A DNA stretch of 64,000 nt. It comes from Acholoe squamosa (taxonomy: Eukaryota; Annelida; Polychaeta; Phyllodocida; Polynoidae). The stretch is taken from NCBI GenBank assembly GCA_949317995.1, contig OX439039.1, forward strand, positions 13,383,282 through 13,447,281. The letters run 5' to 3'. Under the pieces are notes generated by a model. It saw only the letters and a list, made by a program, of their open reading frames with translations. It was not told the origin of the DNA and searched no databases. The first letter of the stretch is position 1. Every line of letters begins with the position of its first letter. Made by a program: the position numbers and the translations under genes. Below are positions 1 through 64,000 of this stretch, one piece after another.

Positions 1-805
1 AGATTGGCTGTAGCCAGCCCATGGCTATTTTGGTCGAAGGCGGAACAAGTAAAACTAACTCTCTAGTTTCTCCACTGCTTTGGCTTTCATGGTGATACGC
101 CACTGTACTGGAGGAGGTAGACTATTCTGGACAGTGCACTGCTTGGGCTACCAGAGGTACGCCCCTGTACTGTGCTGAGCAGATTGGCTGTAGCCAGCCT
201 ATGGCTATTTTGGTCGAAGGCGGAACAGGTAAAACTAACTCTCTAGTTTCTCCACTGCTTTGGCTTTCATGGTGATACGCCACTGTACTGGAGGAGGTAG
301 ACTATTCTGGACAGTGCACTGCTTGGGCTACCAGAGGTACGCCCCTGTACTGTGCTGAGCAGATTGGCTGTAGCCAGCCCATGGCTATTTTGGTCGAAGG
401 CGGAACAAGTAAAACTAACTCTCTAGTTTCTCCACTGCTTTGGCTGTCATGGTGATACGCCACTGTACTGGAGGAGGTAGACTATTCTGGACAGTGCACT
501 GCTTGGGCTACTAGAGGTACGCCCCTGTACTTTGCTGAGCAGATTGGCTGTAGCCAGCCCATGGCTATTTTGGTCGAAGGCGGAACAAGTAAAACTAACT
601 CTCTAGTTTCTCCACTGCTTTGGCTTTCATGGTGATACGCCACTGTACTGGAGGAGGTAGACTATTCTGGACAGTGCACTGCTTGGGCTACCAGAGGTAC
701 GCCCCTGTACTGTGCTGAGCAGATTGGCTGTAGCCAGCCTATGGCTATTTTTGGTTGAAGGCAGAACAGGTAAAACTCTCGTTTATCCTCTGCTTTGGCT
801 TTGAA
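1..805. repeat. 180-bp tandem satellite array
   Basis: Four nearly identical 180-bp units begin at positions 1, 181, 361 and 541, each starting agattggctgtagccagcc. A fifth, diverged and truncated unit begins at 721 and fades out near 805. Units differ by only a few substitutions, so the array is homogenised. It runs off the left edge of the window, so its true size is unknown. No open reading frame fits the period. I see no gene here. Confidence 0.95.
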
Positions 806-1212
806 TTTACACGTCTGAGAGTTTCTTAGTTATTCTGAATTAAAAACTCTCTGAGAACAAATACAGCGTTAGACTTAGCTATTTTCTCAAGCTGAGGCTA
901 GGGATGGTTTGTATGGAATTAAATTTTGCTGTGTTAGTTTTAATTCAGCAGTTTCAGAAAAGAATTTTCATGCGTTCATTGAAGTTTCTATACTTTTAAA
1001 ATTGATTTGTCCTAGCTTCAGAAAGATTTCTGCACACCGAATTTTGACAGCCAATCACAGCCCTTGAAGGTAACTGGGTTCGATTCCTAGCATAACCAAC
1101 ACAAAACATAATGCTGGTGCAAAGGGACAGATTGGTTATGGTCCTACCTGCAATTGCTGTGATGAGCTATCAGTTTCCCCCTGACTTTAGAGAGGTTTTC
1201 ATAACATATTGC

Positions 1213-1755
1213 ATTATTTTGAATTTACTAGTCTGAGAGTAAATTCTCAGTTGGACATTTCTGTCAGCTTAGGCTAGGTATTTATTGCTTGAGTTTCTTT
1301 GACATCAATGGTCTCAGAAAACTTTTCTCTCACCTTTGTAAAAAAAAGGCTCTGCCTGCAGAAACATTTTCATTGGATATTGTGTTATTTTGGATTTAAT
1401 AGTGAGAGTCTCTAAGAACTAATACTCATTCAGACTTTAATATTTATATCAGTTTAGGCTAGGTAGGCTTTCATAGCATCTTGCCAGTTTTATTTACTAG
1501 TTTGAGAGTTTCTAAAAGTAAATACTCAGTCAAACATTTTTGTTAACTTAGGATAGGTATTTATTGTTTAAGTTTCTTAAGCTTTATTGGTCTCAGAAAA
1601 CATTTCTCCCACCTTTGTAGAAAAGGCTCTGCCTATGGAAACATTTTTATTGGATATTGCGTTATTTTGGATTTAATAGTGTGATAGTCTCTAAGGGTAA
1701 GTACTCAGTCAGATTTTGATATTTATATCAGTTTAGGCTAGGTAGGCTTTCAATA
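1213..1755. repeat. Two imperfect ~269-bp direct repeats
   Basis: The segment starting near 1224 (tttactagtctgagag) recurs near 1493 (tttactagtttgagag). The blocks around 1310-1480 and 1575-1750 align throughout, sharing ggtctcagaaaac, ggctctgcct and cagtttaggctaggtaggct. The copies are diverged by many substitutions and small indels. The surrounding 806-2397 interval is A/T-rich and holds no gene I can support. Confidence 0.75.
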
Positions 1756-1959
1756 TTACTGAAAATTGTTGTGTCAGTTGGGATTTAGTGGTCTTAGAAT
1801 AGCTTTCTTATAACTTTATAAAAATTTCAATTGTCTAAAGTTTTCTGTTAGCTTTAGAAACTTGACTGTGACCTCTACTGAGTTATTCTGAATTTAGAAC
1901 TCTCAGAAATGTTTTTGAGATTAAACACAAAGTTGGATTTAGAAGGGACTAATATTTAA

Positions 1960-2300
1960 GTTGTCCTGATATTACATATGTGTTAGTTGTGGTTTGTCTA
2001 CAAAATAATTACAACAAAGGGACTAATATCAAATTATTTTGATTGTTTGGTTTGTCAACAGAAATAATCACAACAAGGGACTCATATATCTAAGATGTCC
2101 TAATGTTGCATTTGTGTTGGTTGTGATTTGTTGACGAAAATAATCGCAACAAGGGATCCATAACAAAAATAATCGCACAAGGGATCCATATCTAAGTTGT
2201 GGTTTGTTGACATAATAATCACAATAAAAGATCAATTTTCAAGATGTCCTAAGGTTTGGGTTGTTGACAAAAAACAACCACAAAGGACAAAGATATTGTC
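1960..2300. repeat. Hairpin-bearing imperfect tandem repeats
   Basis: Several degenerate units each contain a wording like tgtggtttgttgacaaaata followed by atcacaacaaggga. Within a unit, ttgtgatt and aatcgcaa are complementary and could fold into a short stem. They lie just upstream of the first gene of the viral element, so they may belong to its left end, but no terminal inverted repeat could be matched to the right end. Confidence 0.55.
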
Positions 2301-2397
2301 CGAATATTACATTTTGCTCTATTTACGAGTTAAGAGAGGATAACCTGAGTTTGTGAAAGTAAATTATTTGAATTTCAGATAAAAGATTTGGAAAAAA

Positions 2398-3225
2398 ATG
2401 ATCATAAAAATTAATTATGAACTATTAAAAACTAGAATTTCTTATTTCGAAGGTAGAATACATTTCAAAGACAACGAAAAGGATATAATAGATGTCAGTT
2501 TTCCTTCCCAGCCTTATATGTCAGTCAAGGAAGCTGAACAAATTATTTCGGCTTTGTCTTATTTTGATTCTTTGCCACGTTTAAAAAAAATCAAAGTAGA
2601 GGCGCTTGTATATTTCGCTGATTATTTCCTGTCTTTTTATTTGCAGGATGAAATAGGCAATTTAGTTTTATCAAATATTATGCTTTTACCGCGAGTCCTT
2701 AAAATGTGTTGCATATTAATGCCTTATCAACATTTTTATTTTACTATGATGGATTTTGCTTGTGACTTACTCGAAATCCCATATATTTATCATGTAGAAA
2801 CATTAATGAAACCTAAAAAAAGAAAACATGATGACACTTTAGATCCTAGCGAATATGTTTTATCAGAAATAACAAAAGAATTGAGAAATAAAACAAGACA
2901 AAGATTGCATAAAATGTCACTAGAATACATGCTTTGTAAATTATGCAACACTGAAATGATTATTTCTACAAAAACTAGAAACATTGCTTATATGATTTGT
3001 TGCAATAAGCCAGTACATCAAAAATGTTTTGATGATTTTATTCAAAAATCAAATTTGTATCATAGGACTGAAACAATAAAATGTCCTTACTGTTCCATTG
3101 AATGGGTACATGAAAAACCACGGGTTGGTCATGAATGTTTGTTATGGTTAATGAGAAAATCATCTGACACTTCCTTGTTAAATCAAAAAAAAACACCAAA
3201 AGTTTGTTTATTTGATAAGAAATAA
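2398..3225 (+). CDS. RING-like zinc-finger protein (viral element)
   Basis: A 275-residue intact ORF starting at ATG 2398. The C-terminal third carries an ordered Cys/His array: CKLC, then CC, then HQKC, then CPYC. This looks like a RING or RING-variant finger and suggests an E3 ubiquitin-ligase-type function. The N-terminal ~150 residues look helical and vaguely recall a BTB/BACK arrangement, but I cannot support that assignment. It is the leftmost gene of the A/T-rich plus-strand cluster and is separated from the next gene by about 1.4 kb of repeats. Several large DNA viruses use RING proteins to redirect host ubiquitination; that role here is inference. It could also simply be a DNA-binding zinc-finger protein. 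Confidence 0.6.
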   Translation: MIIKINYELLKTRISYFEGRIHFKDNEKDIIDVSFPSQPYMSVKEAEQIISALSYFDSLPRLKKIKVEALVYFADYFLSFYLQDEIGNLVLSNIMLLPRVLKMCCILMPYQHFYFTMMDFACDLLEIPYIYHVETLMKPKKRKHDDTLDPSEYVLSEITKELRNKTRQRLHKMSLEYMLCKLCNTEMIISTKTRNIAYMICCNKPVHQKCFDDFIQKSNLYHRTETIKCPYCSIEWVHEKPRVGHECLLWLMRKSSDTSLLNQKKTPKVCLFDKK

Positions 3226-3744
3226 AAAGTTTGAAACAAATATTTTTGTCTTATGTTACATTTTAAAAATGAAATATTTTATAACATATACAGCAGTAGC
3301 TTACAAAAAGTCTCTGAGAATAAAGAAACAAAACTACAATAACTTAAGGTAATACAGTATAACGAATAAGGCAACGAAGTTAACCAATAAGGCAGCAAAG
3401 TTATATGACAACGAATAAGGTAACAAAGTAAATGAAGGAGGCAGCGAAATCAGATGAACTTTTCTGACGCAGACTACAGGGAATTCTTTGCAGGAAAAGC
3501 ATTGCGATTAATGCTTTAAAGGTAAAGCTAAAGATTTGCTTTTGTGAGTTCATTAAAAATTGCTGTTGAGTCAACTGTTCACTGAGAGCTAAAAATTAAA
3601 TTTGTTTCATTTTCACATAATTAATTCCTGTTACATACATACAATTTGTGGTAAAATTAATTGTAACAATGCTTGTATGGGAACGATTCGCAACAAACTC
3701 ACAAAATTAGCTTTTCGCTAATCTAGTAAAGAAATATTAGTCAT
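3226..3744. other. Gene-free A/T-rich spacer with short repeats
   Basis: There is no convincing ORF. Short degenerate direct repeats of the type aacgaataaggcaacgaagt lie between about 3360 and 3440. The rest is low-complexity A/T-rich sequence between the RING-like gene and the repeat array that follows. Confidence 0.5.
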
Positions 3745-4580
3745 AGCCTCTAGAGGTCTTCAGTGTGCTAAGTATCGTATAGTTTAAGATAGTTTTAGAA
3801 ATGCTCACTAGAGGTCTTCAGTAAGCAGAAAATGCCTTGTTTATATTAGTCACCAGAGGTCTTCAGTGTAAAACCATGCACATAGTTTTAGTGACTCACA
3901 CTAGAGGTCTCCACTGATTTAGTAAAGTAATGTCAGTCCTAGCCTCTAGAGGTCTATAGAGTGCTAAATATGGTATAGTTTAAGATAGTTTTAGGAATGC
4001 TCACTAGAGGTCTTCAGTAAGCAGAAAATGCCTTCTATAAGCCACCAGAGGTCTTCAGTGTAAAACCATGCACATAATTTATATCAGCCACCAGAGGTCT
4101 TCAGTGTAAAACCATGCACATAGTTTTAGTGACTCACACTAGAGGTCTCCGCTGATCTAGTAAAGTAATGTCAGTCCTAGCCTCTAGAGGTCTATAGAGT
4201 GCTAAATATGGTATAGTTTAAGATAGTTTTAGGAATGCTCACTAGAGATCTTCAGTAAGTAGAAAATGCCTTCTATAAGCCACCAGAGGTCTTCAGTGTA
4301 AAACCATGCACATAATTTATATCAGCCACCAGAGGTCTTCAGTGTAAAACCATGCACATAATTTATATCAGCCACCAGAAGTCTTCAGTGTAAAACCATG
4401 CACATAGTTTTAGTGACTCTCACTAGAGGTCTTCGCTGATCTAGTAAAGTAATGTCAGTCCTAGCCTCTACAGGTCTATAGAGTGCTAAATATGGTATAG
4501 TTTAAGATAATTTTAGGAATGCTCACTAGAGGTCTTCAGTTAACAGAAAATATCCTGTTTATATGAGCCACCAGTGGTTT
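3745..4580. repeat. Array of agaggtcttcagt motifs in higher-order units
   Basis: The core agaggtcttcagt, with minor variants, occurs about 15 times at roughly 30-50-bp spacing. The copies sit in larger repeated blocks of about 200-290 bp that share gtgctaaatatggtatagtt, gtaaaaccatgcacata and ctagtaaagtaatgtcagtc. Some blocks have an extra internal copy, for example near 4315-4400. The array lies inside the viral element between its first gene and the capsid/polymerase block. It could be an origin, enhancer or packaging-type repeat, but nothing in the sequence proves any of these. Confidence 0.85.
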
Positions 4581-4657
4581 TTTTCCCTGAGATAAGAAAT
4601 ACTTTCAAAGTTATCAAAAAAAGATTTTATTGTTTAAAAATAAGATATATTTTTAAA

Positions 4658-5613
4658 ATGAATGTTTCTTCTCCTTTTTACATTAATTTACCTTCTAATA
4701 CTATTCATCCCTCTCGAGAAAACAAAACAAGCAAATTTTGGGTTAAATTACCTTCTATTTTAATTTTACAAGGAGAATGGGAAGTGGGATTAGTAGAAGT
4801 AAACATACCAGTTTCCTGGTATAATTTCCCAGAATTTCCAGAAAAAAATAGGACTTTGGTAGTAGAAAGAAAAGATTTCAGGTTGAAGCAAGACGTGAAT
4901 AAAATAACTTCATTAGATGAAATAGAAATAAAAAAAAGATATGTCGTGCAAAAAATTCCATATGGAAATTATACTTCTTTAGATAGTTTAATAAAAAGCA
5001 TAAATGCAGCCTTGAAAAAAATAGACGCATACCCTGACGATGAATTTTTTCGAAAAAGTAGAGAACCATATGTGAAAACTGAGCTGCAAAATTTAAAACC
5101 CATTTTAAAGGTAGGGAGAGGAGACAAAGTTGTTATGTCTAATATTTAAGTAATGTACTGAGATTGGATATATCTGAAGAAATAGACAACGAAGCTGAGA
5201 TCGAAAACAGTGACGTTATAACTTTTTCAGGGCTTCCATTGAATAGTTTATTAGATTTTCAGATTTTAATGAGCACTACTTTAAGATACAAACATTATAA
5301 ATATTTTCATGCGGGAGGTGTTCCTAATTTGCATCACGTTTCTTCTAATATTTATATTTATACTGATATAGTTGCAAATGAAATTGTAGGCGATCTTCAA
5401 ATTCCTTTATTGAGAACTATTCGTTGCAGTGAAAAATTCGGAGACGATATAAAGGAAGTTTTTGTCTCTCCGTACTATAAAAAGGTAAAAAAAAGTGAAA
5501 TACAAGAAATCGAAATAACTATATGTGACGATGTGGGAAAGTTGGTTCAATTTGAATATGGAACAGTTTTTTTAGTTCTTCATTTTAGACCTATAAGAAA
5601 TGAAAAAAAGTAA
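4658..5613 (+). pseudogene. Polinton-type structural protein, frameshifted
   Basis: Two ORF segments form one protein: frame one from ATG 4658 to a stop at 5147-5149, then a different frame that is already open before 5164 and ends at 5613. The N-terminal part begins SSPFYINLPSNT and contains EWEVGLVEVNIPVSWYN. The C-terminal part ends with VQFEYGTVFLVLHFRP. I recognise this layout from proteins common in metazoan Polinton/adinto-like elements, where a minor-capsid or penton-like role is suspected. The frame break is a single small indel near 5140-5160. An upstream GTG-initiated extension from 4574 is unlikely; ATG 4658 has a good A-rich context. The gene overlaps the polymerase start by 14 bases. 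Confidence 0.65.
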
Positions 5614-8600
5614 AGCTTTCAGAAATTTAATCGTAGAATATGATTTAACTCCTGCTCTTCACAAATATGATCCTGATTTATTTTTACTTAATCAGACCAA
5701 AAAAATTAAAAAATTAATTTTGAAGAAAAAAAAAAAAGAAGGGGGGGTTAAATTTCAATTATCGTTATGCACAGTGTTAGGAAAATATAATCTAGAAAAC
5801 AATGAATATTTTGAAATTCAACCATGGTTCCAAAGTCCTGTTCAAGTAAACTTTGATTCTCATAACGTAGAGGAATTAATAAGAAATTCCTTTTCTGTGA
5901 TATTAGGTTTTTTCGATGCTTTTTTGCACATGGGGTCAGGATGGTTTTTAAGAGAAATAAAAGTGTTACGCCTCTCTGTTTTTAAATATAATCCTTTTGG
6001 AGGTGAGAAAAAAGGGAAAGAAAGCATTATTCAAAGAAAAAAATCAGTTCTTAATATAAAAGGAAGCGGCAAAAAATGCTTCATATACTCTGTTTTAGCA
6101 GGATTACATAAAATTCCTCACAATGCAAACTTGGCTAAGTCGTACGATATTTTTTTAGAAAAATTAAACCTTTCTTTTCTTTCTTTTCCTGTGAAATTGA
6201 GTGAAATTCCAAAGTTCGAAAAGAAAAATAATCTTACTGTAAATGTCTTTGGCCTTTTAGTATCTGAAAAAAAAGAATTTCAGCCTTTCCCTATGTATAT
6301 TTCAGTCCTTTCTTCTCCCCTTACTGAAGGAAGACATATTGATTTATTGTTATTTAATGATCACTATTATCTTATCAGAAATTTACATAAATTTATCAGA
6401 CCATTCTTTTGGAAAAAAACTAGGTACTTTTGTTACAAATGTTTGATATCATTTTGCTCAAAAAAAAAAAATGAAATGCACGTTAACAACAATTGCAAAA
6501 CTAATGTATACAGTGGTCAGGGTTATTCTACTCCACCGAAAGGGACTTTCTTGAAATTCGTTGACCATAAATTTAAAGTTAAAAGTCCTTTTGTGATATA
6601 TGCAGATTTTGAATGTTATAATCGCACTATAAGCAAAATATACAAAGGGAAATCGTGTTGCTCCAAAGAACACAAATTAAATGCCTTTGGAGCTATATTA
6701 ATTTCTAAATATGAAAAATACAGTCAAGATCCTGTTATATACGTAGGAAAAAATGTTATAGAAAAATTTGTTTCTTACTTATATAAAAAAAGAGCTGAAA
6801 TTTCGTATATTTTAGATCATAAGAGAAAACCTTTGTCTTTGTCTTCTGACGATATTTCACATATAGTGAAGCAAAAAAATTGTTACATATGCGGGATATC
6901 TTTCACCGAAAAAGGTATAAGAAAAGTTTTAGATCATGCTCACATAGGACAAGAAGGAAAAGGAAGAGATTTAAATTATGCTTGCAATAGATGTAATCTT
7001 ACTTACACTAGTCTTAGGATGGACAATTTAAAGATACCAATTATAATTCACAACAGCATGAATTATGACACTCATTTTCTCATCCAAAAATTATATAAAT
7101 ATATAAACCAGAGCACCATATCTGTGATTGCTAAATCATCTGAAAAATTTCTTACTTTAAGTTTCGAAAATTTTAGAATTATAGATTCCTTCCAATTTTT
7201 ACCTACGTCCCTTTCAAAATTAGCTGAACTTTTGCAAGAGAAAGGTTTAAAAGATTTCGTTCAAACAAAAAAACATACTTCAAACAAAAAAATGATTCCT
7301 TATATGATAAGAAAAGGTGTCATGTGCTATGATTACATTGATTCTTGGTCTGTTTTGAAAGAAAAAAAATTGCCGCCTATAGACAAATTTTATTCTACTT
7401 TAACCAAAAAAAATATAACTGAGGACGATTACTGTCATGCTATTCATATGTTTAAAGCATTAAAATGTAGAAACATAAAAGATTATTTGAAAGCCTACTT
7501 GAAAATAGACGTTTTGCTTTTATGTGATGTTTTTGAATCTTTTAGAGAAAAGGCCTTAAGTTATTACGGTTTAGACCCTGCTCATTTTCTAACGGCACCT
7601 AGTTTGAGTTATCAAGCTATGTTGAAACATACAGAAGTTGAACTAGAGTTGCTTTCTGACATCGAAATATATAATTTTATAGAAGGCGGTATAAGGGGTG
7701 GCATTACTAATGTTTCTCATAGGTATGCGAAAGCTAATTTTTCCGACGAAATCATCTTTTACATAGACTGCAATAACCTTTACGGCAAATGTTTAGCAGA
7801 TTTTTTGCCTCACTCAAATTTTAAATGGCTAACCCAAAATCAAATTCAAAAACTAAACATAGAAAGCATTTCAGATCATAATGAAACAGGATACATACTG
7901 GAGGTAAGTTTAACTTACCCTGACTGTCTTCATGACATGCACAACGATTTTCCTCTAGCTCCACAAAAAATAGAAATAGAAGAACAAGAATTATCTCCGT
8001 ATGCAAAAGAAATATTGAAAAAAACTGAAACGTCCTATAAAAAAGGAGGAAAAAAGCTTATATGCAATTTAAAAGACAAAAAAAATTATGTAGTGCATTA
8101 TCGTAATTTAAAATTATACCTTGCATTAGGTTTAAAGATAAATAAAATTCATCGTGTTTTAAGCTTTCATCAGAAAGATTGGATGAAATCTTACATTTTG
8201 TTCAATAACAGAGAACGAACTTTGGCTACCTCTGCTTTCGAAAAAGAATTCTTTAAGTTATTAAATAATGCAGCATTTGGTAAAACAATGGAAAATGTTA
8301 AGAAAAGAACTAACATGAAATTAACTTCAGACCCTAAAGAAAGTGAAAATCTTATAAAAAAAAACCTACTTTTAAATCTCTTCATATATTTCAAAAGGAC
8401 TTTGTAGGAATACAAAGCAGCAAAGAAAAACTTTTACTAGACAAACCGATCTACATTGGGTTTTCTGTTTTAGAGTTATCTAAACTATGGATGTTTAATT
8501 TCCATTATAATATCATGTTGCCTAAATTCAAAGACGTACATGTTCAACTGTTATATACAGACACAGATTCTTTAGTGTATTACATAAAAGATACAAATTA

Positions 8601-9117
8601 TCTTAAAAAAATAAAAGATCTAAATAATTTTTTTGATTTTTCTAATTTACCTAAAGATCATTTTTTGTATGATGAAACGAACAAAAAGGTCTTAGGTAAA
8701 TTTAAAGATGAAGCAGGGGGGAAAAAAATAAAAGAATTTATTGCTCTCAGGCCAAAAATGTATTCAATTTTGTTTGAGAAGGGGGAAGAAGAGAAAAAAA
8801 TAAAGGGAGTCAAAAAAAGTAGCATAGAAACTATAAGGCACAATGACTTTAAGCTTACTTTAGTCCAAAATAGAATAAAAGAAGCAGAATTCGATAACAT
8901 AAGAAGCATAAAACACAAAGTGTACACTATGTCTCAAAGAAAGATATCTCTTTCTCCTTTTGAAGATAAAAGATATTTGAGAAGAGGAGGAATTAAATCT
9001 TACGCATATGGTCATTATAAGATTCCCCCTTTAAAAAGAAAAATGAAAGAAATTCCTTTTGAAGATATTCATTCAAAAAGAAGAAAAGTTTGTGAGATAA
9101 AGACACAAATAGAATAG
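5600..9117 (+). CDS. polB: Protein-primed family B DNA polymerase (frameshifted)
   Basis: This is the replicative polymerase of the viral element. From ATG 5600 the first frame covers 935 codons to 8407; the rest, from about 8365 to 9117, is in another frame. Visible motifs, in residues from 5600, are exonuclease I YADFECYN near 333, a Cys/His endonuclease-VII-like insert (CYICG, DHAHIG, CNRCN) at about 428-466, exonuclease II NYDTHFL near 488, exonuclease III-like YLKIDVLLL near 633, polymerase A DCNNLYG near 722 and motif B LLNNAAFGK near 887. Motif C, YTDTDSL, lies in the second frame at 8554-8574. Motif spacing fits the Polinton/adintovirus pPolB family. The frame break coincides with a 9-A run at 8356-8364, so sequencing error, slippage or true decay are all possible. 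Confidence 0.9.
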
Positions 9118-9140
9118 CAAACTATCTGCAAACAAACAAA

Positions 9141-9461
9141 ATGAGTAAATCATCTAAGTATCCTACTTTAGCTTTTGGCAAAAGGAAAAGAATAGACATA
9201 AATAAATTCAAAGGAAAAATATACTTACATTTTCATGATATGGTAAAAGACAAAAGTATTTCTCTCCTTAAAGAAGAATATGATTTACTCTTTGAACTAA
9301 GGAATAAAATAGATAAAAAAATAGATAAAATTAAAAAAATGAGTGAAGAAGAAAAGCCTGGAAAGACTAAGAACACTAAGAAAAAGAAAGAAAAATCAAA
9401 GTCTCATAGCGACAGCAGCAGCGACGATAACATAGCCTCTAGTGACAGTGACAGCGATTGA
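9141..9461 (+). CDS. PC4-like ssDNA-binding/coactivator protein
   Basis: A 106-residue ORF from ATG 9141. Residues ~13-60 (RKRIDINKFKGKIYLHFHD, then SISLLKEEYDLLFELRNKID) match the pattern of the PC4/p15 domain: a basic start, an FKG-x-Y-h strand, a K-x-ISL-x-x-E segment and an amphipathic helix. PC4 proteins bind single-stranded DNA as dimers and act in transcription or replication. The tail is lysine-rich, then a run of Ser/Asp residues resembling the acidic SEAC region of PC4, although here it is C-terminal. It follows the polymerase gene by 23 bases, which suits an ssDNA-binding role in replication. The family assignment is from pattern, not from a search. Confidence 0.6.
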   Translation: MSKSSKYPTLAFGKRKRIDINKFKGKIYLHFHDMVKDKSISLLKEEYDLLFELRNKIDKKIDKIKKMSEEEKPGKTKNTKKKKEKSKSHSDSSSDDNIASSDSDSD

Positions 9462-9470
9462 AAACCTTAG

Positions 9471-9479
9471 TGAGATAAG
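9471..9479 (+). promoter_or_regulatory. TGAGATAAG intergenic motif
   Basis: TGAGATAAG lies between the PC4-like gene and the zinc-ribbon gene. The same motif recurs in other intergenic gaps of the element, at 4588, 13486, 17000 and 18200, with TGAGATT variants at 11908 and 13978. It is a candidate early or late promoter element or initiator; no experimental evidence is visible in the sequence. Confidence 0.35.
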
Positions 9480-9555
9480 AGCTACAGCAAAAAAGATTAC
9501 AAGATATCTACGGTCAAAGTATCTTTGTTTTGAATTAGATAAAAATATACATAAA

Positions 9556-9938
9556 ATGCCTGTTAAGTGTGAATATTGTGGAAGAAAAGGGAGAATAGTT
9601 CAAGATAAAAAATATTGTGAAAAATGTCAAAAAAGCATGGTTCAAGAATGCATAAGGTGTCATAAACCTTTTCATTCTCTCCATTTTTTTCTGCTGACGA
9701 AAATCATTTGAGATGTAATTCATGCCATACACAATATCTCAAAGAAAAAATGAGGAACAAAGCTAAGTCTGCTCAAAATAAATTGAAGCTAATTATCGAC
9801 GAAAAAATCAGCGACACAGAAAACTCTAGCTCCGAAGAATCAGAAGGAAAAGACAACCTGACAGCCTCTCCTTTGCCTGAAGACGAAAATGAAAATCGAA
9901 GCAAAAAAAGAAATAAAAGAAAGCAGGGACTAGCATGA
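9556..9938 (+). pseudogene. Multi-CxxC zinc-ribbon protein, frameshifted
   Basis: ATG 9556 begins MPVKCEYCGRKG, and CxxC pairs follow (CEYC, CEKC, CIRC). The frame then breaks at a 7-T run (9684-9690). The second frame supplies one more pair (CNSC) and a charged, Ser/Glu-rich tail ending at 9938. Four CxxC knuckles in about 60 residues suggest two zinc ribbons. Small Cys-rich proteins of this type are common next to the polymerase in metazoan Polinton-like elements, with unknown function. The break at a homopolymer, like that in the polymerase, may be decay or a sequence error. The last bases overlap the next ORF start (ATGA at 9935-9938). Confidence 0.5.
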
Positions 9939-10147
9939 CAGAAGATGAAGAAAGTGAGAAAGAAGAAAAAGAAGTCAAGAAAGGAAAAAAACAGAAAACT
10001 ATTTGTTCCACTAAAGGTAAAACTGTGTTGAAGAAAACCGGAAACGTAAGAAAACATGCACAAAAAACTACAGGAACTAACACAAACCAAACTAGAATAC
10101 CTGATGGGTTTATTCCTATATACACTAATATCTATGCTATAGAATAA
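9935..10147 (+). CDS. Small charged Lys/Glu-rich protein
   Basis: A 70-residue ORF whose ATG overlaps the preceding stop as ATGA. The first 20 residues are almost all Glu, Lys and Asp; the rest is basic and then hydrophobic near the C-terminus (DGFIPIYTNIYAIE). I do not recognise it. It might instead be the true C-terminal part of the preceding zinc-ribbon gene in another frame, given the frameshifts nearby. Confidence that it is a separate gene is low. Confidence 0.35.
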   Translation: MTEDEESEKEEKEVKKGKKQKTICSTKGKTVLKKTGNVRKHAQKTTGTNTNQTRIPDGFIPIYTNIYAIE

Positions 10148-10653
10148 TGTTTCTTTTATAAGGCAAAAAGATTTTTTTGTTTCATTTTTTCACGGAAATC
10201 CGGAAACTTGCATTGCATTTAATGACTTTTTTCACGCGTAAAAATGGGTTAAAATCTGTGCTAATATGCCCCATTCTGTGAATTTATGCATTGGCAGAAA
10301 GTACACCTCAATGGAGGAACTTGCGCTAATTCCAAGTTTTTTATGGTACATATATTTTAAAACCTATGTGTCAGCAAAAAGTACATCTCGAAAGAGAAAT
10401 TTGTGCTCTTGCTCAACTCATAAGGGGATAAAATATGTCTCTACCTTTTTTTTCTTGGAATGGACGCGTATCGGATTTCCATTTTGTTTCGCGTGCACGA
10501 AAAAAGTTGTGTCATTCATTTATTTAAAAATGTTGTGAAAAATGTTTTGTCTGAATGCTGTTGCAAAAGATGTCGTTCATTCATCAAAAATTATATCACC
10601 TACTACTCTGAGATGGTTCTATTTTCATGTTCATAAGCAAATATTTTTCAAAC
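10148..10653. other. Spacer with degenerate ~100-bp direct repeat
   Basis: About 500 bases lie between the small charged ORF and the integrase start. Segments near 10280-10325 and 10360-10410 resemble each other (cagaaagtacacctcaatgg and cagcaaaaagtacatctcga, both leading to a ttgtgct or ttgcgct end). ORFs of 90 and 64 codons cross this region but show no recognisable composition or motif, and I do not call them genes. Confidence 0.4.
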
Positions 10654-11199
10654 ATGGACAAAGAAAATATTTTGAAAAAAATTTATTTCACTCCTTCTCA
10701 TCCTTCATCTTTTTCTTCTGTGAAAAAATTATATGAAGCAGCTAAAAAAATAGATGAAAATATAACGAGAAAGGACGTGCTAAATTTTCTCCGTAACACT
10801 AGAACTTATACTTCACATAAGAAAATAACATATAAATTTCTTCGAAGAAAAACAATAGTGAAAGGCATAAACGATCAATGGCAAATTGATTTAATAAGTA
10901 TTTTTAACCTTAAAGATCAAAACAATGGAATAAAATATTTATTAGCAATACAGCAATACGGAAAATATTTGTACAGCAAAAGAATTAAACTGCCTTTTAA
11001 AGTAGGAGATAAAGTACGAATAAGTAAATATAAGACTGCTTTCAGAAGAGGGTATTCTTCTCATTGGAAAGAAGAAATTTTTCAAATAGCATATGTTCTT
11101 AGAACATGGCCTGCTACTTATGTGTTAACAGACAAAAATAATGAAATATTGAGCGGTAGTTTTTATAAAGAAGAATTAAACAAAATAAAAGGAAAATAA
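10654..11199 (+). pseudogene. Retroviral-type integrase with catalytic core deleted
   Basis: This is the element's integrase relative, read in one open frame from ATG 10654 (or 10627). The N-terminal part has the typical Polinton integrase opening (LKKIYFTPSHPSSF, a helical region, then the INDQWQIDLISI strand carrying the first catalytic Asp). After ~25 further residues the reading jumps straight into the C-terminal SH3/chromo-like domain (FKVGDKVRISKYK ... FYKEELNKI). The segment that should hold the second Asp and the Glu of the D,D-35-E triad, and the core helices, is absent. The total of 182 residues is roughly half the usual length. The frame stays open, so the deletion was in frame. 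Integration activity is not expected. The next gene starts 3 bases downstream of the stop. Confidence 0.85.
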
Positions 11200-11202
11200 A
11201 AA

Positions 11203-11865
11203 ATGGAAGACATAGAATTCCCTGTTTTCAATGCATGTATTAGAATTCCATTTTCTATGATCATAGCAGGACCAAGCAACAGTGGAAAAACTACTTTTGT
11301 GTATGATCTATTAAAAAATAATGAGCGAATAATAGAAAAAAAAATAGACTATGTCATATGGTGTTATGGTCAAACCCCTCCTGCTAAAAAAGACTTTATG
11401 GAGGGGAAAAGCATAAGATTTTTGAACGGTATTCCTTCTTCTTTTGATAAATATATAAAACCTGACCTTAATGGACTTGTTATTTTAGATGATTTAATGA
11501 AAGAATGTGGAAATAATCCTGAAATAGGAAAACTTTTCACTCAAACATGTCATCATGAATCGATAAATGTTATATATATTTCACAAAATTATTATTCTGA
11601 AGGAAAAGAAAGGCAAACTGTTAATAGAAATGCGACGTATTTAGTTATTTTTAATTCACCTTTAGATCAAACTGTCCCTCTAACATTAGGGAGAAAACTG
11701 TTGCCTAAAAATTATAAAACTTTCGTTAATATTTTCAATGAAGCAACTAGGAAACCACATTCCTATCTTTTAATAGATGGTCATCAAAAAACTCCTCAAG
11801 AATACAGATTTAGGAGCAACATATTTGACATAGGACAAGAGGTGTATATACCTAACAAAACATAA
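11203..11865 (+). CDS. FtsK/HerA-type genome packaging ATPase
   Basis: A 220-residue P-loop ATPase starting 3 bases after the integrase stop. The Walker A motif AGPSNSGKTT lies at residues ~22-31 and a Walker B-like GLVILDDLM at about 90-98. A later TCHHESINVIYISQNYY segment fits the sensor region of the family. Length and motif spacing match the A32-like/FtsK-HerA packaging ATPases of Polintons, adintoviruses and virophages, which pump the genome into the capsid. The gene looks intact. Together with the capsid and protease genes downstream it shows the element derives from a virion-forming ancestor. Family assignment is confident; activity is inferred. Confidence 0.88.
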   Translation: MEDIEFPVFNACIRIPFSMIIAGPSNSGKTTFVYDLLKNNERIIEKKIDYVIWCYGQTPPAKKDFMEGKSIRFLNGIPSSFDKYIKPDLNGLVILDDLMKECGNNPEIGKLFTQTCHHESINVIYISQNYYSEGKERQTVNRNATYLVIFNSPLDQTVPLTLGRKLLPKNYKTFVNIFNEATRKPHSYLLIDGHQKTPQEYRFRSNIFDIGQEVYIPNKT

Positions 11866-11907
11866 AACAGAAAACAACTATACATGTATGAACCAACATA
11901 AAGTTCA

Positions 11908-11915
11908 TGAGATTG
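11908..11915 (+). promoter_or_regulatory. TGAGATTG variant of intergenic motif
   Basis: TGAGATTG lies 43 bases after the ATPase stop and about 60 bases before ATG 11969, followed by A/T-rich sequence with aataaaatatat. It is a variant of the recurrent TGAGATAA element seen in other gaps of this cluster. Confidence 0.25.
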
Positions 11916-11968
11916 AATAAAATATATGAAAAAAATAAAAGTTTTTGTGTGAAAGTTGATTTATAAGA

Positions 11969-12439
11969 ATGCCACCGTTAAAGAAAAAAATGCCTGTTTC
12001 TAAAAGAAAAGGAAAAAAAACAATAAAAAAGAAATCAATTGTAGCAGTAAGAAAAAAAAGAACTAGCTGCAAACGACCAAAAAGAAAAATCAAGAAGAAA
12101 GCAGCAAACATCAGATCAGTCAAAAGATTAGCTTTTTTGACAATGTTAGGAAACACAAAAAACAAAAGAAAAAGAGATTTGTTAATAGAATATGCAGATA
12201 AAGAAGATTTAGATTCTATATGTCAGTGCATTTTTAATGTTCTTACAGGAAACATTAAATTAAATTCAGTGTCTTATTCAAAGTTAAAAAAATACAAGAA
12301 CACTTTAAGATATCTTATTAATAGACGTGTGAATAACAAAAAAAGGAAAGCAGTTTTAAAACAAAAAGATGGATTTCTCTCTCTTCTCCTCCCTTTAGCA
12401 GTGTCCTTAATAGGAGGATTGGCAGGTGCAAAAAATTAA
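11969..12439 (+). CDS. Basic minor capsid/core protein of Polinton type
   Basis: A 156-residue protein from ATG 11969. The first ~50 residues are extremely Lys/Arg-rich, like a DNA-binding core-protein tail. A helical domain follows (TMLGNTKNKRKRDLLIEYAD, DLDSICQCIFNVLTGN, then KLKKYKNTLRYLINRRVNNK). The C-terminus, GFLSLLLPLAVSLIGGLAGA, is hydrophobic and glycine-rich and looks membrane-active, as in adenovirus pVI or pX-type proteins. I recognise this layout as a recurring hypothetical protein in metazoan Polinton/adinto-like elements. It probably condenses DNA or helps membrane penetration; that role is inferred. The last bases overlap the following gene region. Confidence 0.65.
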   Translation: MPPLKKKMPVSKRKGKKTIKKKSIVAVRKKRTSCKRPKRKIKKKAANIRSVKRLAFLTMLGNTKNKRKRDLLIEYADKEDLDSICQCIFNVLTGNIKLNSVSYSKLKKYKNTLRYLINRRVNNKKRKAVLKQKDGFLSLLLPLAVSLIGGLAGAKN

Positions 12440-12443
12440 TATT

Positions 12444-13472
12444 ATGGCTAGCTTCAAAAAAAGTATAGTTATACCTTTAGCAACTTACAAAAAATTATCT
12501 TCAGCAAAAAATCATGCTAATGAAAAAAACACTGACCAAGAAAAAAATCCTGCTCTCGAAAGGCAACAAGAATTATTAGCGCAAAGAATGTATAACGTGA
12601 AACCGTATAAGATATTAAGCACAAATCAAAATATAGCTAAAGACTCAGCTTTCATGTATTCTGCTCCTACAGAAAAAAAACAAGAAATAATACCAGGTAT
12701 ATCAATACTTGAGATCTTATCCAACATAAGACAAGCACAAATTCCTTACATAAAAGAAATTCTCAAAAAAATGATAGAACTGAACTATCTATGGAATGAA
12801 CATGGTGAAATTATCATCAGAGGTAAACTAATCAGAAATTCTAATGTGATAAGCATCATGAAATTCTTTTCAAATGCAAGCATAAAAACAGAACCTATAG
12901 GAACAGAAGAACTTTGGGTTAATATATCTAATCATATTCCTAAATCGTGGTTTTTAAATAAGCCAAAAATAACTAAAAAAAACAATCGTCCTTATATCAT
13001 AAAAAAATATCCTTTAGAAGATCAAAACATGGAAGACAAACAAAGAAATGAAAGCAATTATTCTACAGATGCTACAGACGATGAATTTTCTGAAGACGGC
13101 AATTTGGATGAAACTCTTCTTCAAGAAAAAGAAAAGCCCCTTCTGAAAAAAACAACTACAGAAGATACTGAAGATAAAAATAACGACACCGACTATCTTT
13201 CTGCAAATGAAGAAGACAAAATAGGAGAAGCCAGCGGAGGCATAGTGAAAACTCCAATAAAAAATATCCCTCCTCTCCCTTTCGAAGAAAAGCAACCCAG
13301 CAAAGAAAGAGACGTAAAAATATCTTACCCAAGCCCACAAGAAGACGTCTTCGGGAAAATTAAAACAAACAAAAATTTGTCAGGAAAGCCGTCACCTTAT
13401 TCTACTCGATCTGGAAGAAGAACCAAAAAAAACCCAAGATATTCTTCTAAGGAATGGGCATCTGACTGGTAG
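12444..13472 (+). CDS. Conserved Polinton-type protein of unknown function
   Basis: A 342-residue protein starting at ATG 12444; an in-frame upstream ATG at 12426 overlaps the previous gene. It opens MASFKKSIVIPLATYKKL, and its middle holds a compact domain of about 90 residues containing LNYLWNEHGEIIIRGKLIRN and a SWFLNKP end. Proteins with this two-part layout recur in metazoan Polinton-like elements next to the capsid genes, without an assigned function. After residue ~195 the chain is Glu/Asp/Ser/Lys-rich and probably disordered, and it ends in a basic tail (RSGRRTKKNPRYSSKEW). It may be a scaffold or minor structural protein. Confidence 0.55.
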   Translation: MASFKKSIVIPLATYKKLSSAKNHANEKNTDQEKNPALERQQELLAQRMYNVKPYKILSTNQNIAKDSAFMYSAPTEKKQEIIPGISILEILSNIRQAQIPYIKEILKKMIELNYLWNEHGEIIIRGKLIRNSNVISIMKFFSNASIKTEPIGTEELWVNISNHIPKSWFLNKPKITKKNNRPYIIKKYPLEDQNMEDKQRNESNYSTDATDDEFSEDGNLDETLLQEKEKPLLKKTTTEDTEDKNNDTDYLSANEEDKIGEASGGIVKTPIKNIPPLPFEEKQPSKERDVKISYPSPQEDVFGKIKTNKNLSGKPSPYSTRSGRRTKKNPRYSSKEWASDW

Positions 13473-13485
13473 AGATAAATTGTTT

Positions 13486-13494
13486 TGAGATAAA
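13486..13494 (+). promoter_or_regulatory. TGAGATAAA intergenic motif
   Basis: TGAGATAAA lies 14 bases after the stop of the 342-residue protein and 31 bases before ATG 13525, followed by an A-rich stretch. It is one of the better-placed copies of the recurrent motif. Confidence 0.35.
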
Positions 13495-13524
13495 TCAAAA
13501 AAAATAAATAAAAAATACATCAAA

Positions 13525-13965
13525 ATGTATTCTAACGATTCACCTGAAGATATATATTATAAACATTTTTTAACTAAGCGATCTTATCCTTATGATGTAC
13601 AGTATGGAAAAGGATACTATTCTTTAACCCCCTTCGTAGGAAGCAGAAATCAAAAAGGTTATGGGCTAGGTGGTATTTTAAAAGGATTGTTTAAGACAGT
13701 TATTCCTTTGGTGAAACCTGTTGTGGCATCAGCCGCAAAAGGAATAGGAAAAAGAGCCTTAACAGGAGGAATTAAAGTAGCAAAAAATGTCATGAAAGGT
13801 GAAAACTTTAAACGAGCTTTAAAAAGAGAAGCTCAAGAAACTTTGTCTGATTTAGGCAAAGAAGTTATTTCACATGTAACCAAGAAAAGAAAAGTTAATA
13901 AAACGATCACAAATAAAAAAGGAAATAGATTTAGAAGAAATTTCAAAAAAGATATCTTTGGTTAA
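13525..13965 (+). CDS. pX/pVI-like basic core or membrane-lytic protein
   Basis: A 146-residue protein from ATG 13525. Residues ~45-75 (GYGLGGILKGLFKTVIPLVK, followed by an Ala/Gly-rich KGIGKRALTGGIKVAKNVMKG stretch) form an amphipathic, glycine-rich segment. A Lys/Arg-rich tail with KKRKV- and KKGNRFRRNFKK-type basic clusters follows. This pattern resembles the pX and pVI precursor proteins of adenoviruses and their adintovirus counterparts, which bind DNA and disrupt endosomal membranes. The GYGLGG and ALTGG sequences could be adenain-type (xGx-G) cleavage sites for the protease encoded at 15406, which is inference. It sits directly upstream of the major capsid gene. Confidence 0.65.
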   Translation: MYSNDSPEDIYYKHFLTKRSYPYDVQYGKGYYSLTPFVGSRNQKGYGLGGILKGLFKTVIPLVKPVVASAAKGIGKRALTGGIKVAKNVMKGENFKRALKREAQETLSDLGKEVISHVTKKRKVNKTITNKKGNRFRRNFKKDIFG

Positions 13966-13977
13966 CATAAAATAACC

Positions 13978-13985
13978 TGAGATTA
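13978..13985 (+). promoter_or_regulatory. TGAGATTA motif before capsid gene
   Basis: TGAGATTA lies 13 bases after the previous stop and about 60 bases before the capsid ATG at 14044. It is a variant of the recurrent TGAGATAA element in this cluster. Confidence 0.28.
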
Positions 13986-14043
13986 CTGAAAAGAAGAGAA
14001 AAACAAACAAATATTTTTGAAGTTTGTTCATCACCTTAAAAAA

Positions 14044-15396
14044 ATGTCATTGTTAGACGAAGATCCTTGTTTTTGTGTAGCCTCGGAATTTGATTTTACT
14101 CATGTTCCTCCAACAGATATAAGTAGAGTTAAAACTTATTATGAAAAAGTTGAGCCCACTGCTTCTCCTAACAGCACTACAGTTCAATTCACTTTAAAAT
14201 CTAAACATACAGATTTCATTTCTTTGCACGACAGTTTTATTCGAGTGTCTGGCAAAATATTAAAAGCTGACAAACAAAATCCAGATGCTCCAGCTAACGA
14301 TGGGACAATAAACGATAAAGCTAAAGTTTTTCCAGTGAATTATTTTGCTTCTACTATGTTTAAAAATGTGAAACTTTCTATAGCAGGAATACGAATATCA
14401 GACAGCAATGATTTGCACGGATATAGATCTATTCTGGAATATATTTTAAGTTATGATCCAACCACTGCTAAACACTTGGGAGCTTTGGCTATGTATTACA
14501 AAGACGATAAAGATTTCAACGAAGTAACAAATGTTAACAGCGACGATCATAATTCTGGAGTGAAAGCACGTTATAACAAAACTAAAAACGGGAAATTATT
14601 TGAAGTCATAGGACGAATTCATAATGACCTTTTTGCTCAGGTCAAAGTGTTACCTGGAGATCTGCCTCTTACTATAGAATTTGATAGAGCAGACGAAGAC
14701 TTTTGTTTGATGTCTAAATTAGGAACACAAAAATACATAATAGACATACAGGGCATACATTTATTCATAAAAAGAATAAGAGTGTCTGAAAAATTCCATA
14801 AAAAAATAATGGATGCTAGAATGGTTACTCCGTATTGGGATTATCCTGTGAACAAAATAGACATGAAATACGTCACTTTTGGTCCTCAGAAATCTATTTT
14901 GCAAGCCTCTCATATAGTGAACAACACTCCTCTTCCAAAAAGAGTCATCATAGGGTTAGTTCATTTAGATGCCTTTACAGGAAGTCATAATCGTAATCCG
15001 TTTCAATTTGAGCACTTCAAAGCTAAGGAAATAGAACTGAAAGTGAACGACGGTGGAACTCCTTTTTATCACTATGAATTAGATTACCCTAATGATTTAT
15101 ACAATATGGCCTACCTAGCTCTTATACGATCTACAGGTTCAATATTCAGAGACGATACGATAGATATTTCTTTTGATGAATTCAAGAAAGGTCATTGTCT
15201 TTACTGTTTTGACATATCTAAAAATGGAATAACGTCAGGCACATTCGAATATTCAGAAAATGGTTCTTTAGGATTTGTCATAAAACTAGAAGAAGAATTA
15301 ACCCATGGAGTAGCAGCTATCATTTATTTAGAACATCATGAACTCCTGAGATTAGATTCTAGCAATATATTAAGAGCAAAATCTGAAACAGCATAA
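14044..15396 (+). CDS. Double-jelly-roll major capsid protein
   Basis: An intact 450-residue protein. The start is taken at ATG 14044 (an A-rich context precedes MSLLDEDPCFCV); an in-frame TTG at 14017 is unlikely to be used. Features typical of Polinton/adintovirus capsid proteins are the N-terminal VKTYYEKVEP segment followed by strands such as VQFTLKSKHTDFISLHDSFI, a middle GDLPLTIEFDRADEDFCLM strand, and a VTPYWDYPVNKIDMKYVTFG region. The predicted fold is a double jelly-roll hexon-like trimer forming the icosahedral shell. Length (450 aa) fits the family. It lies between the pX-like gene and the protease, the usual order in this group. No frameshift is seen. Confidence 0.85.
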   Translation: MSLLDEDPCFCVASEFDFTHVPPTDISRVKTYYEKVEPTASPNSTTVQFTLKSKHTDFISLHDSFIRVSGKILKADKQNPDAPANDGTINDKAKVFPVNYFASTMFKNVKLSIAGIRISDSNDLHGYRSILEYILSYDPTTAKHLGALAMYYKDDKDFNEVTNVNSDDHNSGVKARYNKTKNGKLFEVIGRIHNDLFAQVKVLPGDLPLTIEFDRADEDFCLMSKLGTQKYIIDIQGIHLFIKRIRVSEKFHKKIMDARMVTPYWDYPVNKIDMKYVTFGPQKSILQASHIVNNTPLPKRVIIGLVHLDAFTGSHNRNPFQFEHFKAKEIELKVNDGGTPFYHYELDYPNDLYNMAYLALIRSTGSIFRDDTIDISFDEFKKGHCLYCFDISKNGITSGTFEYSENGSLGFVIKLEEELTHGVAAIIYLEHHELLRLDSSNILRAKSETA

Positions 15397-15405
15397 TTCC
15401 TAAAA

Positions 15406-15945
15406 ATGAATGGAGCAGAAATAAATTTTTTCTTGCAGAAAATTAAAAGAAAAAAAGAAGGAAATTATGGTGTTTATTCAGCTGACACTATACCTGCAGT
15501 GAAATCATTTCCTACAGGTTATGTAGTCAACACCGACAACAGTAACTTACCCGGAGAACATTGGGTAGCTTTTTATTATGAAAAACCACGTAAACTAGCT
15601 GAATATTTCGATTCATATGGCTTCAGTCCTATGCGAAAGAGTTTTCTGAAAGCTTTGCCAAAAAAATATAAATATTCCTCTCATTCTATTCAAGGACTTT
15701 TTTCTATGACTTGTGGTTTATATTGCTTGTTCTTTTTAGAAAAACGAGCTGAGAATAAGACAATGCAACAAGTTATATCTAGCTTCACTTCAGATCCTGA
15801 TTGGAATGACAGTAAAGTAAAACAATACTTTTTAAAGAAAAAACAAAATAATCGAAGCAAAAAGAAATCCTTGTTTTGTAACAAACAAATTTGTTCTACA
15901 AAAAATAATTTTCTAAGAACAACACAAAAAAGAAAAAAAGATTAA
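15406..15945 (+). CDS. Adenain-like maturation cysteine protease
   Basis: A 179-residue C5/Ulp1-type protease from ATG 15406, nine bases after the capsid stop. The catalytic series is visible: His52 in EHWVAFYYE, Asp69 in EYFDSYG, a Gln before the nucleophile (SIQGLFSMTCG, Gln96) and Cys103 in MTCGLYCLFFL. The N-terminal GVYSADTIP block also fits the family. In adenoviruses and adintoviruses this enzyme cleaves capsid and core precursors during maturation. The C-terminal 40 residues are basic and Asn/Lys-rich and probably bind DNA, a known cofactor in adenain. The domain is intact. Confidence 0.88.
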   Translation: MNGAEINFFLQKIKRKKEGNYGVYSADTIPAVKSFPTGYVVNTDNSNLPGEHWVAFYYEKPRKLAEYFDSYGFSPMRKSFLKALPKKYKYSSHSIQGLFSMTCGLYCLFFLEKRAENKTMQQVISSFTSDPDWNDSKVKQYFLKKKQNNRSKKKSLFCNKQICSTKNNFLRTTQKRKKD

Positions 15946-16032
15946 TGTATTATTTCTTTTTCATCTTGTCTTGGAAATTATTTGCCGATTTGTTGGAACT
16001 GATCATCATAAAAAGATATTTTTTTTAAAAAA

Positions 16033-16457
16033 ATGAGCGAACATAAAACAAAAGAAGGAAGCATGAAAAGTTTAAGCAAAATAAATAATTTGATTTCAAA
16101 CGGGAAAGTAGGAGCAGGAGGAATAGTTTTTACTCCCCTTCTTTACAGAAAGGAGATGAAATATTTTTGTCTTGTACAGAAAGCGGAAATATTTATCATA
16201 ACAATGAAAAAACTCAAACTTTCCTGTCTTGTTTTGTAACTAATGTAAATCACAGAAAAACATGGACATATCCTGTCATAGGATCTTCTGTTTCTAACCA
16301 TGACTTAAAATCTACTCAAATAAATGAAAACCGAGATATTAATAACATAATGTACGAAAAAAATAATCAATTACTAACTACCATTGCAAATCAAGAACAT
16401 TTGCCCGACTCAAATGTATTCACTGAAGAAACAAAAGATCCTGAGATACTCAAATAA
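16033..16457 (+). pseudogene. Unknown protein, frameshifted
   Basis: ATG 16033 starts one frame (MSEHKTKEGSMKSLSKINN) that becomes meaningless after about 16135. A second frame, open before 16167 and ending at 16457, continues with a composition like its neighbours (SCTESGNIYHNNEKTQTF, then Asn- and Glu-rich). Both fragments probably belong to one ~140-residue protein broken by a small indel near 16130-16145. I do not recognise the family. Its position after the protease suggests an accessory gene. Confidence 0.4.
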
Positions 16458-16533
16458 TTATAAGAATGAACATCTTTCTCATGTGAGACCTAAAAAAAAT
16501 ATATAAATTAAGATTATTTCTCAAGTCTTAATC

Positions 16534-16983
16534 ATGGATACAAAAGGGAACAATATGATTTTTGAAGTAAAGCGCAATGAAATACTTGAAAAAATATGCT
16601 TACATCAAGGCACTTATATATCTCTGTTAGAAGAAGAAAGACGTGAACACATTAATATCATAAAAGAGGAAGAAAAAAATAATCTCCATCTTACTTTACA
16701 ATTAAGAGAAGCACGAAATGAAAATATGAATTTAATGGCTCACAGGAAGGCATACAACTTAGCTAAAGCAGAGAGAATATATAACATCAGGAGAGGTTCT
16801 TATCCGTATGGTCGTACAGTAGCCGACGGTGATGACTCAGAAGAAGGCAGTAAAATTGTAGCAGACGGCGAAACTTGTGATGTGCCAGATTCTATGCCTT
16901 CTGATGTTTTAATGGAGACTTATAGGAATAAGCCAAACGAAGCTTTTCATTTAAATTCAGAAAAAAAACATGAAAGTGATTAA
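16534..16983 (+). CDS. Coiled-coil protein of unknown function
   Basis: A 149-residue ORF from ATG 16534. Residues ~30-80 (LLEEERREHINIIKEEEKNN, then LHLTLQLREARNENMNLMAH) have the charge pattern and heptad-like spacing of a coiled coil. The C-terminal half is acidic and probably disordered, with two short related segments, TVADGDD and IVADGET. I do not recognise the family. It is followed by a copy of the TGAGATAAG motif and another short coiled-coil gene. Confidence 0.5.
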   Translation: MDTKGNNMIFEVKRNEILEKICLHQGTYISLLEEERREHINIIKEEEKNNLHLTLQLREARNENMNLMAHRKAYNLAKAERIYNIRRGSYPYGRTVADGDDSEEGSKIVADGETCDVPDSMPSDVLMETYRNKPNEAFHLNSEKKHESD

Positions 16984-16999
16984 GAAATAAAAACATAGA

Positions 17000-17008
17000 T
17001 GAGATAAG
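17000..17008 (+). promoter_or_regulatory. TGAGATAAG intergenic motif
   Basis: TGAGATAAG lies 17 bases after the preceding stop and about 50 bases before ATG 17054. It matches the copies at 4588 and 9471 exactly over nine bases. Confidence 0.35.
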
Positions 17009-17053
17009 TGAACAAACAGACTTTATGTGAACATTGATCTGCGTCAAAGTAAC

Positions 17054-17302
17054 ATGAACAGTTATTCTGATTGGAAGCCTTCGCTAGAAGACGGGGTGTG
17101 TCCTGATTGCATACATAAGATAGAAACCCTTGAAGAAACAAGAAAAAGGCAACAAAACCAATTTCGCATTCTTAGAGCAGAGAGAAAAAAGAATCAAGAA
17201 ATAATAAAATCTTTAGGAAACAAAAATAATATTCTTGTGCAACGAATCACAGAAAAACAAGAGAAACTTTTGTCTGGCTTCATGAGCAGAACACTACGCT
17301 GA
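17054..17302 (+). CDS. Short CxxC plus coiled-coil protein
   Basis: An 82-residue ORF. The start is taken at ATG 17054 rather than the upstream in-frame GTG. It contains one CPDC knuckle near residue 17 and then a long charged helix (ETLEETRKRQQNQFRILRAE and following) that looks like a coiled coil. I do not recognise the family. Its stop is followed by one base and then the ATG of the next gene, suggesting co-transcription. Confidence 0.45.
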   Translation: MNSYSDWKPSLEDGVCPDCIHKIETLEETRKRQQNQFRILRAERKKNQEIIKSLGNKNNILVQRITEKQEKLLSGFMSRTLR

Positions 17303-17303
17303 T

Positions 17304-17951
17304 ATGGGAAAGTACACTTTTAAAATAAAAAAACTGTTGAAACACACAAACTGGGAAGACGATATAGCCATTAAATACATAAAATCTAAAAAAGAAAAAA
17401 TAACTTGCAACAATTCTTTCTTGAAACTTCTCTTGCAACATTTCGAACAGGTTTTAAGGCATAGACAAATGATATGTTTCACTTTTTACCTTTTAGAAAA
17501 CGTATTTGACAAAAAAGATAAAATGTGTTTAACAGAACGAATAATGGTGCATGACTTATCTAAGTTTTCAATGAGAGAAGCCATAGGTTACACCTTTAAG
17601 TTCCATACTAAAAATGGACCAAAAAATTCTCAAGAAAAAACAACTTGGGAAAATGCTTTATTTCATCACTATGAAAACAATGATCATCATCCTGAATATT
17701 ACAGAGAAGGAAATATGAGAAAATATGCTTTAATTGAAAGTGTGATAGACATGTTAGCTTGTCATGCAGAACGAGATCTGAAGCCAGAAGAAATAAATGT
17801 TCATGGTATTTTAGACGGAGATCTTTCTATCACCAATTTTTTGGACATAAATCCAATATACTTAGAAAGATATACTGAAGAAGATAAAGAAAAAGTGAAA
17901 GAATATCTGTCTTCGTGGAAAGATATTTTGTCTTGCAACTTATCTAAATAA
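17304..17951 (+). CDS. DUF5662/HD-like protein
   Basis: A 215-residue intact ORF from ATG 17304, one base after the previous stop. It has a His/Asp arrangement like a small HD-type metal-binding helical fold: HDLSKFS with His83 and Asp84, then ALFHHYENNDHHPEYY with His121, His122, His128 and His129. A later VIDMLACHAERD segment follows. The H-D-x-S-K-F-S plus HH...HH pattern is what I know from the DUF5662 family in bacteria and large DNA viruses, whose function is undefined; HD-type folds often act on nucleotides or phosphoesters. Proximity to two dUTPase-family genes makes a nucleotide-metabolism role plausible, but that is inference. Confidence 0.6.
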   Translation: MGKYTFKIKKLLKHTNWEDDIAIKYIKSKKEKITCNNSFLKLLLQHFEQVLRHRQMICFTFYLLENVFDKKDKMCLTERIMVHDLSKFSMREAIGYTFKFHTKNGPKNSQEKTTWENALFHHYENNDHHPEYYREGNMRKYALIESVIDMLACHAERDLKPEEINVHGILDGDLSITNFLDINPIYLERYTEEDKEKVKEYLSSWKDILSCNLSK

Positions 17952-17957
17952 AAAAAA

Positions 17958-18173
17958 ATGATTAAAAAGAAAAATATTGATAGTCTTAAAATATATAAAT
18001 TTTTTTTGTTTTTGTTTCTTTTGTTTTGTACTACATATGGATTCATGAGCGTTATATACTATTTCATATATGGATTAATAACTACTATAATCTTTTATCC
18101 TGTTTTCTTTTCTTCTATGTCATTATGTCTATTTATGCTTAGTATACATTTACCCGATATACCTTTTTTGTAA
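17958..18173 (+). CDS. Small double-pass membrane protein
   Basis: A 71-residue ORF six bases after the previous stop. A basic start (MIKKKNIDSLKIYK) precedes two strongly hydrophobic segments, FFLFLFLLFCTTYGF and a long IIFYPVFFSSMSLCLFML stretch, so it should span a membrane twice. I do not recognise it. Such short T/A-rich ORFs can arise by chance, but tight spacing and strand agree with a gene. Confidence 0.4.
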   Translation: MIKKKNIDSLKIYKFFLFLFLLFCTTYGFMSVIYYFIYGLITTIIFYPVFFSSMSLCLFMLSIHLPDIPFL

Positions 18174-18199
18174 CAGTCTGGAACTTAATTTTACTTCCT

Positions 18200-18208
18200 T
18201 GAGATAAA
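18200..18208 (+). promoter_or_regulatory. TGAGATAAA intergenic motif
   Basis: TGAGATAAA is followed by atataagcc, a TATA-like context, about 150 bases upstream of the death-domain gene at 18358. It is the most promoter-like copy of the recurrent motif. Confidence 0.38.
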
Positions 18209-18357
18209 ATATAAGCCTCATGTTAAGAGCATCTAAAGTTCTTCATAAGTACATATGTTGAGGAAGTACATGTGTTATTTAAATCATTGGTATATGTATT
18301 TTTGATTTATTTCTTTTCCTACTTTTGATTGTCACTCTAATCCTTTGAAGGTAAAAA

Positions 18358-18963
18358 ATGCCTTTACCTACTTATTACTTTCAAGATGATTTAGGATATT
18401 CAGATATCTTTCTTCAAAAAATCTCTGTATCGTTAGCACGTCAATGGATGACCTTAGGAGTATATCTTGGCATCCCTCATGCTAAACTTGAAAGCATGAA
18501 CAAGACGAAAACTCCAACTGCTATGGGCATAGAGATGCTGAATAAATGGTGGAGAGAAGTTCCTTACTACTTACGAACAGAAGAACTGATGAAAAGTTTA
18601 AAGGAAAACCACAGAATAGACTTGGTGGAATTAACTGAAAATTTCTTCAAAGAAAAAAAACTAGAAGAGTATGACGTGGAATCGACCTCCGTGCAAATGT
18701 ATTTCAGCTTATTGAGTGAAAAAATGTCAAGAGACTGGAAGGACATAGCTACATATCTACATATCACGTCTGACGAAAGAAGAACAATATCGTCCCAGCC
18801 CGAACAAGACATAGCTCAATTAACCTTCAATGTCTTAAAAATGTGGCAAAGATCTAAGTACAGTGCTACTCATCAACTGATGAAAGCAGTATACGACATG
18901 AAAAGAAATGATGTGCTAAACATGATATTCCTTGAATTCGATAAAAGAACAGGAACAAACTGA
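18358..18963 (+). CDS. Tandem death-domain protein
   Basis: A 201-residue intact ORF from ATG 18358 made of two six-helix-sized modules. Module 1 (residues ~18-95) has the death-domain signature: LARQWMTLGVYLGIPHAKL, then AMGIEMLNKWW, then an L-x5-RIDLVEL end. Module 2 (~111-192) repeats it more loosely: KMSRDWKDIATYLHI, then FNVLKMWQ, then LMKAVYDMKRNDVLNMIF. Death domains assemble apoptosis and innate-immune signalling platforms (FADD, MyD88, IRAK, caspase adaptors). A protein consisting only of two such modules, with no enzymatic part, could act as a decoy or adaptor. It was probably captured from a host; codon usage is A-rich like its viral neighbours. Fold assignment is from pattern; target and effect are inference. 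Confidence 0.72.
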   Translation: MPLPTYYFQDDLGYSDIFLQKISVSLARQWMTLGVYLGIPHAKLESMNKTKTPTAMGIEMLNKWWREVPYYLRTEELMKSLKENHRIDLVELTENFFKEKKLEEYDVESTSVQMYFSLLSEKMSRDWKDIATYLHITSDERRTISSQPEQDIAQLTFNVLKMWQRSKYSATHQLMKAVYDMKRNDVLNMIFLEFDKRTGTN

Positions 18964-19103
18964 AAATGAAAAACTGTCTTTACACATGTGACAATCAAAA
19001 TAAAATCATATAAAAAATTATTTCATTTTGTTTGTTTGGTTATTTACTTACTTGAGAATCATAACAATAGGCATCACATCATGTCATATAAAACTGAACG
19101 AAA

Positions 19104-19583
19104 ATGTCTGTTCTAAAATACAGTAAAATAGCAGGTTCCTTCTCTCCTACTAAAGAGGAAAATAACATAGGGATTCAAATGTACAGTTCATATGACAATA
19201 CTGTTCCTAATAATACAGCATGTACAATTACAACAGAAGTTAAACTTGCTATCCCTAAAGGTTATTATGGTATAATTTTACCTCTATGCAAATCAAGAAA
19301 ACATAACTTTGTGTTAATCAACCAAAAAATAATAGACGAAGATTACAGAGGGTATATTACCATTGTTTTATTTAACTTCGGAGAAGAAGACCTAAAAATA
19401 AAAAGTGGTGATGCTGTTGCACGACTTGTTTTACAAAAAATTTATCCTATAAAATTAGAAGAACGTTCTAAGCTTGAAAACACTGAAAAAGGTGAAAAAA
19501 TCTCTCAATTAGCTTACAGCAAAATATATGAAGAAATTTACAATGAAAATCTTAAATATTACAGCAAAGATCGTCTTCAATGA
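19104..19583 (+). CDS. dUTPase-family protein lacking catalytic motifs
   Basis: A 159-residue intact ORF that aligns by eye with the dUTPase encoded just downstream but lacks its active-site chemistry. Motif 1 reads IGIQMYSSYD, losing the conserved Asp. Motif 2 lacks the SG signature (LPLCKSRKHNF). Motif 3 is kept (IIDEDYRG, residues 76-83). Motif 4 has lost its Gln (GDAVAR). The glycine-rich motif 5 is absent. The beta-barrel core pattern persists, so it should still fold and perhaps form a trimer alone or with its neighbour. Catalytically dead dUTPase relatives act as signalling or regulatory proteins in some viruses and phages; here that is a hypothesis. Confidence 0.75.
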   Translation: MSVLKYSKIAGSFSPTKEENNIGIQMYSSYDNTVPNNTACTITTEVKLAIPKGYYGIILPLCKSRKHNFVLINQKIIDEDYRGYITIVLFNFGEEDLKIKSGDAVARLVLQKIYPIKLEERSKLENTEKGEKISQLAYSKIYEEIYNENLKYYSKDRLQ

Positions 19584-19657
19584 ACTAAAACAAAGAAAAC
19601 ATCTCTGTGAATAGCGTTATATTAAACAACAAAACAACTGAAATAACGTTCAGCAAA

Positions 19658-20434
19658 ATGGCGCGTTGTCAAGATTCTTTCTATATTACTCTTGTAAAAG
19701 ACAAACCAAATACACTGTTAGTAACAAAATGTAAAAAATCTGCTTTACTGCCTGCCTCACCTATTCTCCAACCTATTATGCATTATGTTACAGCATCAAC
19801 AAAAGCATTGAAGCCAACCAGATCCACAAAAAAATCTGCAGGGTTTGATTTATATAGTGCTTATGATTATATTATTCCTGCTAAAGAAAAAAAATTGGTA
19901 CAAACTGATATAATACTTTGCATACCTGCAGGATGCTATGGTCGCATAGCACCAAAATCAGGACTTGCTCTTAATCATTTCATCGATGTAGGAGCAGGGG
20001 TAATAGATGAAGACTACAGGGGAAAAATAGGTGTTTTGCTGTTTAATTTTGGAAATGAGGTCTTCGAAATAAAACATGGAGATCAAATAGCTCAAGTAAT
20101 ATTAGAAAAAATTCTCATCCCTGAGCTAGAAGAAGTATGTACACCTGATAAAACCGAAAGAAATGATCAAGGTTTTGGATCAGGCAAAAAGATATCTGCT
20201 TCATTGAAAGAAAAAAACGACTGTGAAGAAAGTGATTCTGGAGAAAGTGACTCGTCTGAAGAATCAGATATAGAACAATCTCATTTAGCTGATGAAACGT
20301 CGTCTGAAGAACAAGAATTTTATTCGGCGGAAGAAGAACCAACCGATGAAAAAGGTTCTCATGAAATGGACCCCTCCGAAAATGAATTAATGTCTTTAGA
20401 GGAATTCTTAAAGTTGATTCTAACAAAGAACTAG
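19658..20434 (+). CDS. dUTPase with long acidic tail
   Basis: A 258-residue protein; ATG 19658 (context aaaATGgcg) is preferred over an upstream in-frame GTG at 19607. It should hydrolyse dUTP to dUMP and pyrophosphate, keeping uracil out of DNA. All five motifs are visible: AGFDLYSAYD (61-70), PKSGLA (99-104), GVIDEDYRG (114-122), GDQIAQ (141-146) and RNDQGFGSGK (168-177). A tail of about 80 residues, rich in Glu, Asp and Ser, follows and ends in a possible short helix (LMSLEEFLKLIL). Such a tail is not part of the usual enzyme and may mediate protein contacts. The gene lies 74 bases after its catalytically degenerate paralogue, consistent with tandem duplication. Confidence 0.9.
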   Translation: MARCQDSFYITLVKDKPNTLLVTKCKKSALLPASPILQPIMHYVTASTKALKPTRSTKKSAGFDLYSAYDYIIPAKEKKLVQTDIILCIPAGCYGRIAPKSGLALNHFIDVGAGVIDEDYRGKIGVLLFNFGNEVFEIKHGDQIAQVILEKILIPELEEVCTPDKTERNDQGFGSGKKISASLKEKNDCEESDSGESDSSEESDIEQSHLADETSSEEQEFYSAEEEPTDEKGSHEMDPSENELMSLEEFLKLILTKN

Positions 20435-20694
20435 GTGACGAACATTTACTATGGTATTGGTTCAATGAATCACATTATTCATGAAGATTCCAATTATGTT
20501 ATTCATTGTTATTGTAACTCATTCTCCGCCTCTCTATTCATAAACGATAAAGGAATAAATTGGATTATCTGTTGGATTGTCTGACTATATGATATGTCTC
20601 AAAAAGAACAATAAAGAAAAAATAAAAATATTATGACTTCTCGTTTCACTTGCAATCTACATTTTCTCAAAAATACAGGTCTTTTCTGGATTCT
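20435..20694. other. 3' flank of viral gene block
   Basis: There is no gene here. An aataaag polyadenylation-like signal occurs near 20610, consistent with the 3' end of the last viral transcript. The sequence stays A/T-rich up to the hairpin repeats. Confidence 0.4.
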
Positions 20695-20842
20695 AAATAT
20701 ATCTATAAACGACCTCTTTTATAGATAAATTAAATATATCTATAAACGACCTCTTTTATAGATAAATTAAATATATCTATAAACGACCTCTTTTATAGAT
20801 AAATTAAATATATCTATAAACGACCTCTTTTATAAATAATCT
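20695..20842. repeat. Four 37-bp tandem hairpin repeats
   Basis: Units start at 20695, 20732, 20769 and 20806, exactly 37 bases apart and nearly identical. Each contains an inverted repeat, atctataaa ... tttatagat, with an eight-base loop that includes cgacctc. The array sits at the right end of the viral element. Iterated short hairpins at an element end can be protein-binding or replication sites; here the function is unknown. Confidence 0.9.
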
Positions 20843-20877
20843 AAAAATAGGAGGTCTTCTCTGGATAATCCAAATAT

Positions 20878-20914
20878 GATGGTCTTTTCTGGATAATATT
20901 CAGAAAAGACCATC
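20878..20914. repeat. Perfect 14-bp hairpin
   Basis: gatggtcttttctg (20878-20891) and cagaaaagaccatc (20901-20914) are exact reverse complements separated by nine bases. The stem follows the 37-bp hairpin array directly and shares its ggtcttttctggataat wording with nearby bases. It may mark the right end of the viral element. Confidence 0.85.
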
Positions 20915-20923
20915 TATTATACT

Positions 20924-20998
20924 ACTTGTGTGTTAGTGAAGGATAATTACACCAGGCCGTAGGCCGAGTGTAATTAGCCTTTGCTAACACACACAAGT
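20924..20998. mobile_element. Palindromic repeat, copy 1
   Basis: A foldback sequence with outer arms acttgtgtgttag and ctaacacacacaagt and inner arms ggataattacac and gtgtaatta around a ggcc-rich centre. The same core recurs at 28687-28760, so it is a dispersed palindromic (MITE-like) family rather than part of one gene. It separates the viral element from the sushi exon at 21194. Confidence 0.75.
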
Positions 20999-21193
20999 TT
21001 CTATAGGATTTGTTTCAAATTATCCATAAATCTTTTTCCTCAGAGCAAACCTATCAAGAGCCCTTAATATTCACACGAGATCCCGTCTGGATAATATCGG
21101 CCGGGTTGGCATAATGCAAGAAGGTTGTCTTGGTGAGTAAAATGGCTATGCATCATCTAAAGCTATAGGTATGTATTAAAATGGTAAACACAC

Positions 21194-21382
21194 CTTCACA
21201 AGTGGATCCATCGGTCCATGTTCCTTCACCTTTGCAGGTAATCTTGAAGCCATTGATGCCATAGTTAGCCCACATTGGTAGATACCGGTCCATACAGGTG
21301 TAAAACACCTCGTCCTGGTAGTTCCAGCTGGACCCTAAACGCTGAGCATTCAGGATATCACCAGGGTCCCCACATGTCACGG
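21194..21382 (-). CDS. Sushi/CCP domain exon of host gene
   Basis: A minus-strand exon of 189 bases bounded by a cccag acceptor and a gaag/gtgtgt donor, in the symmetrical phase typical of one CCP domain. It encodes CGDPGDILNAQRLGS, then FYTCMDRYLPM, then FKITCKGEGTWTDGSTCE, giving the four cysteines and the conserved Trp of a complement-control (sushi) module. Such domains occur in secreted or cell-surface adhesion and complement proteins. Related sushi sequence lies to the right at 30909-31027 on the same strand, so the gene probably spans the BEL element. Confidence 0.72.
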
Positions 21383-21414
21383 CTGGGCATTGAACAAGTA
21401 ATCAATGGATAATT

Positions 21415-21419
21415 CATGA
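21415..21419. other. Left target-site duplication of BEL element
   Basis: catga directly precedes the left LTR and matches catga at 28682-28686 directly after the right LTR. Five bases is typical for BEL/Pao integrases. Confidence 0.85.
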
Positions 21420-22227
21420 TGTGGTGGCCTTGGCCAATGATTGCAGACAAAGTCTTTGTTACAAGTTGACTTGTTGACAGGTTTATTGCTGAAGTAGCCA
21501 CAGGAGGCCTAATCCCCTTTGGTAGACACTTATTTCCTATGGTTGTCACAGTAGCACATAGTAACACACAAATGTCCTCAGGTAATATAACATTTCAGCA
21601 TAGAGTCCATTGAACATAACTGTGTGCAATAACATTCAGTAGTCCAACCTTAGCATGGATATATCCTTCAGGGTAATCTGGTATAATAACCTTCAGGGTA
21701 ATAACCTGTACAAAGAATATTGCCTCCTCTTAGTCCTCAGGTACAAAGTCCAGTATATCAGCAAGGTAGTCCATAGGGTTGATGTGAACAGCACAGATCA
21801 GATGTAGTGATTGAAGAGGGAAGAGAGGGACCTGCTTTTATATGCTATCTAAAGGCTGAGATCAGAGTCTCACATCATCCAGAAGTATGAGGTCAGACTG
21901 ATGTCAGATAGGGAGACAAACAGGTGACTGATGATATCAGCTAAAAGGATGAAGTAAGCACACTGAGTGGTACACATGAGACAAGTATGACATCAGCAGG
22001 CATGAGATCAGCCAGTGGATATGTTCCAAGAATGCTGATGTAGGATTACCACATAATACTAGGTCATTGAAACATACAACCATCAACATACCTTTACTGT
22101 ACTTTGATTATAACCCATTTAGTTATAAACTATGACATTCTCAATGTTACAGATATACACCAGAAAATACAAACTTTATTTTATGACAATCTATACAACC
22201 CTACTGTATTCTTTACCTTACACTACA
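21420..22227 (-). repeat. BEL 3' LTR
   Basis: The 808-bp copy matching 27874-28681. A purine-rich stretch, aaggggccgggaa on the minus strand, lies directly beside it and is the likely polypurine tract. Confidence 0.92.
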
Positions 22228-22536
22228 TTCCCGGCCCCTTAAATGTGAACCTTAGAAGTGAACATTTACAATCCCTTTTAACCTTTACAATTATCAAAAA
22301 ACAAGTTTAACCATACAGAAATGATTACAGTATACAACCTTGTATAACTGATGACATGTTAAACAATATCTTGGGTATGACTATTACCATAGTTACAACA
22401 TAATATGCAATAGCTCATGTATCCTTTTCTTATAGATACAACACAATGGGATTCACACAATGAGCATGGTTACTCTGAATCAAATAAAACATCACATCAG
22501 ATGACCTTTATTCACAAACACAACTCAATGATATGT
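22228..22536 (-). other. BEL 3' untranslated internal region
   Basis: About 310 bases between the pol stop and the 3' LTR, with no ORF. The polypurine tract lies at its LTR-proximal end. Confidence 0.6.
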
Positions 22537-25500
22537 CTATGATGTGACTGACTCAAGCAAACAAAGCTTATCAATAGGTCTGACAAGTACATTTGTAGCA
22601 GTTTTGACCTCTGCAGATCGAACTAGACCATCTTTACCTGGGAAAGCTTTAACAACACGCCCAAGAGGCCAACTATTTCTAGCTAGATTCTCATCCATAA
22701 CTAATACAAGATCATCAGTTTGGATATTTCTCTTTGTGTCTAACCATTTTTGTCTTAGCTGCAGTGTAGGGAGATACTCTTTTACCCATCGTTTCCAGAA
22801 CTGGTCTGCCAGGTACTGTACATGCCTCCACCTACGACTGTACATGTCTTCCTTTCGGAAGGTTCCTGGGGGTGCTCTAAGCCCTACACCTAACTGAAGC
22901 AAGTCATTTGGGGTGAGAGGTTTCAAGTCCTTTGGATCATCTGACACTGGAGTGAGTGGTCTACCATTGACTATGTATTCAACCTCACAGAATACTGTGT
23001 TCAATCTCTCATCATCCAGGACTTGATCTTTTAGTATGGAGTTCAGTACCTTGCATACTGTCCTGATTTGCCTTTCCCAGACTCCACCCATGTGGGATGC
23101 AGCTGGCGGATTGAACTCCCACTTTATCTCTCTGATCAAGAGACTTTCCTGTGTCGTGTGGTCTTGATTCCACCTTTGAATTGACTCCCGCAACTCTTTA
23201 TTTCCTCCAACAAAGTTGGTTCCATTGTCTGACCTGATCTTTTCAGGTTTTCCTCTCCTAGAGATAAACCTGATTAGTGAGTTGATGAAAGAATCACCAT
23301 CCATTGAGCTGAGGATTTCTATATGTATTGCTCTGGTTGTTAAGCAGGTGAAAAGACAGCCATACCTCTTTTCTTGACTACGGCCCCTTTTTACATAAAA
23401 TGGGCCAAAACAGTCCACACCAGTGTAGGTGAAGGGAGGCTTGTGAGGTGTGACTCTGTCTGTTGGCAAGTCTGCCATCTTTTGAACTCCTAACTGTCCT
23501 CTCAGTTTCTTGCATATGATACATTTCTGCAATACCTTATTCACTAAGGGACGTCCTTGTGGTACAAGGCAACGTCTCACTTTGAACTCTTCAAGATGTG
23601 GCAGTTCTTCCAACCACCTTTTCCACTTCTTTACATTGTCAGGCTCCAGCTCATCATCCCAACTTTTATCTCTCTTGCATTCATCTTGAAATATCTTCTT
23701 TGCTTGGAGAATGAATGGGCATACAAAACCTAAAGGGTCATACACAGAACTGACCACTCTGAGAAGCCCTCTTCGGGTGAATATCACTTCTTTTTCCTTG
23801 ATTTTAATGCCAAATACATCTTCATGAGTGTCCCATTGAACACCTAGTGCCCTTTCCACTGGAAGTGCCTCTGAGTCCAGATCAAGATCTTTGACCTCCT
23901 TTGCTCTGTCCTCAGGGGAAACAGATTCTATGACCTCTTTGTTGTTAGAGATCCATTTGGTCAGCCGGAAACCTCCAAGGCTTAAAAGCTGACAAAGTTC
24001 ATCCAGCAATCTCTTTGCTTGATTTACTGTTGATACTGATTTGAGACAGTCATCAGCATAGAAGTTCTCCATTACAGTCTTGACAGTCTCTTCATCAAAC
24101 TCAGTCTTGTGGTCCTCAGCTGTGTGCTTAAGAGCAAAGCTTGCACAGCTAGGGCTCCATACTCCACCAAACAAGTGTACTGCCATTCTGTATGTCTCTG
24201 GGGGAAGATCAGGGTTGCCATCTTTCCACCACAGGAACCTTAGTACATCTCTGTGTTGTGGAGACACACGTACTTGATGAAACATGGCTTCTATGTCACC
24301 CATTATTGCTATGTGGTCTTCCCTGAATCTTAGCAACACTCCAATCAATTTGTTTGTCATATCAGGGCCTTGCAGCACTTGCTTGTTTAGTGATGTGCCA
24401 CAATATTCTGCTGCACAATCAAAGACAATCCGAAGCTTGCCTGGCTTATTTGGACTTGTGACAGAATGGTGAGGAATGTACCACTTGACACTGCTGTCAT
24501 CTTCATTTTCCTGGACAGGTTCTGCATATCCTTTCTGAACTAAATCCTCTATACCTTCCTTGTAAAGCTTATGAAGATTGGCATCCTTGGACAATCTTCT
24601 GCCAAGACTCTGTAAGCGTTTCTCTGCCATTTTCTTATTGTCTTGCAGATCTGGTGGTGTGACCTTAAAGGGTATGTCCATCTCATAATGGTTATCTTTT
24701 AGTTTGATGGACCCATTCCAGACATCCAGAACCCTTTTGTCATCTTGAGACATCTGTGGGAGGCTTCCAGCCAAAGTTTGAGCCACATCCAATTTCCAGA
24801 ACTGCTCAACTTGTGCTTCCAGACTTATATCTGGTCCCTGGTCAGCTTGAATGAAATTGCAAAGAGCAGATCCATCTTGGTTCTCACCTTGTAGAGGACC
24901 ATTGAGTGTCCAGCCTAGAATTGTTCTAGTGGCATAGGGTTCATTTTCCCTTCCTCTCCTCAATTCAAGGGGGATTAGAGCATCTGGGACATCCTGACCA
25001 ATAAGAAGAGTGACATCAGACTTCTCTTTATGGAATACTGTCAGATCCTTAAGATGATCCCATTTCTTTACATCTCCTGAAGATGGTATACTATCCCTTA
25101 GCTTTGGGAACCTTGTCAGGGCATAGACTCGTGGTAGTTGAACTACTCTTCTTTTCTTCTTTGGCCCTGTAGTTGCTGTGACTTCAAGAGAGATTTCAAG
25201 GCTATCCATATCTTTACCCTCACCAAGAGTTTCTAATGACAGGGAGGTCTTTTCTCCCTTTACTTCAAGTTGCTTTACCAAGTCCTTTGAACAGAAGGTT
25301 TTGTTGCTTCCTGGATCAAGCAGGGCATGGGTACGTATGTAGTTGCTCTGTCCCTTTCCTCTGACATACACTGAAACTATAGGTAGGGCGACCTTTGAGC
25401 TTACAATATCTGATTGCCCACAGGCATAACTTTTGGCTTCTACCTGCTTGTCTTGAGACTTCTGATCTTCCTTTTGTTCCTCATCCTTTGAGGACTCTGA

Positions 25501-27891
25501 CTTGGTGACCTTTGCTGGTTGATGAAGCAATGCAGAGTGTTTCCCTTTACACTCCTTTTCTTGACAGCCTTTTGGTCTTTTACACTCCTTAGAAGTGTGA
25601 TTACCAAAGTCAAGACAATTGAAACATAGTCTTTTCTCTTTCACAACTTCCCATCTCTTTTCCAGGGACATCTTCTTAAACTTGTCACATCCACTCACTC
25701 TGTGACCATCAGCATCACATATACGGCACTTGTATTCCTTGGGCTTGTTCTCTTTTTGGGTCTGATCAACAGATTTGGCTTTGACATCTTTGCTTTGGGT
25801 GTCAGTATCAGTCACACTAACATTAAAGCTTGATCCTTTCTTCTTGGACTGGGAAGGCTTACCCTTTGGTTCCTTGGTGACTGACCCTACATTCCCAAAT
25901 ACTGGGTCATTAGCCTCTCCAGCTACCATCTCAAGGAACTGGACAAATTCATCAAAGTTTGGGTATTCCCCAAATCTCTCACGGATCTTAAAGGCCTCCT
26001 TACGCCATCGAGTTTGGATATACAATGGCAGTCTTGTCAAGATCTTCACCATTCTATCTTGAGATTCTACCTCTTTGAGTTTATTCATAGCTCGAAGTGT
26101 TTCCAAGCAGCCCCTAACATCATCAGCAAAGTCCTGAAGAGCTTCACCATCATTTGGCTTCACTGCTGGGCCTTCAGTTATCTTTGAGACCCATGCCTTT
26201 GAGATCACAAAGTCATTACCAAACCTCTGTTTCAGCAGGCTTCTGGCCTTCTTATAGCCTTCTGACGGGGCCATTAATGCACATGGCTGTATTACCTTTG
26301 ACGCCTTTCCTGTGCAATACTCAAACAGTCTGTTCAGTTTATCACTAGCCTCAATATTGGCCTTATCTACACTAGCATCAAAGGCATTCATAAAGGTCCA
26401 GTACTTCATAGGATCCCCATCAAATTTCATCAGGCTAGTCTTTGGTAGACGAATAACATCTAGCATCTGACGTTGGATTATCTGGGATTCTAAGGCTGAC
26501 TGACTTTTCTCTTGGATTTCACCAAGAGTTTGATTTATACCCTTGAGGTTGGGGTCTGATGGCTGTTTCTCACTATTCCTATCTGAAGCTTGTGGTGATT
26601 TCACTAACTCCACAATCTGAGCTACTTGTCCAATGGTGAATGTCTCATCTGATCTTCTATCATTGTAACCTGTTATAGGTGATCCTGACCATTCAGGTGC
26701 AAAAGGGTTTTGGTAACCTGCTATAGGTGACCCTGACCACTCAGGTGCAAAAGGGTTGAGCTTTGATTTCCTCACTTCTGGTTCTTTCTCATTTGAACTA
26801 AAGGTGGTAGGTTTTCTGGCAGTACTAGTACCTATAGGACCCCCCGAATGATGAGAAACCCCATTGTCATTAGCTGAAGTGAATATACCCCCACACTGCA
26901 ACTTTACATCAGTATCATCTCTAGCAACAGCATTTTTAGACAAAGAAGCAAAGCTATTACCAAAATGTCTATCAGGAATATTTTGACTGACCTTTGATCC
27001 TTTATACACATAATCAGGATACTCAACAAACTTGGTCAGGGCATCTTCTTCAGCTGCTGCAGCCTCAAGTTCAAACTGCATTTGTAGTTGTTGACGGCGT
27101 AGTTCCATTTTCTTCCTTTCACGCTCCAGCCACAGCTCCTTCTGCCTGCGCTGATGTTCAGCCTCTTCCTGCTGACGTTCAGCCTCTTCCCGAATCTGTT
27201 CTTCTCGGCGGCGTGCCTCTGCTCGCTGCTGTTCTTCTCGACGGCGTGCCTCTGCTTGCTGCTCTTCAACATCTTGTTCTAGTTGTAGCTGGGTAAGTTC
27301 AAGCTCTTGTAACTCCCAGAGAGCTTTAGCCTTGACTTCAAGAGCAGCCCGTTTTGCAACTGCCTTAGCTCGTGTGCTTGATGCCCTTGATGCCCTGGAG
27401 GTGGCACCAGAGCCAACCTGAGACACACTGTCATGAGCATAAATACTGTCCTGCAGTCTCTGCTGTTCCAGGAGAATGTCATACTGTTTCTTTGTGTCAA
27501 CAAACCTTCCCTCCATTTGGGAATACACAGCCTCTTCAGTTGAGGCCCTATCAGGTTGAATGTCCACTACTAAATCCATGATCTCCTGATGCACTGAATA
27601 GAAGTTTGAGAATGCAGTTGCCATTTTCTCAACTGCAACTTGGAGTTCAGGCAGTCCAGCATCCTTGTTCATCAGATGAATCACCATATCAATTTTCTTA
27701 GTTAAATGTCCAGCATACCCACCTCTTGAGCGGCGCAGTGTCACCAGTTGTTCAGTCTTGACACTATGTGGATCCAACATCCTGCTTGATTCCCTGTGCC
27801 TGGAACCAATCTGTGACATGATGACTTGCTTAGTCCTTGCTGAGGATCCTTGAAGACTATTCTTTGTACCAAATGTGGTGGCCTTGGCCAA
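22537..27891 (-). CDS. BEL/Pao Gag-Pol polyprotein without RNase H
   Basis: A 1784-codon open frame. Order along the protein: a Gln/Glu/Arg-rich coiled coil; a DUF1759-type Gag region (LMKFDGDPMKYWTFMNAFD); CCHC-type knuckles (CRICDADGHRVSGC, CFNCLDFGNHTSKEC); an aspartic protease with ALLDPGSNKTF; a Pao reverse transcriptase with KLRIVFDCAAEY, GDIEAMFHQV and FYADDC; then an integrase with CIICKKLRG, GVDCFGP, RSDNGTNF and GGVWER, i.e. a full D,D,E set. Between the RT end (LEEFKVRRCL) and the integrase finger (GRPLVNKVL) the RNase H domain and the first His residues of the integrase finger are missing, at about 23540-23580. The first ATG lies 18 bases inside the LTR; another in-frame ATG is at 27819. 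Confidence 0.9.
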   Translation of the reverse strand: MAKATTFGTKNSLQGSSARTKQVIMSQIGSRHRESSRMLDPHSVKTEQLVTLRRSRGGYAGHLTKKIDMVIHLMNKDAGLPELQVAVEKMATAFSNFYSVHQEIMDLVVDIQPDRASTEEAVYSQMEGRFVDTKKQYDILLEQQRLQDSIYAHDSVSQVGSGATSRASRASSTRAKAVAKRAALEVKAKALWELQELELTQLQLEQDVEEQQAEARRREEQQRAEARRREEQIREEAERQQEEAEHQRRQKELWLERERKKMELRRQQLQMQFELEAAAAEEDALTKFVEYPDYVYKGSKVSQNIPDRHFGNSFASLSKNAVARDDTDVKLQCGGIFTSANDNGVSHHSGGPIGTSTARKPTTFSSNEKEPEVRKSKLNPFAPEWSGSPIAGYQNPFAPEWSGSPITGYNDRRSDETFTIGQVAQIVELVKSPQASDRNSEKQPSDPNLKGINQTLGEIQEKSQSALESQIIQRQMLDVIRLPKTSLMKFDGDPMKYWTFMNAFDASVDKANIEASDKLNRLFEYCTGKASKVIQPCALMAPSEGYKKARSLLKQRFGNDFVISKAWVSKITEGPAVKPNDGEALQDFADDVRGCLETLRAMNKLKEVESQDRMVKILTRLPLYIQTRWRKEAFKIRERFGEYPNFDEFVQFLEMVAGEANDPVFGNVGSVTKEPKGKPSQSKKKGSSFNVSVTDTDTQSKDVKAKSVDQTQKENKPKEYKCRICDADGHRVSGCDKFKKMSLEKRWEVVKEKRLCFNCLDFGNHTSKECKRPKGCQEKECKGKHSALLHQPAKVTKSESSKDEEQKEDQKSQDKQVEAKSYACGQSDIVSSKVALPIVSVYVRGKGQSNYIRTHALLDPGSNKTFCSKDLVKQLEVKGEKTSLSLETLGEGKDMDSLEISLEVTATTGPKKKRRVVQLPRVYALTRFPKLRDSIPSSGDVKKWDHLKDLTVFHKEKSDVTLLIGQDVPDALIPLELRRGRENEPYATRTILGWTLNGPLQGENQDGSALCNFIQADQGPDISLEAQVEQFWKLDVAQTLAGSLPQMSQDDKRVLDVWNGSIKLKDNHYEMDIPFKVTPPDLQDNKKMAEKRLQSLGRRLSKDANLHKLYKEGIEDLVQKGYAEPVQENEDDSSVKWYIPHHSVTSPNKPGKLRIVFDCAAEYCGTSLNKQVLQGPDMTNKLIGVLLRFREDHIAIMGDIEAMFHQVRVSPQHRDVLRFLWWKDGNPDLPPETYRMAVHLFGGVWSPSCASFALKHTAEDHKTEFDEETVKTVMENFYADDCLKSVSTVNQAKRLLDELCQLLSLGGFRLTKWISNNKEVIESVSPEDRAKEVKDLDLDSEALPVERALGVQWDTHEDVFGIKIKEKEVIFTRRGLLRVVSSVYDPLGFVCPFILQAKKIFQDECKRDKSWDDELEPDNVKKWKRWLEELPHLEEFKVRRCLVPQGRPLVNKVLQKCIICKKLRGQLGVQKMADLPTDRVTPHKPPFTYTGVDCFGPFYVKRGRSQEKRYGCLFTCLTTRAIHIEILSSMDGDSFINSLIRFISRRGKPEKIRSDNGTNFVGGNKELRESIQRWNQDHTTQESLLIREIKWEFNPPAASHMGGVWERQIRTVCKVLNSILKDQVLDDERLNTVFCEVEYIVNGRPLTPVSDDPKDLKPLTPNDLLQLGVGLRAPPGTFRKEDMYSRRWRHVQYLADQFWKRWVKEYLPTLQLRQKWLDTKRNIQTDDLVLVMDENLARNSWPLGRVVKAFPGKDGLVRSAEVKTATNVLVRPIDKLCLLESVTS

Positions 27892-28681
27892 TGATTGCAG
27901 ACAAAGTCTTTGTTACAAGTTGACTTGTTGACAGGTTTATTGCTGAAGTAGCCACAGGAGGCCTAATCCCCTTTGGTAGACACTTATTTCCTATGGTTGT
28001 CACAGTAGCACATAGTAACACACAAATGTCCTCAGGTAATATAACATTTCAGCATAGAGTCCATTGAACATAACTGTGTGCAATAACATTCAGTAGTCCA
28101 ACCTTAGCATGGATATATCCTTCAGGGTAATCTGGTATAATAACCTTCAGGGTAATAACCTGTACAAAGAATATTGCCTCCTCTTAGTCCTCAGGTACAA
28201 AGTCCAGTATATCAGCAAGGTAGTCCATAGGGTTGATGTGAACAGCACAGATCAGATGTAGTGATTGAAGAGGAAAGAGAGGGACCTGCTTTTATATGCT
28301 ATCTAAAGGCTGAGATCAGAGTCTCACATCATCCAGAAGTATGAGGTCAGACTGATGTCAGATAGGGAGACAAACAGGTGACTGATGATATCAGCTAAAA
28401 GGATGAAGTAAGCACACTGAGTGGTACACATGAGACAAGTATGACATCAGCAGGCATGAGATCAGCCAGTGGATATGTTCCAAGAATGCTGATGTAGGAT
28501 TACCACATAATACTAGGTCATTGAAACATACAACCATCAACATACCTTTACTGTACTTTGATTATAACCCATTTAGTTATAAACTATGACATTCTCAATG
28601 TTACAGATATACACCAGAAAATACAAACTTTATTTTATGACAATCTATACAACCCTACTGTATTCTTTACCTTACACTACA
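27874..28681 (-). repeat. BEL 5' LTR with TATA-like promoter
   Basis: The promoter-bearing LTR in the element's orientation. On the minus strand a catataaaagc TATA-like box lies near 28290-28300. The polyprotein's first ATG (27891) falls in its last 18 bases, so the primer-binding region would be translated if that start is used. Confidence 0.9.
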
Positions 28682-28686
28682 CATGA
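28682..28686. other. Right target-site duplication of BEL element
   Basis: catga directly follows the right LTR and matches 21415-21419. Confidence 0.85.
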
Positions 28687-28790
28687 CGAGTGTGTGTTAG
28701 TGAAGGATAATTACACAAGGCCATAGGCCGAGTGTAATTAGCCTTTGCTAACACACACGAATCATGAATTATCCATTGACTACTTATTTT
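28687..28790. mobile_element. Palindromic repeat, copy 2, split by BEL
   Basis: The core hairpin (gtgtgtgttag ... ctaacacacac, with inner ataattacac and gtgtaatta) matches copy 1. Its right flank atcatgaattatccattga is the reverse complement of tcaatggataattcatga at 21402-21419, on the far side of the BEL element. Removing the retrotransposon and one catga would reunite the two arms of a longer palindrome. The BEL element therefore inserted into the left arm of this repeat. Confidence 0.8.
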
Positions 28791-28879
28791 ATACCACGAA
28801 ACCAATAAATAATCAATAGAATACCAATAAATTCAAGTTGAAAACAAAAATTATTCCCCCTTCCCTGGGTCTCGAAGCC

Positions 28880-29180
28880 AGCCATAGTGTGTGTACACAG
28901 GTACATACACCTCCTCGTCGCCCAGCAGCGAACAGCGACAGCGCCCGTCTCGGCTTGGCTTTGTTTGAATGCGTCTCGCAGTTATGTTTGTGTATAATAC
29001 ACCTCGTCGCCGGCAGCGGACAGCTACAGCACACACGGCGAAAAAAGATGCGCCCGGACCGTGTTAGACTAGATGTACACCTCGTCGCCCGGCAGCGGAG
29101 AGCTAAAGCTTTGAATGCTTCTCGCGGTTATGTTTGTGTATAATACACCTCGTCACCCGGCAGCGGACAGCGACAGCGCA
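28880..29180. repeat. G/C-rich imperfect tandem repeats
   Basis: About four degenerate units contain acacctcgtcgcc, cggcagcggacagc and gtttgtgtataatacacctc. They lie just left of a tRNA-like promoter, so they may be the body of a SINE family. Overlapping ORFs on both strands are by-products of the repeat and show no domain. Confidence 0.65.
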
Positions 29181-29198
29181 CACGGCGAAAAAAAACAT

Positions 29199-29268
29199 GT
29201 GCCCGGACAAGGGCTCGATCCGCGGACCTCTGAGGGCTGAGCGCTAACCGCTAGACCACCGCGTCTCC
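29199..29268 (-). mobile_element. tRNA-derived SINE-like head
   Basis: On the minus strand, TGGTCTAGCGG (29249-29259) and GGATCGAGCCC (29211-29221) fit pol III A and B boxes at tRNA-like spacing. The ends do not pair into an acceptor stem, so a tRNA-derived SINE is more likely than a functional tRNA. Confidence 0.6.
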
Positions 29269-29393
29269 TCCTTCAGCGCCCGTCTCGGCTTGGCTAGGTT
29301 TGACAGTAGGGAACAAAAATATATGCCCAGACCTGGACTCGTCCCGCCTACCTCTACAAGGTTACCAAGCAAACCCAGACCATCACACGTCAG

Positions 29394-29465
29394 TCCCTGT
29401 GGCGCACTGCATAGGGGGTTGGACTAGGGATCTTAGGCTGCAGGTTCGAGCCCTGCCCTGGTCAA
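29394..29465 (+). mobile_element. Second tRNA-derived SINE-like head
   Basis: tggcgcactgcatagggg resembles an A box and ggttcgagccc (29443-29453) is a near-consensus B box. No convincing cloverleaf acceptor stem forms. The body may continue to about 29580. Confidence 0.5.
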
Positions 29466-29523
29466 GTCTATCATGGGTTTTAACATGTAACATATGACAT
29501 GGAAGGACATGAGAGGCGTGCGA

Positions 29524-29569
29524 GTTATCCATGGATAACTGCATGGGGTGCAGGTTATCCATGGATAAC
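29524..29569. repeat. Two 16-bp perfect palindromes
   Basis: gttatccatggataac is a perfect palindrome found at 29524-29539 and again at 29554-29569, each followed by tgca. Its half-site ggataa/ttatcc also recurs near 20850-21090 and in the palindromic repeat flanks. Confidence 0.85.
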
Positions 29570-30036
29570 TGCACACCTTCCAAAACTCATGCTACAGCAT
29601 TCATGCTGTGCAATATCGACAGATATGTGCATGGGAATATCCACCAAAAAGTACTGAGCAACCCAGAAATCGTGGTATAAAGAAGAATAACAGATCAGTT
29701 TGAACTAGAAAAATTATGGGGAATTAATGACATATTACATAAAGGCTCACCATCACATAAACTATTGATCAGATCAGAGGCATAAAGATAACATGTACCT
29801 TTATATCTCTGATCAGATCTACTAGTATTATCTACATATGATTTTATTGCCCATGGGCTTCCCTGGCCGAACTCATCGTTTCTATACCCTATTTGCTTTC
29901 TAATGAGGGGTCTCAGGCATTATTATGAAGTTACAGTGGATAATGAGGGCGTGGAAAATGTGATTCAAGTTTTCCATGCCCCCGTGATGATTCCCTCTGC
30001 TCAACTAAAGGGGGGAAAAGACAAGGAAATACTCAC

Positions 30037-30089
30037 GGTAGCAGATGGGCATAGGGTAAGGATCACACTGTCCCGATGCAGTATACATT
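30037..30089 (-). CDS. Possible short second half of a sushi exon
   Basis: Minus-strand sequence bounded by a tag acceptor and a gtgagt donor encodes MYTASGQCDPYPMPICY in one frame, which resembles the C-terminal half of a sushi module (a TASGQ-type turn and a final Cys). Its phase does not match the donor of the exon at 30909 with the acceptor I chose, and the usual Trp is replaced by Cys. It may be a decayed or misplaced exon. Confidence 0.28.
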
Positions 30090-30098
30090 CTATCTCAA

Positions 30099-30900
30099 AT
30101 GTGGTAAAGGTGAGGTAGCTGTAGTACGGAATCAGCGGCAGAGGGATTCCATTCATTTTAACCTGCCAATGCAACAAATTAATAGGCACTTCAGAATTCC
30201 CAGTCACTTTTCCTTTATATCGCACAAAACAGTTAAGCTGTCACCAGCCTGGTGCTAGCCAACTTGGCAGGTGTTTCTTTTCTACCGTCAGAAAATGCTC
30301 TTTTGAGGTTCTTAAGTTCTCCGAACTTTAATTGGTATTAAATGAATGAAAATGTCAAAACAAAAACTCCCAAACATCTTTTTCAACATTCTCCAAAAAT
30401 GATTATTTCAAAGTTAAAAGAAGTTGACACTAAAAAACAAACTAATCAACGTTTTAACAAATGTTGAAAATTTGAACATTACAAAACAATAAATATATGT
30501 TCAAAAATGATTTTAAGGATAAGAAAAAACGTTTTTCCAAACATTTTTTCAAACGTTTAAATATCCTTTTTGCGAAGTGACATGAAGTTAATGCGACAAT
30601 TGAGCAAAGTTAATCTGTATATTTCTATATCTGGAAATGGACTATACGGAATGACGTGTAGACCTGCCCGTAGGTAAGTAGACTGAGTATCGTCTCAATA
30701 TTGGCACATTGTCCACAGATAGCCACTTATAGAGGCTATAGTAGGTAAGCCGCCCAACACTATTATCACATACTTAATTGGTAAAAGAAATAAGCATGGG
30801 ACTCTGAGAAATGGGTAATAAAACATCACATGAAGTTTGGTTCTTCTATCCTGAATAATAGAAGAAGAGACAAGTTATGCAAAAACTGACTGAGTGAGAA
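30099..30900. other. Intron-like A/T-rich sequence
   Basis: Sequence between the two sushi-like segments. I see no ORF with domain content and no clear repeat, other than A-rich runs near 30340-30560. Confidence 0.4.
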
Positions 30901-30908
30901 TTCCATAC

Positions 30909-31027
30909 CAGATAGCCGGGGTTACAAGTGTAGGTAACCTTTTCCTCAAACTGTGGCGGATCCCCAGGCGGATATGGAGTGGTAGACGTTATTGTTGCGT
31001 AGTCAAGTTCAGGTGGATCCGGGCATT
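30909..31027 (-). CDS. Sushi/CCP half-domain exon of host gene
   Basis: A minus-strand exon of 119 bases between a ctcag acceptor and a gtatgg donor. It encodes CPDPPELDYATITSTTPYP, then EEKVTYTCNPGYL, the first half of a sushi domain with Cys1, Cys2 and the YTCNPGY strand. The rest of the module must be on another exon. Strand and domain type agree with the exon at 21194-21382, so both probably belong to one gene of complement or adhesion type. Confidence 0.6.
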
Positions 31028-31880
31028 CTGAGACTGAGAACAGGAATTTTATTTTATTTTAACAGGCAATCATTTTTAAGGAGCAACAACTAAGAGAAAG
31101 TATAATATTTCAAAACACATAACGATAATTATGAGAAAAGGCATGTTTATAAAATTTTAATTCTCTAATGAAATTTCATGAATAATGCAATAAAAATTTA
31201 GGTTTATAGTTTATAGTATTTATAGGTATAAAACACTCAAATTTAACAATTGAATGTTGAAAACGATTTCATTCTGTTCACATAAGTTTTCTTTTACGTT
31301 CAAAACTGGTTATAGAATGTGGATTTTTGACTGCTTCAGCCCACAGTACCCTTAGGGTACCAGATGAAGCAAAATTTTCATGCCGTGAAGCAGTGAGGAA
31401 AGTGCCAGCTAACTCGACCTGATATAAAGACAATTTAACAAATATATTTTCAGAACTTTATAATGTTTTACCAACTTGATTGTTCCTAATATTTTACTAT
31501 TGTAGTTTGCTTTACTTTGTATTTTGGTAAAACGTTTTATAGCCTGAAAAGTTGTCAGTGAAATTGAAATGGCCGCCATTTTGGATATCAGTTCAGATAG
31601 ATCGGGGCCCTTACTGATGTTTCTCATGGCGCAAATATCTCAATCTGTGCAAATCTAGATTGTATCCTCCGAGAGCTTTAATCTGATAGGTCATATGTTA
31701 ATTTCTGATGAGTAGTTGCAGAGAAAACAATAAAACTCAAACCTCCGAGAGTATCTGCTGGGAGAGTGTAGAATTGTTTGAGCTTGCTATGTTACGCACT
31801 GTTGCTATGTTATGCACTGTTGCTAAGTTACGCACTGTTGCTAAGTTACGTGACCCTAAGTTACACGCTTCTGATGTGTG
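31028..31880. other. No supported feature
   Basis: Intron or intergenic sequence. A short ttgctatgttacgcactg-type repeat occurs three times near 31785-31850. I see no gene. Confidence 0.4.
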
Positions 31881-32316
31881 CCCGGGGGGGGGCACTTCAA
31901 TTTTTTTTGATACGGGTGTGTGGCTGAACCCCCGACTAACCTTACCCTTGCTAGGGCCCTCAATCGCGGGTTTTTTCTTCAAAACCCTACCCTTGCTAGG
32001 GAACTTTTGACATAACAGTCTTAGATTTTGCTCAAAATATCTTAAATTGACCTTGTTTTGGAGAAGATTTGAATTTTGTTCATGCTATTTTCATGAAAAC
32101 TGGGAAAATATTCATGAAAATTTCTGAATTTTCCACTTAAATCGGGGTATTTTGCTCAAAGTTGACCCTTGCTAGGGACATTTTGCTCAAAAGTAGACCC
32201 TTGCTAGGGACATTTTGGTCTGAAACCAGAGGCTTGGTAGGGACATTTGGCTGAAAAAGTACCCTTGCCAGCCGCACATATGTGTATGTCCAACATAGGG
32301 AGTGCCCCCCCCCGGG
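31881..32316. mobile_element. Foldback element with 16-bp inverted ends
   Basis: The outer arms cccgggggggggcact (31881-31896) and agtgcccccccccggg (32301-32316) are exact reverse complements. The interior repeats cccttgctagggacattttg at least five times. Related degenerate copies appear near 34545-34900 and 35805-35860, sharing acccttgccaac(a/c)gcaca. Short length and lack of an ORF suit a non-autonomous DNA element. Confidence 0.7.
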
Positions 32317-32400
32317 ATGTATGGCACCAGGGGGAAATATCTGGTGCAATAAGGTATGGTGCAATGGGGGGTCCACATCTATGGTCCAAGTGCAGTGCAT

Positions 32401-32613
32401 AGATCTACTGTTCCCCAACCCCTAGTCGCGAAGCCACTAGTTATTGTTTCAAAGATGCATTTCAAAAAGTGGTTAGTACCGCCAGAGACAGAACTATAGC
32501 GATATATCAATTTCATGTCGAGAACACATGTGCTTTCTTGAAAAGACAGTATACGTTAGAGTCGGTCGACACGTTGTTTTCTGTTCTAGAAGAGAATGTT
32601 GTGTAGTGAAGCA
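32401..32613 (+). CDS. Orphan ORF A overlapping ORF B
   Basis: An open stretch of about 70 codons without an obvious ATG, ending in VLEENVV and a TAG at 32611-32613. Its composition (FKDAFQKVVSTARDRTIAIY) looks protein-like and helical. Its stop overlaps the ATG of ORF B. It may be the 3' part of a gene or exon cut at the foldback element. I do not recognise it. Confidence 0.3.
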
Positions 32614-32940
32614 CCTTTATACCCCCGTGTAGAAGCTGCTCGTCTGAGAAGTATCATGTCCAGACAAACCGAATGGAGTACTTGGTATAGTTCTTCGGTG
32701 GATTCCACTTGTGATATCGATGAGATGTGGATGGGGAATATGGCTTACAACTATCCCTCATTTCAAAAGGACACTTGCTCCAAAGTTGTACACCAAGATT
32801 ACACCATGTACAGTCTGAATTATGAGAAAAAAAAGTTGAATGTACACATCTCAATGTGTAAGTTTTGTCGTGTTCCTCTCCGATATTCAACCATGTTATG
32901 TAGAGAGTGTCAACTTGAATTCCCCAACTTGTCATTATAA
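32596..32940 (+). CDS. Orphan ORF B with CxxC-x10-CxxC motif
   Basis: A 114-residue ORF from ATG 32596, which lies inside the end of ORF A in another frame; a second ATG at 32656 is possible. The C-terminal part has a compact zinc-ribbon-like CKFCRVPLRYSTMLCREC. The middle (WMGNMAYNYPSFQKDTCSK) is protein-like. No intron signals are evident within it. I do not recognise the family. The overlap of two frames at a start/stop is more typical of a virus-derived sequence than of a spliced host gene. Confidence 0.4.
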   Translation: MLCSEAPLYPRVEAARLRSIMSRQTEWSTWYSSSVDSTCDIDEMWMGNMAYNYPSFQKDTCSKVVHQDYTMYSLNYEKKKLNVHISMCKFCRVPLRYSTMLCRECQLEFPNLSL

Positions 32941-33042
32941 TTGAACGAAATGAAAAATATGAAAATAACAAACAAAGTGAAATGTGTACATAAAAATGTG
33001 TATTCCTTACCTTATTATGTAAGTGTTTTTTTTCCCAATAGA

Positions 33043-33072
33043 CCCGCCCCTGTTTCAAGGGGCGGGTCTTTT
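33043..33072. terminator. G/C-rich hairpin followed by T run
   Basis: gacccgcccc and ggggcgggtc form a perfect 10-bp stem around an eight-base loop, followed by ttttgg and then a long T run. It lies about 100 bases after orphan ORF B. In a virus-derived sequence it could be a transcript end or replication stem-loop; it could also be a small foldback repeat. Confidence 0.4.
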
Positions 33073-33319
33073 GGTTAAATTTTTTTTTTTTTAAACCCCA
33101 ATAAATACCCCAAAGGACCCCCTCCCCACCCAAAGGGCCCCCCACCCCTCCCCATACTATTAGGGCCCCCCAATATTTTTTCCCATTTTTTTTTTTTTGC
33201 AAGCTTTCAGCTTGCCTTTTTTCATCTATAAAAAAAATATCTCACTATAAGTCACACTCTCATCTACATAATAAACCATGCCTCTTTATGCTAAGGTCAC
33301 ATGACCAAATTTCAAATTT

Positions 33320-33700
33320 CCCACCAAAATGCTAACCTCTGATTGGTCCATTCAAATTAGAGTCACGTGACCTTATTTGCATAATAGAGGTCATGTGACC
33401 TAAACAGCCAGCCAATAAGAGGGCACCATTTTGGCGGGAAACCACAGGGGGTAAGGTTCACATGACCATTTTTGAATTTCCTGCCAAAAGGAAGGGCTCT
33501 GATTGGTCCATTTTGGCACCACACCACTGGGGGTCTAGGTCATGTGACCCCACATTTGAATTTCCCGCCAAAAGGGAGCCCTCTCATTGGCTGCAGGTCG
33601 GGTCAGGTGACCCCTATTTGAATTTCCCGCCAAAAGGGAGGCCTCTGATTGGCTGATTTGAATTTCCCGCCAAAAGGAGGCCTCTGATTGGCTGCAGGTC
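33320..33700. repeat. Degenerate array of E2F, CCAAT and E-box-like sites
   Basis: About six units combine tttgaatttcccgccaaaa (E2F-type TTTCCCGCC) with cctctgattggctg (inverted CCAAT). Several units also carry gtcacgtgacc, gtcatgtgacc or gtcaggtgacc (E-box palindrome). The last two units, at about 33617-33700, are nearly identical. The array is either a repetitive promoter-like region or a satellite that happens to hold these sites. Confidence 0.7.
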
Positions 33701-33822
33701 GAGTGAGTAATAAACAGTACTTAACTATAGTCCCATTCTGATACATACTAAACTACTTTAGGGGTATGGTAATTACACTTTTACGTTCATGTTCCCGTGG
33801 GACTCAGACCTAGGTCTTCGGG

Positions 33823-34176
33823 TGTGGTGGGGGAATCCGGATGGCAGGTGGCAGCACCTGCCTCTTGGTTTGTATCCATTACACCAGGGGGCCTACCACT
33901 CGTCCGCCACATGTCACGTGGCCGGTCTGAGTTTCGCGGGCTTTTCCCCTATATAAGGCTGGTTCTACTCCTATGTTCTCCAGTAGTGGTTTTGCCCACT
34001 GCTCAACCAGGTCGTTACCCGAAAGGGTAACCGAATGCCCTAGTAGCATGTAGTCCTCTGAGGCCGTGATCGTATGTAACATAAAGCTATGAAATAAAAG
34101 CTCGGTTGCCTACCCGGAAACTTTCTCTCTCTTCGTTATGATTGCTTAATCTAACTTAACGAGACGAACCACTACA
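33823..34176 (+). mobile_element. Possible solo LTR
   Basis: A unit beginning tgtggtggggg and ending cgaaccactaca has TG...CA-like inverted ends. Internally it has a ctatataagg TATA box near 33950 and an aataaaagct polyadenylation signal near 34095, in the right order for an LTR. No target duplication is apparent at the ends I chose, and no internal coding region is present. Confidence 0.4.
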
Positions 34177-36000
34177 CTACTAAGGATGAACCATAAATTC
34201 ATCCCGCCCGGGTAATGACCTTGTTTCATCTTTTAGAAAACCAGTATCCCATCATGTACATATATAACGAAGCCATTTCTTCAGATGTACACTGAGATAA
34301 TTGTTGTTATTCCACTTATCATGCAGTTTTATATAAGATTTAGCCCATATTTGCCAGTCGTTTTAATATGAGTTTCCAAATGATTTCAACATGATTGATA
34401 TCACCCCCGCCCCCCCCCCCCTTTACAAGCCTTTATGCGAACATAGGCCTATATATTTCGACTATTGCTATTGAGGATAAGTAGCACTCAGCCTATAAGA
34501 CGCACCCTGAATTTATGAATATCATCAGGAAATTGTGGCCAAAATATGAGATCTCTGGCATTCTGATTAAAAGTGGAGCCTTGTCGGGGGATTTGTGCCA
34601 AAATTTACTCTTGTTAGGGCGATTTTCGACTAGAAATAATTAAGACTCTTTAGGGGGAGTTTGATGAAAAAGTACCCTTGCCAACAGCACAAAGGTGCCA
34701 GCAAAATATAATGTCATGGGCGTGGAAAGCAGGGGGGACAGGGAGGACATGTCCCCCCACCCCACTTTTGGCCAACTCCTCAAAAGGTCAAAACTAAAAG
34801 GTCAAGCAAAGGGAGGTCAAAAATTGCAGAAACCCCCATGGTCCCACCCACTCTGAAACTGCTTCCCACGCCCCTGAATGAAGTGTCCCCTCCCCGGGAT
34901 TTTACACTCAAATTCCATCCTTGTTTATATGACATTTTCGACCAAAGACTCCATGTTTTAGAAAATTTGATTACCAAAAAGATATTTCAAAATTGACACA
35001 AGAATGTCCATTTGTTGTGATTTTTTTTTCGGAAATCCGCAAATTTCTTTTTAAAGAAAAAAAACAACAACAGATATTCCCCCCACCAGGGGCGGCGGAA
35101 CCGGGGGGGGGGCACGTCCCCCAACATAAAAGTTGGGGGGCCAGACTATGTTTTGCCCCCCCCCCCCAACATTTTGGGGAACTTTCTTCTTGTGCTCATA
35201 GATTGATGGTCAAATCTTTACAAATTATCAATAACAAACTCATTAAGCTTCTACAAAAAATTGCATGTATCCTTTGTGCTAAATATTGAGAAATATAGAT
35301 AGGTCTATTATGGGCTCAGAATGCACCGTTTTACTTCTAAAATTTCAAAATTTTCCTGGGAGTGTGCCCTCAGACCCCCTTCAGTATATTTCTTAACACA
35401 GTACAAACCTTGATAAGGTTATCTAGTAATAGCCGTATATTTGACCCCCACCCCCCCTCCCGTCACAGTTAGTTTAGGACCCCCCCCCCCCACAAAAAAA
35501 AAAAAAATAATAAAATGCCCCCCCCCCAACTTTGAATAAGTTCCGCCGCCCTTGCCCACAAAACATGGGCTATTTGCTCATAACTGCATTTTAAAGGTGC
35601 AGTTATCATGAACATAATAAAAGTGTGATAATATCTATTATGGATAACCTGCTGCATTCTCTAGACCATAAACTTTCATTTGGTACCAACTTGACACTTT
35701 TGCCTATTTTTTTTTGTACATTTTCTCAGAAAATTCTCTAAAAAAATCTCAAATGACGATTAATCTGACAAGAGCGGTGATGAGAAACATTTTTTTTTTT
35801 TTTTGGAGTGGCCCTATAGTATTCTTGCCAACCGCACACAGTCTGGCCCTGGGCAACACAGCACACATGTGTGAGATAGAAAAAAGAGAAGCCCCCCTCC
35901 GGAAAGTCTTCCCTCTCCAACAATGGAAAGGTCAAATTTATGAAAATATAATATCCCCCCTCCCCCACCCACCCACAACCCCACCCAACAAAATTGTGTT
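34177..36000. other. Repeat-rich region with long G and C runs
   Basis: No gene is supported. There are several long C or G homopolymers (for example near 34403, 35105, 35160 and 35480), remnants of the foldback family seen at 31881-32316, and A- or T-runs. A cacgtcccccaacataaaagttgggggg hairpin-like segment lies near 35112-35140. ORFs here are repeat by-products. Confidence 0.45.
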
Positions 36001-36145
36001 TCTTTGGCGCCGGGATGGACAGCCTCAGCTTGTTCTTGGCGGGAAAATCTTTGGCTGTCGATCGATCAGATAATCGATCCCATCACGGCGTCTGGCCCCT
36101 CAGCCGCCCCTCAGCCTCGTTCTGCCGTCCAGTACATACCACAAA

Positions 36146-36258
36146 ATGGCCGACACCATGGACAACCACGAGAGCGGACCCTACGATCCTTTTGCCGAAA
36201 CAATGCCCCAAGACAATAATCAAAATAACCAAAACACAGGGGAAGGATACACAGATAG
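36146..36258 (+). CDS. HNRNPM: hnRNP M-type gene, first coding exon
   Basis: ATG 36146 (context acaaaATGgcc) starts MADTMDNHESGPYDPF and continues through a Gln/Asn-rich stretch to ...GYTD plus two bases (AG) at a GTAAAG donor. The exon ends in phase 2. The next supported exon, at 47999, starts with one base, a, that completes an AGA Arg codon and leads into the RS-rich region. The phase match and the acidic N-terminus make this the likely first coding exon, separated by an 11.7-kb intron holding the non-LTR element. The link is inferred; a small exon in between is possible. Confidence 0.6.
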
Positions 36259-36751
36259 GTAAAGTTCATTCAGATTAAAAAAAATATATAAATGCTATCG
36301 ATGGCCGCTGAGTTAGAGGGCAACGCCGGTCGTGAAATGCACCACGCTCCACCGCCTACAGTGGGAAATCTGAACGGGGAGCGTGTCGGGAAGTGACGCT
36401 TGGCCTTGGGAGATTTTTCAGGAACTTGAGGAAGCTCAAAAAACTCCTGGAATTTCCTGTAAAAACGACCGTGCCTCGATACAAATTTAAGTCTGTCAAT
36501 TAGTTCAAACATTCGATATATGTGGGGAGCGATCAATGAGATTAACAGGCCTTATTTTGGGGGCATTTTCTTATGTAGCGTGGGACACGCGCGTTGTTTG
36601 CCGGTTTTGTCACTTTTGAAGTTGAAGTTGAACTCAGCTCGTCTCAGCCCCGTGGATCAGCTGTGAACTTTTCGTCGTTTTCAATTTCAGCTTTCCCCTG
36701 GGAGCTTTCCGTTGCAGTGTTGCATGATAAGCGGGCCCACCGAACAAGAAT

Positions 36752-36775
36752 AAATAATAATAATAATAATAATAT
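36752..36775. repeat. (taa)n microsatellite tail of non-LTR element
   Basis: An aataataataataat run directly beside the element's 3' end on the minus strand, as expected for CR1/L2/RTE-type short tandem tails. Confidence 0.7.
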
Positions 36776-36952
36776 ATTTTATTGACAGCAAAAAAGGGGT
36801 CATTACTGACCTATGTGTCATACATAAATGGTTCTTTACATATATAGCATGTATATATATATAATATGTCCACTACTCTACTCTACGACTAAGTCTAAGT
36901 CTTGCTATCACTCTCTTTCACTCTCTCTCCCTCTCACACACACATACTCACA

Positions 36953-39574
36953 CTAATTCTCTCTCTTTCTCCAACCCTCTCTCTCCTGGCACACATACCC
37001 ACTCTTTGTTACAGTGATGATTACATAAATATGATAGTATACACACTCTAGTTTCTCCACCTTATTTCCCTTAGTCAGGCCCCATACCTCGCAGCCATAG
37101 TCAAGGCAGGGTCTTATCTGGCTATCAAATAACTTGAGCGCCATCCTGGGATCTGGTTTTCCAATATGTTGATAGCAACATGAATATGATTGGTAGGCAG
37201 CTTTTCTACCCTTGTCATAAAGCTGATTGTATGCATCAAAGAAGATGTCTTTATGATTAGTTGTTAGTATAAACCCTAAGTACTTATAATTTTCTACTCT
37301 TACTAGCTGCGTGTCACCATACTTGAAGGTGTTAGTAATATCCTTCTTTTTGTGATTAAATATCATGATGTTTGACTTATTTATATTTACTAGTAGATGC
37401 CATTTTCTACAATACTGAAACAAATTGTTTAGCTGATTCTGCAGACCCCTAGCTGAGGTGGACATTATAACCAAGTCATCTGCATATAGCAGATAAGCAA
37501 GACTCATACCACAAACATCAATTCCAAGATTAGGGTCAAGATGTTCACCAATATCTAAGAGAAAAGCATTGAATAGTTTAGGACTAAGTACTCCACCTTG
37601 TAACACACCGTATAAACTATCTATGTTCTCACTTAATTCAGAGTTGACCCGTACCTTTGAGTGAGACTTCTTGTAAAGATTCATTAGAACTTTAAGTGCT
37701 TTCCCTTTTACCTGCCCAGATATCAACTTAAAGAATAATGCCTTCCTGTTAATATAATCAAAGGCCTTAGTGAAGTCAATAAAACAACAGAAGAGAGATT
37801 TACCTTCAGCCTGCACCATTCTCACAGCAGTATATAGTACAAATACATTATCGGTTGTCCTACCTTTATCTACGAACCCGTTCTGTAGAGGGTCGTTCTG
37901 ATTAAGCATATCGTTATTGAATTTCAGTCTTTTATTAATAATTATTTCAAAAAGTTTGCATGTACTGTTCATAATAGTAATTTTCCTATAGTTATCAGGA
38001 TTGCTTGTATCACCTTTCTTATGTAAGGGACTTATTATTCCTTCTGCCCATCTCTCTGGAAATTCAGCAGTGTCCCATATACAGTTAAACATAATTTGAA
38101 TCACCTCAGCAAAAACCTTCCCTCCTATTTCTTTCATATTATCATAATCAAAATAGTCAATATGTGGAGGAGTCTGCTGTTTCTTGAAGTATTCCACAAA
38201 CTCCGCTATTTTGATATCACATTGGGTCATTTTACCTTGTATTTGTTTCCACGACTTCCAGAACCTATTACTATTTTCTATCTCCAACATTCTTTCAAAC
38301 TCAAGACCCTTTCTTCTTTTATCACTTCTTTTACATTTCTGGACTAGTCTATTGTATTCCCTCTTAAGCATGTTATACATTTCTTTATTGAATTCAACCT
38401 TGAGGTCATAATTTTTGCCATAGTCATGCACATTCCTCTTTGCTAACTTGCACTCAGCATTAAACCACGGATTTTGAGGGAATTTAGTTGTTTTAGACCT
38501 TGAACTTTTTTGGACAGGGATTGCAGAGTCAAGAAGTGTGTAGTATGTATCAATTATTTCCTTACTGTTAAGGGTTGGGTCAGCAGCCAGAAATATTATA
38601 TGATCTCTAAGTTGGTTACACTCTTTGCCACTGAGATTCTCCTTGTATAATTCTTTTTTCGTCCCATTCCATTTATATGCCATATACTGTTCAGTTTTGT
38701 TTTGACTAGTATTAAAGTTAAGATTAGCACCTCTTAGTGTAAAGATCAATGGCTTGTGGTCAGAATCTGGCAATAGATCACCTATTTTCATATGTTTACA
38801 TATACCAACAGAGCTTGCCTTACATAATAGGTAATCAACCACACTCTGCCCATTTGCAGTGTAACATGTAAAGCCACCTGTGTTATCTACATCTCCTAAC
38901 CTGCCATTAAGTACTACTAGGTCTGTATCTTTACATAGTTGGATCAGCTCTTTGCCATTACTATTTACAGTTTGATCATCAGACTCTCTTACGGTTGGTA
39001 AGGTACCTGTGACTAGTGTAAGTGAGTCTGAACTAAGCTCATTAACAGATGAAGTGCGTGCATTTAAGTCACCACAGAACAGTAAATCAACATCTTTATG
39101 CTCCATTTCACCAATCTGCTCACATATAATGTCAAAGAAGTTATCATTTTCAGCTGTATATGTCGATCCTTCTGGTGGTATATATAAAGCACCTACCACC
39201 ACATCACATACAAAACCGAAGTATTTAGAGTTAAGATGGATCCATACAGAAAAGTCAGATACAGCTTCGAGTTGTATAGCACCTTCAATTTCTTTAGAGA
39301 TAAAAACCCCTAAACCACCAGAAGCCCTTCTGGCATTTGGATGTCTCTGCTTGCGGTTAACCTGGAAATATTTGTACCCTGGGATGCATGGTTGAAAATC
39401 CTTGTTTTTCCAAATTTCACTAAATATTATGATGTTGTGACTAGATATGATAGACTGAATATGAGGGTAGGTGAGTTTGTCCCCCAGACCATGGATGTTC
39501 CAGTATACTATTGTTATATTCTCGAGGGCATCATTGCTAAGGGTACTCCGCAGGGGGTATGCATGCCTCCTGTC
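36953..39574 (-). pseudogene. Non-LTR ORF2: AP endonuclease and reverse transcriptase
   Basis: The open frame starts directly after the ORF1 UAG with no Met before the endonuclease domain. The endonuclease opens ITIVYWNIHGLGDKL near 39520 and continues with SEIW, YIPP, LLFCGDLNART and a SDHKPL motif. The RT core has NYRKITIMNSTCKLFE, FIDFTKAFDYINR, GVLQGGVLSPKLFNAFL, YLLYADDLVIM near 37470-37500 and NYKYLGF. Between YFDYDN and MKEIGGKVFAE the early RT motifs are missing, and after KVEKLE the C-terminus degenerates into simple repeats. Activity of this copy is doubtful, although the frame is open. Confidence 0.85.
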
Positions 39575-41806
39575 CTATTTATTAGGGAAGGCAAGGTGTG
39601 CAAGCCGCTCACAGAGGGATTGTTTGGCATGCCAGGTGAGATGGATTTTGTCCTGTAAGGCGAGGTCACTATTGTTAATGAGGCAGCTCTTAGGGTCTTT
39701 TGTGAGACGATGTTTAATGTATGCCTCTAGGTGTGCTCGTACTGTGTCAAACTTGAAGTTGTTATATTTTGGAAGGCCAGATATCATGATATGTGCACTG
39801 GGGAAGGCTTGTCTCATATTCTCTAGAAGATGATCTATAGAATTGAAAAGCCTAGGTAGGGGTAGATGAGTGTGTACATCAATGTCCAAGGCATGAACAA
39901 CCACATATTTAGATTTGCTTTTCATGGTGCTGACTGCATCCGCAATGGCATCGATGTTGGCGCCTGGCATGACAACACTCGTTGCAGAGAGCCCTTTGCG
40001 TACTAGGAGGCCAGCCATGCCTCTTGCGTTACTATTGCCAATTATTAGGTAGTCTGGTGTTATCTCGTTTCTTACACTGGTGTCTTGATCATCTGATGCC
40101 ACGTCTCTTGATGCACCCTGACAGACATCTTGTCCTCTAGTGGGACCACTCTTGTTAGTCTGTGGGGATTCCTTTGTTACCATCTTCTGGATGTCCATCC
40201 AAAGTTGGCCCATCATATTCTCTCCCCGCCATTCCTCTGGGTGTATGCGGTTAGTATCATCCTCCTCATGCCCTGAACCCCAGAAGTCATCACATACCGC
40301 CTCAACCAGTATTGTGTCCTTGTATCTGGAGAGCATTGCCCTGACCTCAGGGCATTTGTCGACCTTTAGAAGGAGCAGCTCACGCATGATTGCCACTTTT
40401 CTGCGTTCCCATTCACCATTCTTGGAGATTGTATCTCCATGCCGTTTCATCCAGTATGGACTGGTTGAGTTCATGATACGCTCTGCTTTTTCCTCGTTGT
40501 CTGCATGGACGGCTTTAAGATGTTGGTACGCCTGCTCAACACAAAGGTAATCAACTCCCCTGTAGCGAAGAGTTACAGGATAGAAGTTTGACAATGGAGA
40601 ATGTTTACCCCGGAAGCAGAATACGGGTCTGCGCTTGTGGTTCTGTTTTGTTTTCATGTTGGTGGGTTTGCATGGTGATTTTGATGGTACTGTATGCACT
40701 TGAGCTTCTCTGCCTTTTTCATCTTTGGTTTCATTGGTCTGAGTCTTGGTCTTTACATCAGAAGCAGGTTCTGTACTGTTTGTGGCTCTGTCTTTTGACC
40801 TTGCCACCTTTTCCCATGCTCCACTGTCCTCTTTTCTTTCTTTGTCAGTGACAGTGTCTACCCCAGTCATAGACACTTTAAGTCGCTCCCACGCATCATT
40901 GTCTTCCTTCCTGTCTTGACTGCTTACTAACTCATCTGATTTGACGTCGTAGGGGATTTCCCCTTGTATGGATATGGTGGCACTGGCTTGACCAGTTACT
41001 GTCTGGAAGGTGACAAGGTCTTTATTAGCCTTATTAAGTGCCTGCTCTGTTAGAGTCAGTGCCAGTGTCAGGGCCTCCACCCTGTCTTCTAATTCTAATA
41101 TGATCTTGTCTTTTGCATCTATCTGATTCTTTGCCGTTAGAAGGTCCCCAAGGACTATTCCAAGCATGTCTTTCGGAGCACCAAGCCGCGCACTCGTCGG
41201 GCTGACTGATATCGCTGTTTGACTGCCTGTGTCCCTAGACTTGTTCTGTGTTAGAGCGAGTATCTCATCCCTGAGTTTAGTAATATCATTTGCGTTCTGG
41301 TCAATTTGGTCTTGTAGTTGTGATATGTCCTGTGATGTATCAGCCATGAAAGTTGTGTTACTGACAACTTCCGGTAAGCATGATGCAGGATTGCCTGTCT
41401 GGGTGTGAAATAATTCCGACATGCTTGCATCAGGGTTGGGTTCTGTTGTGTTTTGCATAGAGAGCGTGAAATTTAGGTTCAAACTGCTGTCCTCAGTCCT
41501 ATTTACTGCTCCATCTGCTGTAGGTGTGGATGTCGCTGTGGGCAGACTATCCGGTATTGTTGTCGCATTGTTGGTTGCTGACAGGCCGTGTTCCAGGATG
41601 GTTAAATCCATGGTTGAGTCCATGTATACTGAGTTGTCAGGACTAATTTCCAGCTTGGCTTCACACTTGTGTTTAGCCTTTTGGAATGGTTTGTGTACAA
41701 AACTAGGAGTGTCATAAACATAGATTGAGTCTTGTGTTGATTTAATGTTTCTCTGTGGCCTCTCTCTCCTTGCCTCATTCACATCAGGGGTCTTGGCCTT
41801 CCCCAT
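39575..41806 (-). CDS. Non-LTR ORF1: coiled coil, NADAR, SGNH esterase
   Basis: The first ATG is at 41806 (taaaATGggg); the frame is open further upstream but only to a GTG. The 743-residue protein has a Ser/Thr-rich N-terminus, then a coiled coil (LQDQIDQNANDITKLRDEIL and beyond). At about residues 393-540 lies a NADAR (YbiA-like) domain: FRGKHSPLSNFYPVTL, VEQAYQHLKAVHADNEEKAE, a WMKRHGDTI loop and GENMMGQLWMDIQK. The C-terminal ~160 residues (582 on) form an SGNH/GDSL hydrolase-like domain, LIIGNSNARGMAGL with VVHALDIDVHTH, as seen in CR1/L2 ORF1 proteins. NADAR proteins act on NAD-derived ADP-ribose linkages; finding one in a retrotransposon ORF1 is striking. It ends at TAG 39577-39575. 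Confidence 0.88.
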   Translation of the reverse strand: MGKAKTPDVNEARRERPQRNIKSTQDSIYVYDTPSFVHKPFQKAKHKCEAKLEISPDNSVYMDSTMDLTILEHGLSATNNATTIPDSLPTATSTPTADGAVNRTEDSSLNLNFTLSMQNTTEPNPDASMSELFHTQTGNPASCLPEVVSNTTFMADTSQDISQLQDQIDQNANDITKLRDEILALTQNKSRDTGSQTAISVSPTSARLGAPKDMLGIVLGDLLTAKNQIDAKDKIILELEDRVEALTLALTLTEQALNKANKDLVTFQTVTGQASATISIQGEIPYDVKSDELVSSQDRKEDNDAWERLKVSMTGVDTVTDKERKEDSGAWEKVARSKDRATNSTEPASDVKTKTQTNETKDEKGREAQVHTVPSKSPCKPTNMKTKQNHKRRPVFCFRGKHSPLSNFYPVTLRYRGVDYLCVEQAYQHLKAVHADNEEKAERIMNSTSPYWMKRHGDTISKNGEWERRKVAIMRELLLLKVDKCPEVRAMLSRYKDTILVEAVCDDFWGSGHEEDDTNRIHPEEWRGENMMGQLWMDIQKMVTKESPQTNKSGPTRGQDVCQGASRDVASDDQDTSVRNEITPDYLIIGNSNARGMAGLLVRKGLSATSVVMPGANIDAIADAVSTMKSKSKYVVVHALDIDVHTHLPLPRLFNSIDHLLENMRQAFPSAHIMISGLPKYNNFKFDTVRAHLEAYIKHRLTKDPKSCLINNSDLALQDKIHLTWHAKQSLCERLAHLAFPNK

Positions 41807-41895
41807 TTTATAGTGTATCGTCACAGTTGGATCGAAAGTTTTCTTTGATTTCTGTCTGTCACTCACTATACTACTCTTGTAGGTTTTGCCAAAAT

Positions 41896-43150
41896 ACCTC
41901 TATTATCACCCACATAAAATACTATGTACCGTCCTTAATACTGAGCAGAATTTAACAAACAAGCATTCAAAATGACGGCAGAATTCCCCTCGTTCAGAAT
42001 ATCAAGTCAGAAATATTGAGGGATGTTTAGTTTGTCAGCTACGGGCGTTTTTATATGCGGTACCGTGTATCTGCGTCCATTTTGCGTGCTTGTCCAGGAT
42101 ATAAAAATAAAACAACACACATTCCTATACTAAACAGGCTGCTTGAGAATGTTCAGTGATGCTGCACCTACCACTATTTGTTCTACAAACCCTAAATATT
42201 GGCCCAGAGATGGAATTGTGTACTTCTGACAGTTCTGTGTTGTTAAAACAGGAACATTGTCATTTACGTGCATGAAAATTTTTTGCGCCTCTGGCCTAGG
42301 CTAGAGACTCTTTGAGTACCGTAGCGATGACAGCCAAAAATCAAGACCTCAACAGAACTTCACAACTGCATCAACTGAAAGGGCTTAATATTTGTTAGGC
42401 ACTTCAACAAAAAAATTAAACTGAATACAGAAATATCCCTGTGACCGAATTTGATTGAGGCCATTGAGATATTTTTAAATCTTTTGGAATTTTGTTTATA
42501 TCTTGTATAGAAACAGAAATACCGGGCAAATAGTACCAAAAGTATTGAGGCAAGTACCATTATAGTAATGGTAGAAAAGGTGTTATAATATCTGTGATGT
42601 GAGTTCAGCTGCACAGTGGGCCCAGTATGTGGCAGCATGTACTGGTGGCAATTTTCTGTGTTTTCTCTTGATATCTAAGGGCCTGGAAAGTAATGTTCTA
42701 GTGATCAGATCTAAATAATATTTAGTTTTCTATGATATTTAGAATATTAGCTTTCAGTAGATATCTTTAATTCAGTTCCAAATTGATTCTAAGTAGTAGT
42801 AAAATGCTAATAAAAAATTCATAACATGGCGGCTCTACAAACAGCCATTTCTTTTCTATTTCATATTTTGGTCCTCTCAAAAGTATCATTGGGCAAAGTC
42901 ATAAAGGGATGAAGTTATACATGCTGCTAGTTTATTATGCACTTTAACTGTGTCTGATATTAGTTTTTTGGTGTCTCCAGTGGTTAATATGTTTTTTAAA
43001 GCTTCAATATTACCTTCATATTAAAGTCATTGTAAAATGCTTAATAATTGGAATTTTTTCTCCCAGATTTTGCTGGTGGGTACTTTGATATCTAAACTTT
43101 AAGGATAGCTATTAAAATACAAGTAAAATACCCTAATAGAACCCTAAATT
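41896..43150. other. hnRNP M intron 1, no supported feature
   Basis: A/T-rich intronic sequence. It may hold the 5' UTR of the non-LTR element up to about 42.0 kb. I see no gene or clear repeat. Confidence 0.4.
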
Positions 43151-43317
43151 GGCGATATCGGCAAGGTCACAATTATCAGCCGCACTCCCACCTGGCAGAA
43201 GGTGTCAACCCAGTGTGCCAGCTTTTCTCACCCTCCACGGTGGCTTTATCAAAGTGCCTATATTTGTGTTTAAAGGCTTTTTGAATTAAGTTGATATTCC
43301 CAATAGAGACATTTTTA

Positions 43318-43567
43318 TGGCAAACTAACAAGAAATGCCGTTGTGACCGCGTAAAAAAAACGCCTCCCCCGTTAATGTCGGTATACCAGCTGTTTGATGA
43401 CATGTCTCATAAAAGCAGACATAAAGAAGATTTCTCAATTATCAATTTCTCTATTCAGTAATTTTGTATTGTGAGACCTCATTATATGGGGCAAATGCAA
43501 TCATCATAGCGCACTCCCTTACCGCTTCGCGGTACCCGCCGCTACGCGGCGTGGGAGGCGCTAAAAA
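43318..43567. mobile_element. Palindromic-ended repeat, copy 1
   Basis: Shares with 45178-45352 the wordings caagaaatgc, ttgtgaccgcgtaaaaaa, cgcctcc, gttaatgtcggtat and taccgcttcgcggtac ... cgctacgcggcg, ending in ggaggcgcta. The end is a compound hairpin of the type taccgc-ttcg-cggta followed by cgccgc-tac-gcggcg. No coding capacity; probably a MITE. Confidence 0.75.
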
Positions 43568-45177
43568 AATCTAAATATTAATTTCTTTCTGTTAAATAAT
43601 ACCTCTAGATTTTTAAAAATCGCCAAAAATCAATTTCTATAACACCAGATCATTCTTTAACAAAAATTCAAGAAGAATTACTCTGTATTTTTGTCCTGCT
43701 CGGCAAAAACAGTATGACTTCTTCATGTGCTCAAACAGGGTTGTCTGACAGAATCACCAAAACCACTTAAATGTTCACTCTCTGAATGGGTAAAAAATAT
43801 AAAATGCAGTAAACTATAGTGTACCAGTGAGTTAGAGCTATATCCTCTTTAATTTGGTGTAAATTTGGTGTAATTCTGTCCAATAGAACCCTCAGAATTG
43901 AATCTGCAGTACCAGGTGTTTTGCACTGTGACAGATACAGGGAGTGTTAAGCTGTATTTGGCTGTCATCGCTACTTTGAGACAAGATGTTGACGGAAATG
44001 TAGGGGGCGCTGATGTGCCGCCATTATGTTGGCGAAAGAAAACATTGGCGAGGTTGGTACTGGAGACAAAATCCTGCTTTCTAGGTTAATGAAGCTCCCA
44101 ATTACCAAAATTCAGTAGATGAATCGAGAAATCTATCCTTTTCTTGCTAGATTAGCTCAAACGACTGCAGAAAACTATTGAGTTTGGCCATAATCGGCAA
44201 TTTCTATGACGAGATCGATGGAAATCCATCGTCATCTTTCCCCCAGGAAAATGGCGGGCGTCTTTGTGACGTCACATGTCGCCTGTGACGTCGCAGAAAT
44301 AGAAAAAAGAAAGGCAGGGCTCCAGTGTAGTGTTGAAACGGGTATGACGTGAGTTTTGCCGTCTACAAGACATTAGGTAGGCATGGCAAGGGGTTAAAAA
44401 AAAAATTCCAAAAACAAAATTTAACAATACTATAGGATGCTAGAAGTGTGAGTTATGTGCTTTAATTAGGATTTGATATGCGTTTGATAGCCAAATCCAT
44501 TAATTTATAATGCTGTCATGAACAGGCTTTTGACTGAGAATGGCCCTGAATCTGCCAAGGAGGGTGTCCTGGTGAGAATTCAAGAAAATGAAAAATTCAT
44601 ATTACAGCTAACTGTTACCAGTCCTAAAGAAGCCTTTCAATTTCTCTCCAGGTATCAGTTGGATTTATCATGCTAGTGTTGATAGTTTTTGTACAGGTGG
44701 AGATTGTGTGCAGGCTGTCTGAGAGTGTTTCCACAAAGAATGACGTAAAAGCACACTTGACATCATCAATATGAATGGTCATAAAACATTGAATTGTCAA
44801 TGGATTTTAATGCTGCTAGGTTTTATTTGTAGGAAAATGATTGTATTATCACATCACTGATTCATTTTCAAGATGCTGTGATGTTTTCATATTTTTTTGG
44901 ACCAGGAAAGTGGACATAGCCAAAATTCCTGGGTCAACCTTGTGTTGAAGCTCACTTTCTTTTGAGACGAGGTGAAACACCTCCTGCCACCTCAACGCTA
45001 CCTAATCAAATGAGACTTGCTAGTCTTAGCTCACTATGTTGCTATGCAAACTCCCACCATTACCTTGGTTACAAACAAAGGAAATGACATCACAGAGGGC
45101 TCCCAGCCAATCAGGGGCCCTATCTCTACTAGGAGACACTCTCCAGGTAAAGTAATAATTGACCAAGCAGAAATTAG
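43568..45177. other. hnRNP M intron 1, no supported feature
   Basis: A/T-rich intron sequence with no gene. Apparent ORFs are short and lack domains. Confidence 0.35.
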
Positions 45178-45352
45178 GACAAACAAGAAATGCGGTTGTG
45201 ACCGCGTAAAAAAACGCCTCCCGCCGTTAATGTCGGTATTCAGTAATTTTGTATTGTGAGACCTCATCACATGGGGCAAATGAAATCATCATAGCGCACT
45301 CCTGTACCGCTTCGCGGTACCGCCGCTACGCGGCGTGGGAGGCGCTAAAAAA
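45178..45352. mobile_element. Palindromic-ended repeat, copy 2
   Basis: Second copy of the repeat at 43318-43567, about 75 bases shorter because it lacks one internal segment, and with the same gcgcactcc ... ggaggcgct ends around a compound hairpin. Confidence 0.75.
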
Positions 45353-46342
45353 ACAGATTTAATCCAGATTAGTGATGTGGTGTAGGCTTCGACCCCTAGG
45401 CTCTCATCAGGCGTCATATTTTAGAGGTAAAATAATTAGGCTTGTGGTTTCACCACAATTTTGTCTCCACAATCAATAAAATTAAATGTGGGAAGAGGCC
45501 CACTGGGTGGGGTGACGGGAGTTAGAGCAATGGGAGTTAGATAATTTAATCTGACATCAACCAAAATAACACTGCTAAATGAGGGGCCCTTATTATGAAA
45601 GTTACCAAATGTAATCTAGGAATTTTTTCAGTAAAAAGGACAAAGTTAGGGAATAAATCCCTAGTGGGAAGGGATCCCAGTAACATTGTGTGTTTTTGTG
45701 GGAAAGCTCACTTTCCCACAAACACTGCCGTGCACAAATCAATGAACATTACACAGATTTATAGAGAAAAATAACAACTTTCAATCACCCATATAGAGGC
45801 TAGGGAGTATCACTAATTTTTGTAGATTTTCATCATAATCCAAATTTGAAACAATGATATATATCCTTGATAATTTGATTTTACTAGAAAGTATGCCCTG
45901 ATACTAAAACTAGAGGTGGTGTAGGCAATCATAGCATTTGGAATTATTCAAATATCTCTGTAGGTTCTCCTCCAGGTTGGGGGCAAAGTTGACCTTACCC
46001 AGTTAGGAAAACTCAGGCAGAATTGGCTGCCTGTGCAGCCAAAGCACCTGAGGTGCCCTCTTCAGGACACTGCCATGCTTAGTAGGGGCACAAGAAATTT
46101 TGATCCGACCTCCGTTGATAGGCACTTACCTAGTTTTCAAGACTTTGTTCCATGCATTTTATCTATTAAGCAATAGTTATATCTCATTAAAAGAAGTGGA
46201 TTTGCTCTTTAAATAAAGTCTTTATGCAAATAATAAGGGAAATAATGACTGATCAAAGACCCAAAATTCTGCCAGTGTTGAGAGTTTAAATAGGGTCCAG
46301 ATTTGTGATCAAGCATATCGGATACAGGAGTGGCTACATCTC

Positions 46343-46660
46343 TTAGGCCACACCAAAAAAATAAGTTGGTCTATGGATTCCCCTCTCCATATTTTTTAGA
46401 AATACCATTTTTTTTTTCTTTGAAAAAAATCTCGTCTACAGATTTCGCCCGCTTCACTTTCTTAAAGTTTCTCTTTGTGATGTTTGCCAAAAATTTTTTT
46501 TTAAAATAAAAATTTAACGCTCGCCTCACTTTTCCAGCAAGGAATCCATTGGACGTCAACAAATTCTAAAAACAGGAAAAGAAAAAAATTCGCTTGCTCG
46601 CACCATGTTTTCAAAACCAAAATTCGTAGACCCAACTTATTTTTTTGGTGTGGGCCTTAA
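46343..46660. mobile_element. GGCCACACC-ended MITE, copy 1 (nested)
   Basis: The ends ttaggccacaccaaaaaaat and tttttttggtgtgggcctta are inverted, and both are followed inward by aagttggtct(a)tgga-like sequence or its complement. It interrupts the TAGGCACTTACC element. Confidence 0.8.
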
Positions 46661-46935
46661 ATCATTATTTTAGACTATTTTGTGTCATGTATGGAAGAGT
46701 TCCCCATAAAAGGTTGAAAATCAATGTATCATATCAAATTTTAACAATTTAAAAGGATTTCATCTTGCATTAATATCTGTGATTTAGTGATCTGATAGAA
46801 TTGGTGCAAAATTATGGAGTTGATATGAGATCTTTAATCATTCATAATTTCCCTTTAAATTGACAGATTTCATTTAAAAAGCAAGTCCACTTCTTTTTAT
46901 CAGCTCTATCCATTGCTATATAAATAATATACATA

Positions 46936-47219
46936 CTGTAATCTCCCGCGTATAAGGCGCAGCCCGCGTATAAGGCGCACCTAGAGTTTTGGAAAATTCT
47001 CAAAAATATGAAAAGTTCATAACTTTGGCTCTACTGAATGAATTTTCAAAATTCAAAAACCTATGGGTAGCTTAGGCCCTCTTGGGCCCCATTTTGTCCT
47101 ATTATGACCAAGGGGGCATGTAAGATATCAAAAGAAAGGTCTTGGTGTCCCCCTTGTGGATCCAATGAGAACTAAAAACCCCCGTATAAGACACGCCTTA
47201 TACGCGGGAGATTACGGTA
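46936..47219. mobile_element. CCGTAATCTCCCGCG-type MITE, copy A
   Basis: It starts tgtaatctcccgcgtataag and ends tatacgcgggagattacggt, nearly perfect inverted ends of about 25 bases, with repeated ggcgcacc wording inside. One of about eight related copies in this gene's introns. Confidence 0.85.
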
Positions 47220-47998
47220 GGATTGAATTCTGGCAAACAGACAAGGACCTAACATGGAGAAGCTGGTAGAAGGGTGATAACGAATGGCACGCTAAAATTT
47301 TTGTGGGGTCTGGCAAACATCCTGTTGCCCGATGAAAAGAAAATCCCTGGACATTATCTAAACCATTTTTTCTGTAGAAAGTGTGGGAACTATTCTCTTT
47401 TATGTGAGATTTGGCCTTTATATAAAAAAAATGCTTTCAAAGTTATGTGTTAACTTCACATGGGGAGCATGGGGTGTTTGCCTGCATCAATTATTTCTCA
47501 AATAGATTCTTATTAAACCCTTAATCAATCCCTATAAAATGAGCCCATGTTTGTTAAGATCCTCTAATAAATAGCTACACAATGAACTTGCAAAGAAAGG
47601 AGAGTTTAGCACTCCCCAGTTTCAGCTTTATCACAATTTCACACCTCCACTGCAGCAGAATCATGCACGGGGGTTAGGTAAGTGCCTACCGTTGAGGGGA
47701 GGGCGTAAAAAATAAATTTGCTCAAACATGCGAAAATGCGCCAGCCCCCCTGCTACCGGTATTCTAAATGCTGCTAACGTGGAGAAAAGGGCCAACGGCT
47801 CTGGCAAGGGGTCTGAGCAAAGGATTTGACCAATTTTATGGGGAGGGTTGTAAAAAGATAAACAATGACCTCCCTTTTTAGTACAACTGCATAGCATTTT
47901 TACCAATACTGAAATAAGCCAATAGGCTGAATAGCGCATAGGCTATCAGCCTAGTTCGAACTCACTCATGACTTTTTCCATTGATTTATTTTAAACAG

Positions 47999-48207
47999 AA
48001 GCAGATCAAGATCACCAATTAACAGAAAGAGGTCACGGTCACGGTCATCCTCCCCCAGAGACTGGAAAAGGTCAGAGAGAAACAGAGATCGGTCTGACAG
48101 GAATCGGGATGGTGACCGACGTCCCGTCAACCAGAAACGTCTCTACGTGTCAAACATTCCCTACGAGCTCAGATGGCAAGACTTGAAAGATCTATTCAGG
48201 GAAAAAG
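47999..48207 (+). CDS. HNRNPM: hnRNP M-type exon: RS-rich region and RRM1 start
   Basis: Bounded by a tttaaacag acceptor and a gtacaa donor. It encodes an Arg/Ser-rich linker (SRSRSPINRKRSRSRSSSP) and then the first strand and helix of RRM1: KRLYVSNIPYELRWQDLKDL, with LYVSNI as the RNP2 motif. It ends with one base of a codon completed by the next exon at 54754. RS-type sequence ahead of RRM1 suits a splicing regulator. Confidence 0.88.
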
Positions 48208-48294
48208 GTACAAATTAACTTAAATATATTAGACAAATATATAGCACATGATTTTGAACAGGAAAAAGTGAAGAAACTTTGCCAAAAGGGACTA

Positions 48295-48500
48295 TCGTAA
48301 TCTCCCGCGCAGAAGGTGCAGGCCGCGTAGAAGGCACACCCACAACTCAGGGAAGGTTGGTTCACCTAAAAGGCGCACCTACCTCCCCTGAATTGGTATT
48401 TTGAAAAACCCGCGTATAAGGCGCACCCCCAACTCGGGAGGTCTGGTCTGCATACAAGGCACACCTTGTGCATGGCCTGCCTACAAGGGTCTCCTTCTAG
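48295..48500. mobile_element. CCGTAATC-type MITE, degenerate copy B
   Basis: Left end tcgtaatctcccgcgcagaa followed by ggcgcaccc-type repeats; the right end has decayed. Located just 88 bases after the RRM1 exon. Confidence 0.6.
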
Positions 48501-48568
48501 TAGAGGATAGCCATAGTTAGGTTTAAGTTAAGGTTGGGTATGTTGCTGACCATATATTTTTTTTGAAT

Positions 48569-48752
48569 GCCACAAATGAGGTGTGACCAGAAGTAGAACT
48601 TATCTCTAACATTGTATCATCAGTTCTTTTGATTTCTTTTCCTACATTCATGCATGATATCAATGTTGTAGCATGTTAGGGAATGAATTTAAATCATAAC
48701 ATTATCTAAACATAGTTGGAACATCTGTTCTGAAGTCAAACATATAGCAAGT
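48569..48752. mobile_element. Solo half of an inverted-repeat MITE
   Basis: gccacaaatgaggtgtgacc followed by agaagtagaacttatctcta matches the left arm and middle of the complete copy at 49477-49728, but the right arm is missing. Confidence 0.65.
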
Positions 48753-49349
48753 GTATATAAATGGTATACTGGCTCCATCTGGTGGCACTTCTAGGAACCA
48801 TTCCTATTGAATACATGGTTATAAATTATCATAATCAAGGTACAGTTTGAGGTTAATTTCAAATGTATACTATCTTCTGACACAAATCAACCACATCCTG
48901 CATGAATGTAGGCCCTGGCAAGGTTTGGTACCACAGCAGTGCATCACAATAGTAGTACATAGACAAAGGTGCACGAGAATTGGTCAGGACTGAGGTTATC
49001 ACACTCGGCTTCGCCTCTTGTTATAACCATAGATATGAAAGAAATTAAAATTTTAGTTATCACCACTGGTAAAAGGAATGGTTACAATGTTCAAAACCCG
49101 GGGGTTCTCTAAAGATCCACTCATCCACCTTGCCATGGACATGCTATTAAATCAGAGACTTGTAGGGGTTTTGAACATTGTAACCATACCATGGTTCTTT
49201 AACATCTGTCACTACATAGGCATAGTGAGAGATGGACAGGCCTGTTTTAAGTCATTTGTCTGCCATGACCGCCGAGAGACTTTCCAGCACAGCCTAGCCA
49301 GAGCAGGGAGGAACTCAAACGACACCTTACGGCGACGTTTGGAACCACC

Positions 49350-49440
49350 ACTGTGCACCGGCCGGGCCGGGAACCGAACCCACGACCTTACGGTCCGTGA
49401 GCGGACGCGCTACCGACTGCGCCACACCTCCCGGTCCGTG
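49350..49440 (-). mobile_element. tRNA-derived SINE-like sequence
   Basis: On the minus strand, TGGCGCAGTCGG and GGGTTCGGTTCCC are good A and B boxes at tRNA spacing, after GGGAGGTG. The 3' end (CCCGGCCCGGCC) does not pair with the 5' end, so a SINE head is more likely than a functional tRNA gene. Confidence 0.6.
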
Positions 49441-49476
49441 ATCAGAGAAACACTCCAATATCAATATTTAATACAT

Positions 49477-49728
49477 GCCACAAATGAGGTGTAACCAGAA
49501 GTAGAACTTATCTCTAACATTTTAGCATCAGTTCTTTTGGTTTCTTTTCCTATATTCATATATTCTATCAATGTGGAAGCATGTGAGGGAATGAATTTAA
49601 ATCACAACATTATCTTAACATAGTTTGAACATCTGTTCTTATATCAAACATATAGGAAAAGAAACCAAAAGAACTGATGCCAAAATGCTAGAGATAAGTT
49701 CTACTTCTGGTTACACCTCATTTGGGGC
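49477..49728. mobile_element. MITE with ~75-bp terminal inverted repeats
   Basis: gccacaaatgaggtgtaacc and onward (49477) is mirrored by ggttacacctcatttggggc ending at 49728. The arms agree over roughly 75 bases, including agaagtagaacttatctcta. The element is about 250 bp long and has no ORF. Confidence 0.85.
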
Positions 49729-49782
49729 ATTCAAAAAGGATATATGGTCAGTATCATACCCAAACCAATCTCAACTCTAACT

Positions 49783-50717
49783 ACCGTAATCTCCCGCGTA
49801 GAAGGCGCAGCTCGCGTAGAAGGCGCCCCCCCAACTCAGAGAAGGCCTTTTCACGTAGAAGGCGCACGTACCTCTTCTGGATCAATTTCCGGAAAAACCC
49901 GCGTATAAGGCGCCCCCCCAACTCACAGGGGGGCTGTTTCGCGTAGAAGGCGCCCCCCCCCACCCCCCTATATGAGTTCAAGCTGTCATCGGCACACGGT
50001 CGGCGTAAAAAAACGGCGAGCAAATCTACAGCGACCGGTCTGCCACGGTGCTGGCTATATGAGTTCAAGCTGTCATCGGCACACGGTCGGCGTCAAACCC
50101 GCCGAGCGCCTGTACACCTCCCGGTCTGCCGCGGTGCTGGCTATATGAGTTCAAGCTGTCATCGGCACACGGTCGGCGTCAAACCCGCCGAGCAAATCTA
50201 CAGCGACCGGGCTGCCGCGCTTGGCGCTATGAGTTCAAGCTGTCAGCGGCACACGGTCGGCGTCAAACCCGCCGAGCGCCCGTCGACACCTCCCGGTCTG
50301 CCGCGCTGCTGACTATATGAGTTCAAGCTGTCATCGGCGTATGGTGGGCCTTATCCCCGGTGAGCGCGTCGACACCTCCCGGTCTGCCGCGGCGCTAGCG
50401 CTATGAGTCGATGCTGTCATCGGCCCACGTGTTCCCTACACCCCGGCAAGCCACACCGCATTGTCAACCTGTTGAGTCTATGCTGTCATCGGCACACGGT
50501 CGGCTTGAACCGGCCAAGCGCGTTGACACCTCCCAGTCTGCCGCGGTGCTGGCGCTATGAGTTCAAGCTGTCATCGGCGCATTTTCCCAAATGAGATGTT
50601 GGTAAAACCCGCCTATAAGGCGCACCCCAAACTCAAGGCAATTTACCTCCCGCGTATAAGACCCATGAACGATCTGATTCGCGTATAAGACGCGCCTTCT
50701 ACGCGGGAGATTACGGT
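49783..50717. mobile_element. CCGTAATC-type MITE copy C with internal minisatellite
   Basis: It starts accgtaatctcccgcgtaga and ends tctacgcgggagattacggt, so both inverted ends are intact. It has been expanded to 935 bp by the tandem array at 49971-50580. Confidence 0.85.
49971..50580. repeat. Eight-copy ~86-bp G/C-rich minisatellite
   Basis: Units containing tatgagttcaagctgtcatc begin at 49971, 50058, 50144, 50229, 50316 and 50402, then near 50472 and 50556, mostly 84-87 bases apart. They also share gcacacggtcggcgtcaaac and cacctcccggtctgccgcgg. The array is much richer in G/C than its surroundings. Confidence 0.9.
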
Positions 50718-50723
50718 AAGGTT

Positions 50724-50930
50724 ATCCCCAGCTACAAGGAGACTTTTGTATGCATGCCATGCACAAGGTGCGCCTTGTACGCGGACCAGTCCCCTTGAGT
50801 TTGGGGTGCGCCTTATACTAGGTGGTTTTTTTTTTTCGAAATTCCAGTTCAGAGGAGATTGGTCCGCCTTCTATGCGAACCAGCCTTCTCTGAGTTGTGG
50901 GTGCGCCTTCTACGCGAGAGATTACGGTAG
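50724..50930. mobile_element. CCGTAATC-type MITE, degenerate copy D
   Basis: The right end tctacgcgagagattacggt is clear at 50930 and ggtgcgccttgtacgcgga-like repeats fill the interior. The left end is eroded and abuts copy C. Confidence 0.6.
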
Positions 50931-51369
50931 TTGCTACATTAAGTGCACTTGCATTTTTAGAATTGAGATATCTATTGTCCCCTTTGTTAATATATGGCAC
51001 ATGCTCATTTTAGGTCATTTGAAAGAGGAATTTCGGGATTCAAGGGAGACCTAAATGTTTCACTGAAAAACCCTGTACTCATTTAGGACCCTGGCACTTA
51101 AACAAGCAATTTCGGTCTACTAAGACCATTCAGTGTATGCTTCAGCCACAAGGTGCCACTCATGAGCCATGTAGGAATATAGGTAACCACCCATCCATGA
51201 CAAACCAAAACACTTTCTCAGTACCAAAGACTTGTTATGTTATCCGGCTGTTTTACTGTCGACCTACAGTTAAAATTATTCCTGTACATGTTCATTTTTC
51301 ATGGAGAAAAATGCTGCCTATTGTTTTAAAACTTTGAGACCATTTGCAGTAAAGTACTTCCTATAGAAA

Positions 51370-51606
51370 TACCGTAAACTCCCGCGTATAAGACGCGTCC
51401 TCTACACCAAACAAAATGCGGGGGAGTCTTATAGCTTTCTCTCAAGTTGGGGGGCGTCTTATACGAGGGGTAATTTTTCTATAGAAATGTACTAATCTTT
51501 CAAATTTCAGCATTAAAATGTGCGTCTTATACGCGAAAATGCATGTGCTGAGTTTGGGGTGCGTCTTATACGGCGCAGCGCGTCTTATACGCGGGAGTTT
51601 ACGGTA
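51370..51606. mobile_element. CCGTAA-type MITE, copy E
   Basis: The ends accgtaaactcccgcgtata and tatacgcgggagtttacggt are perfect inverted repeats of 20 bases. This subfamily uses gtcttatacg in place of gccttatacg inside. Confidence 0.85.
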
Positions 51607-51850
51607 CATCATGATTGAAAAAGTGATAGAAATTTAGCTGACATACGATCTTTAACCCAAAACCCCACTTAAAGTGAAGAAAAATTAGTCTTTACTACTC
51701 ATATTGGGAGAGGAGATATCAACAACCATTTGTATCCATAACAATGTGGCACTTCTGTTTCAGTATGAATATTGCTGAATGATTTGTGAATCTATATACT
51801 TAGTTTGGGGAGTTGGAAATTCATTCCTGTTCAGGATGGGTGAATCTACC

Positions 51851-52060
51851 TGATCAAAGGCTGTGGTTTGTCTGGCCCTGCCTATGGGACCAGGCAAATA
51901 AAAGAACACTTGCTATCCTTCGAGAAGAGATGGGGAAAGAAGCCCCGGTAGCAGTTGTCCCCCCTCAGCCCTCCTCATAGATGCAGTCATTCATCTCATA
52001 GATTCGGTCATCCATAGATGTGGTCACTGCTGTGTCAGGCAAGCAGCCTATAAATACCTG
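51851..52060. repeat. ~205-bp dispersed direct repeat, copy 1
   Basis: Matches 54108-54315 almost base for base: tgatcaaaggctgtggtttg, gccctgcctatgggaccagg, cacttgctatccttcgagaa, ending tataaatacctg. It looks like a SINE or 3' fragment of a longer repeat. Confidence 0.85.
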
Positions 52061-52731
52061 AAAAGGTGAAGTTGATACCATGGTGCTCTATATACCTATA
52101 AATTGCTGTATGATGCATACCATTCTGCTAGCCATAAAAGTGTTTATACGTATAATGTGAAAACCACTCACTGACAGCTTTATTAATCATTTTATTGACC
52201 TTTTAATAAAAAGAATCAAATGCAGCATTATAAAAAAAAAACCCACTGACATGTATAGTGGTGCCATCTGGTGTTATGTCCTGTATGTCCTTGAATGATT
52301 CCTAGGATTTACACTACTGGTACATTTGAGACGCACCCCCAACTCAGGGAGGCCTGGTCCTGAATATAACCAGGATACCACACTTAACCATACATTGATT
52401 TCATATTATAATGCATAGGACTTCTCTTTTTTTCCCCTGTTATTTACGGAATTTCGGAAAACAGGTAATCCTGACAAAACCTGAATGCTTACATCCCTGA
52501 ATGGATGACAGCTTCAACTCAACGAAAATGGATCCAACATGTACATAGTCAATATATCAGCCATTGACTATGGGCATGTGTATATTCTAGATGAAACACC
52601 ATGTGGCAGCACTATAGGGGTTTAGGACATCTTACACAGAGTAACTGCTAGTGTTGAGTGATAATATGCGACAATGTTCTTCTAAATCACACAATCACAT
52701 CATGACACACATACACAATGTTTACAATAAA

Positions 52732-53055
52732 CAGGGGTGTGAAATTTCCGGGAAACGCGGAAATCCGCGTTTTTGATGCTCAGAAAGACCATTCTTGAGA
52801 TCTATGCAAATCCACTGAGAAAAGAATTTACCATTTGTAGGGGGGGGGGGGGTCTGACTTAGAATTTCTGCCAATACCATTCCAGATTGAAAAATGTGGG
52901 CATCCCAATGCTAGTTCCAAACATACTTGTACAACAGAGTTTGTTATATTTTGCCCAAAGAACATTTAGATCACTTTTATCCAACATTAAAACATTAACT
53001 AGCAAGCCGTATATTATGCTTCAGAGGAAATAGGTTTTGGGATTTCACACCCCTG
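52732..53055. mobile_element. CAGGGGTGTGAAAT-ended MITE
   Basis: Ends caggggtgtgaaattt and gatttcacacccctg are inverted, separated by about 300 bases without an ORF. Typical of a non-autonomous hAT-like or other MITE; the family is not determined. Confidence 0.7.
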
Positions 53056-54107
53056 AATAAAATATCATGTGGTTAGACCCTATAGTATCACTACTTATGC
53101 CATGGCTAATACCAACGACACTATAGATTAGTATTTCTCACGCCATATTCAATGGGGGGATGGAATACGATGCCTGCGTATTCTACGGCACCATTTTGAA
53201 ATTTATACAGAGTTAGTCAGTTTTGTATTTAGGTATGGCTATTAGAAGTTTTACGGTAAAAGAATGATTGACATTTTTAGATAATGTCATGTTGTGAATT
53301 GTTGATGTAAATAGAAGAGAAACGCTATATTTAAAAAGGAAAAATTCCCATGCGTAACACTTAATACGAAACTAGGGGCTTGACCCTTGCAGCTAGCTCC
53401 CGACCAAGCCGAGCGATGTGTCATGGCAGACCATGACAAGGCGAGACGACTCTACATGTTCAAAACCAGTAAATAACATTGTGATTCTTTATTTAAAGGC
53501 AAATGCATCCCTTAGGGCCATGGCATAAATGCAAATCATATCAACTCCCATGGGATATTTTCGCATCTTATTCCCCTCAGTGAGGCCATCTGCATAACGG
53601 CTTCATTGAATATGGACGACCTCACCTCTGGGAATACGATGCAAAAATATCACATGGTCATAGACATTTGCTTATTAATTCAAAAATAGGGAACAGCTGG
53701 TGCACTGACACCCATTTTGTGACATTCAAGAATTTTATAAACAAGAATTCTCTGCTGAATTCCTAATTGGTATCTCTCCCTACCCTGCATCTAAGACGCA
53801 CCCCTAACTTTGGAAAGTGCTATAAGACGCACTCCCGACCTGATTCGTGTACAAGACGCGCCTCCCCCTGTGGAGTGGGGACCTTCATGTGAGGGCATGG
53901 AGGAGCAGAATAACTTCATTGGGAGTCCACGAAGGAATTCTCCTTCCATTCTACCAGTGGGCATACCAGATTCGTAAAAGGCGACAAACTTGGGGTTTCT
54001 TGTGGCTTGGGGTGAGCATGTGGGCAGCTGGTGTCAATATGCGCGGGCCCAGGCGCACATGCTTGCCTTTTGCCATGGGATTCCCCCTCAGTGAACCACG
54101 TCTGAGT

Positions 54108-54315
54108 GATCAAAGGCTGTGGTTTGTCTGGCCCTGCCTATGGGACCAGGCAAAGAAAAGAACACTTGCTATCCTTCGAGAAGAGTAGGGGAATGAAGCC
54201 CCGGTAGCGGTTTTCCCCCTCACCCCTCCTCATAGATGCGGTCATTCATCTCATAGATTCGGTCATTCATAGATTCGGTCACTGCTGTGTCAGGCAAGCA
54301 GCATATAAATACCTG
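54108..54315. repeat. ~205-bp dispersed direct repeat, copy 2
   Basis: Second copy of the 51851-52060 repeat, followed here by a further partial repeat of its end (gacaagcagcttttaaaaac). A 113-codon ORF overlapping its left part is not supported as a gene. Confidence 0.85.
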
Positions 54316-54753
54316 TCTAGCTGTTTGGACAAGCAGCTTTTAAAAACCTGTCCAAAAAGAAAAGAAAGGACTTGTTGTCCGCGAACCACAGAAATGTATG
54401 CTAACTTTTAAGTACTATAAGTGGACGTAAAATCAACCAAACCAAACCAAACCAAAACAAGAAGCGCCTTGTACACCTTGTACACAGGAGGTTACGGTAG
54501 TTTTGACTCGTGCTGCAAATTTCACTACAGATTCTGACGACTGTATAAGGACTGTTAGCCTGCAGGGCACACTTCCAGCTTTGCTGGACCATTCTTTAAA
54601 AAAAAAAAGGATTTCGCTGAAAAGTGTTAACGATTTGTAAGCCAGAAATCCAGTTAAATATGATGGTCACCCGTTCTCTCACCGAAAATAGGAGACTTCT
54701 TTGAAGGCCTGACTGGAGAATACATTTCCTTACACCTTTTATTGTTGTTACAG

Positions 54754-54814
54754 TTGGCGAGGTGACATATGTGGAGCTGTATGAGACCCCAGAGGGTAAA
54801 CCAACAGGTTCTGG
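54754..54814 (+). CDS. HNRNPM: hnRNP M-type exon: RRM1 middle
   Basis: A 61-base exon between a ttacag acceptor and a gtaagt donor, encoding GEVTYVELYETPEGKPTGSG. It continues RRM1 between helix 1 and the RNP1 strand, in phase with 48207 and with 55310. Confidence 0.88.
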
Positions 54815-55088
54815 GTAAGTTATTCTAACTAAGGCAAAAATAACCATGAATGAAACATGTGGCTGAATTGAGGTCCCTTCAAATATATACTTTATGAAAT
54901 TAAAAATCAACTTTGCAGCTGCACCTGTATATCAGCATTCAACAAATATTTGATATTGAACATACCGTTACAAATCTTGGCATTTTTGGGTTAACACGAA
55001 TAGAATGTTAGTTTTATTAGAACCAGAGGTTTCTTAAATTCTGTTCTCAGTATAATAAGCAATGGTAAAATATTTTAACTGTACCATA

Positions 55089-55228
55089 CAGGGATGAAAG
55101 TTTTCAGGGATCTTCCTGATTTCAGGGATTTTGAAGTTCCAAGGCCCTACATATTCATACAAAAACCCAGGTTTGTGGGTCGCTATTGGACCATTTCAGG
55201 GATTTTCGTGCTCTGACTTTCATCCCTG
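55089..55228. mobile_element. CAGGGATGAAAGT-ended MITE, copy 1
   Basis: Ends cagggatgaaagt and actttcatccctg are inverted around ~110 bases containing gattttgaagttcca. A second copy lies at 55972-56104, so the two flank three exonic features. Confidence 0.85.
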
Positions 55229-55309
55229 ATCCTTAGTACCCTGGTAATAAAATATTTAAGTTCAATATTGGTCTTGATTGCTGCAACTCACTATCCTTCT
55301 GCTTTCCAG

Positions 55310-55403
55310 TATCATTGAATTCAAAGACGTAGAAACAGCAAACAAAGCCGTGAAGGTGATGCACAAGTATGATATCAAAGGACGTAAAGTTGTTGTACGA
55401 GAG
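55310..55403 (+). CDS. HNRNPM: hnRNP M-type exon: RRM1 end
   Basis: A 94-base exon after tttccag and before gtaagt, encoding IIEFKDVETANKAVKVMHKY and then DIKGRKVVVRE. Together with the preceding codon it supplies the RNP1-type GxGIIEF strand and helix 2 of RRM1. Confidence 0.9.
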
Positions 55404-55578
55404 GTAAGTAGCCAGAAAGATACATCATCAAAACATGTTTGTTGTGATGAGGCCTTTTTTTAAATTGATGGAACTGCAACGAAAATAGATTTCTGATGAT
55501 TTTATAGATAACTTGTAAAACTGATGGTTTTACTCTTGACGCATAGACAATAAAGATGTGCATTTGTTTAATTTGTAG

Positions 55579-55807
55579 GAGCGTGACTCAGACCGCCGCA
55601 GACATGCCCGGAGTGGAGGCAACAGTGGTATGGGAGATATGGGCAGCGGCGGTATGGGTGGTGGCAGCAACAGTGGCAGTGGTGGAGGCGGCCGCAGCAT
55701 GGGAGGTAACATGGGCGGAGGCAACATGGGCGGCGGAATGGGTGGAGGCATGGGAGGTGGCCTCGGAGGAATGGGAGGCGGAATGGGCGGCAGCATGGGA
55801 GGAGGAA
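55579..55807 (+). CDS. HNRNPM: hnRNP M-type exon: Gly/Met-rich linker 1
   Basis: A 229-base exon after a ttgtag acceptor and before gtaagt. It begins ERDSDRRRHARSGG and then runs almost entirely as Gly, Met, Ser and Asn in MGGGNMGGGMGG-type repeats. Gly/Met-rich low-complexity segments are characteristic of hnRNP M family members between RRMs and may support condensation. The frame in phase with both neighbours is this one; a Trp/Ala-rich frame and the antisense Pro-rich frames are artefacts. Confidence 0.88.
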
Positions 55808-55971
55808 GTAAGTCAAGTTTTTATACTTACTGACATGGTTGTTGTAAAGTGTGTTGTAACATCAATTATTTCTATGCACACGAACTCTTAAAGTAGCCTT
55901 CTTCTCCCTTTATCTAAATTCTTAATGTATGCTTTTATTTATTTGATTTCATTTAAGTTATCAGGGATGAA

Positions 55972-56104
55972 AGTCTTCAGGGAATTCCCTGATTTCAGGG
56001 ATTTTGAAGTTCCAGTGCCCTATACGTTCATACAACATACCCATGGTTTTGGACCGATATTGTCCGATTTCAGGGATTTTCATGCTCTCTGACTTTCATC
56101 CCTG
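55972..56104. mobile_element. CAGGGATGAAAGT-ended MITE, copy 2
   Basis: Same ends and interior as 55089-55228. It lies 165 bases downstream of the Gly/Met-rich exon. Confidence 0.85.
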
Positions 56105-56826
56105 AGTTATTCCTGTCCTGAAATGTTGACATTAGGCGTAGTAAGGTTATTCAGGTTTTTAAGGAAAAGAAAACAAGCTGGGCATGACATTTGTATCCTT
56201 GGATGAGACCTTTCTGAGTTTGGACATTTGAGGAAATTTTTCATTACAATGAAATTAAAAAAAAAATCATTAAATGCGTTAAATTCTGGATTTGAGGTTG
56301 GTATCTCTATTTAATTGATTTCATTCCGCAAAGATTCCTGGATTTACATAGGGGATGGGGAAAGAAAATCCCAATGTGAGTTTAAAACTATTAGAACTGT
56401 TTGTACTTTCATGGCCGTCCCTGACACTTTTTTGATCTTATTGAAGATTCAATGGGCAGGCAGAGAAAAGGAGCATTCGCGAAAGGTAGCTATCTTACAC
56501 CTACACCCAGAGATGTCACATTTCCTACCTTATGCAAATTTTTCTTTTCACTGGGATTTACAGTAAACCTTTGGCCTAAGCTGTACCCCTACTTAATGGG
56601 TTTAAGTTGCACCTGGCATATGAAAAGATGCCATTCATAATGAATACATGAAATAACATGCATATAAGTTTCACCCAGACTTTCAACGCCCTCCAAGCCA
56701 AACTGATAATTTGATTCGTCTGTAGGTCCCGCTAATACGGCTTTACACTAAATATCAAAGATTTTGAATTTCTAAACCAACAGTTATGGTATGCTATATA
56801 AATAATTATATATGGCACATTTTGTC

Positions 56827-58362
56827 TTAGGCCACACCAAATTAAAAAGTTGGTCTATGGATTTTCATTTTGAATTTTTTTTTTTTGTCAATGGATTCTG
56901 CACATCACAAATGTGGAGAGGGCGATTTTTTAAAAAAAAATTTTTTTTGATAACCTAAGATTTCCCAGGAAAGGAGTTAAGAGGAGTTGGCCAGTTTTTA
57001 AAGCTAGTATCTAGGCACTTACCTATTTTACAAAACTTTATTCTTTTGATTTTATCTGTTGAGCAATGGAAAGAGCTAATAAAAAGATGTGGATTTGCCT
57101 TTTAAACAGTCTTTGTCAATTTAAAGGGGAATTATGACTGGTTATAGATGCCAAATTGAACCCATAATTCTGCCATAGTTAAGAGTTTAAACAGGGTCCA
57201 AATTTGTGATCAAGCAAGTTGAAAGCAGGAGAATGTAGTTCACTTATATCACTATTTTTAATGATTTTCTGTTTTGAGAGGATAGATTATGCCTAATATT
57301 ATGGATATTGATGGATATTATCCCTGTATAATAATTCAAAATGGTTTATTTAGACTCAAGTTTTCCTCCATTTTAGCGGTCAACGGGAATCGCGGCAGAA
57401 TTGTGGGTTCCTTTCCGAGAGTTTGAATTGTCATAATTTCCCTTTAAATTGACATAAAGACTTCATTCAAAAAGAGGGACTGCAAGACCTTTCTTTTGAT
57501 ATGTTACATGCCCCCTTAGCCATAATAGTTATATGGGGGCCCAGGAGGATCCATGGGGCCCAACTTACACATAGGTCTTTGAAATTTGAAAATTCATTCA
57601 GTAGAACCAAAGTTATGAATTTTTCATTTTTTTTGAGAATTTTCCAAAACTCGAGGTGCGCCTTATACGCAGGCTGCACCTTATACGCGGGGAATTAAGG
57701 TACCCATTGTAAAACAGATATAATACATAGGATAAATTATTGGAAAACAGGGAACTCCCTAACATTGGGAAGCTGGATTGAATCTCTGAGTGAACCACAC
57801 ATCACAATTTTGGGGCTCTCTGTCAAACATCCGAGGGCCCTTTAGAGAAAATCTAAACATTTTCTAGACCATTTTTAACCAGAGAATGCATGCAAACCAT
57901 TCTTTTTTATATACTATGTCATCTTCATATCATAAAATCATTTTAAAATTTTGGTTCAACTTAAGTGTGGAAAATGATTTTCTTCTCTGTACCTGATCTT
58001 AAATTAAAAATATACATCCAATAGATCTCTTCAAACCCTTTAAAATGGTACTTTGGTTGTACTGATACTCCCATGAATAACTTCAAAATCAATTTAGAAA
58101 GACAAGTGAGGTTACAGCTGTGGCTGATCACAACTTTCACACCTGCACTAGCAGACCCCCACACAGCAGATAGGCCAGTGCCTATAGTATCTGCAATTGT
58201 TTGTTCAAAAATTATGGCCCCAAAAAAAAAAATCAGATTTTTGCAGAAAATGGTGCAGGCGCAATCCATAGACAAAATATTTTTCAAAAAAAAAAAAAAA
58301 ATTGTATTTCTGAAAATATGATGCGGGAAATCCATAGACCAACTTTAATTTGGTGTGGCCTT
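56827..58362. mobile_element. GGCCACACC-ended MITE, copy 2, with insert
   Basis: Ends ttaggccacaccaaatta (56827) and taatttggtgtggccttat (to 58362) are inverted and adjoin aagttggtctatggat and its complement. A TAGGCACTTACC-type element occupies most of the interior, the reverse nesting of the 46-kb copies. Confidence 0.75.
57012..58184. mobile_element. TAGGCACTTACC-ended element, copy 2
   Basis: Starts taggcacttacctatttta and ends gccagtgccta. Its interior aligns with 46119-47688 outside the nested MITEs. A remnant of the CCGTAATC MITE (ggtgcgccttatacgcaggc, then ttatacgcggggaattaagg) lies at 57654-57703. Confidence 0.65.
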
Positions 58363-61166
58363 ATGTGTATGTTACCATAGAACCGTTTTAATTTAAATTT
58401 CAAAATTCAGGCCCCAGTTGCGGACTGCAATAGTATTCTCTCCAAGTCACAGTGCACCATATATGTGTGATTGCAATTTACATTGGGTAATATGTGTCGT
58501 TTTATTGTCAGTCTGGGAGTGGCATCTCTTCTCACTACTGTAGCATGTCCCTAGCCAACAATGCATTATAGAAGCTACGAAAGGGGGGGGGGGGGGGTCT
58601 GGACTACATGTATTGCCTTTGGAACGGTTATGGCGTTATGTGCTAACATGTTACAAGGTCTTACTAAGGACTGAATTTTCAGTCAGGAATGTTTTCTACA
58701 TTTCTTCCTCTTGTCAGTGTTAGGAACTCATGAGTGAGATTAAGGGGAAGGTGCTGGGGGGGGGGGGGGGTAATACTACTGGGAGCAGCAGGTGGCCCAC
58801 CGACATTTATGTCTTACAATAAACTACTTTAGAAACATGTGCTGCTCTAACATAAATAGATTGCTTGGATGATGTCAAACATAAATTAATATAATTAAGT
58901 TAGGCACTGAGCTAGGGCTTGGGGGGAGCTGTTAAATCTTAGACTAGGCAATCAGACTGTTCCTTGTGAGCTAGTCAGGATGTGAGGCTTTAGTACATTA
59001 TTAGGTAGACTAACAGATGGACAACTAATAGGGGTAATTACTTCCCAATTTGTATGGGTATTTTAAGATCCTGTGGCAGCTTTCAATCAGAAATATCATT
59101 ATGGTGAAAATGAAACAGTTTGCCGGCTTTAAATATTTTCACCGTCTTATGATAATAAACCATGAATGTGACTCCCTATTGAAAGTGCGATAAAGAAGCA
59201 ATACGCTCTTCATAATTGCATAATACAATTTTGACCTGAACTCCATCAGTAAATTGATGTACTCACCATAACCTGTGTGAAATGAGTGGCTCTGTGGGGC
59301 CCTGACAATTTGTTGATCTACTTAGATTCAGGTAGCAGGCCACAGCGCGACACTTCCTTCTCATCAGGTAGATAACTACACATCATTACTTTATCCCTTT
59401 GTGTGAATACACCCTCTTCATTTTCAGGCTACTATAAAAAAACAAAAGAGTTCGGTCTATGGAATTTTTACGCCGTATTCGTCATAATTTAATAGCACAT
59501 ACTGCGCTTAAAAATATCTAACATCCATCTCTTGTAATTGTGCCTCAAAGTGGGTGTTTTTTTCTGCCCCCCCCCCCCCCCATTTTTTTTTATTCAGCTA
59601 ATTGTTTTGGTTGATTATGTCGAATACGGTACCTCACTTTCAAAAAATGAACCTTCAGCTTTAACAAAAAAAGATTCTGTAAACTGAAAGGGAAACCCCA
59701 TTGATCGAGCTCATTATGCCTTATCTAAATTATGAGATCTCCCCTCTTTCGGAAATGATATGCCTGAAGTTGAATTAACAATGAATGGCGGCATTGAAGA
59801 AATATGATTGAGATTTAAGATGCATGAAAGTTGAATTTTGAAGAGAATTTCACAAAATAATGTCATTGATAGTTTTGACCTATTAAATTAGTTTTGACCA
59901 GTTGCTGTTTGATTCATCCTGTTCAAAGCCATACGGTTTTACCATGTTCCAATTTTAAGCAAAGATGCCTTACCTGTTAACATAAATATTCAAGGAAGTA
60001 AGGGAAAATGGGTTCTAGAAATATAATGAAGAACCCTTTATCGCAGCTCGTCTGTGATTGAAATTAAGGAAACAACTTTTCTCTTTCTTCTGGCTCTACC
60101 CAACTCGTGAAGCAGTCATTGGTTTAAGTGATAAGGAAGAAACATATTTTTCCTGTTGTAAATCTTTTTAAGATGAAGAAAGCCCACAGGATTTTGAAAT
60201 ACCCACACAAATTGATGTTAACATGGGGCACATACCAGGGGTACAGTGGTCGTAAATCGGTGTGCTTAGCAAAACAGTCGTGAGGGAGTTAGTGTTGAAA
60301 CATGTTTCTAAACTAAGTTAGGGGTACTTTGAGTATATTATGGATTGAAATTTTAATCCATAAAGAGTCCCTTCAGGGCCAGAACAGGGATATCAAGAAG
60401 AGTCTTTTACTTTACCTTTAAACCATACGCCCATGTTTGAAAAAGAAACAACAGTTGGCAGAGTTGAAGTTCAATTTATTCCAATAAATCTGTTGTGAGA
60501 CAAGGCACAACAATAAATTATGTTCTCTCGACGCTACTAAAAAGATATTAGATGACTCAATTATTTTCCTCGGGGGTTCGCTTTATATTGCTGTTTGATC
60601 GCAGAGTGGTATTCTTTTCTTCATGCAGTGATGAAAATAACTACGTTGTCATGATGAAAATAACTACATTGTCCTTAATGTATAGTCATCATATAAAGAT
60701 GGGAAACATCAAGCAGGGAGATGGGATATGGTATAAGAATTGTCTTATGTACATGCACCATAAATCCTGTACATAAGGCTACCCTAGGCCTGCCTTAAAA
60801 ATATGTCTCTTTCCTGTCCAGAGGGTGGGATTTTTAAGACCCATGAGGGAGGGGAAATACTATTATTTGTCATGAACATTGTAAGTCAGGCCAGCATGAA
60901 TTTGCCCTCACAAGATTTGGTGATTGGAAACCTAGATTCTTATGCTGATGGGCGAAGTAAAAAAAAATTCAGAACTCAGGAAAAAATGTTTACCATTCTC
61001 ACAAAAAAATCCACCAGGCCTCTGGACAGGAGCGAACATATTTTTAATGGTGGCCCTAGTCTTAAGTGTGGGTAATTAGCTGAGCTCAACAATATTTTCT
61101 TAAGTTATATTGTTTTATGTTCGTAGTGTTATGTGCTGATGTGTGTTTACCTCTGCTTGTATTACA
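58363..61166. other. hnRNP M intron, no supported gene
   Basis: Intron of about 2.8 kb with long G runs near 58580 and 58755, a C run near 59570 and A/T-rich sequence. No ORF with domain content and no clear repeat family. Confidence 0.45.
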
Positions 61167-61289
61167 GACATGGGTGGTATGGGAGGCGGTATGAACAACA
61201 TGAGCACCAGCATTCCCGGCGTCCCTCCACAGATGTTGAATCAACTTGGCATCGATGGCCCCGTCACCAACCAAGTCTTCATTGCTAAT
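61167..61289 (+). CDS. HNRNPM: hnRNP M-type exon: linker and RRM2 start
   Basis: A 123-base exon after ttacag and before gtaagt, in phase with 55807. It encodes MGGMGGGMNNMSTSIPGVPP, then QMLNQLGIDGPVTNQVFIAN. The final VFIAN is the RNP2 strand of RRM2. Confidence 0.9.
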
Positions 61290-61323
61290 GTAAGTCATAC
61301 TTAAAGCATGGTCAGACTACCAG

Positions 61324-61570
61324 TACCGTAATCTCCTGTGTATAAGGCGCAGCCCGCGTATAAGGCGCACCCCCAACTCAGGGAGGCCTGTCCCACGTAT
61401 AAGGTGCACCTCTAAGGGCAGATTTTTGTTAATTTAGTACTGTTCTATAGTAAAAATACCCCCCCTATAAGGCGCACCCCAAACTCAAGGCAACGTCCCT
61501 CTCACGTATAAGACTCAGCAGCATTTTGTTTGGCGTATAAGACGTGCCTTATACGTGGGAGATTACGGTA
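61324..61570. mobile_element. CCGTAATC-type MITE, copy H
   Basis: Ends accgtaatctcctgtgtata and atacgtgggagattacggta are inverted repeats, with ggcgcacccc repeats inside. It lies 34 bases after the exon ending at 61289. Confidence 0.85.
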
Positions 61571-61866
61571 GTTGTAAATACATGTAGCTATAGATTCATT
61601 ATTCTATACGTCTTGCGAATTCAAAATTGTTAAGTCCGGAACAAAAGATTTGAGAACAATTGACCTTGGCATGGAATTCAGATACTGAATAGCGGCAGCA
61701 ATAGGCAATCTGTCTGATGCTGTCTATATCGTACAATCTCTCAAACCAGTACTTCCCATGTATCAGACAAAAAGTAAAGAGAAAAAAAAGAAAAGAGAAA
61801 AAATAACACAATGAATTAATAACGCCCATATCATGAATATTTACCCCATTCTTTCCCTCCCCACAG

Positions 61867-62020
61867 TTGGACTACAAGGTGACAGCAAAGAAGATCCGTG
61901 ACATCTTCAAGATGGCGGGTACCATTGTCAATGCAGAGCTCAAAGAGGACAAGGAAGGCAAGTCTCGCGGTATGGCCATCGTGCAGTTTGAACACCCCAT
62001 AGAAGCCGTCCAAGCCATCT
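61867..62020 (+). CDS. HNRNPM: hnRNP M-type exon: RRM2 core
   Basis: A 154-base exon after ccacag and before gtatcc, encoding LDYKVTAKKIRDIFKMAGTI, then ELKEDKEGKSRGMAIVQFEH, with KSRGMAIVQF as RNP1, and ending in EAVQAI plus one base. Very strong match to hnRNP M RRM2. Confidence 0.93.
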
Positions 62021-63112
62021 GTATCCTTTACAATAAAACACAATTTTAACTGACAGACTATACCTTTTAGTTCTTGGCACATTTTAAACTTGAGAGTATG
62101 CTGCTAACAGTGAAAAGTTTTTTCTTTAAAGACAAACGCTACCCGGTACACAGAAGCCACCTGGTGGCAGAAATTAAAACCCATCAGTTATACTATTTTA
62201 ATGGTATTTCTTACCCTAACTGGACCACTTTAACTGTACATATTTTTTTCAGTTCATTTTTGATCACTATAGATACATTAGGGATATTTATATGCCATTT
62301 GAATTCCCATAGGGTCTTATAGAAAATAAATATTTTTCAAAAATTCACAACTTTTCCATTTCAACCGTGACTCCCCCCTTTTTCTTTTTTCAAAATGTTT
62401 GTCTAGATGTCCTCTTTCAATCCAGAGAGTCTTGTAGAAAAATCAGCAGAGGATCAGTATGCAGAGATGTCACTTTTCCTGGTTTACCAGGAATTCCTGG
62501 TTTTGATTCCATGATTTCTGTATTAAATTATGTTTATTTCCTGGGAAAATGTGTCCAAAGTCCAGTTTTCCTGGTTTTTGTCGGCCAGTGAGTGGTATCT
62601 CTGAGTATGTATGAGACATGATATGAAAAAAATAGTTTTTACCATTCGTTTCTATAGTTAAGGCATTTTACAGTTAAATTGTCATACTGTAAAAATAAGC
62701 ACCGTGACATAGTGGGATTTTTTTTTTTGCATTTTCTTATTGATAGAACATCAAACTAATATAACCCTGAGTTATTTGATAACCCTGAGTTATTTGAGAT
62801 TATCAGCAGCAGAACCCGTTCCAGACATTGGGTAGCATTTGTCTTAAAAAAAAACCTTGCTTAGGCCATAAAAGTGTTATTTGGGTTACTTAGCTTTGCC
62901 AAGTGAAACAAAAATGAAAAAAAAATTCAAAAGTCATTGATCAATTCGGCAGCTAAATTTCGGTGGAACATGATTAATTCCAATGGTTGGTATTTAATTA
63001 GGGATAGACTTATATAAATAGTTCAACAATAATGTGTGGTATTTGACCTGTCTACAGTTTCTAAAAGAAATGGCATGTTAATGTATGTGTTGAGTTCTTA
63101 ATTTGCTGACAG
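62021..63112. other. hnRNP M intron, no supported gene
   Basis: A/T-rich intron. A possible short MITE with ends gcagagatgtcac (62449) and gtatctctg (about 62602) around ggtttaccaggaattcctgg; otherwise nothing clear. Confidence 0.4.
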
Positions 63113-63214
63113 CCATGTTTAACGGTCAGATTTTATTCGATCGCGCCATGAGTGTACGTATGGACAAGATGGCTGACCCCAACGCCACAGCAGCTGCCCC
63201 AGCACGCCTACCGA
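63113..63214 (+). CDS. HNRNPM: hnRNP M-type exon: RRM2 end
   Basis: A 102-base exon after ctgacag and before gtaagt, encoding MFNGQILFDRAMSVRMDKMA and an Ala/Pro-rich linker (DPNATAAAPARLP). It completes RRM2. Confidence 0.93.
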
Positions 63215-63630
63215 GTAAGTTCAATTAAAACAGCAGTAGGTAGAATATACCTCGGGCTTCCCTAGCCCACTTAAAAGGGTCTATTTCTCCTCTTTCCTAT
63301 CCCCTCGGGATGTGTGTGGTGCACATATGCACAGGCACTGACACATTCCCCTGTGAAATTGTGTAATGAAGTTCTCACCTTGAATATGACCTTAGCTGTC
63401 GAAATGGCGTTAAACATCTATTACTCACTCAGAATATACCTCAATGGTTATGGTTTTATTACACTTGATATGTTCACTGAGCTTGAGATATTTGGAATCG
63501 CTTTGTTGGGAAGTGTCATGAGTAAAAGACTGAAGATCATTTAAATGTACATGTAAATAAGTCTTAACACAAATTGCTATGAATGTGTGATACTTGAGAC
63601 TGGCTAATAAAAAACTGAAATTGTTTGTAG

Positions 63631-63880
63631 GTGGCCTTAAGACCATTGGCATGGGTCTAGGGTCTAACGGCGTCCCATTGTCAAACATCGCTCAACTTTC
63701 CCTGTCACAAGGACTCCTCGGTCTTGGAGGTATGGGTGGCAGCAACATGGGCGGTGGCAACATGGGAGGAGGAAATATGGGTGGTGGCAACATGGGAGGC
63801 AGCAACATGGGTGGAAATATGGGCGGAGGCAACATGGGAGGAGGCATGTCCGGCGGCATGAGCTCAAATAACATGGGTCA
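63631..63880 (+). CDS. HNRNPM: hnRNP M-type exon: Gly/Met-rich linker 2 (last in window)
   Basis: Starts after tttgtag in phase with 63214 and encodes GLKTIGMGLGSNGVPLSN, IAQLSLSQGLLGLGG, then MGGGNMGGGNMGG-type repeats. The donor is either G/GTCAGT at 63877 or CA/GTAAAA at 63881. RRM3, expected in this family, is not in the window, so the gene continues to the right. Confidence 0.88.
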
Positions 63881-64000
63881 GTAAAAATTTTGCTTTTGTC
63901 CTCACAATTTTCATGCTACATTCCTATCTAGGTTGGAAAATATTCAATATTATTACCAGTATTCTGTAATGACAGCCAATCCAGCTAGAGTTGAGTAAAG

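Follow-up and report, generated by a model that had tools for sequence, protein, structure and literature searches.

A NADAR domain retained in ORF1 of a young LINE lineage of Acholoe squamosa

The window analysed here is a 64,000-nucleotide stretch of the genome of the polychaete Acholoe squamosa (C5:13383282-13447281; 1.48 Gb in 63 contigs were searched). It contains a LINE copy whose first open reading frame (ORF1) encodes an N-terminal region, a NADAR domain and an SGNH domain, in that order (Table 1). ORF2 has Pfam matches to RVT_1 and Exo_endo_phos, which identify the element as a non-LTR retrotransposon, and a search for LTRs (12-base seed) revealed no repeat of 20 bases or more within 36000-43000. 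The blastn matches of other genomic copies stop at 42085 (L019) and 42100 (L022) at the 5' end and at 36743-36762 in 13 copies at the 3' end, where a simple-repeat ATT/TTA tail of variable length is found; the tail is absent from L024 and L027 among the 16 copies inspected. The likely start of ORF1 is the ATG at 41806, and the part common to the two subfamilies described below begins at 41815. Relative to the other copies, the one in the window has two deletions, of ∼174 bp at 38125/38126 and ∼821 bp at 37045, and its ORF2 is therefore broken. A repeat at 42106-42244, just upstream of the LINE 5' end, recurs close to the 5' ends of the tandem pair in L024/L025, where its orientation with respect to the LINE is inverted; its location beside LINE 5' ends could possibly reflect a target preference.

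Table 1. Features of the LINE copy, in positions of the window.
Feature	Position	Strand	Basis or remark
LINE copy, approximate ends	36743..42100	-	blastn against other genomic copies
ORF1, 743 aa, TAG at end	39575..41806	-	ORF finder's version reaches 41866
Probable coiled coil of ORF1	41012..41341	-	weak Pfam matches, all below cut-off
NADAR domain	40184..40606	-	PF08719 profile
NADAR motif VEQAYQH (E43 equivalent; K50 equivalent 2 residues further)	40520..40540	-	alignments
NADAR loop VEAVCDD (E125 and D130 equivalents, followed by W133 equivalent)	40286..40306	-	profile alignment to 8bau
SGNH-hydrolase-fold domain at ORF1 C-terminus, GNS and DxxH motifs	39578..40069	-	
In-frame TAG separating ORF1 and ORF2	39575..39577	-	
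ORF2 (endonuclease and reverse transcriptase), in the frame of ORF1 after the TAG, broken in this copy	36953..39574	-	

Further mobile elements are located in the window. Positions 5600-19580 of the forward strand contain an insertion that is Polinton/adintovirus-like by its gene set, which includes a packaging-ATPase-like protein (Pox_A32), an adenovirus-type protease (Peptidase_C5), a Death-domain protein, a dUTPase and DUF5662; by eye, a large ORF at 5600 resembles a PolB in two pieces and 14017-15396 a capsid protein, both without Pfam support. The Death domain in such an element may merit a look. Positions 22537-27891 of the reverse strand encode a BEL/Pao-type LTR polyprotein of 1784 aa with Peptidase_A17, DUF1759 and DUF5641, together with rve and RVT_1 matches below cut-off.

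The original prediction, made from the DNA alone, placed a full-looking NADAR domain in ORF1 between the coiled coil and the SGNH esterase, and profile searches bear out a complete NADAR between the N-terminal region and the SGNH domain. ORF1 scores 95.3 bits against PF08719 (curated cut-off 35.1 bits) and matches TIGR02464 above its curated cut-off as well, and the domain has the NADAR fold, common to the NADAR of P. nicotianae (8bau) and E. coli YbiA (2b3w). The ligand pocket was mapped by profile alignment to 8bau and from the residue list given in the available text of PMC11543638. Residues E43, K50, W89, E125, D130 and W133 of 8bau correspond to E424, K431, W466, E502, D506 and W509 of the 743-residue ORF1 protein, and R93 to K470. 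All six are retained in the 18 window-family rows (17 copies and the window), none of which has a stop codon in the domain; E424 and K431 are thus invariant in the family at the two positions reported as largely conserved across the superfamily. The E125 position distinguishes subfamilies, with glutamate in YbiA, aspartate in BC4488 and histidine in the phage type, and the window family has the YbiA-type glutamate (E502). Unlike 8bau and 2b3w, the window NADAR is fused into an ORF1, has an E125-D130 loop shorter by one residue, and has an aspartate (D458) at the position of R79. The latter contacts the pyrophosphate in 8bau; such a contact, known from a single structure, does not define the superfamily. 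Because of the aspartate and the shorter loop, the affinity or the substrate of the domain may be altered in the window family. No transferase family that could be the partner in a DarT-NADAR pair occurs among the Pfam matches of ORF1 and ORF2.

The same positions were compared in 34 LINE NADAR rows, 20 from this genome and 14 from proteins found elsewhere. The equivalents of E43 and W89 are present in all 34, that of E125 in 32 and that of D130 in 30, while the K50 equivalent is lysine in 24 (lysine or arginine in 30). The W133 equivalent is retained in 24; nine of the 20 rows of the genome, and P0133, have F, M, Y or H at this position, and binding without catalysis is possible, to judge from the alignment, in the rows with these replacements. 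The E125-D130 loop is one residue shorter than that of the host genes in all 20 rows of the genome and is not shortened in P0131, P0133 and P0134. Taken together, the data favour a NADAR that has been kept in the ORF1 protein and is probably competent.

C-terminal to NADAR, the serine (GNS) and histidine (DxxH) of the SGNH domain are present in all 17 rows with data and the aspartate of DxxH in 16 of them. The GDS motif of the esterase reads GNS in the window family. The VIA-align matches listed are mostly SGNH folds, and no absence is concluded from them. The window ORF1 has the SGNH-hydrolase fold and the catalytic Ser and His of type IV (esterase) ORF1s, of which ZfL2-1 is an example; reports of such ORF1s concern CR1, RTEX and Penelope elements (PMC3905857, PMC4120745, as far as their available text goes). 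In these, too, an SGNH esterase fold comes after an N-terminal region; the window ORF1 differs in having NADAR inserted between the two.

For the comparison of copies, 20 loci were taken as 10-kb stretches. Seventeen contain copies of the window family (L009-L019, L021-L025 and L027; L024 and L025 overlap, with two tandem copies) and the remaining three (L020, L026 and L028) belong to other NADAR-LINE families. Identity to the window is 97.3-99.8% for main matches of at least 700 bases, except in the older L019 (94-96%), and L009 has a second, inverted fragment at 84% identity. The copies show the hallmarks of LINEs, with 5' truncation at differing points and an ATT/TTA tail of differing length, and fall into two subfamilies with distinct 5' leaders. 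An open ORF2 of 1167 codons is found in at least 12 copies, and both frames are open in at least two; the ORF2 search scored 52 of 13011 candidates, so that the count of open ORF2s is a lower bound, and its query was matched in one piece by the window alone. Hence the lineage is recently active and has recently spread. The 10 kb of one copy (L022) includes a second, very diverged NADAR on the opposite strand (+ strand frame 2).

The window, all 15 family copies inspected and four of four diverged loci have the sequence AAATAGGAC at the ORF1-ORF2 junction; three of the diverged loci (L042-L044) are close to one another. ORF2 continues in frame in the window family, L037 and L044; in L043 the frame soon meets stops and the L042 locus ends at this point. 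The window family and L037 have no in-frame ATG ahead of the endonuclease, so that readthrough or reinitiation would be needed for ORF2, and L043 and L044 have an in-frame Met. Readthrough of the UAG is no more than a candidate mechanism: the TAG and the common frame are conserved, but none of three sequences gave a clear RNA-folding signal at the junction (z −0.39, +1.34 and −1.64) and a Met is available in L043 and L044. Among the abstracts listed by a literature search, none concerned LINEs with such a junction.

The original prediction had also called for dN/dS on active-site residues; counts of replacement and silent changes reveal constraint on the domain. The two subfamilies were contrasted using majority bases (≥75%, at least four copies) from eight rows each, with L010 and L019 left out, and 68 fixed differences were found in ORF1 and ORF2 together. 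NADAR has one replacement and four silent differences, a small count of five; the corresponding figures are 1/0 for the linker, 2/4 for SGNH, 4/10 for the N-terminal part, 8/18 for the whole of ORF1 and 13/29 for ORF2. The per-site ratio of replacement to silent changes is ∼0.07 for NADAR and ∼0.12 for ORF2. In comparisons between families, most pairs show saturation at silent sites, and replacement differences amount to 0.07-0.43 of sites; the ratios that can be computed are 0.11-0.12 for window/L037 and L037/L038 and 0.26 for window/L019, the last from a very small number of changes. The pair of host genes (L001 and L002) gives 0.15. NADAR is therefore under purifying selection in the window family.

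A genome search with PF08719, in which 150 of 3224 candidates were scored, gave at least 150 loci, all over the cut-off. Of 37 that were inspected, 34 are in LINEs, one (L004) is counted separately as a LINE on the sole ground that its NADAR is sister to a LINE NADAR, and two are stand-alone and host-like. LINE status was assigned from an adjacent ORF2 or from ORF1 architecture judged by eye, and is weakest for three loci: L003 and L006 were assigned on architecture only, and L005 on an ORF2 fragment of 33 residues together with a NADAR that hardly differs from the one in L003. The stand-alone genes, L001 and L002, have EASPxDxxWGIG loops and are up to 66-67% identical to other proteins, for example one of Ridgeia piscesae; an 86-residue LINE ORF2 fragment is located ∼1.1 kb from L001.

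Nine ORF2s of NADAR-LINEs were compared with one another, and reverse transcriptases were also compared with those of L1 and R2 in the PDB. Seven (L020, L028, L032, L034, L035, L036 and L026) group together (98/99), and the window family and L029 stand apart from them, each on a long branch; pairwise scores blur these groups, with 135 bits for window family/L035 and 129 bits for the weakest pair within the seven. Matches to human L1 ORF2p are 254 bits for L029, 95 for the window family and 37 for L035. L029, which is L1-like, may be of the Tx1 kind, Tx1 being a relative of L1. For the window family the CR1/L2-like kinship implied in the original prediction is no more than a candidate on these references (L1 and R2), and a placement in RTE/RTEX is a lead only, since esterase ORF1s are reported there too (PMC3905857, available text). 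NADAR thus occurs in three ORF2 groups of this genome, and its recurrence in related elements, which the original prediction had set against a one-off capture of a host exon, speaks against such a capture.

In the other NADAR-LINE ORF1s the domain is at or near the C-terminus, following what looks by eye like the RRM/CTD part of an L1-type ORF1, for which no Pfam support was obtained. In several NADAR-LINEs, ORF1 and ORF2 are separated by additional ORFs of SGNH-like appearance, with one or two in each of L020, L028, L030 and L032. Of five such ORFs tested, two gave Lipase_GDSL_2 matches that miss the curated cut-off (3.7e-05 and 0.0025) and a third gave one at 0.048, and no Pfam match was found for that of L030. 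NADAR and SGNH may therefore recur together as separate ORFs in these four elements, as far as sequence resemblance goes. The fifth, in L034 (2866-3585), has a match to NarE only (E 0.0011, 19.7 bits against a cut-off of 27). NarE is an ADP-ribosyltransferase, and this match is probably due to chance, though odd next to NADAR.

A protein search with ORF1 residues 400-763 retrieved ten proteins, the first of which (P0001) covers 97% of the query part at 42% identity. In six (P0001-P0005 and P0010) an SGNH-like region comes after NADAR, as shown by precomputed Pfam matches in P0004 and P0005 and judged by eye in the other four, and P0006-P0009 resemble L1-type ORF1. Four more L1-type proteins came from an alignment search in which 8000 candidates were scored, giving 14 that are termed LINE ORF1 by resemblance alone. 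A branch with support of 99/97 separates 33 LINE NADAR rows from 43 cellular rows (the two host genes, 25 rows from named animals or other eukaryotes, and 16 more selected among 120 listed proteins), in a tree with unsettled bootstrap and some long branches from which L022b (very long) and P0004 (length filter) were left out. When 45 of 79 usable IMG/VR domains were added, the LINE rows of a quick tree were a grade and not a single side, flanked by the viral-contig rows (98) and the cellular rows (99), with the L1-type rows nearer the cellular ones. A single origin of the LINE NADARs is supported by the first tree and not by the grade in the second, and given the long branches one capture is only a possibility. 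Since the host genes group with the cellular rows, apart from the LINE rows, a recent capture from the host is disfavoured on this phylogeny; LINEs may have acquired NADAR in one or several old captures.

Tx1 LINEs of Crassostrea gigas have been noted to carry NADAR in their ORF1 proteins, and a role in RNA processing was guessed at (PMC12477816, available text). NADAR in a LINE ORF1 as such is therefore already in print; the original prediction had named the countering of host ADP-ribosylation as a mechanism it did not know to be described for non-LTR elements. The open-access literature searched yielded nothing on a NADAR-SGNH ORF1, on the spread of NADAR over reverse transcriptase groups or on selection on it, and as far as that literature goes these are what is new here. 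The oyster elements share NADAR within an invertebrate LINE ORF1, whereas the window family has SGNH after NADAR and a reverse transcriptase far from that of human L1 (by the scores above). The same source reports NADAR in Gypsy elements of Ectocarpus, where it is likewise conserved across families of a retroelement; these differ in being LTR elements with NADAR at the N-terminus of Pol, the nearest matches being almost all bacterial according to its authors. Polyproteins of animal RNA viruses with Macro/NADAR (PMC9503650, available text) resemble the window family, by description, in placing an ADP-ribose-handling domain in an element with an RNA stage, and they are viruses and not LINEs. TRAS LINEs of Lepidoptera (PMC5563155, available text) have likewise acquired and retained an enzyme domain, in their case a helicase; it is a different domain, lies in ORF2 and is said to derive from RNA viruses.

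We propose that NADAR is a working part of the ORF1 protein and not a passenger. The ORF1 protein would coat the RNA of the element and the cDNA made at the target, a host ADP-ribosyltransferase would mark this template, and NADAR would hydrolyse ADP-ribose from the bases, above all guanine, keeping the template readable for reverse transcription. Guanine-linked ADP-ribose is favoured because it is what the NADARs tested in print act on and because the clam enzyme CARP-1 attaches ADP-ribose to N2 of guanine in DNA (PMC11209040, available text); as an argument for a host enzyme in Acholoe the clam is only a lead. According to the available text of PMC11543638 and PMC11125620, the tested NADARs, including a eukaryotic one without DarT association, remove guanine-linked and not thymine-linked ADP-ribose, and for NADAR of animal RNA viruses the proposed target is macromolecules that the host has ADP-ribosylated (PMC9503650). 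In favour of the proposal are the profile scores and fold, the kept pocket residues, the constraint, the closely similar copies and the three ORF2 groups; against it weigh the aspartate at R79, the shorter loop, the W133 replacements and the small number of differences within NADAR. This explanation, in which ORF1 NADAR would de-ADP-ribosylate the LINE's own nucleic acid against a host enzyme, is the one we prefer, tentatively and with somewhat less than even confidence.

A less likely reading, with an appreciable chance of being right, is that NADAR serves the ribonucleoprotein as a module that binds nucleic acid or ADP-ribose and helps ORF1 hold RNA or a partner, with no need for catalysis, in parallel with roles that other ORF1 domains are thought to have. 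Such a role would accommodate the loss of the R79 equivalent in the window family, the replacement of W133 in 10 of the 34 LINE rows and the 4 of 34 in which K50 is neither K nor R, and nematode SNA-3, with three NADAR domains, works in trans-splicing by a biochemistry described as unknown (PMC9303266, available text). However, the retention of E43, W89 and E125 across the LINE rows, and of all six key residues throughout the window family, seems to exceed what binding by itself would require. Only slightly less likely than this is the removal of ADP-ribose from proteins or small molecules, for example of host-PARP marks on the ORF1 or ORF2 protein or the nicked target, or of ADP-ribose signals; the same profile and fold evidence would serve it, whereas the activities given in the available text of PMC11543638 and PMC11125620 are on guanine bases and riboflavin intermediates, none on protein. 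A passenger role, in which an active LINE picked up a host exon accidentally and has merely transported it, is very improbable: LINEs can capture sequence and the genome has two host-like NADAR genes, but the LINE NADARs split from the cellular ones and, with the IMG/VR rows added, fall outside both sets, replacement changes are as rare relative to silent ones in NADAR as in ORF2, and the domain is in three ORF2 groups. A clean-up of riboflavin intermediates for the benefit of the host, the activity after which the matched TIGR02464 is named, is scarcely credible, as that name spans a wide family and an ORF1 of a mobile element with endonuclease and reverse transcriptase offers no metabolic setting.

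Beyond the preferred reading, in which ORF1 NADAR would act on the LINE's own nucleic acid, it is conceivable, though less likely than not, that LINEs have long carried a domain that de-ADP-ribosylates nucleic acid, moved between reverse transcriptase lineages by ORF1 shuffling, as a counter-defence against host enzymes that ADP-ribosylate guanine in retroelement RNA or cDNA. If so, invertebrates would use base ADP-ribosylation to defend themselves against transposons, and the LINE would betray this defence, of which the literature searched gave no description. The repertoire of ORF1 is in any case widened by an ADP-ribose module fused to an esterase. Few jobs are known for animal NADAR proteins, that of SNA-3 being one, and a young LINE under selection for NADAR, with the domain in three ORF2 groups, makes it testable what is ADP-ribosylated, by whom, and whether retrotransposition is blocked.
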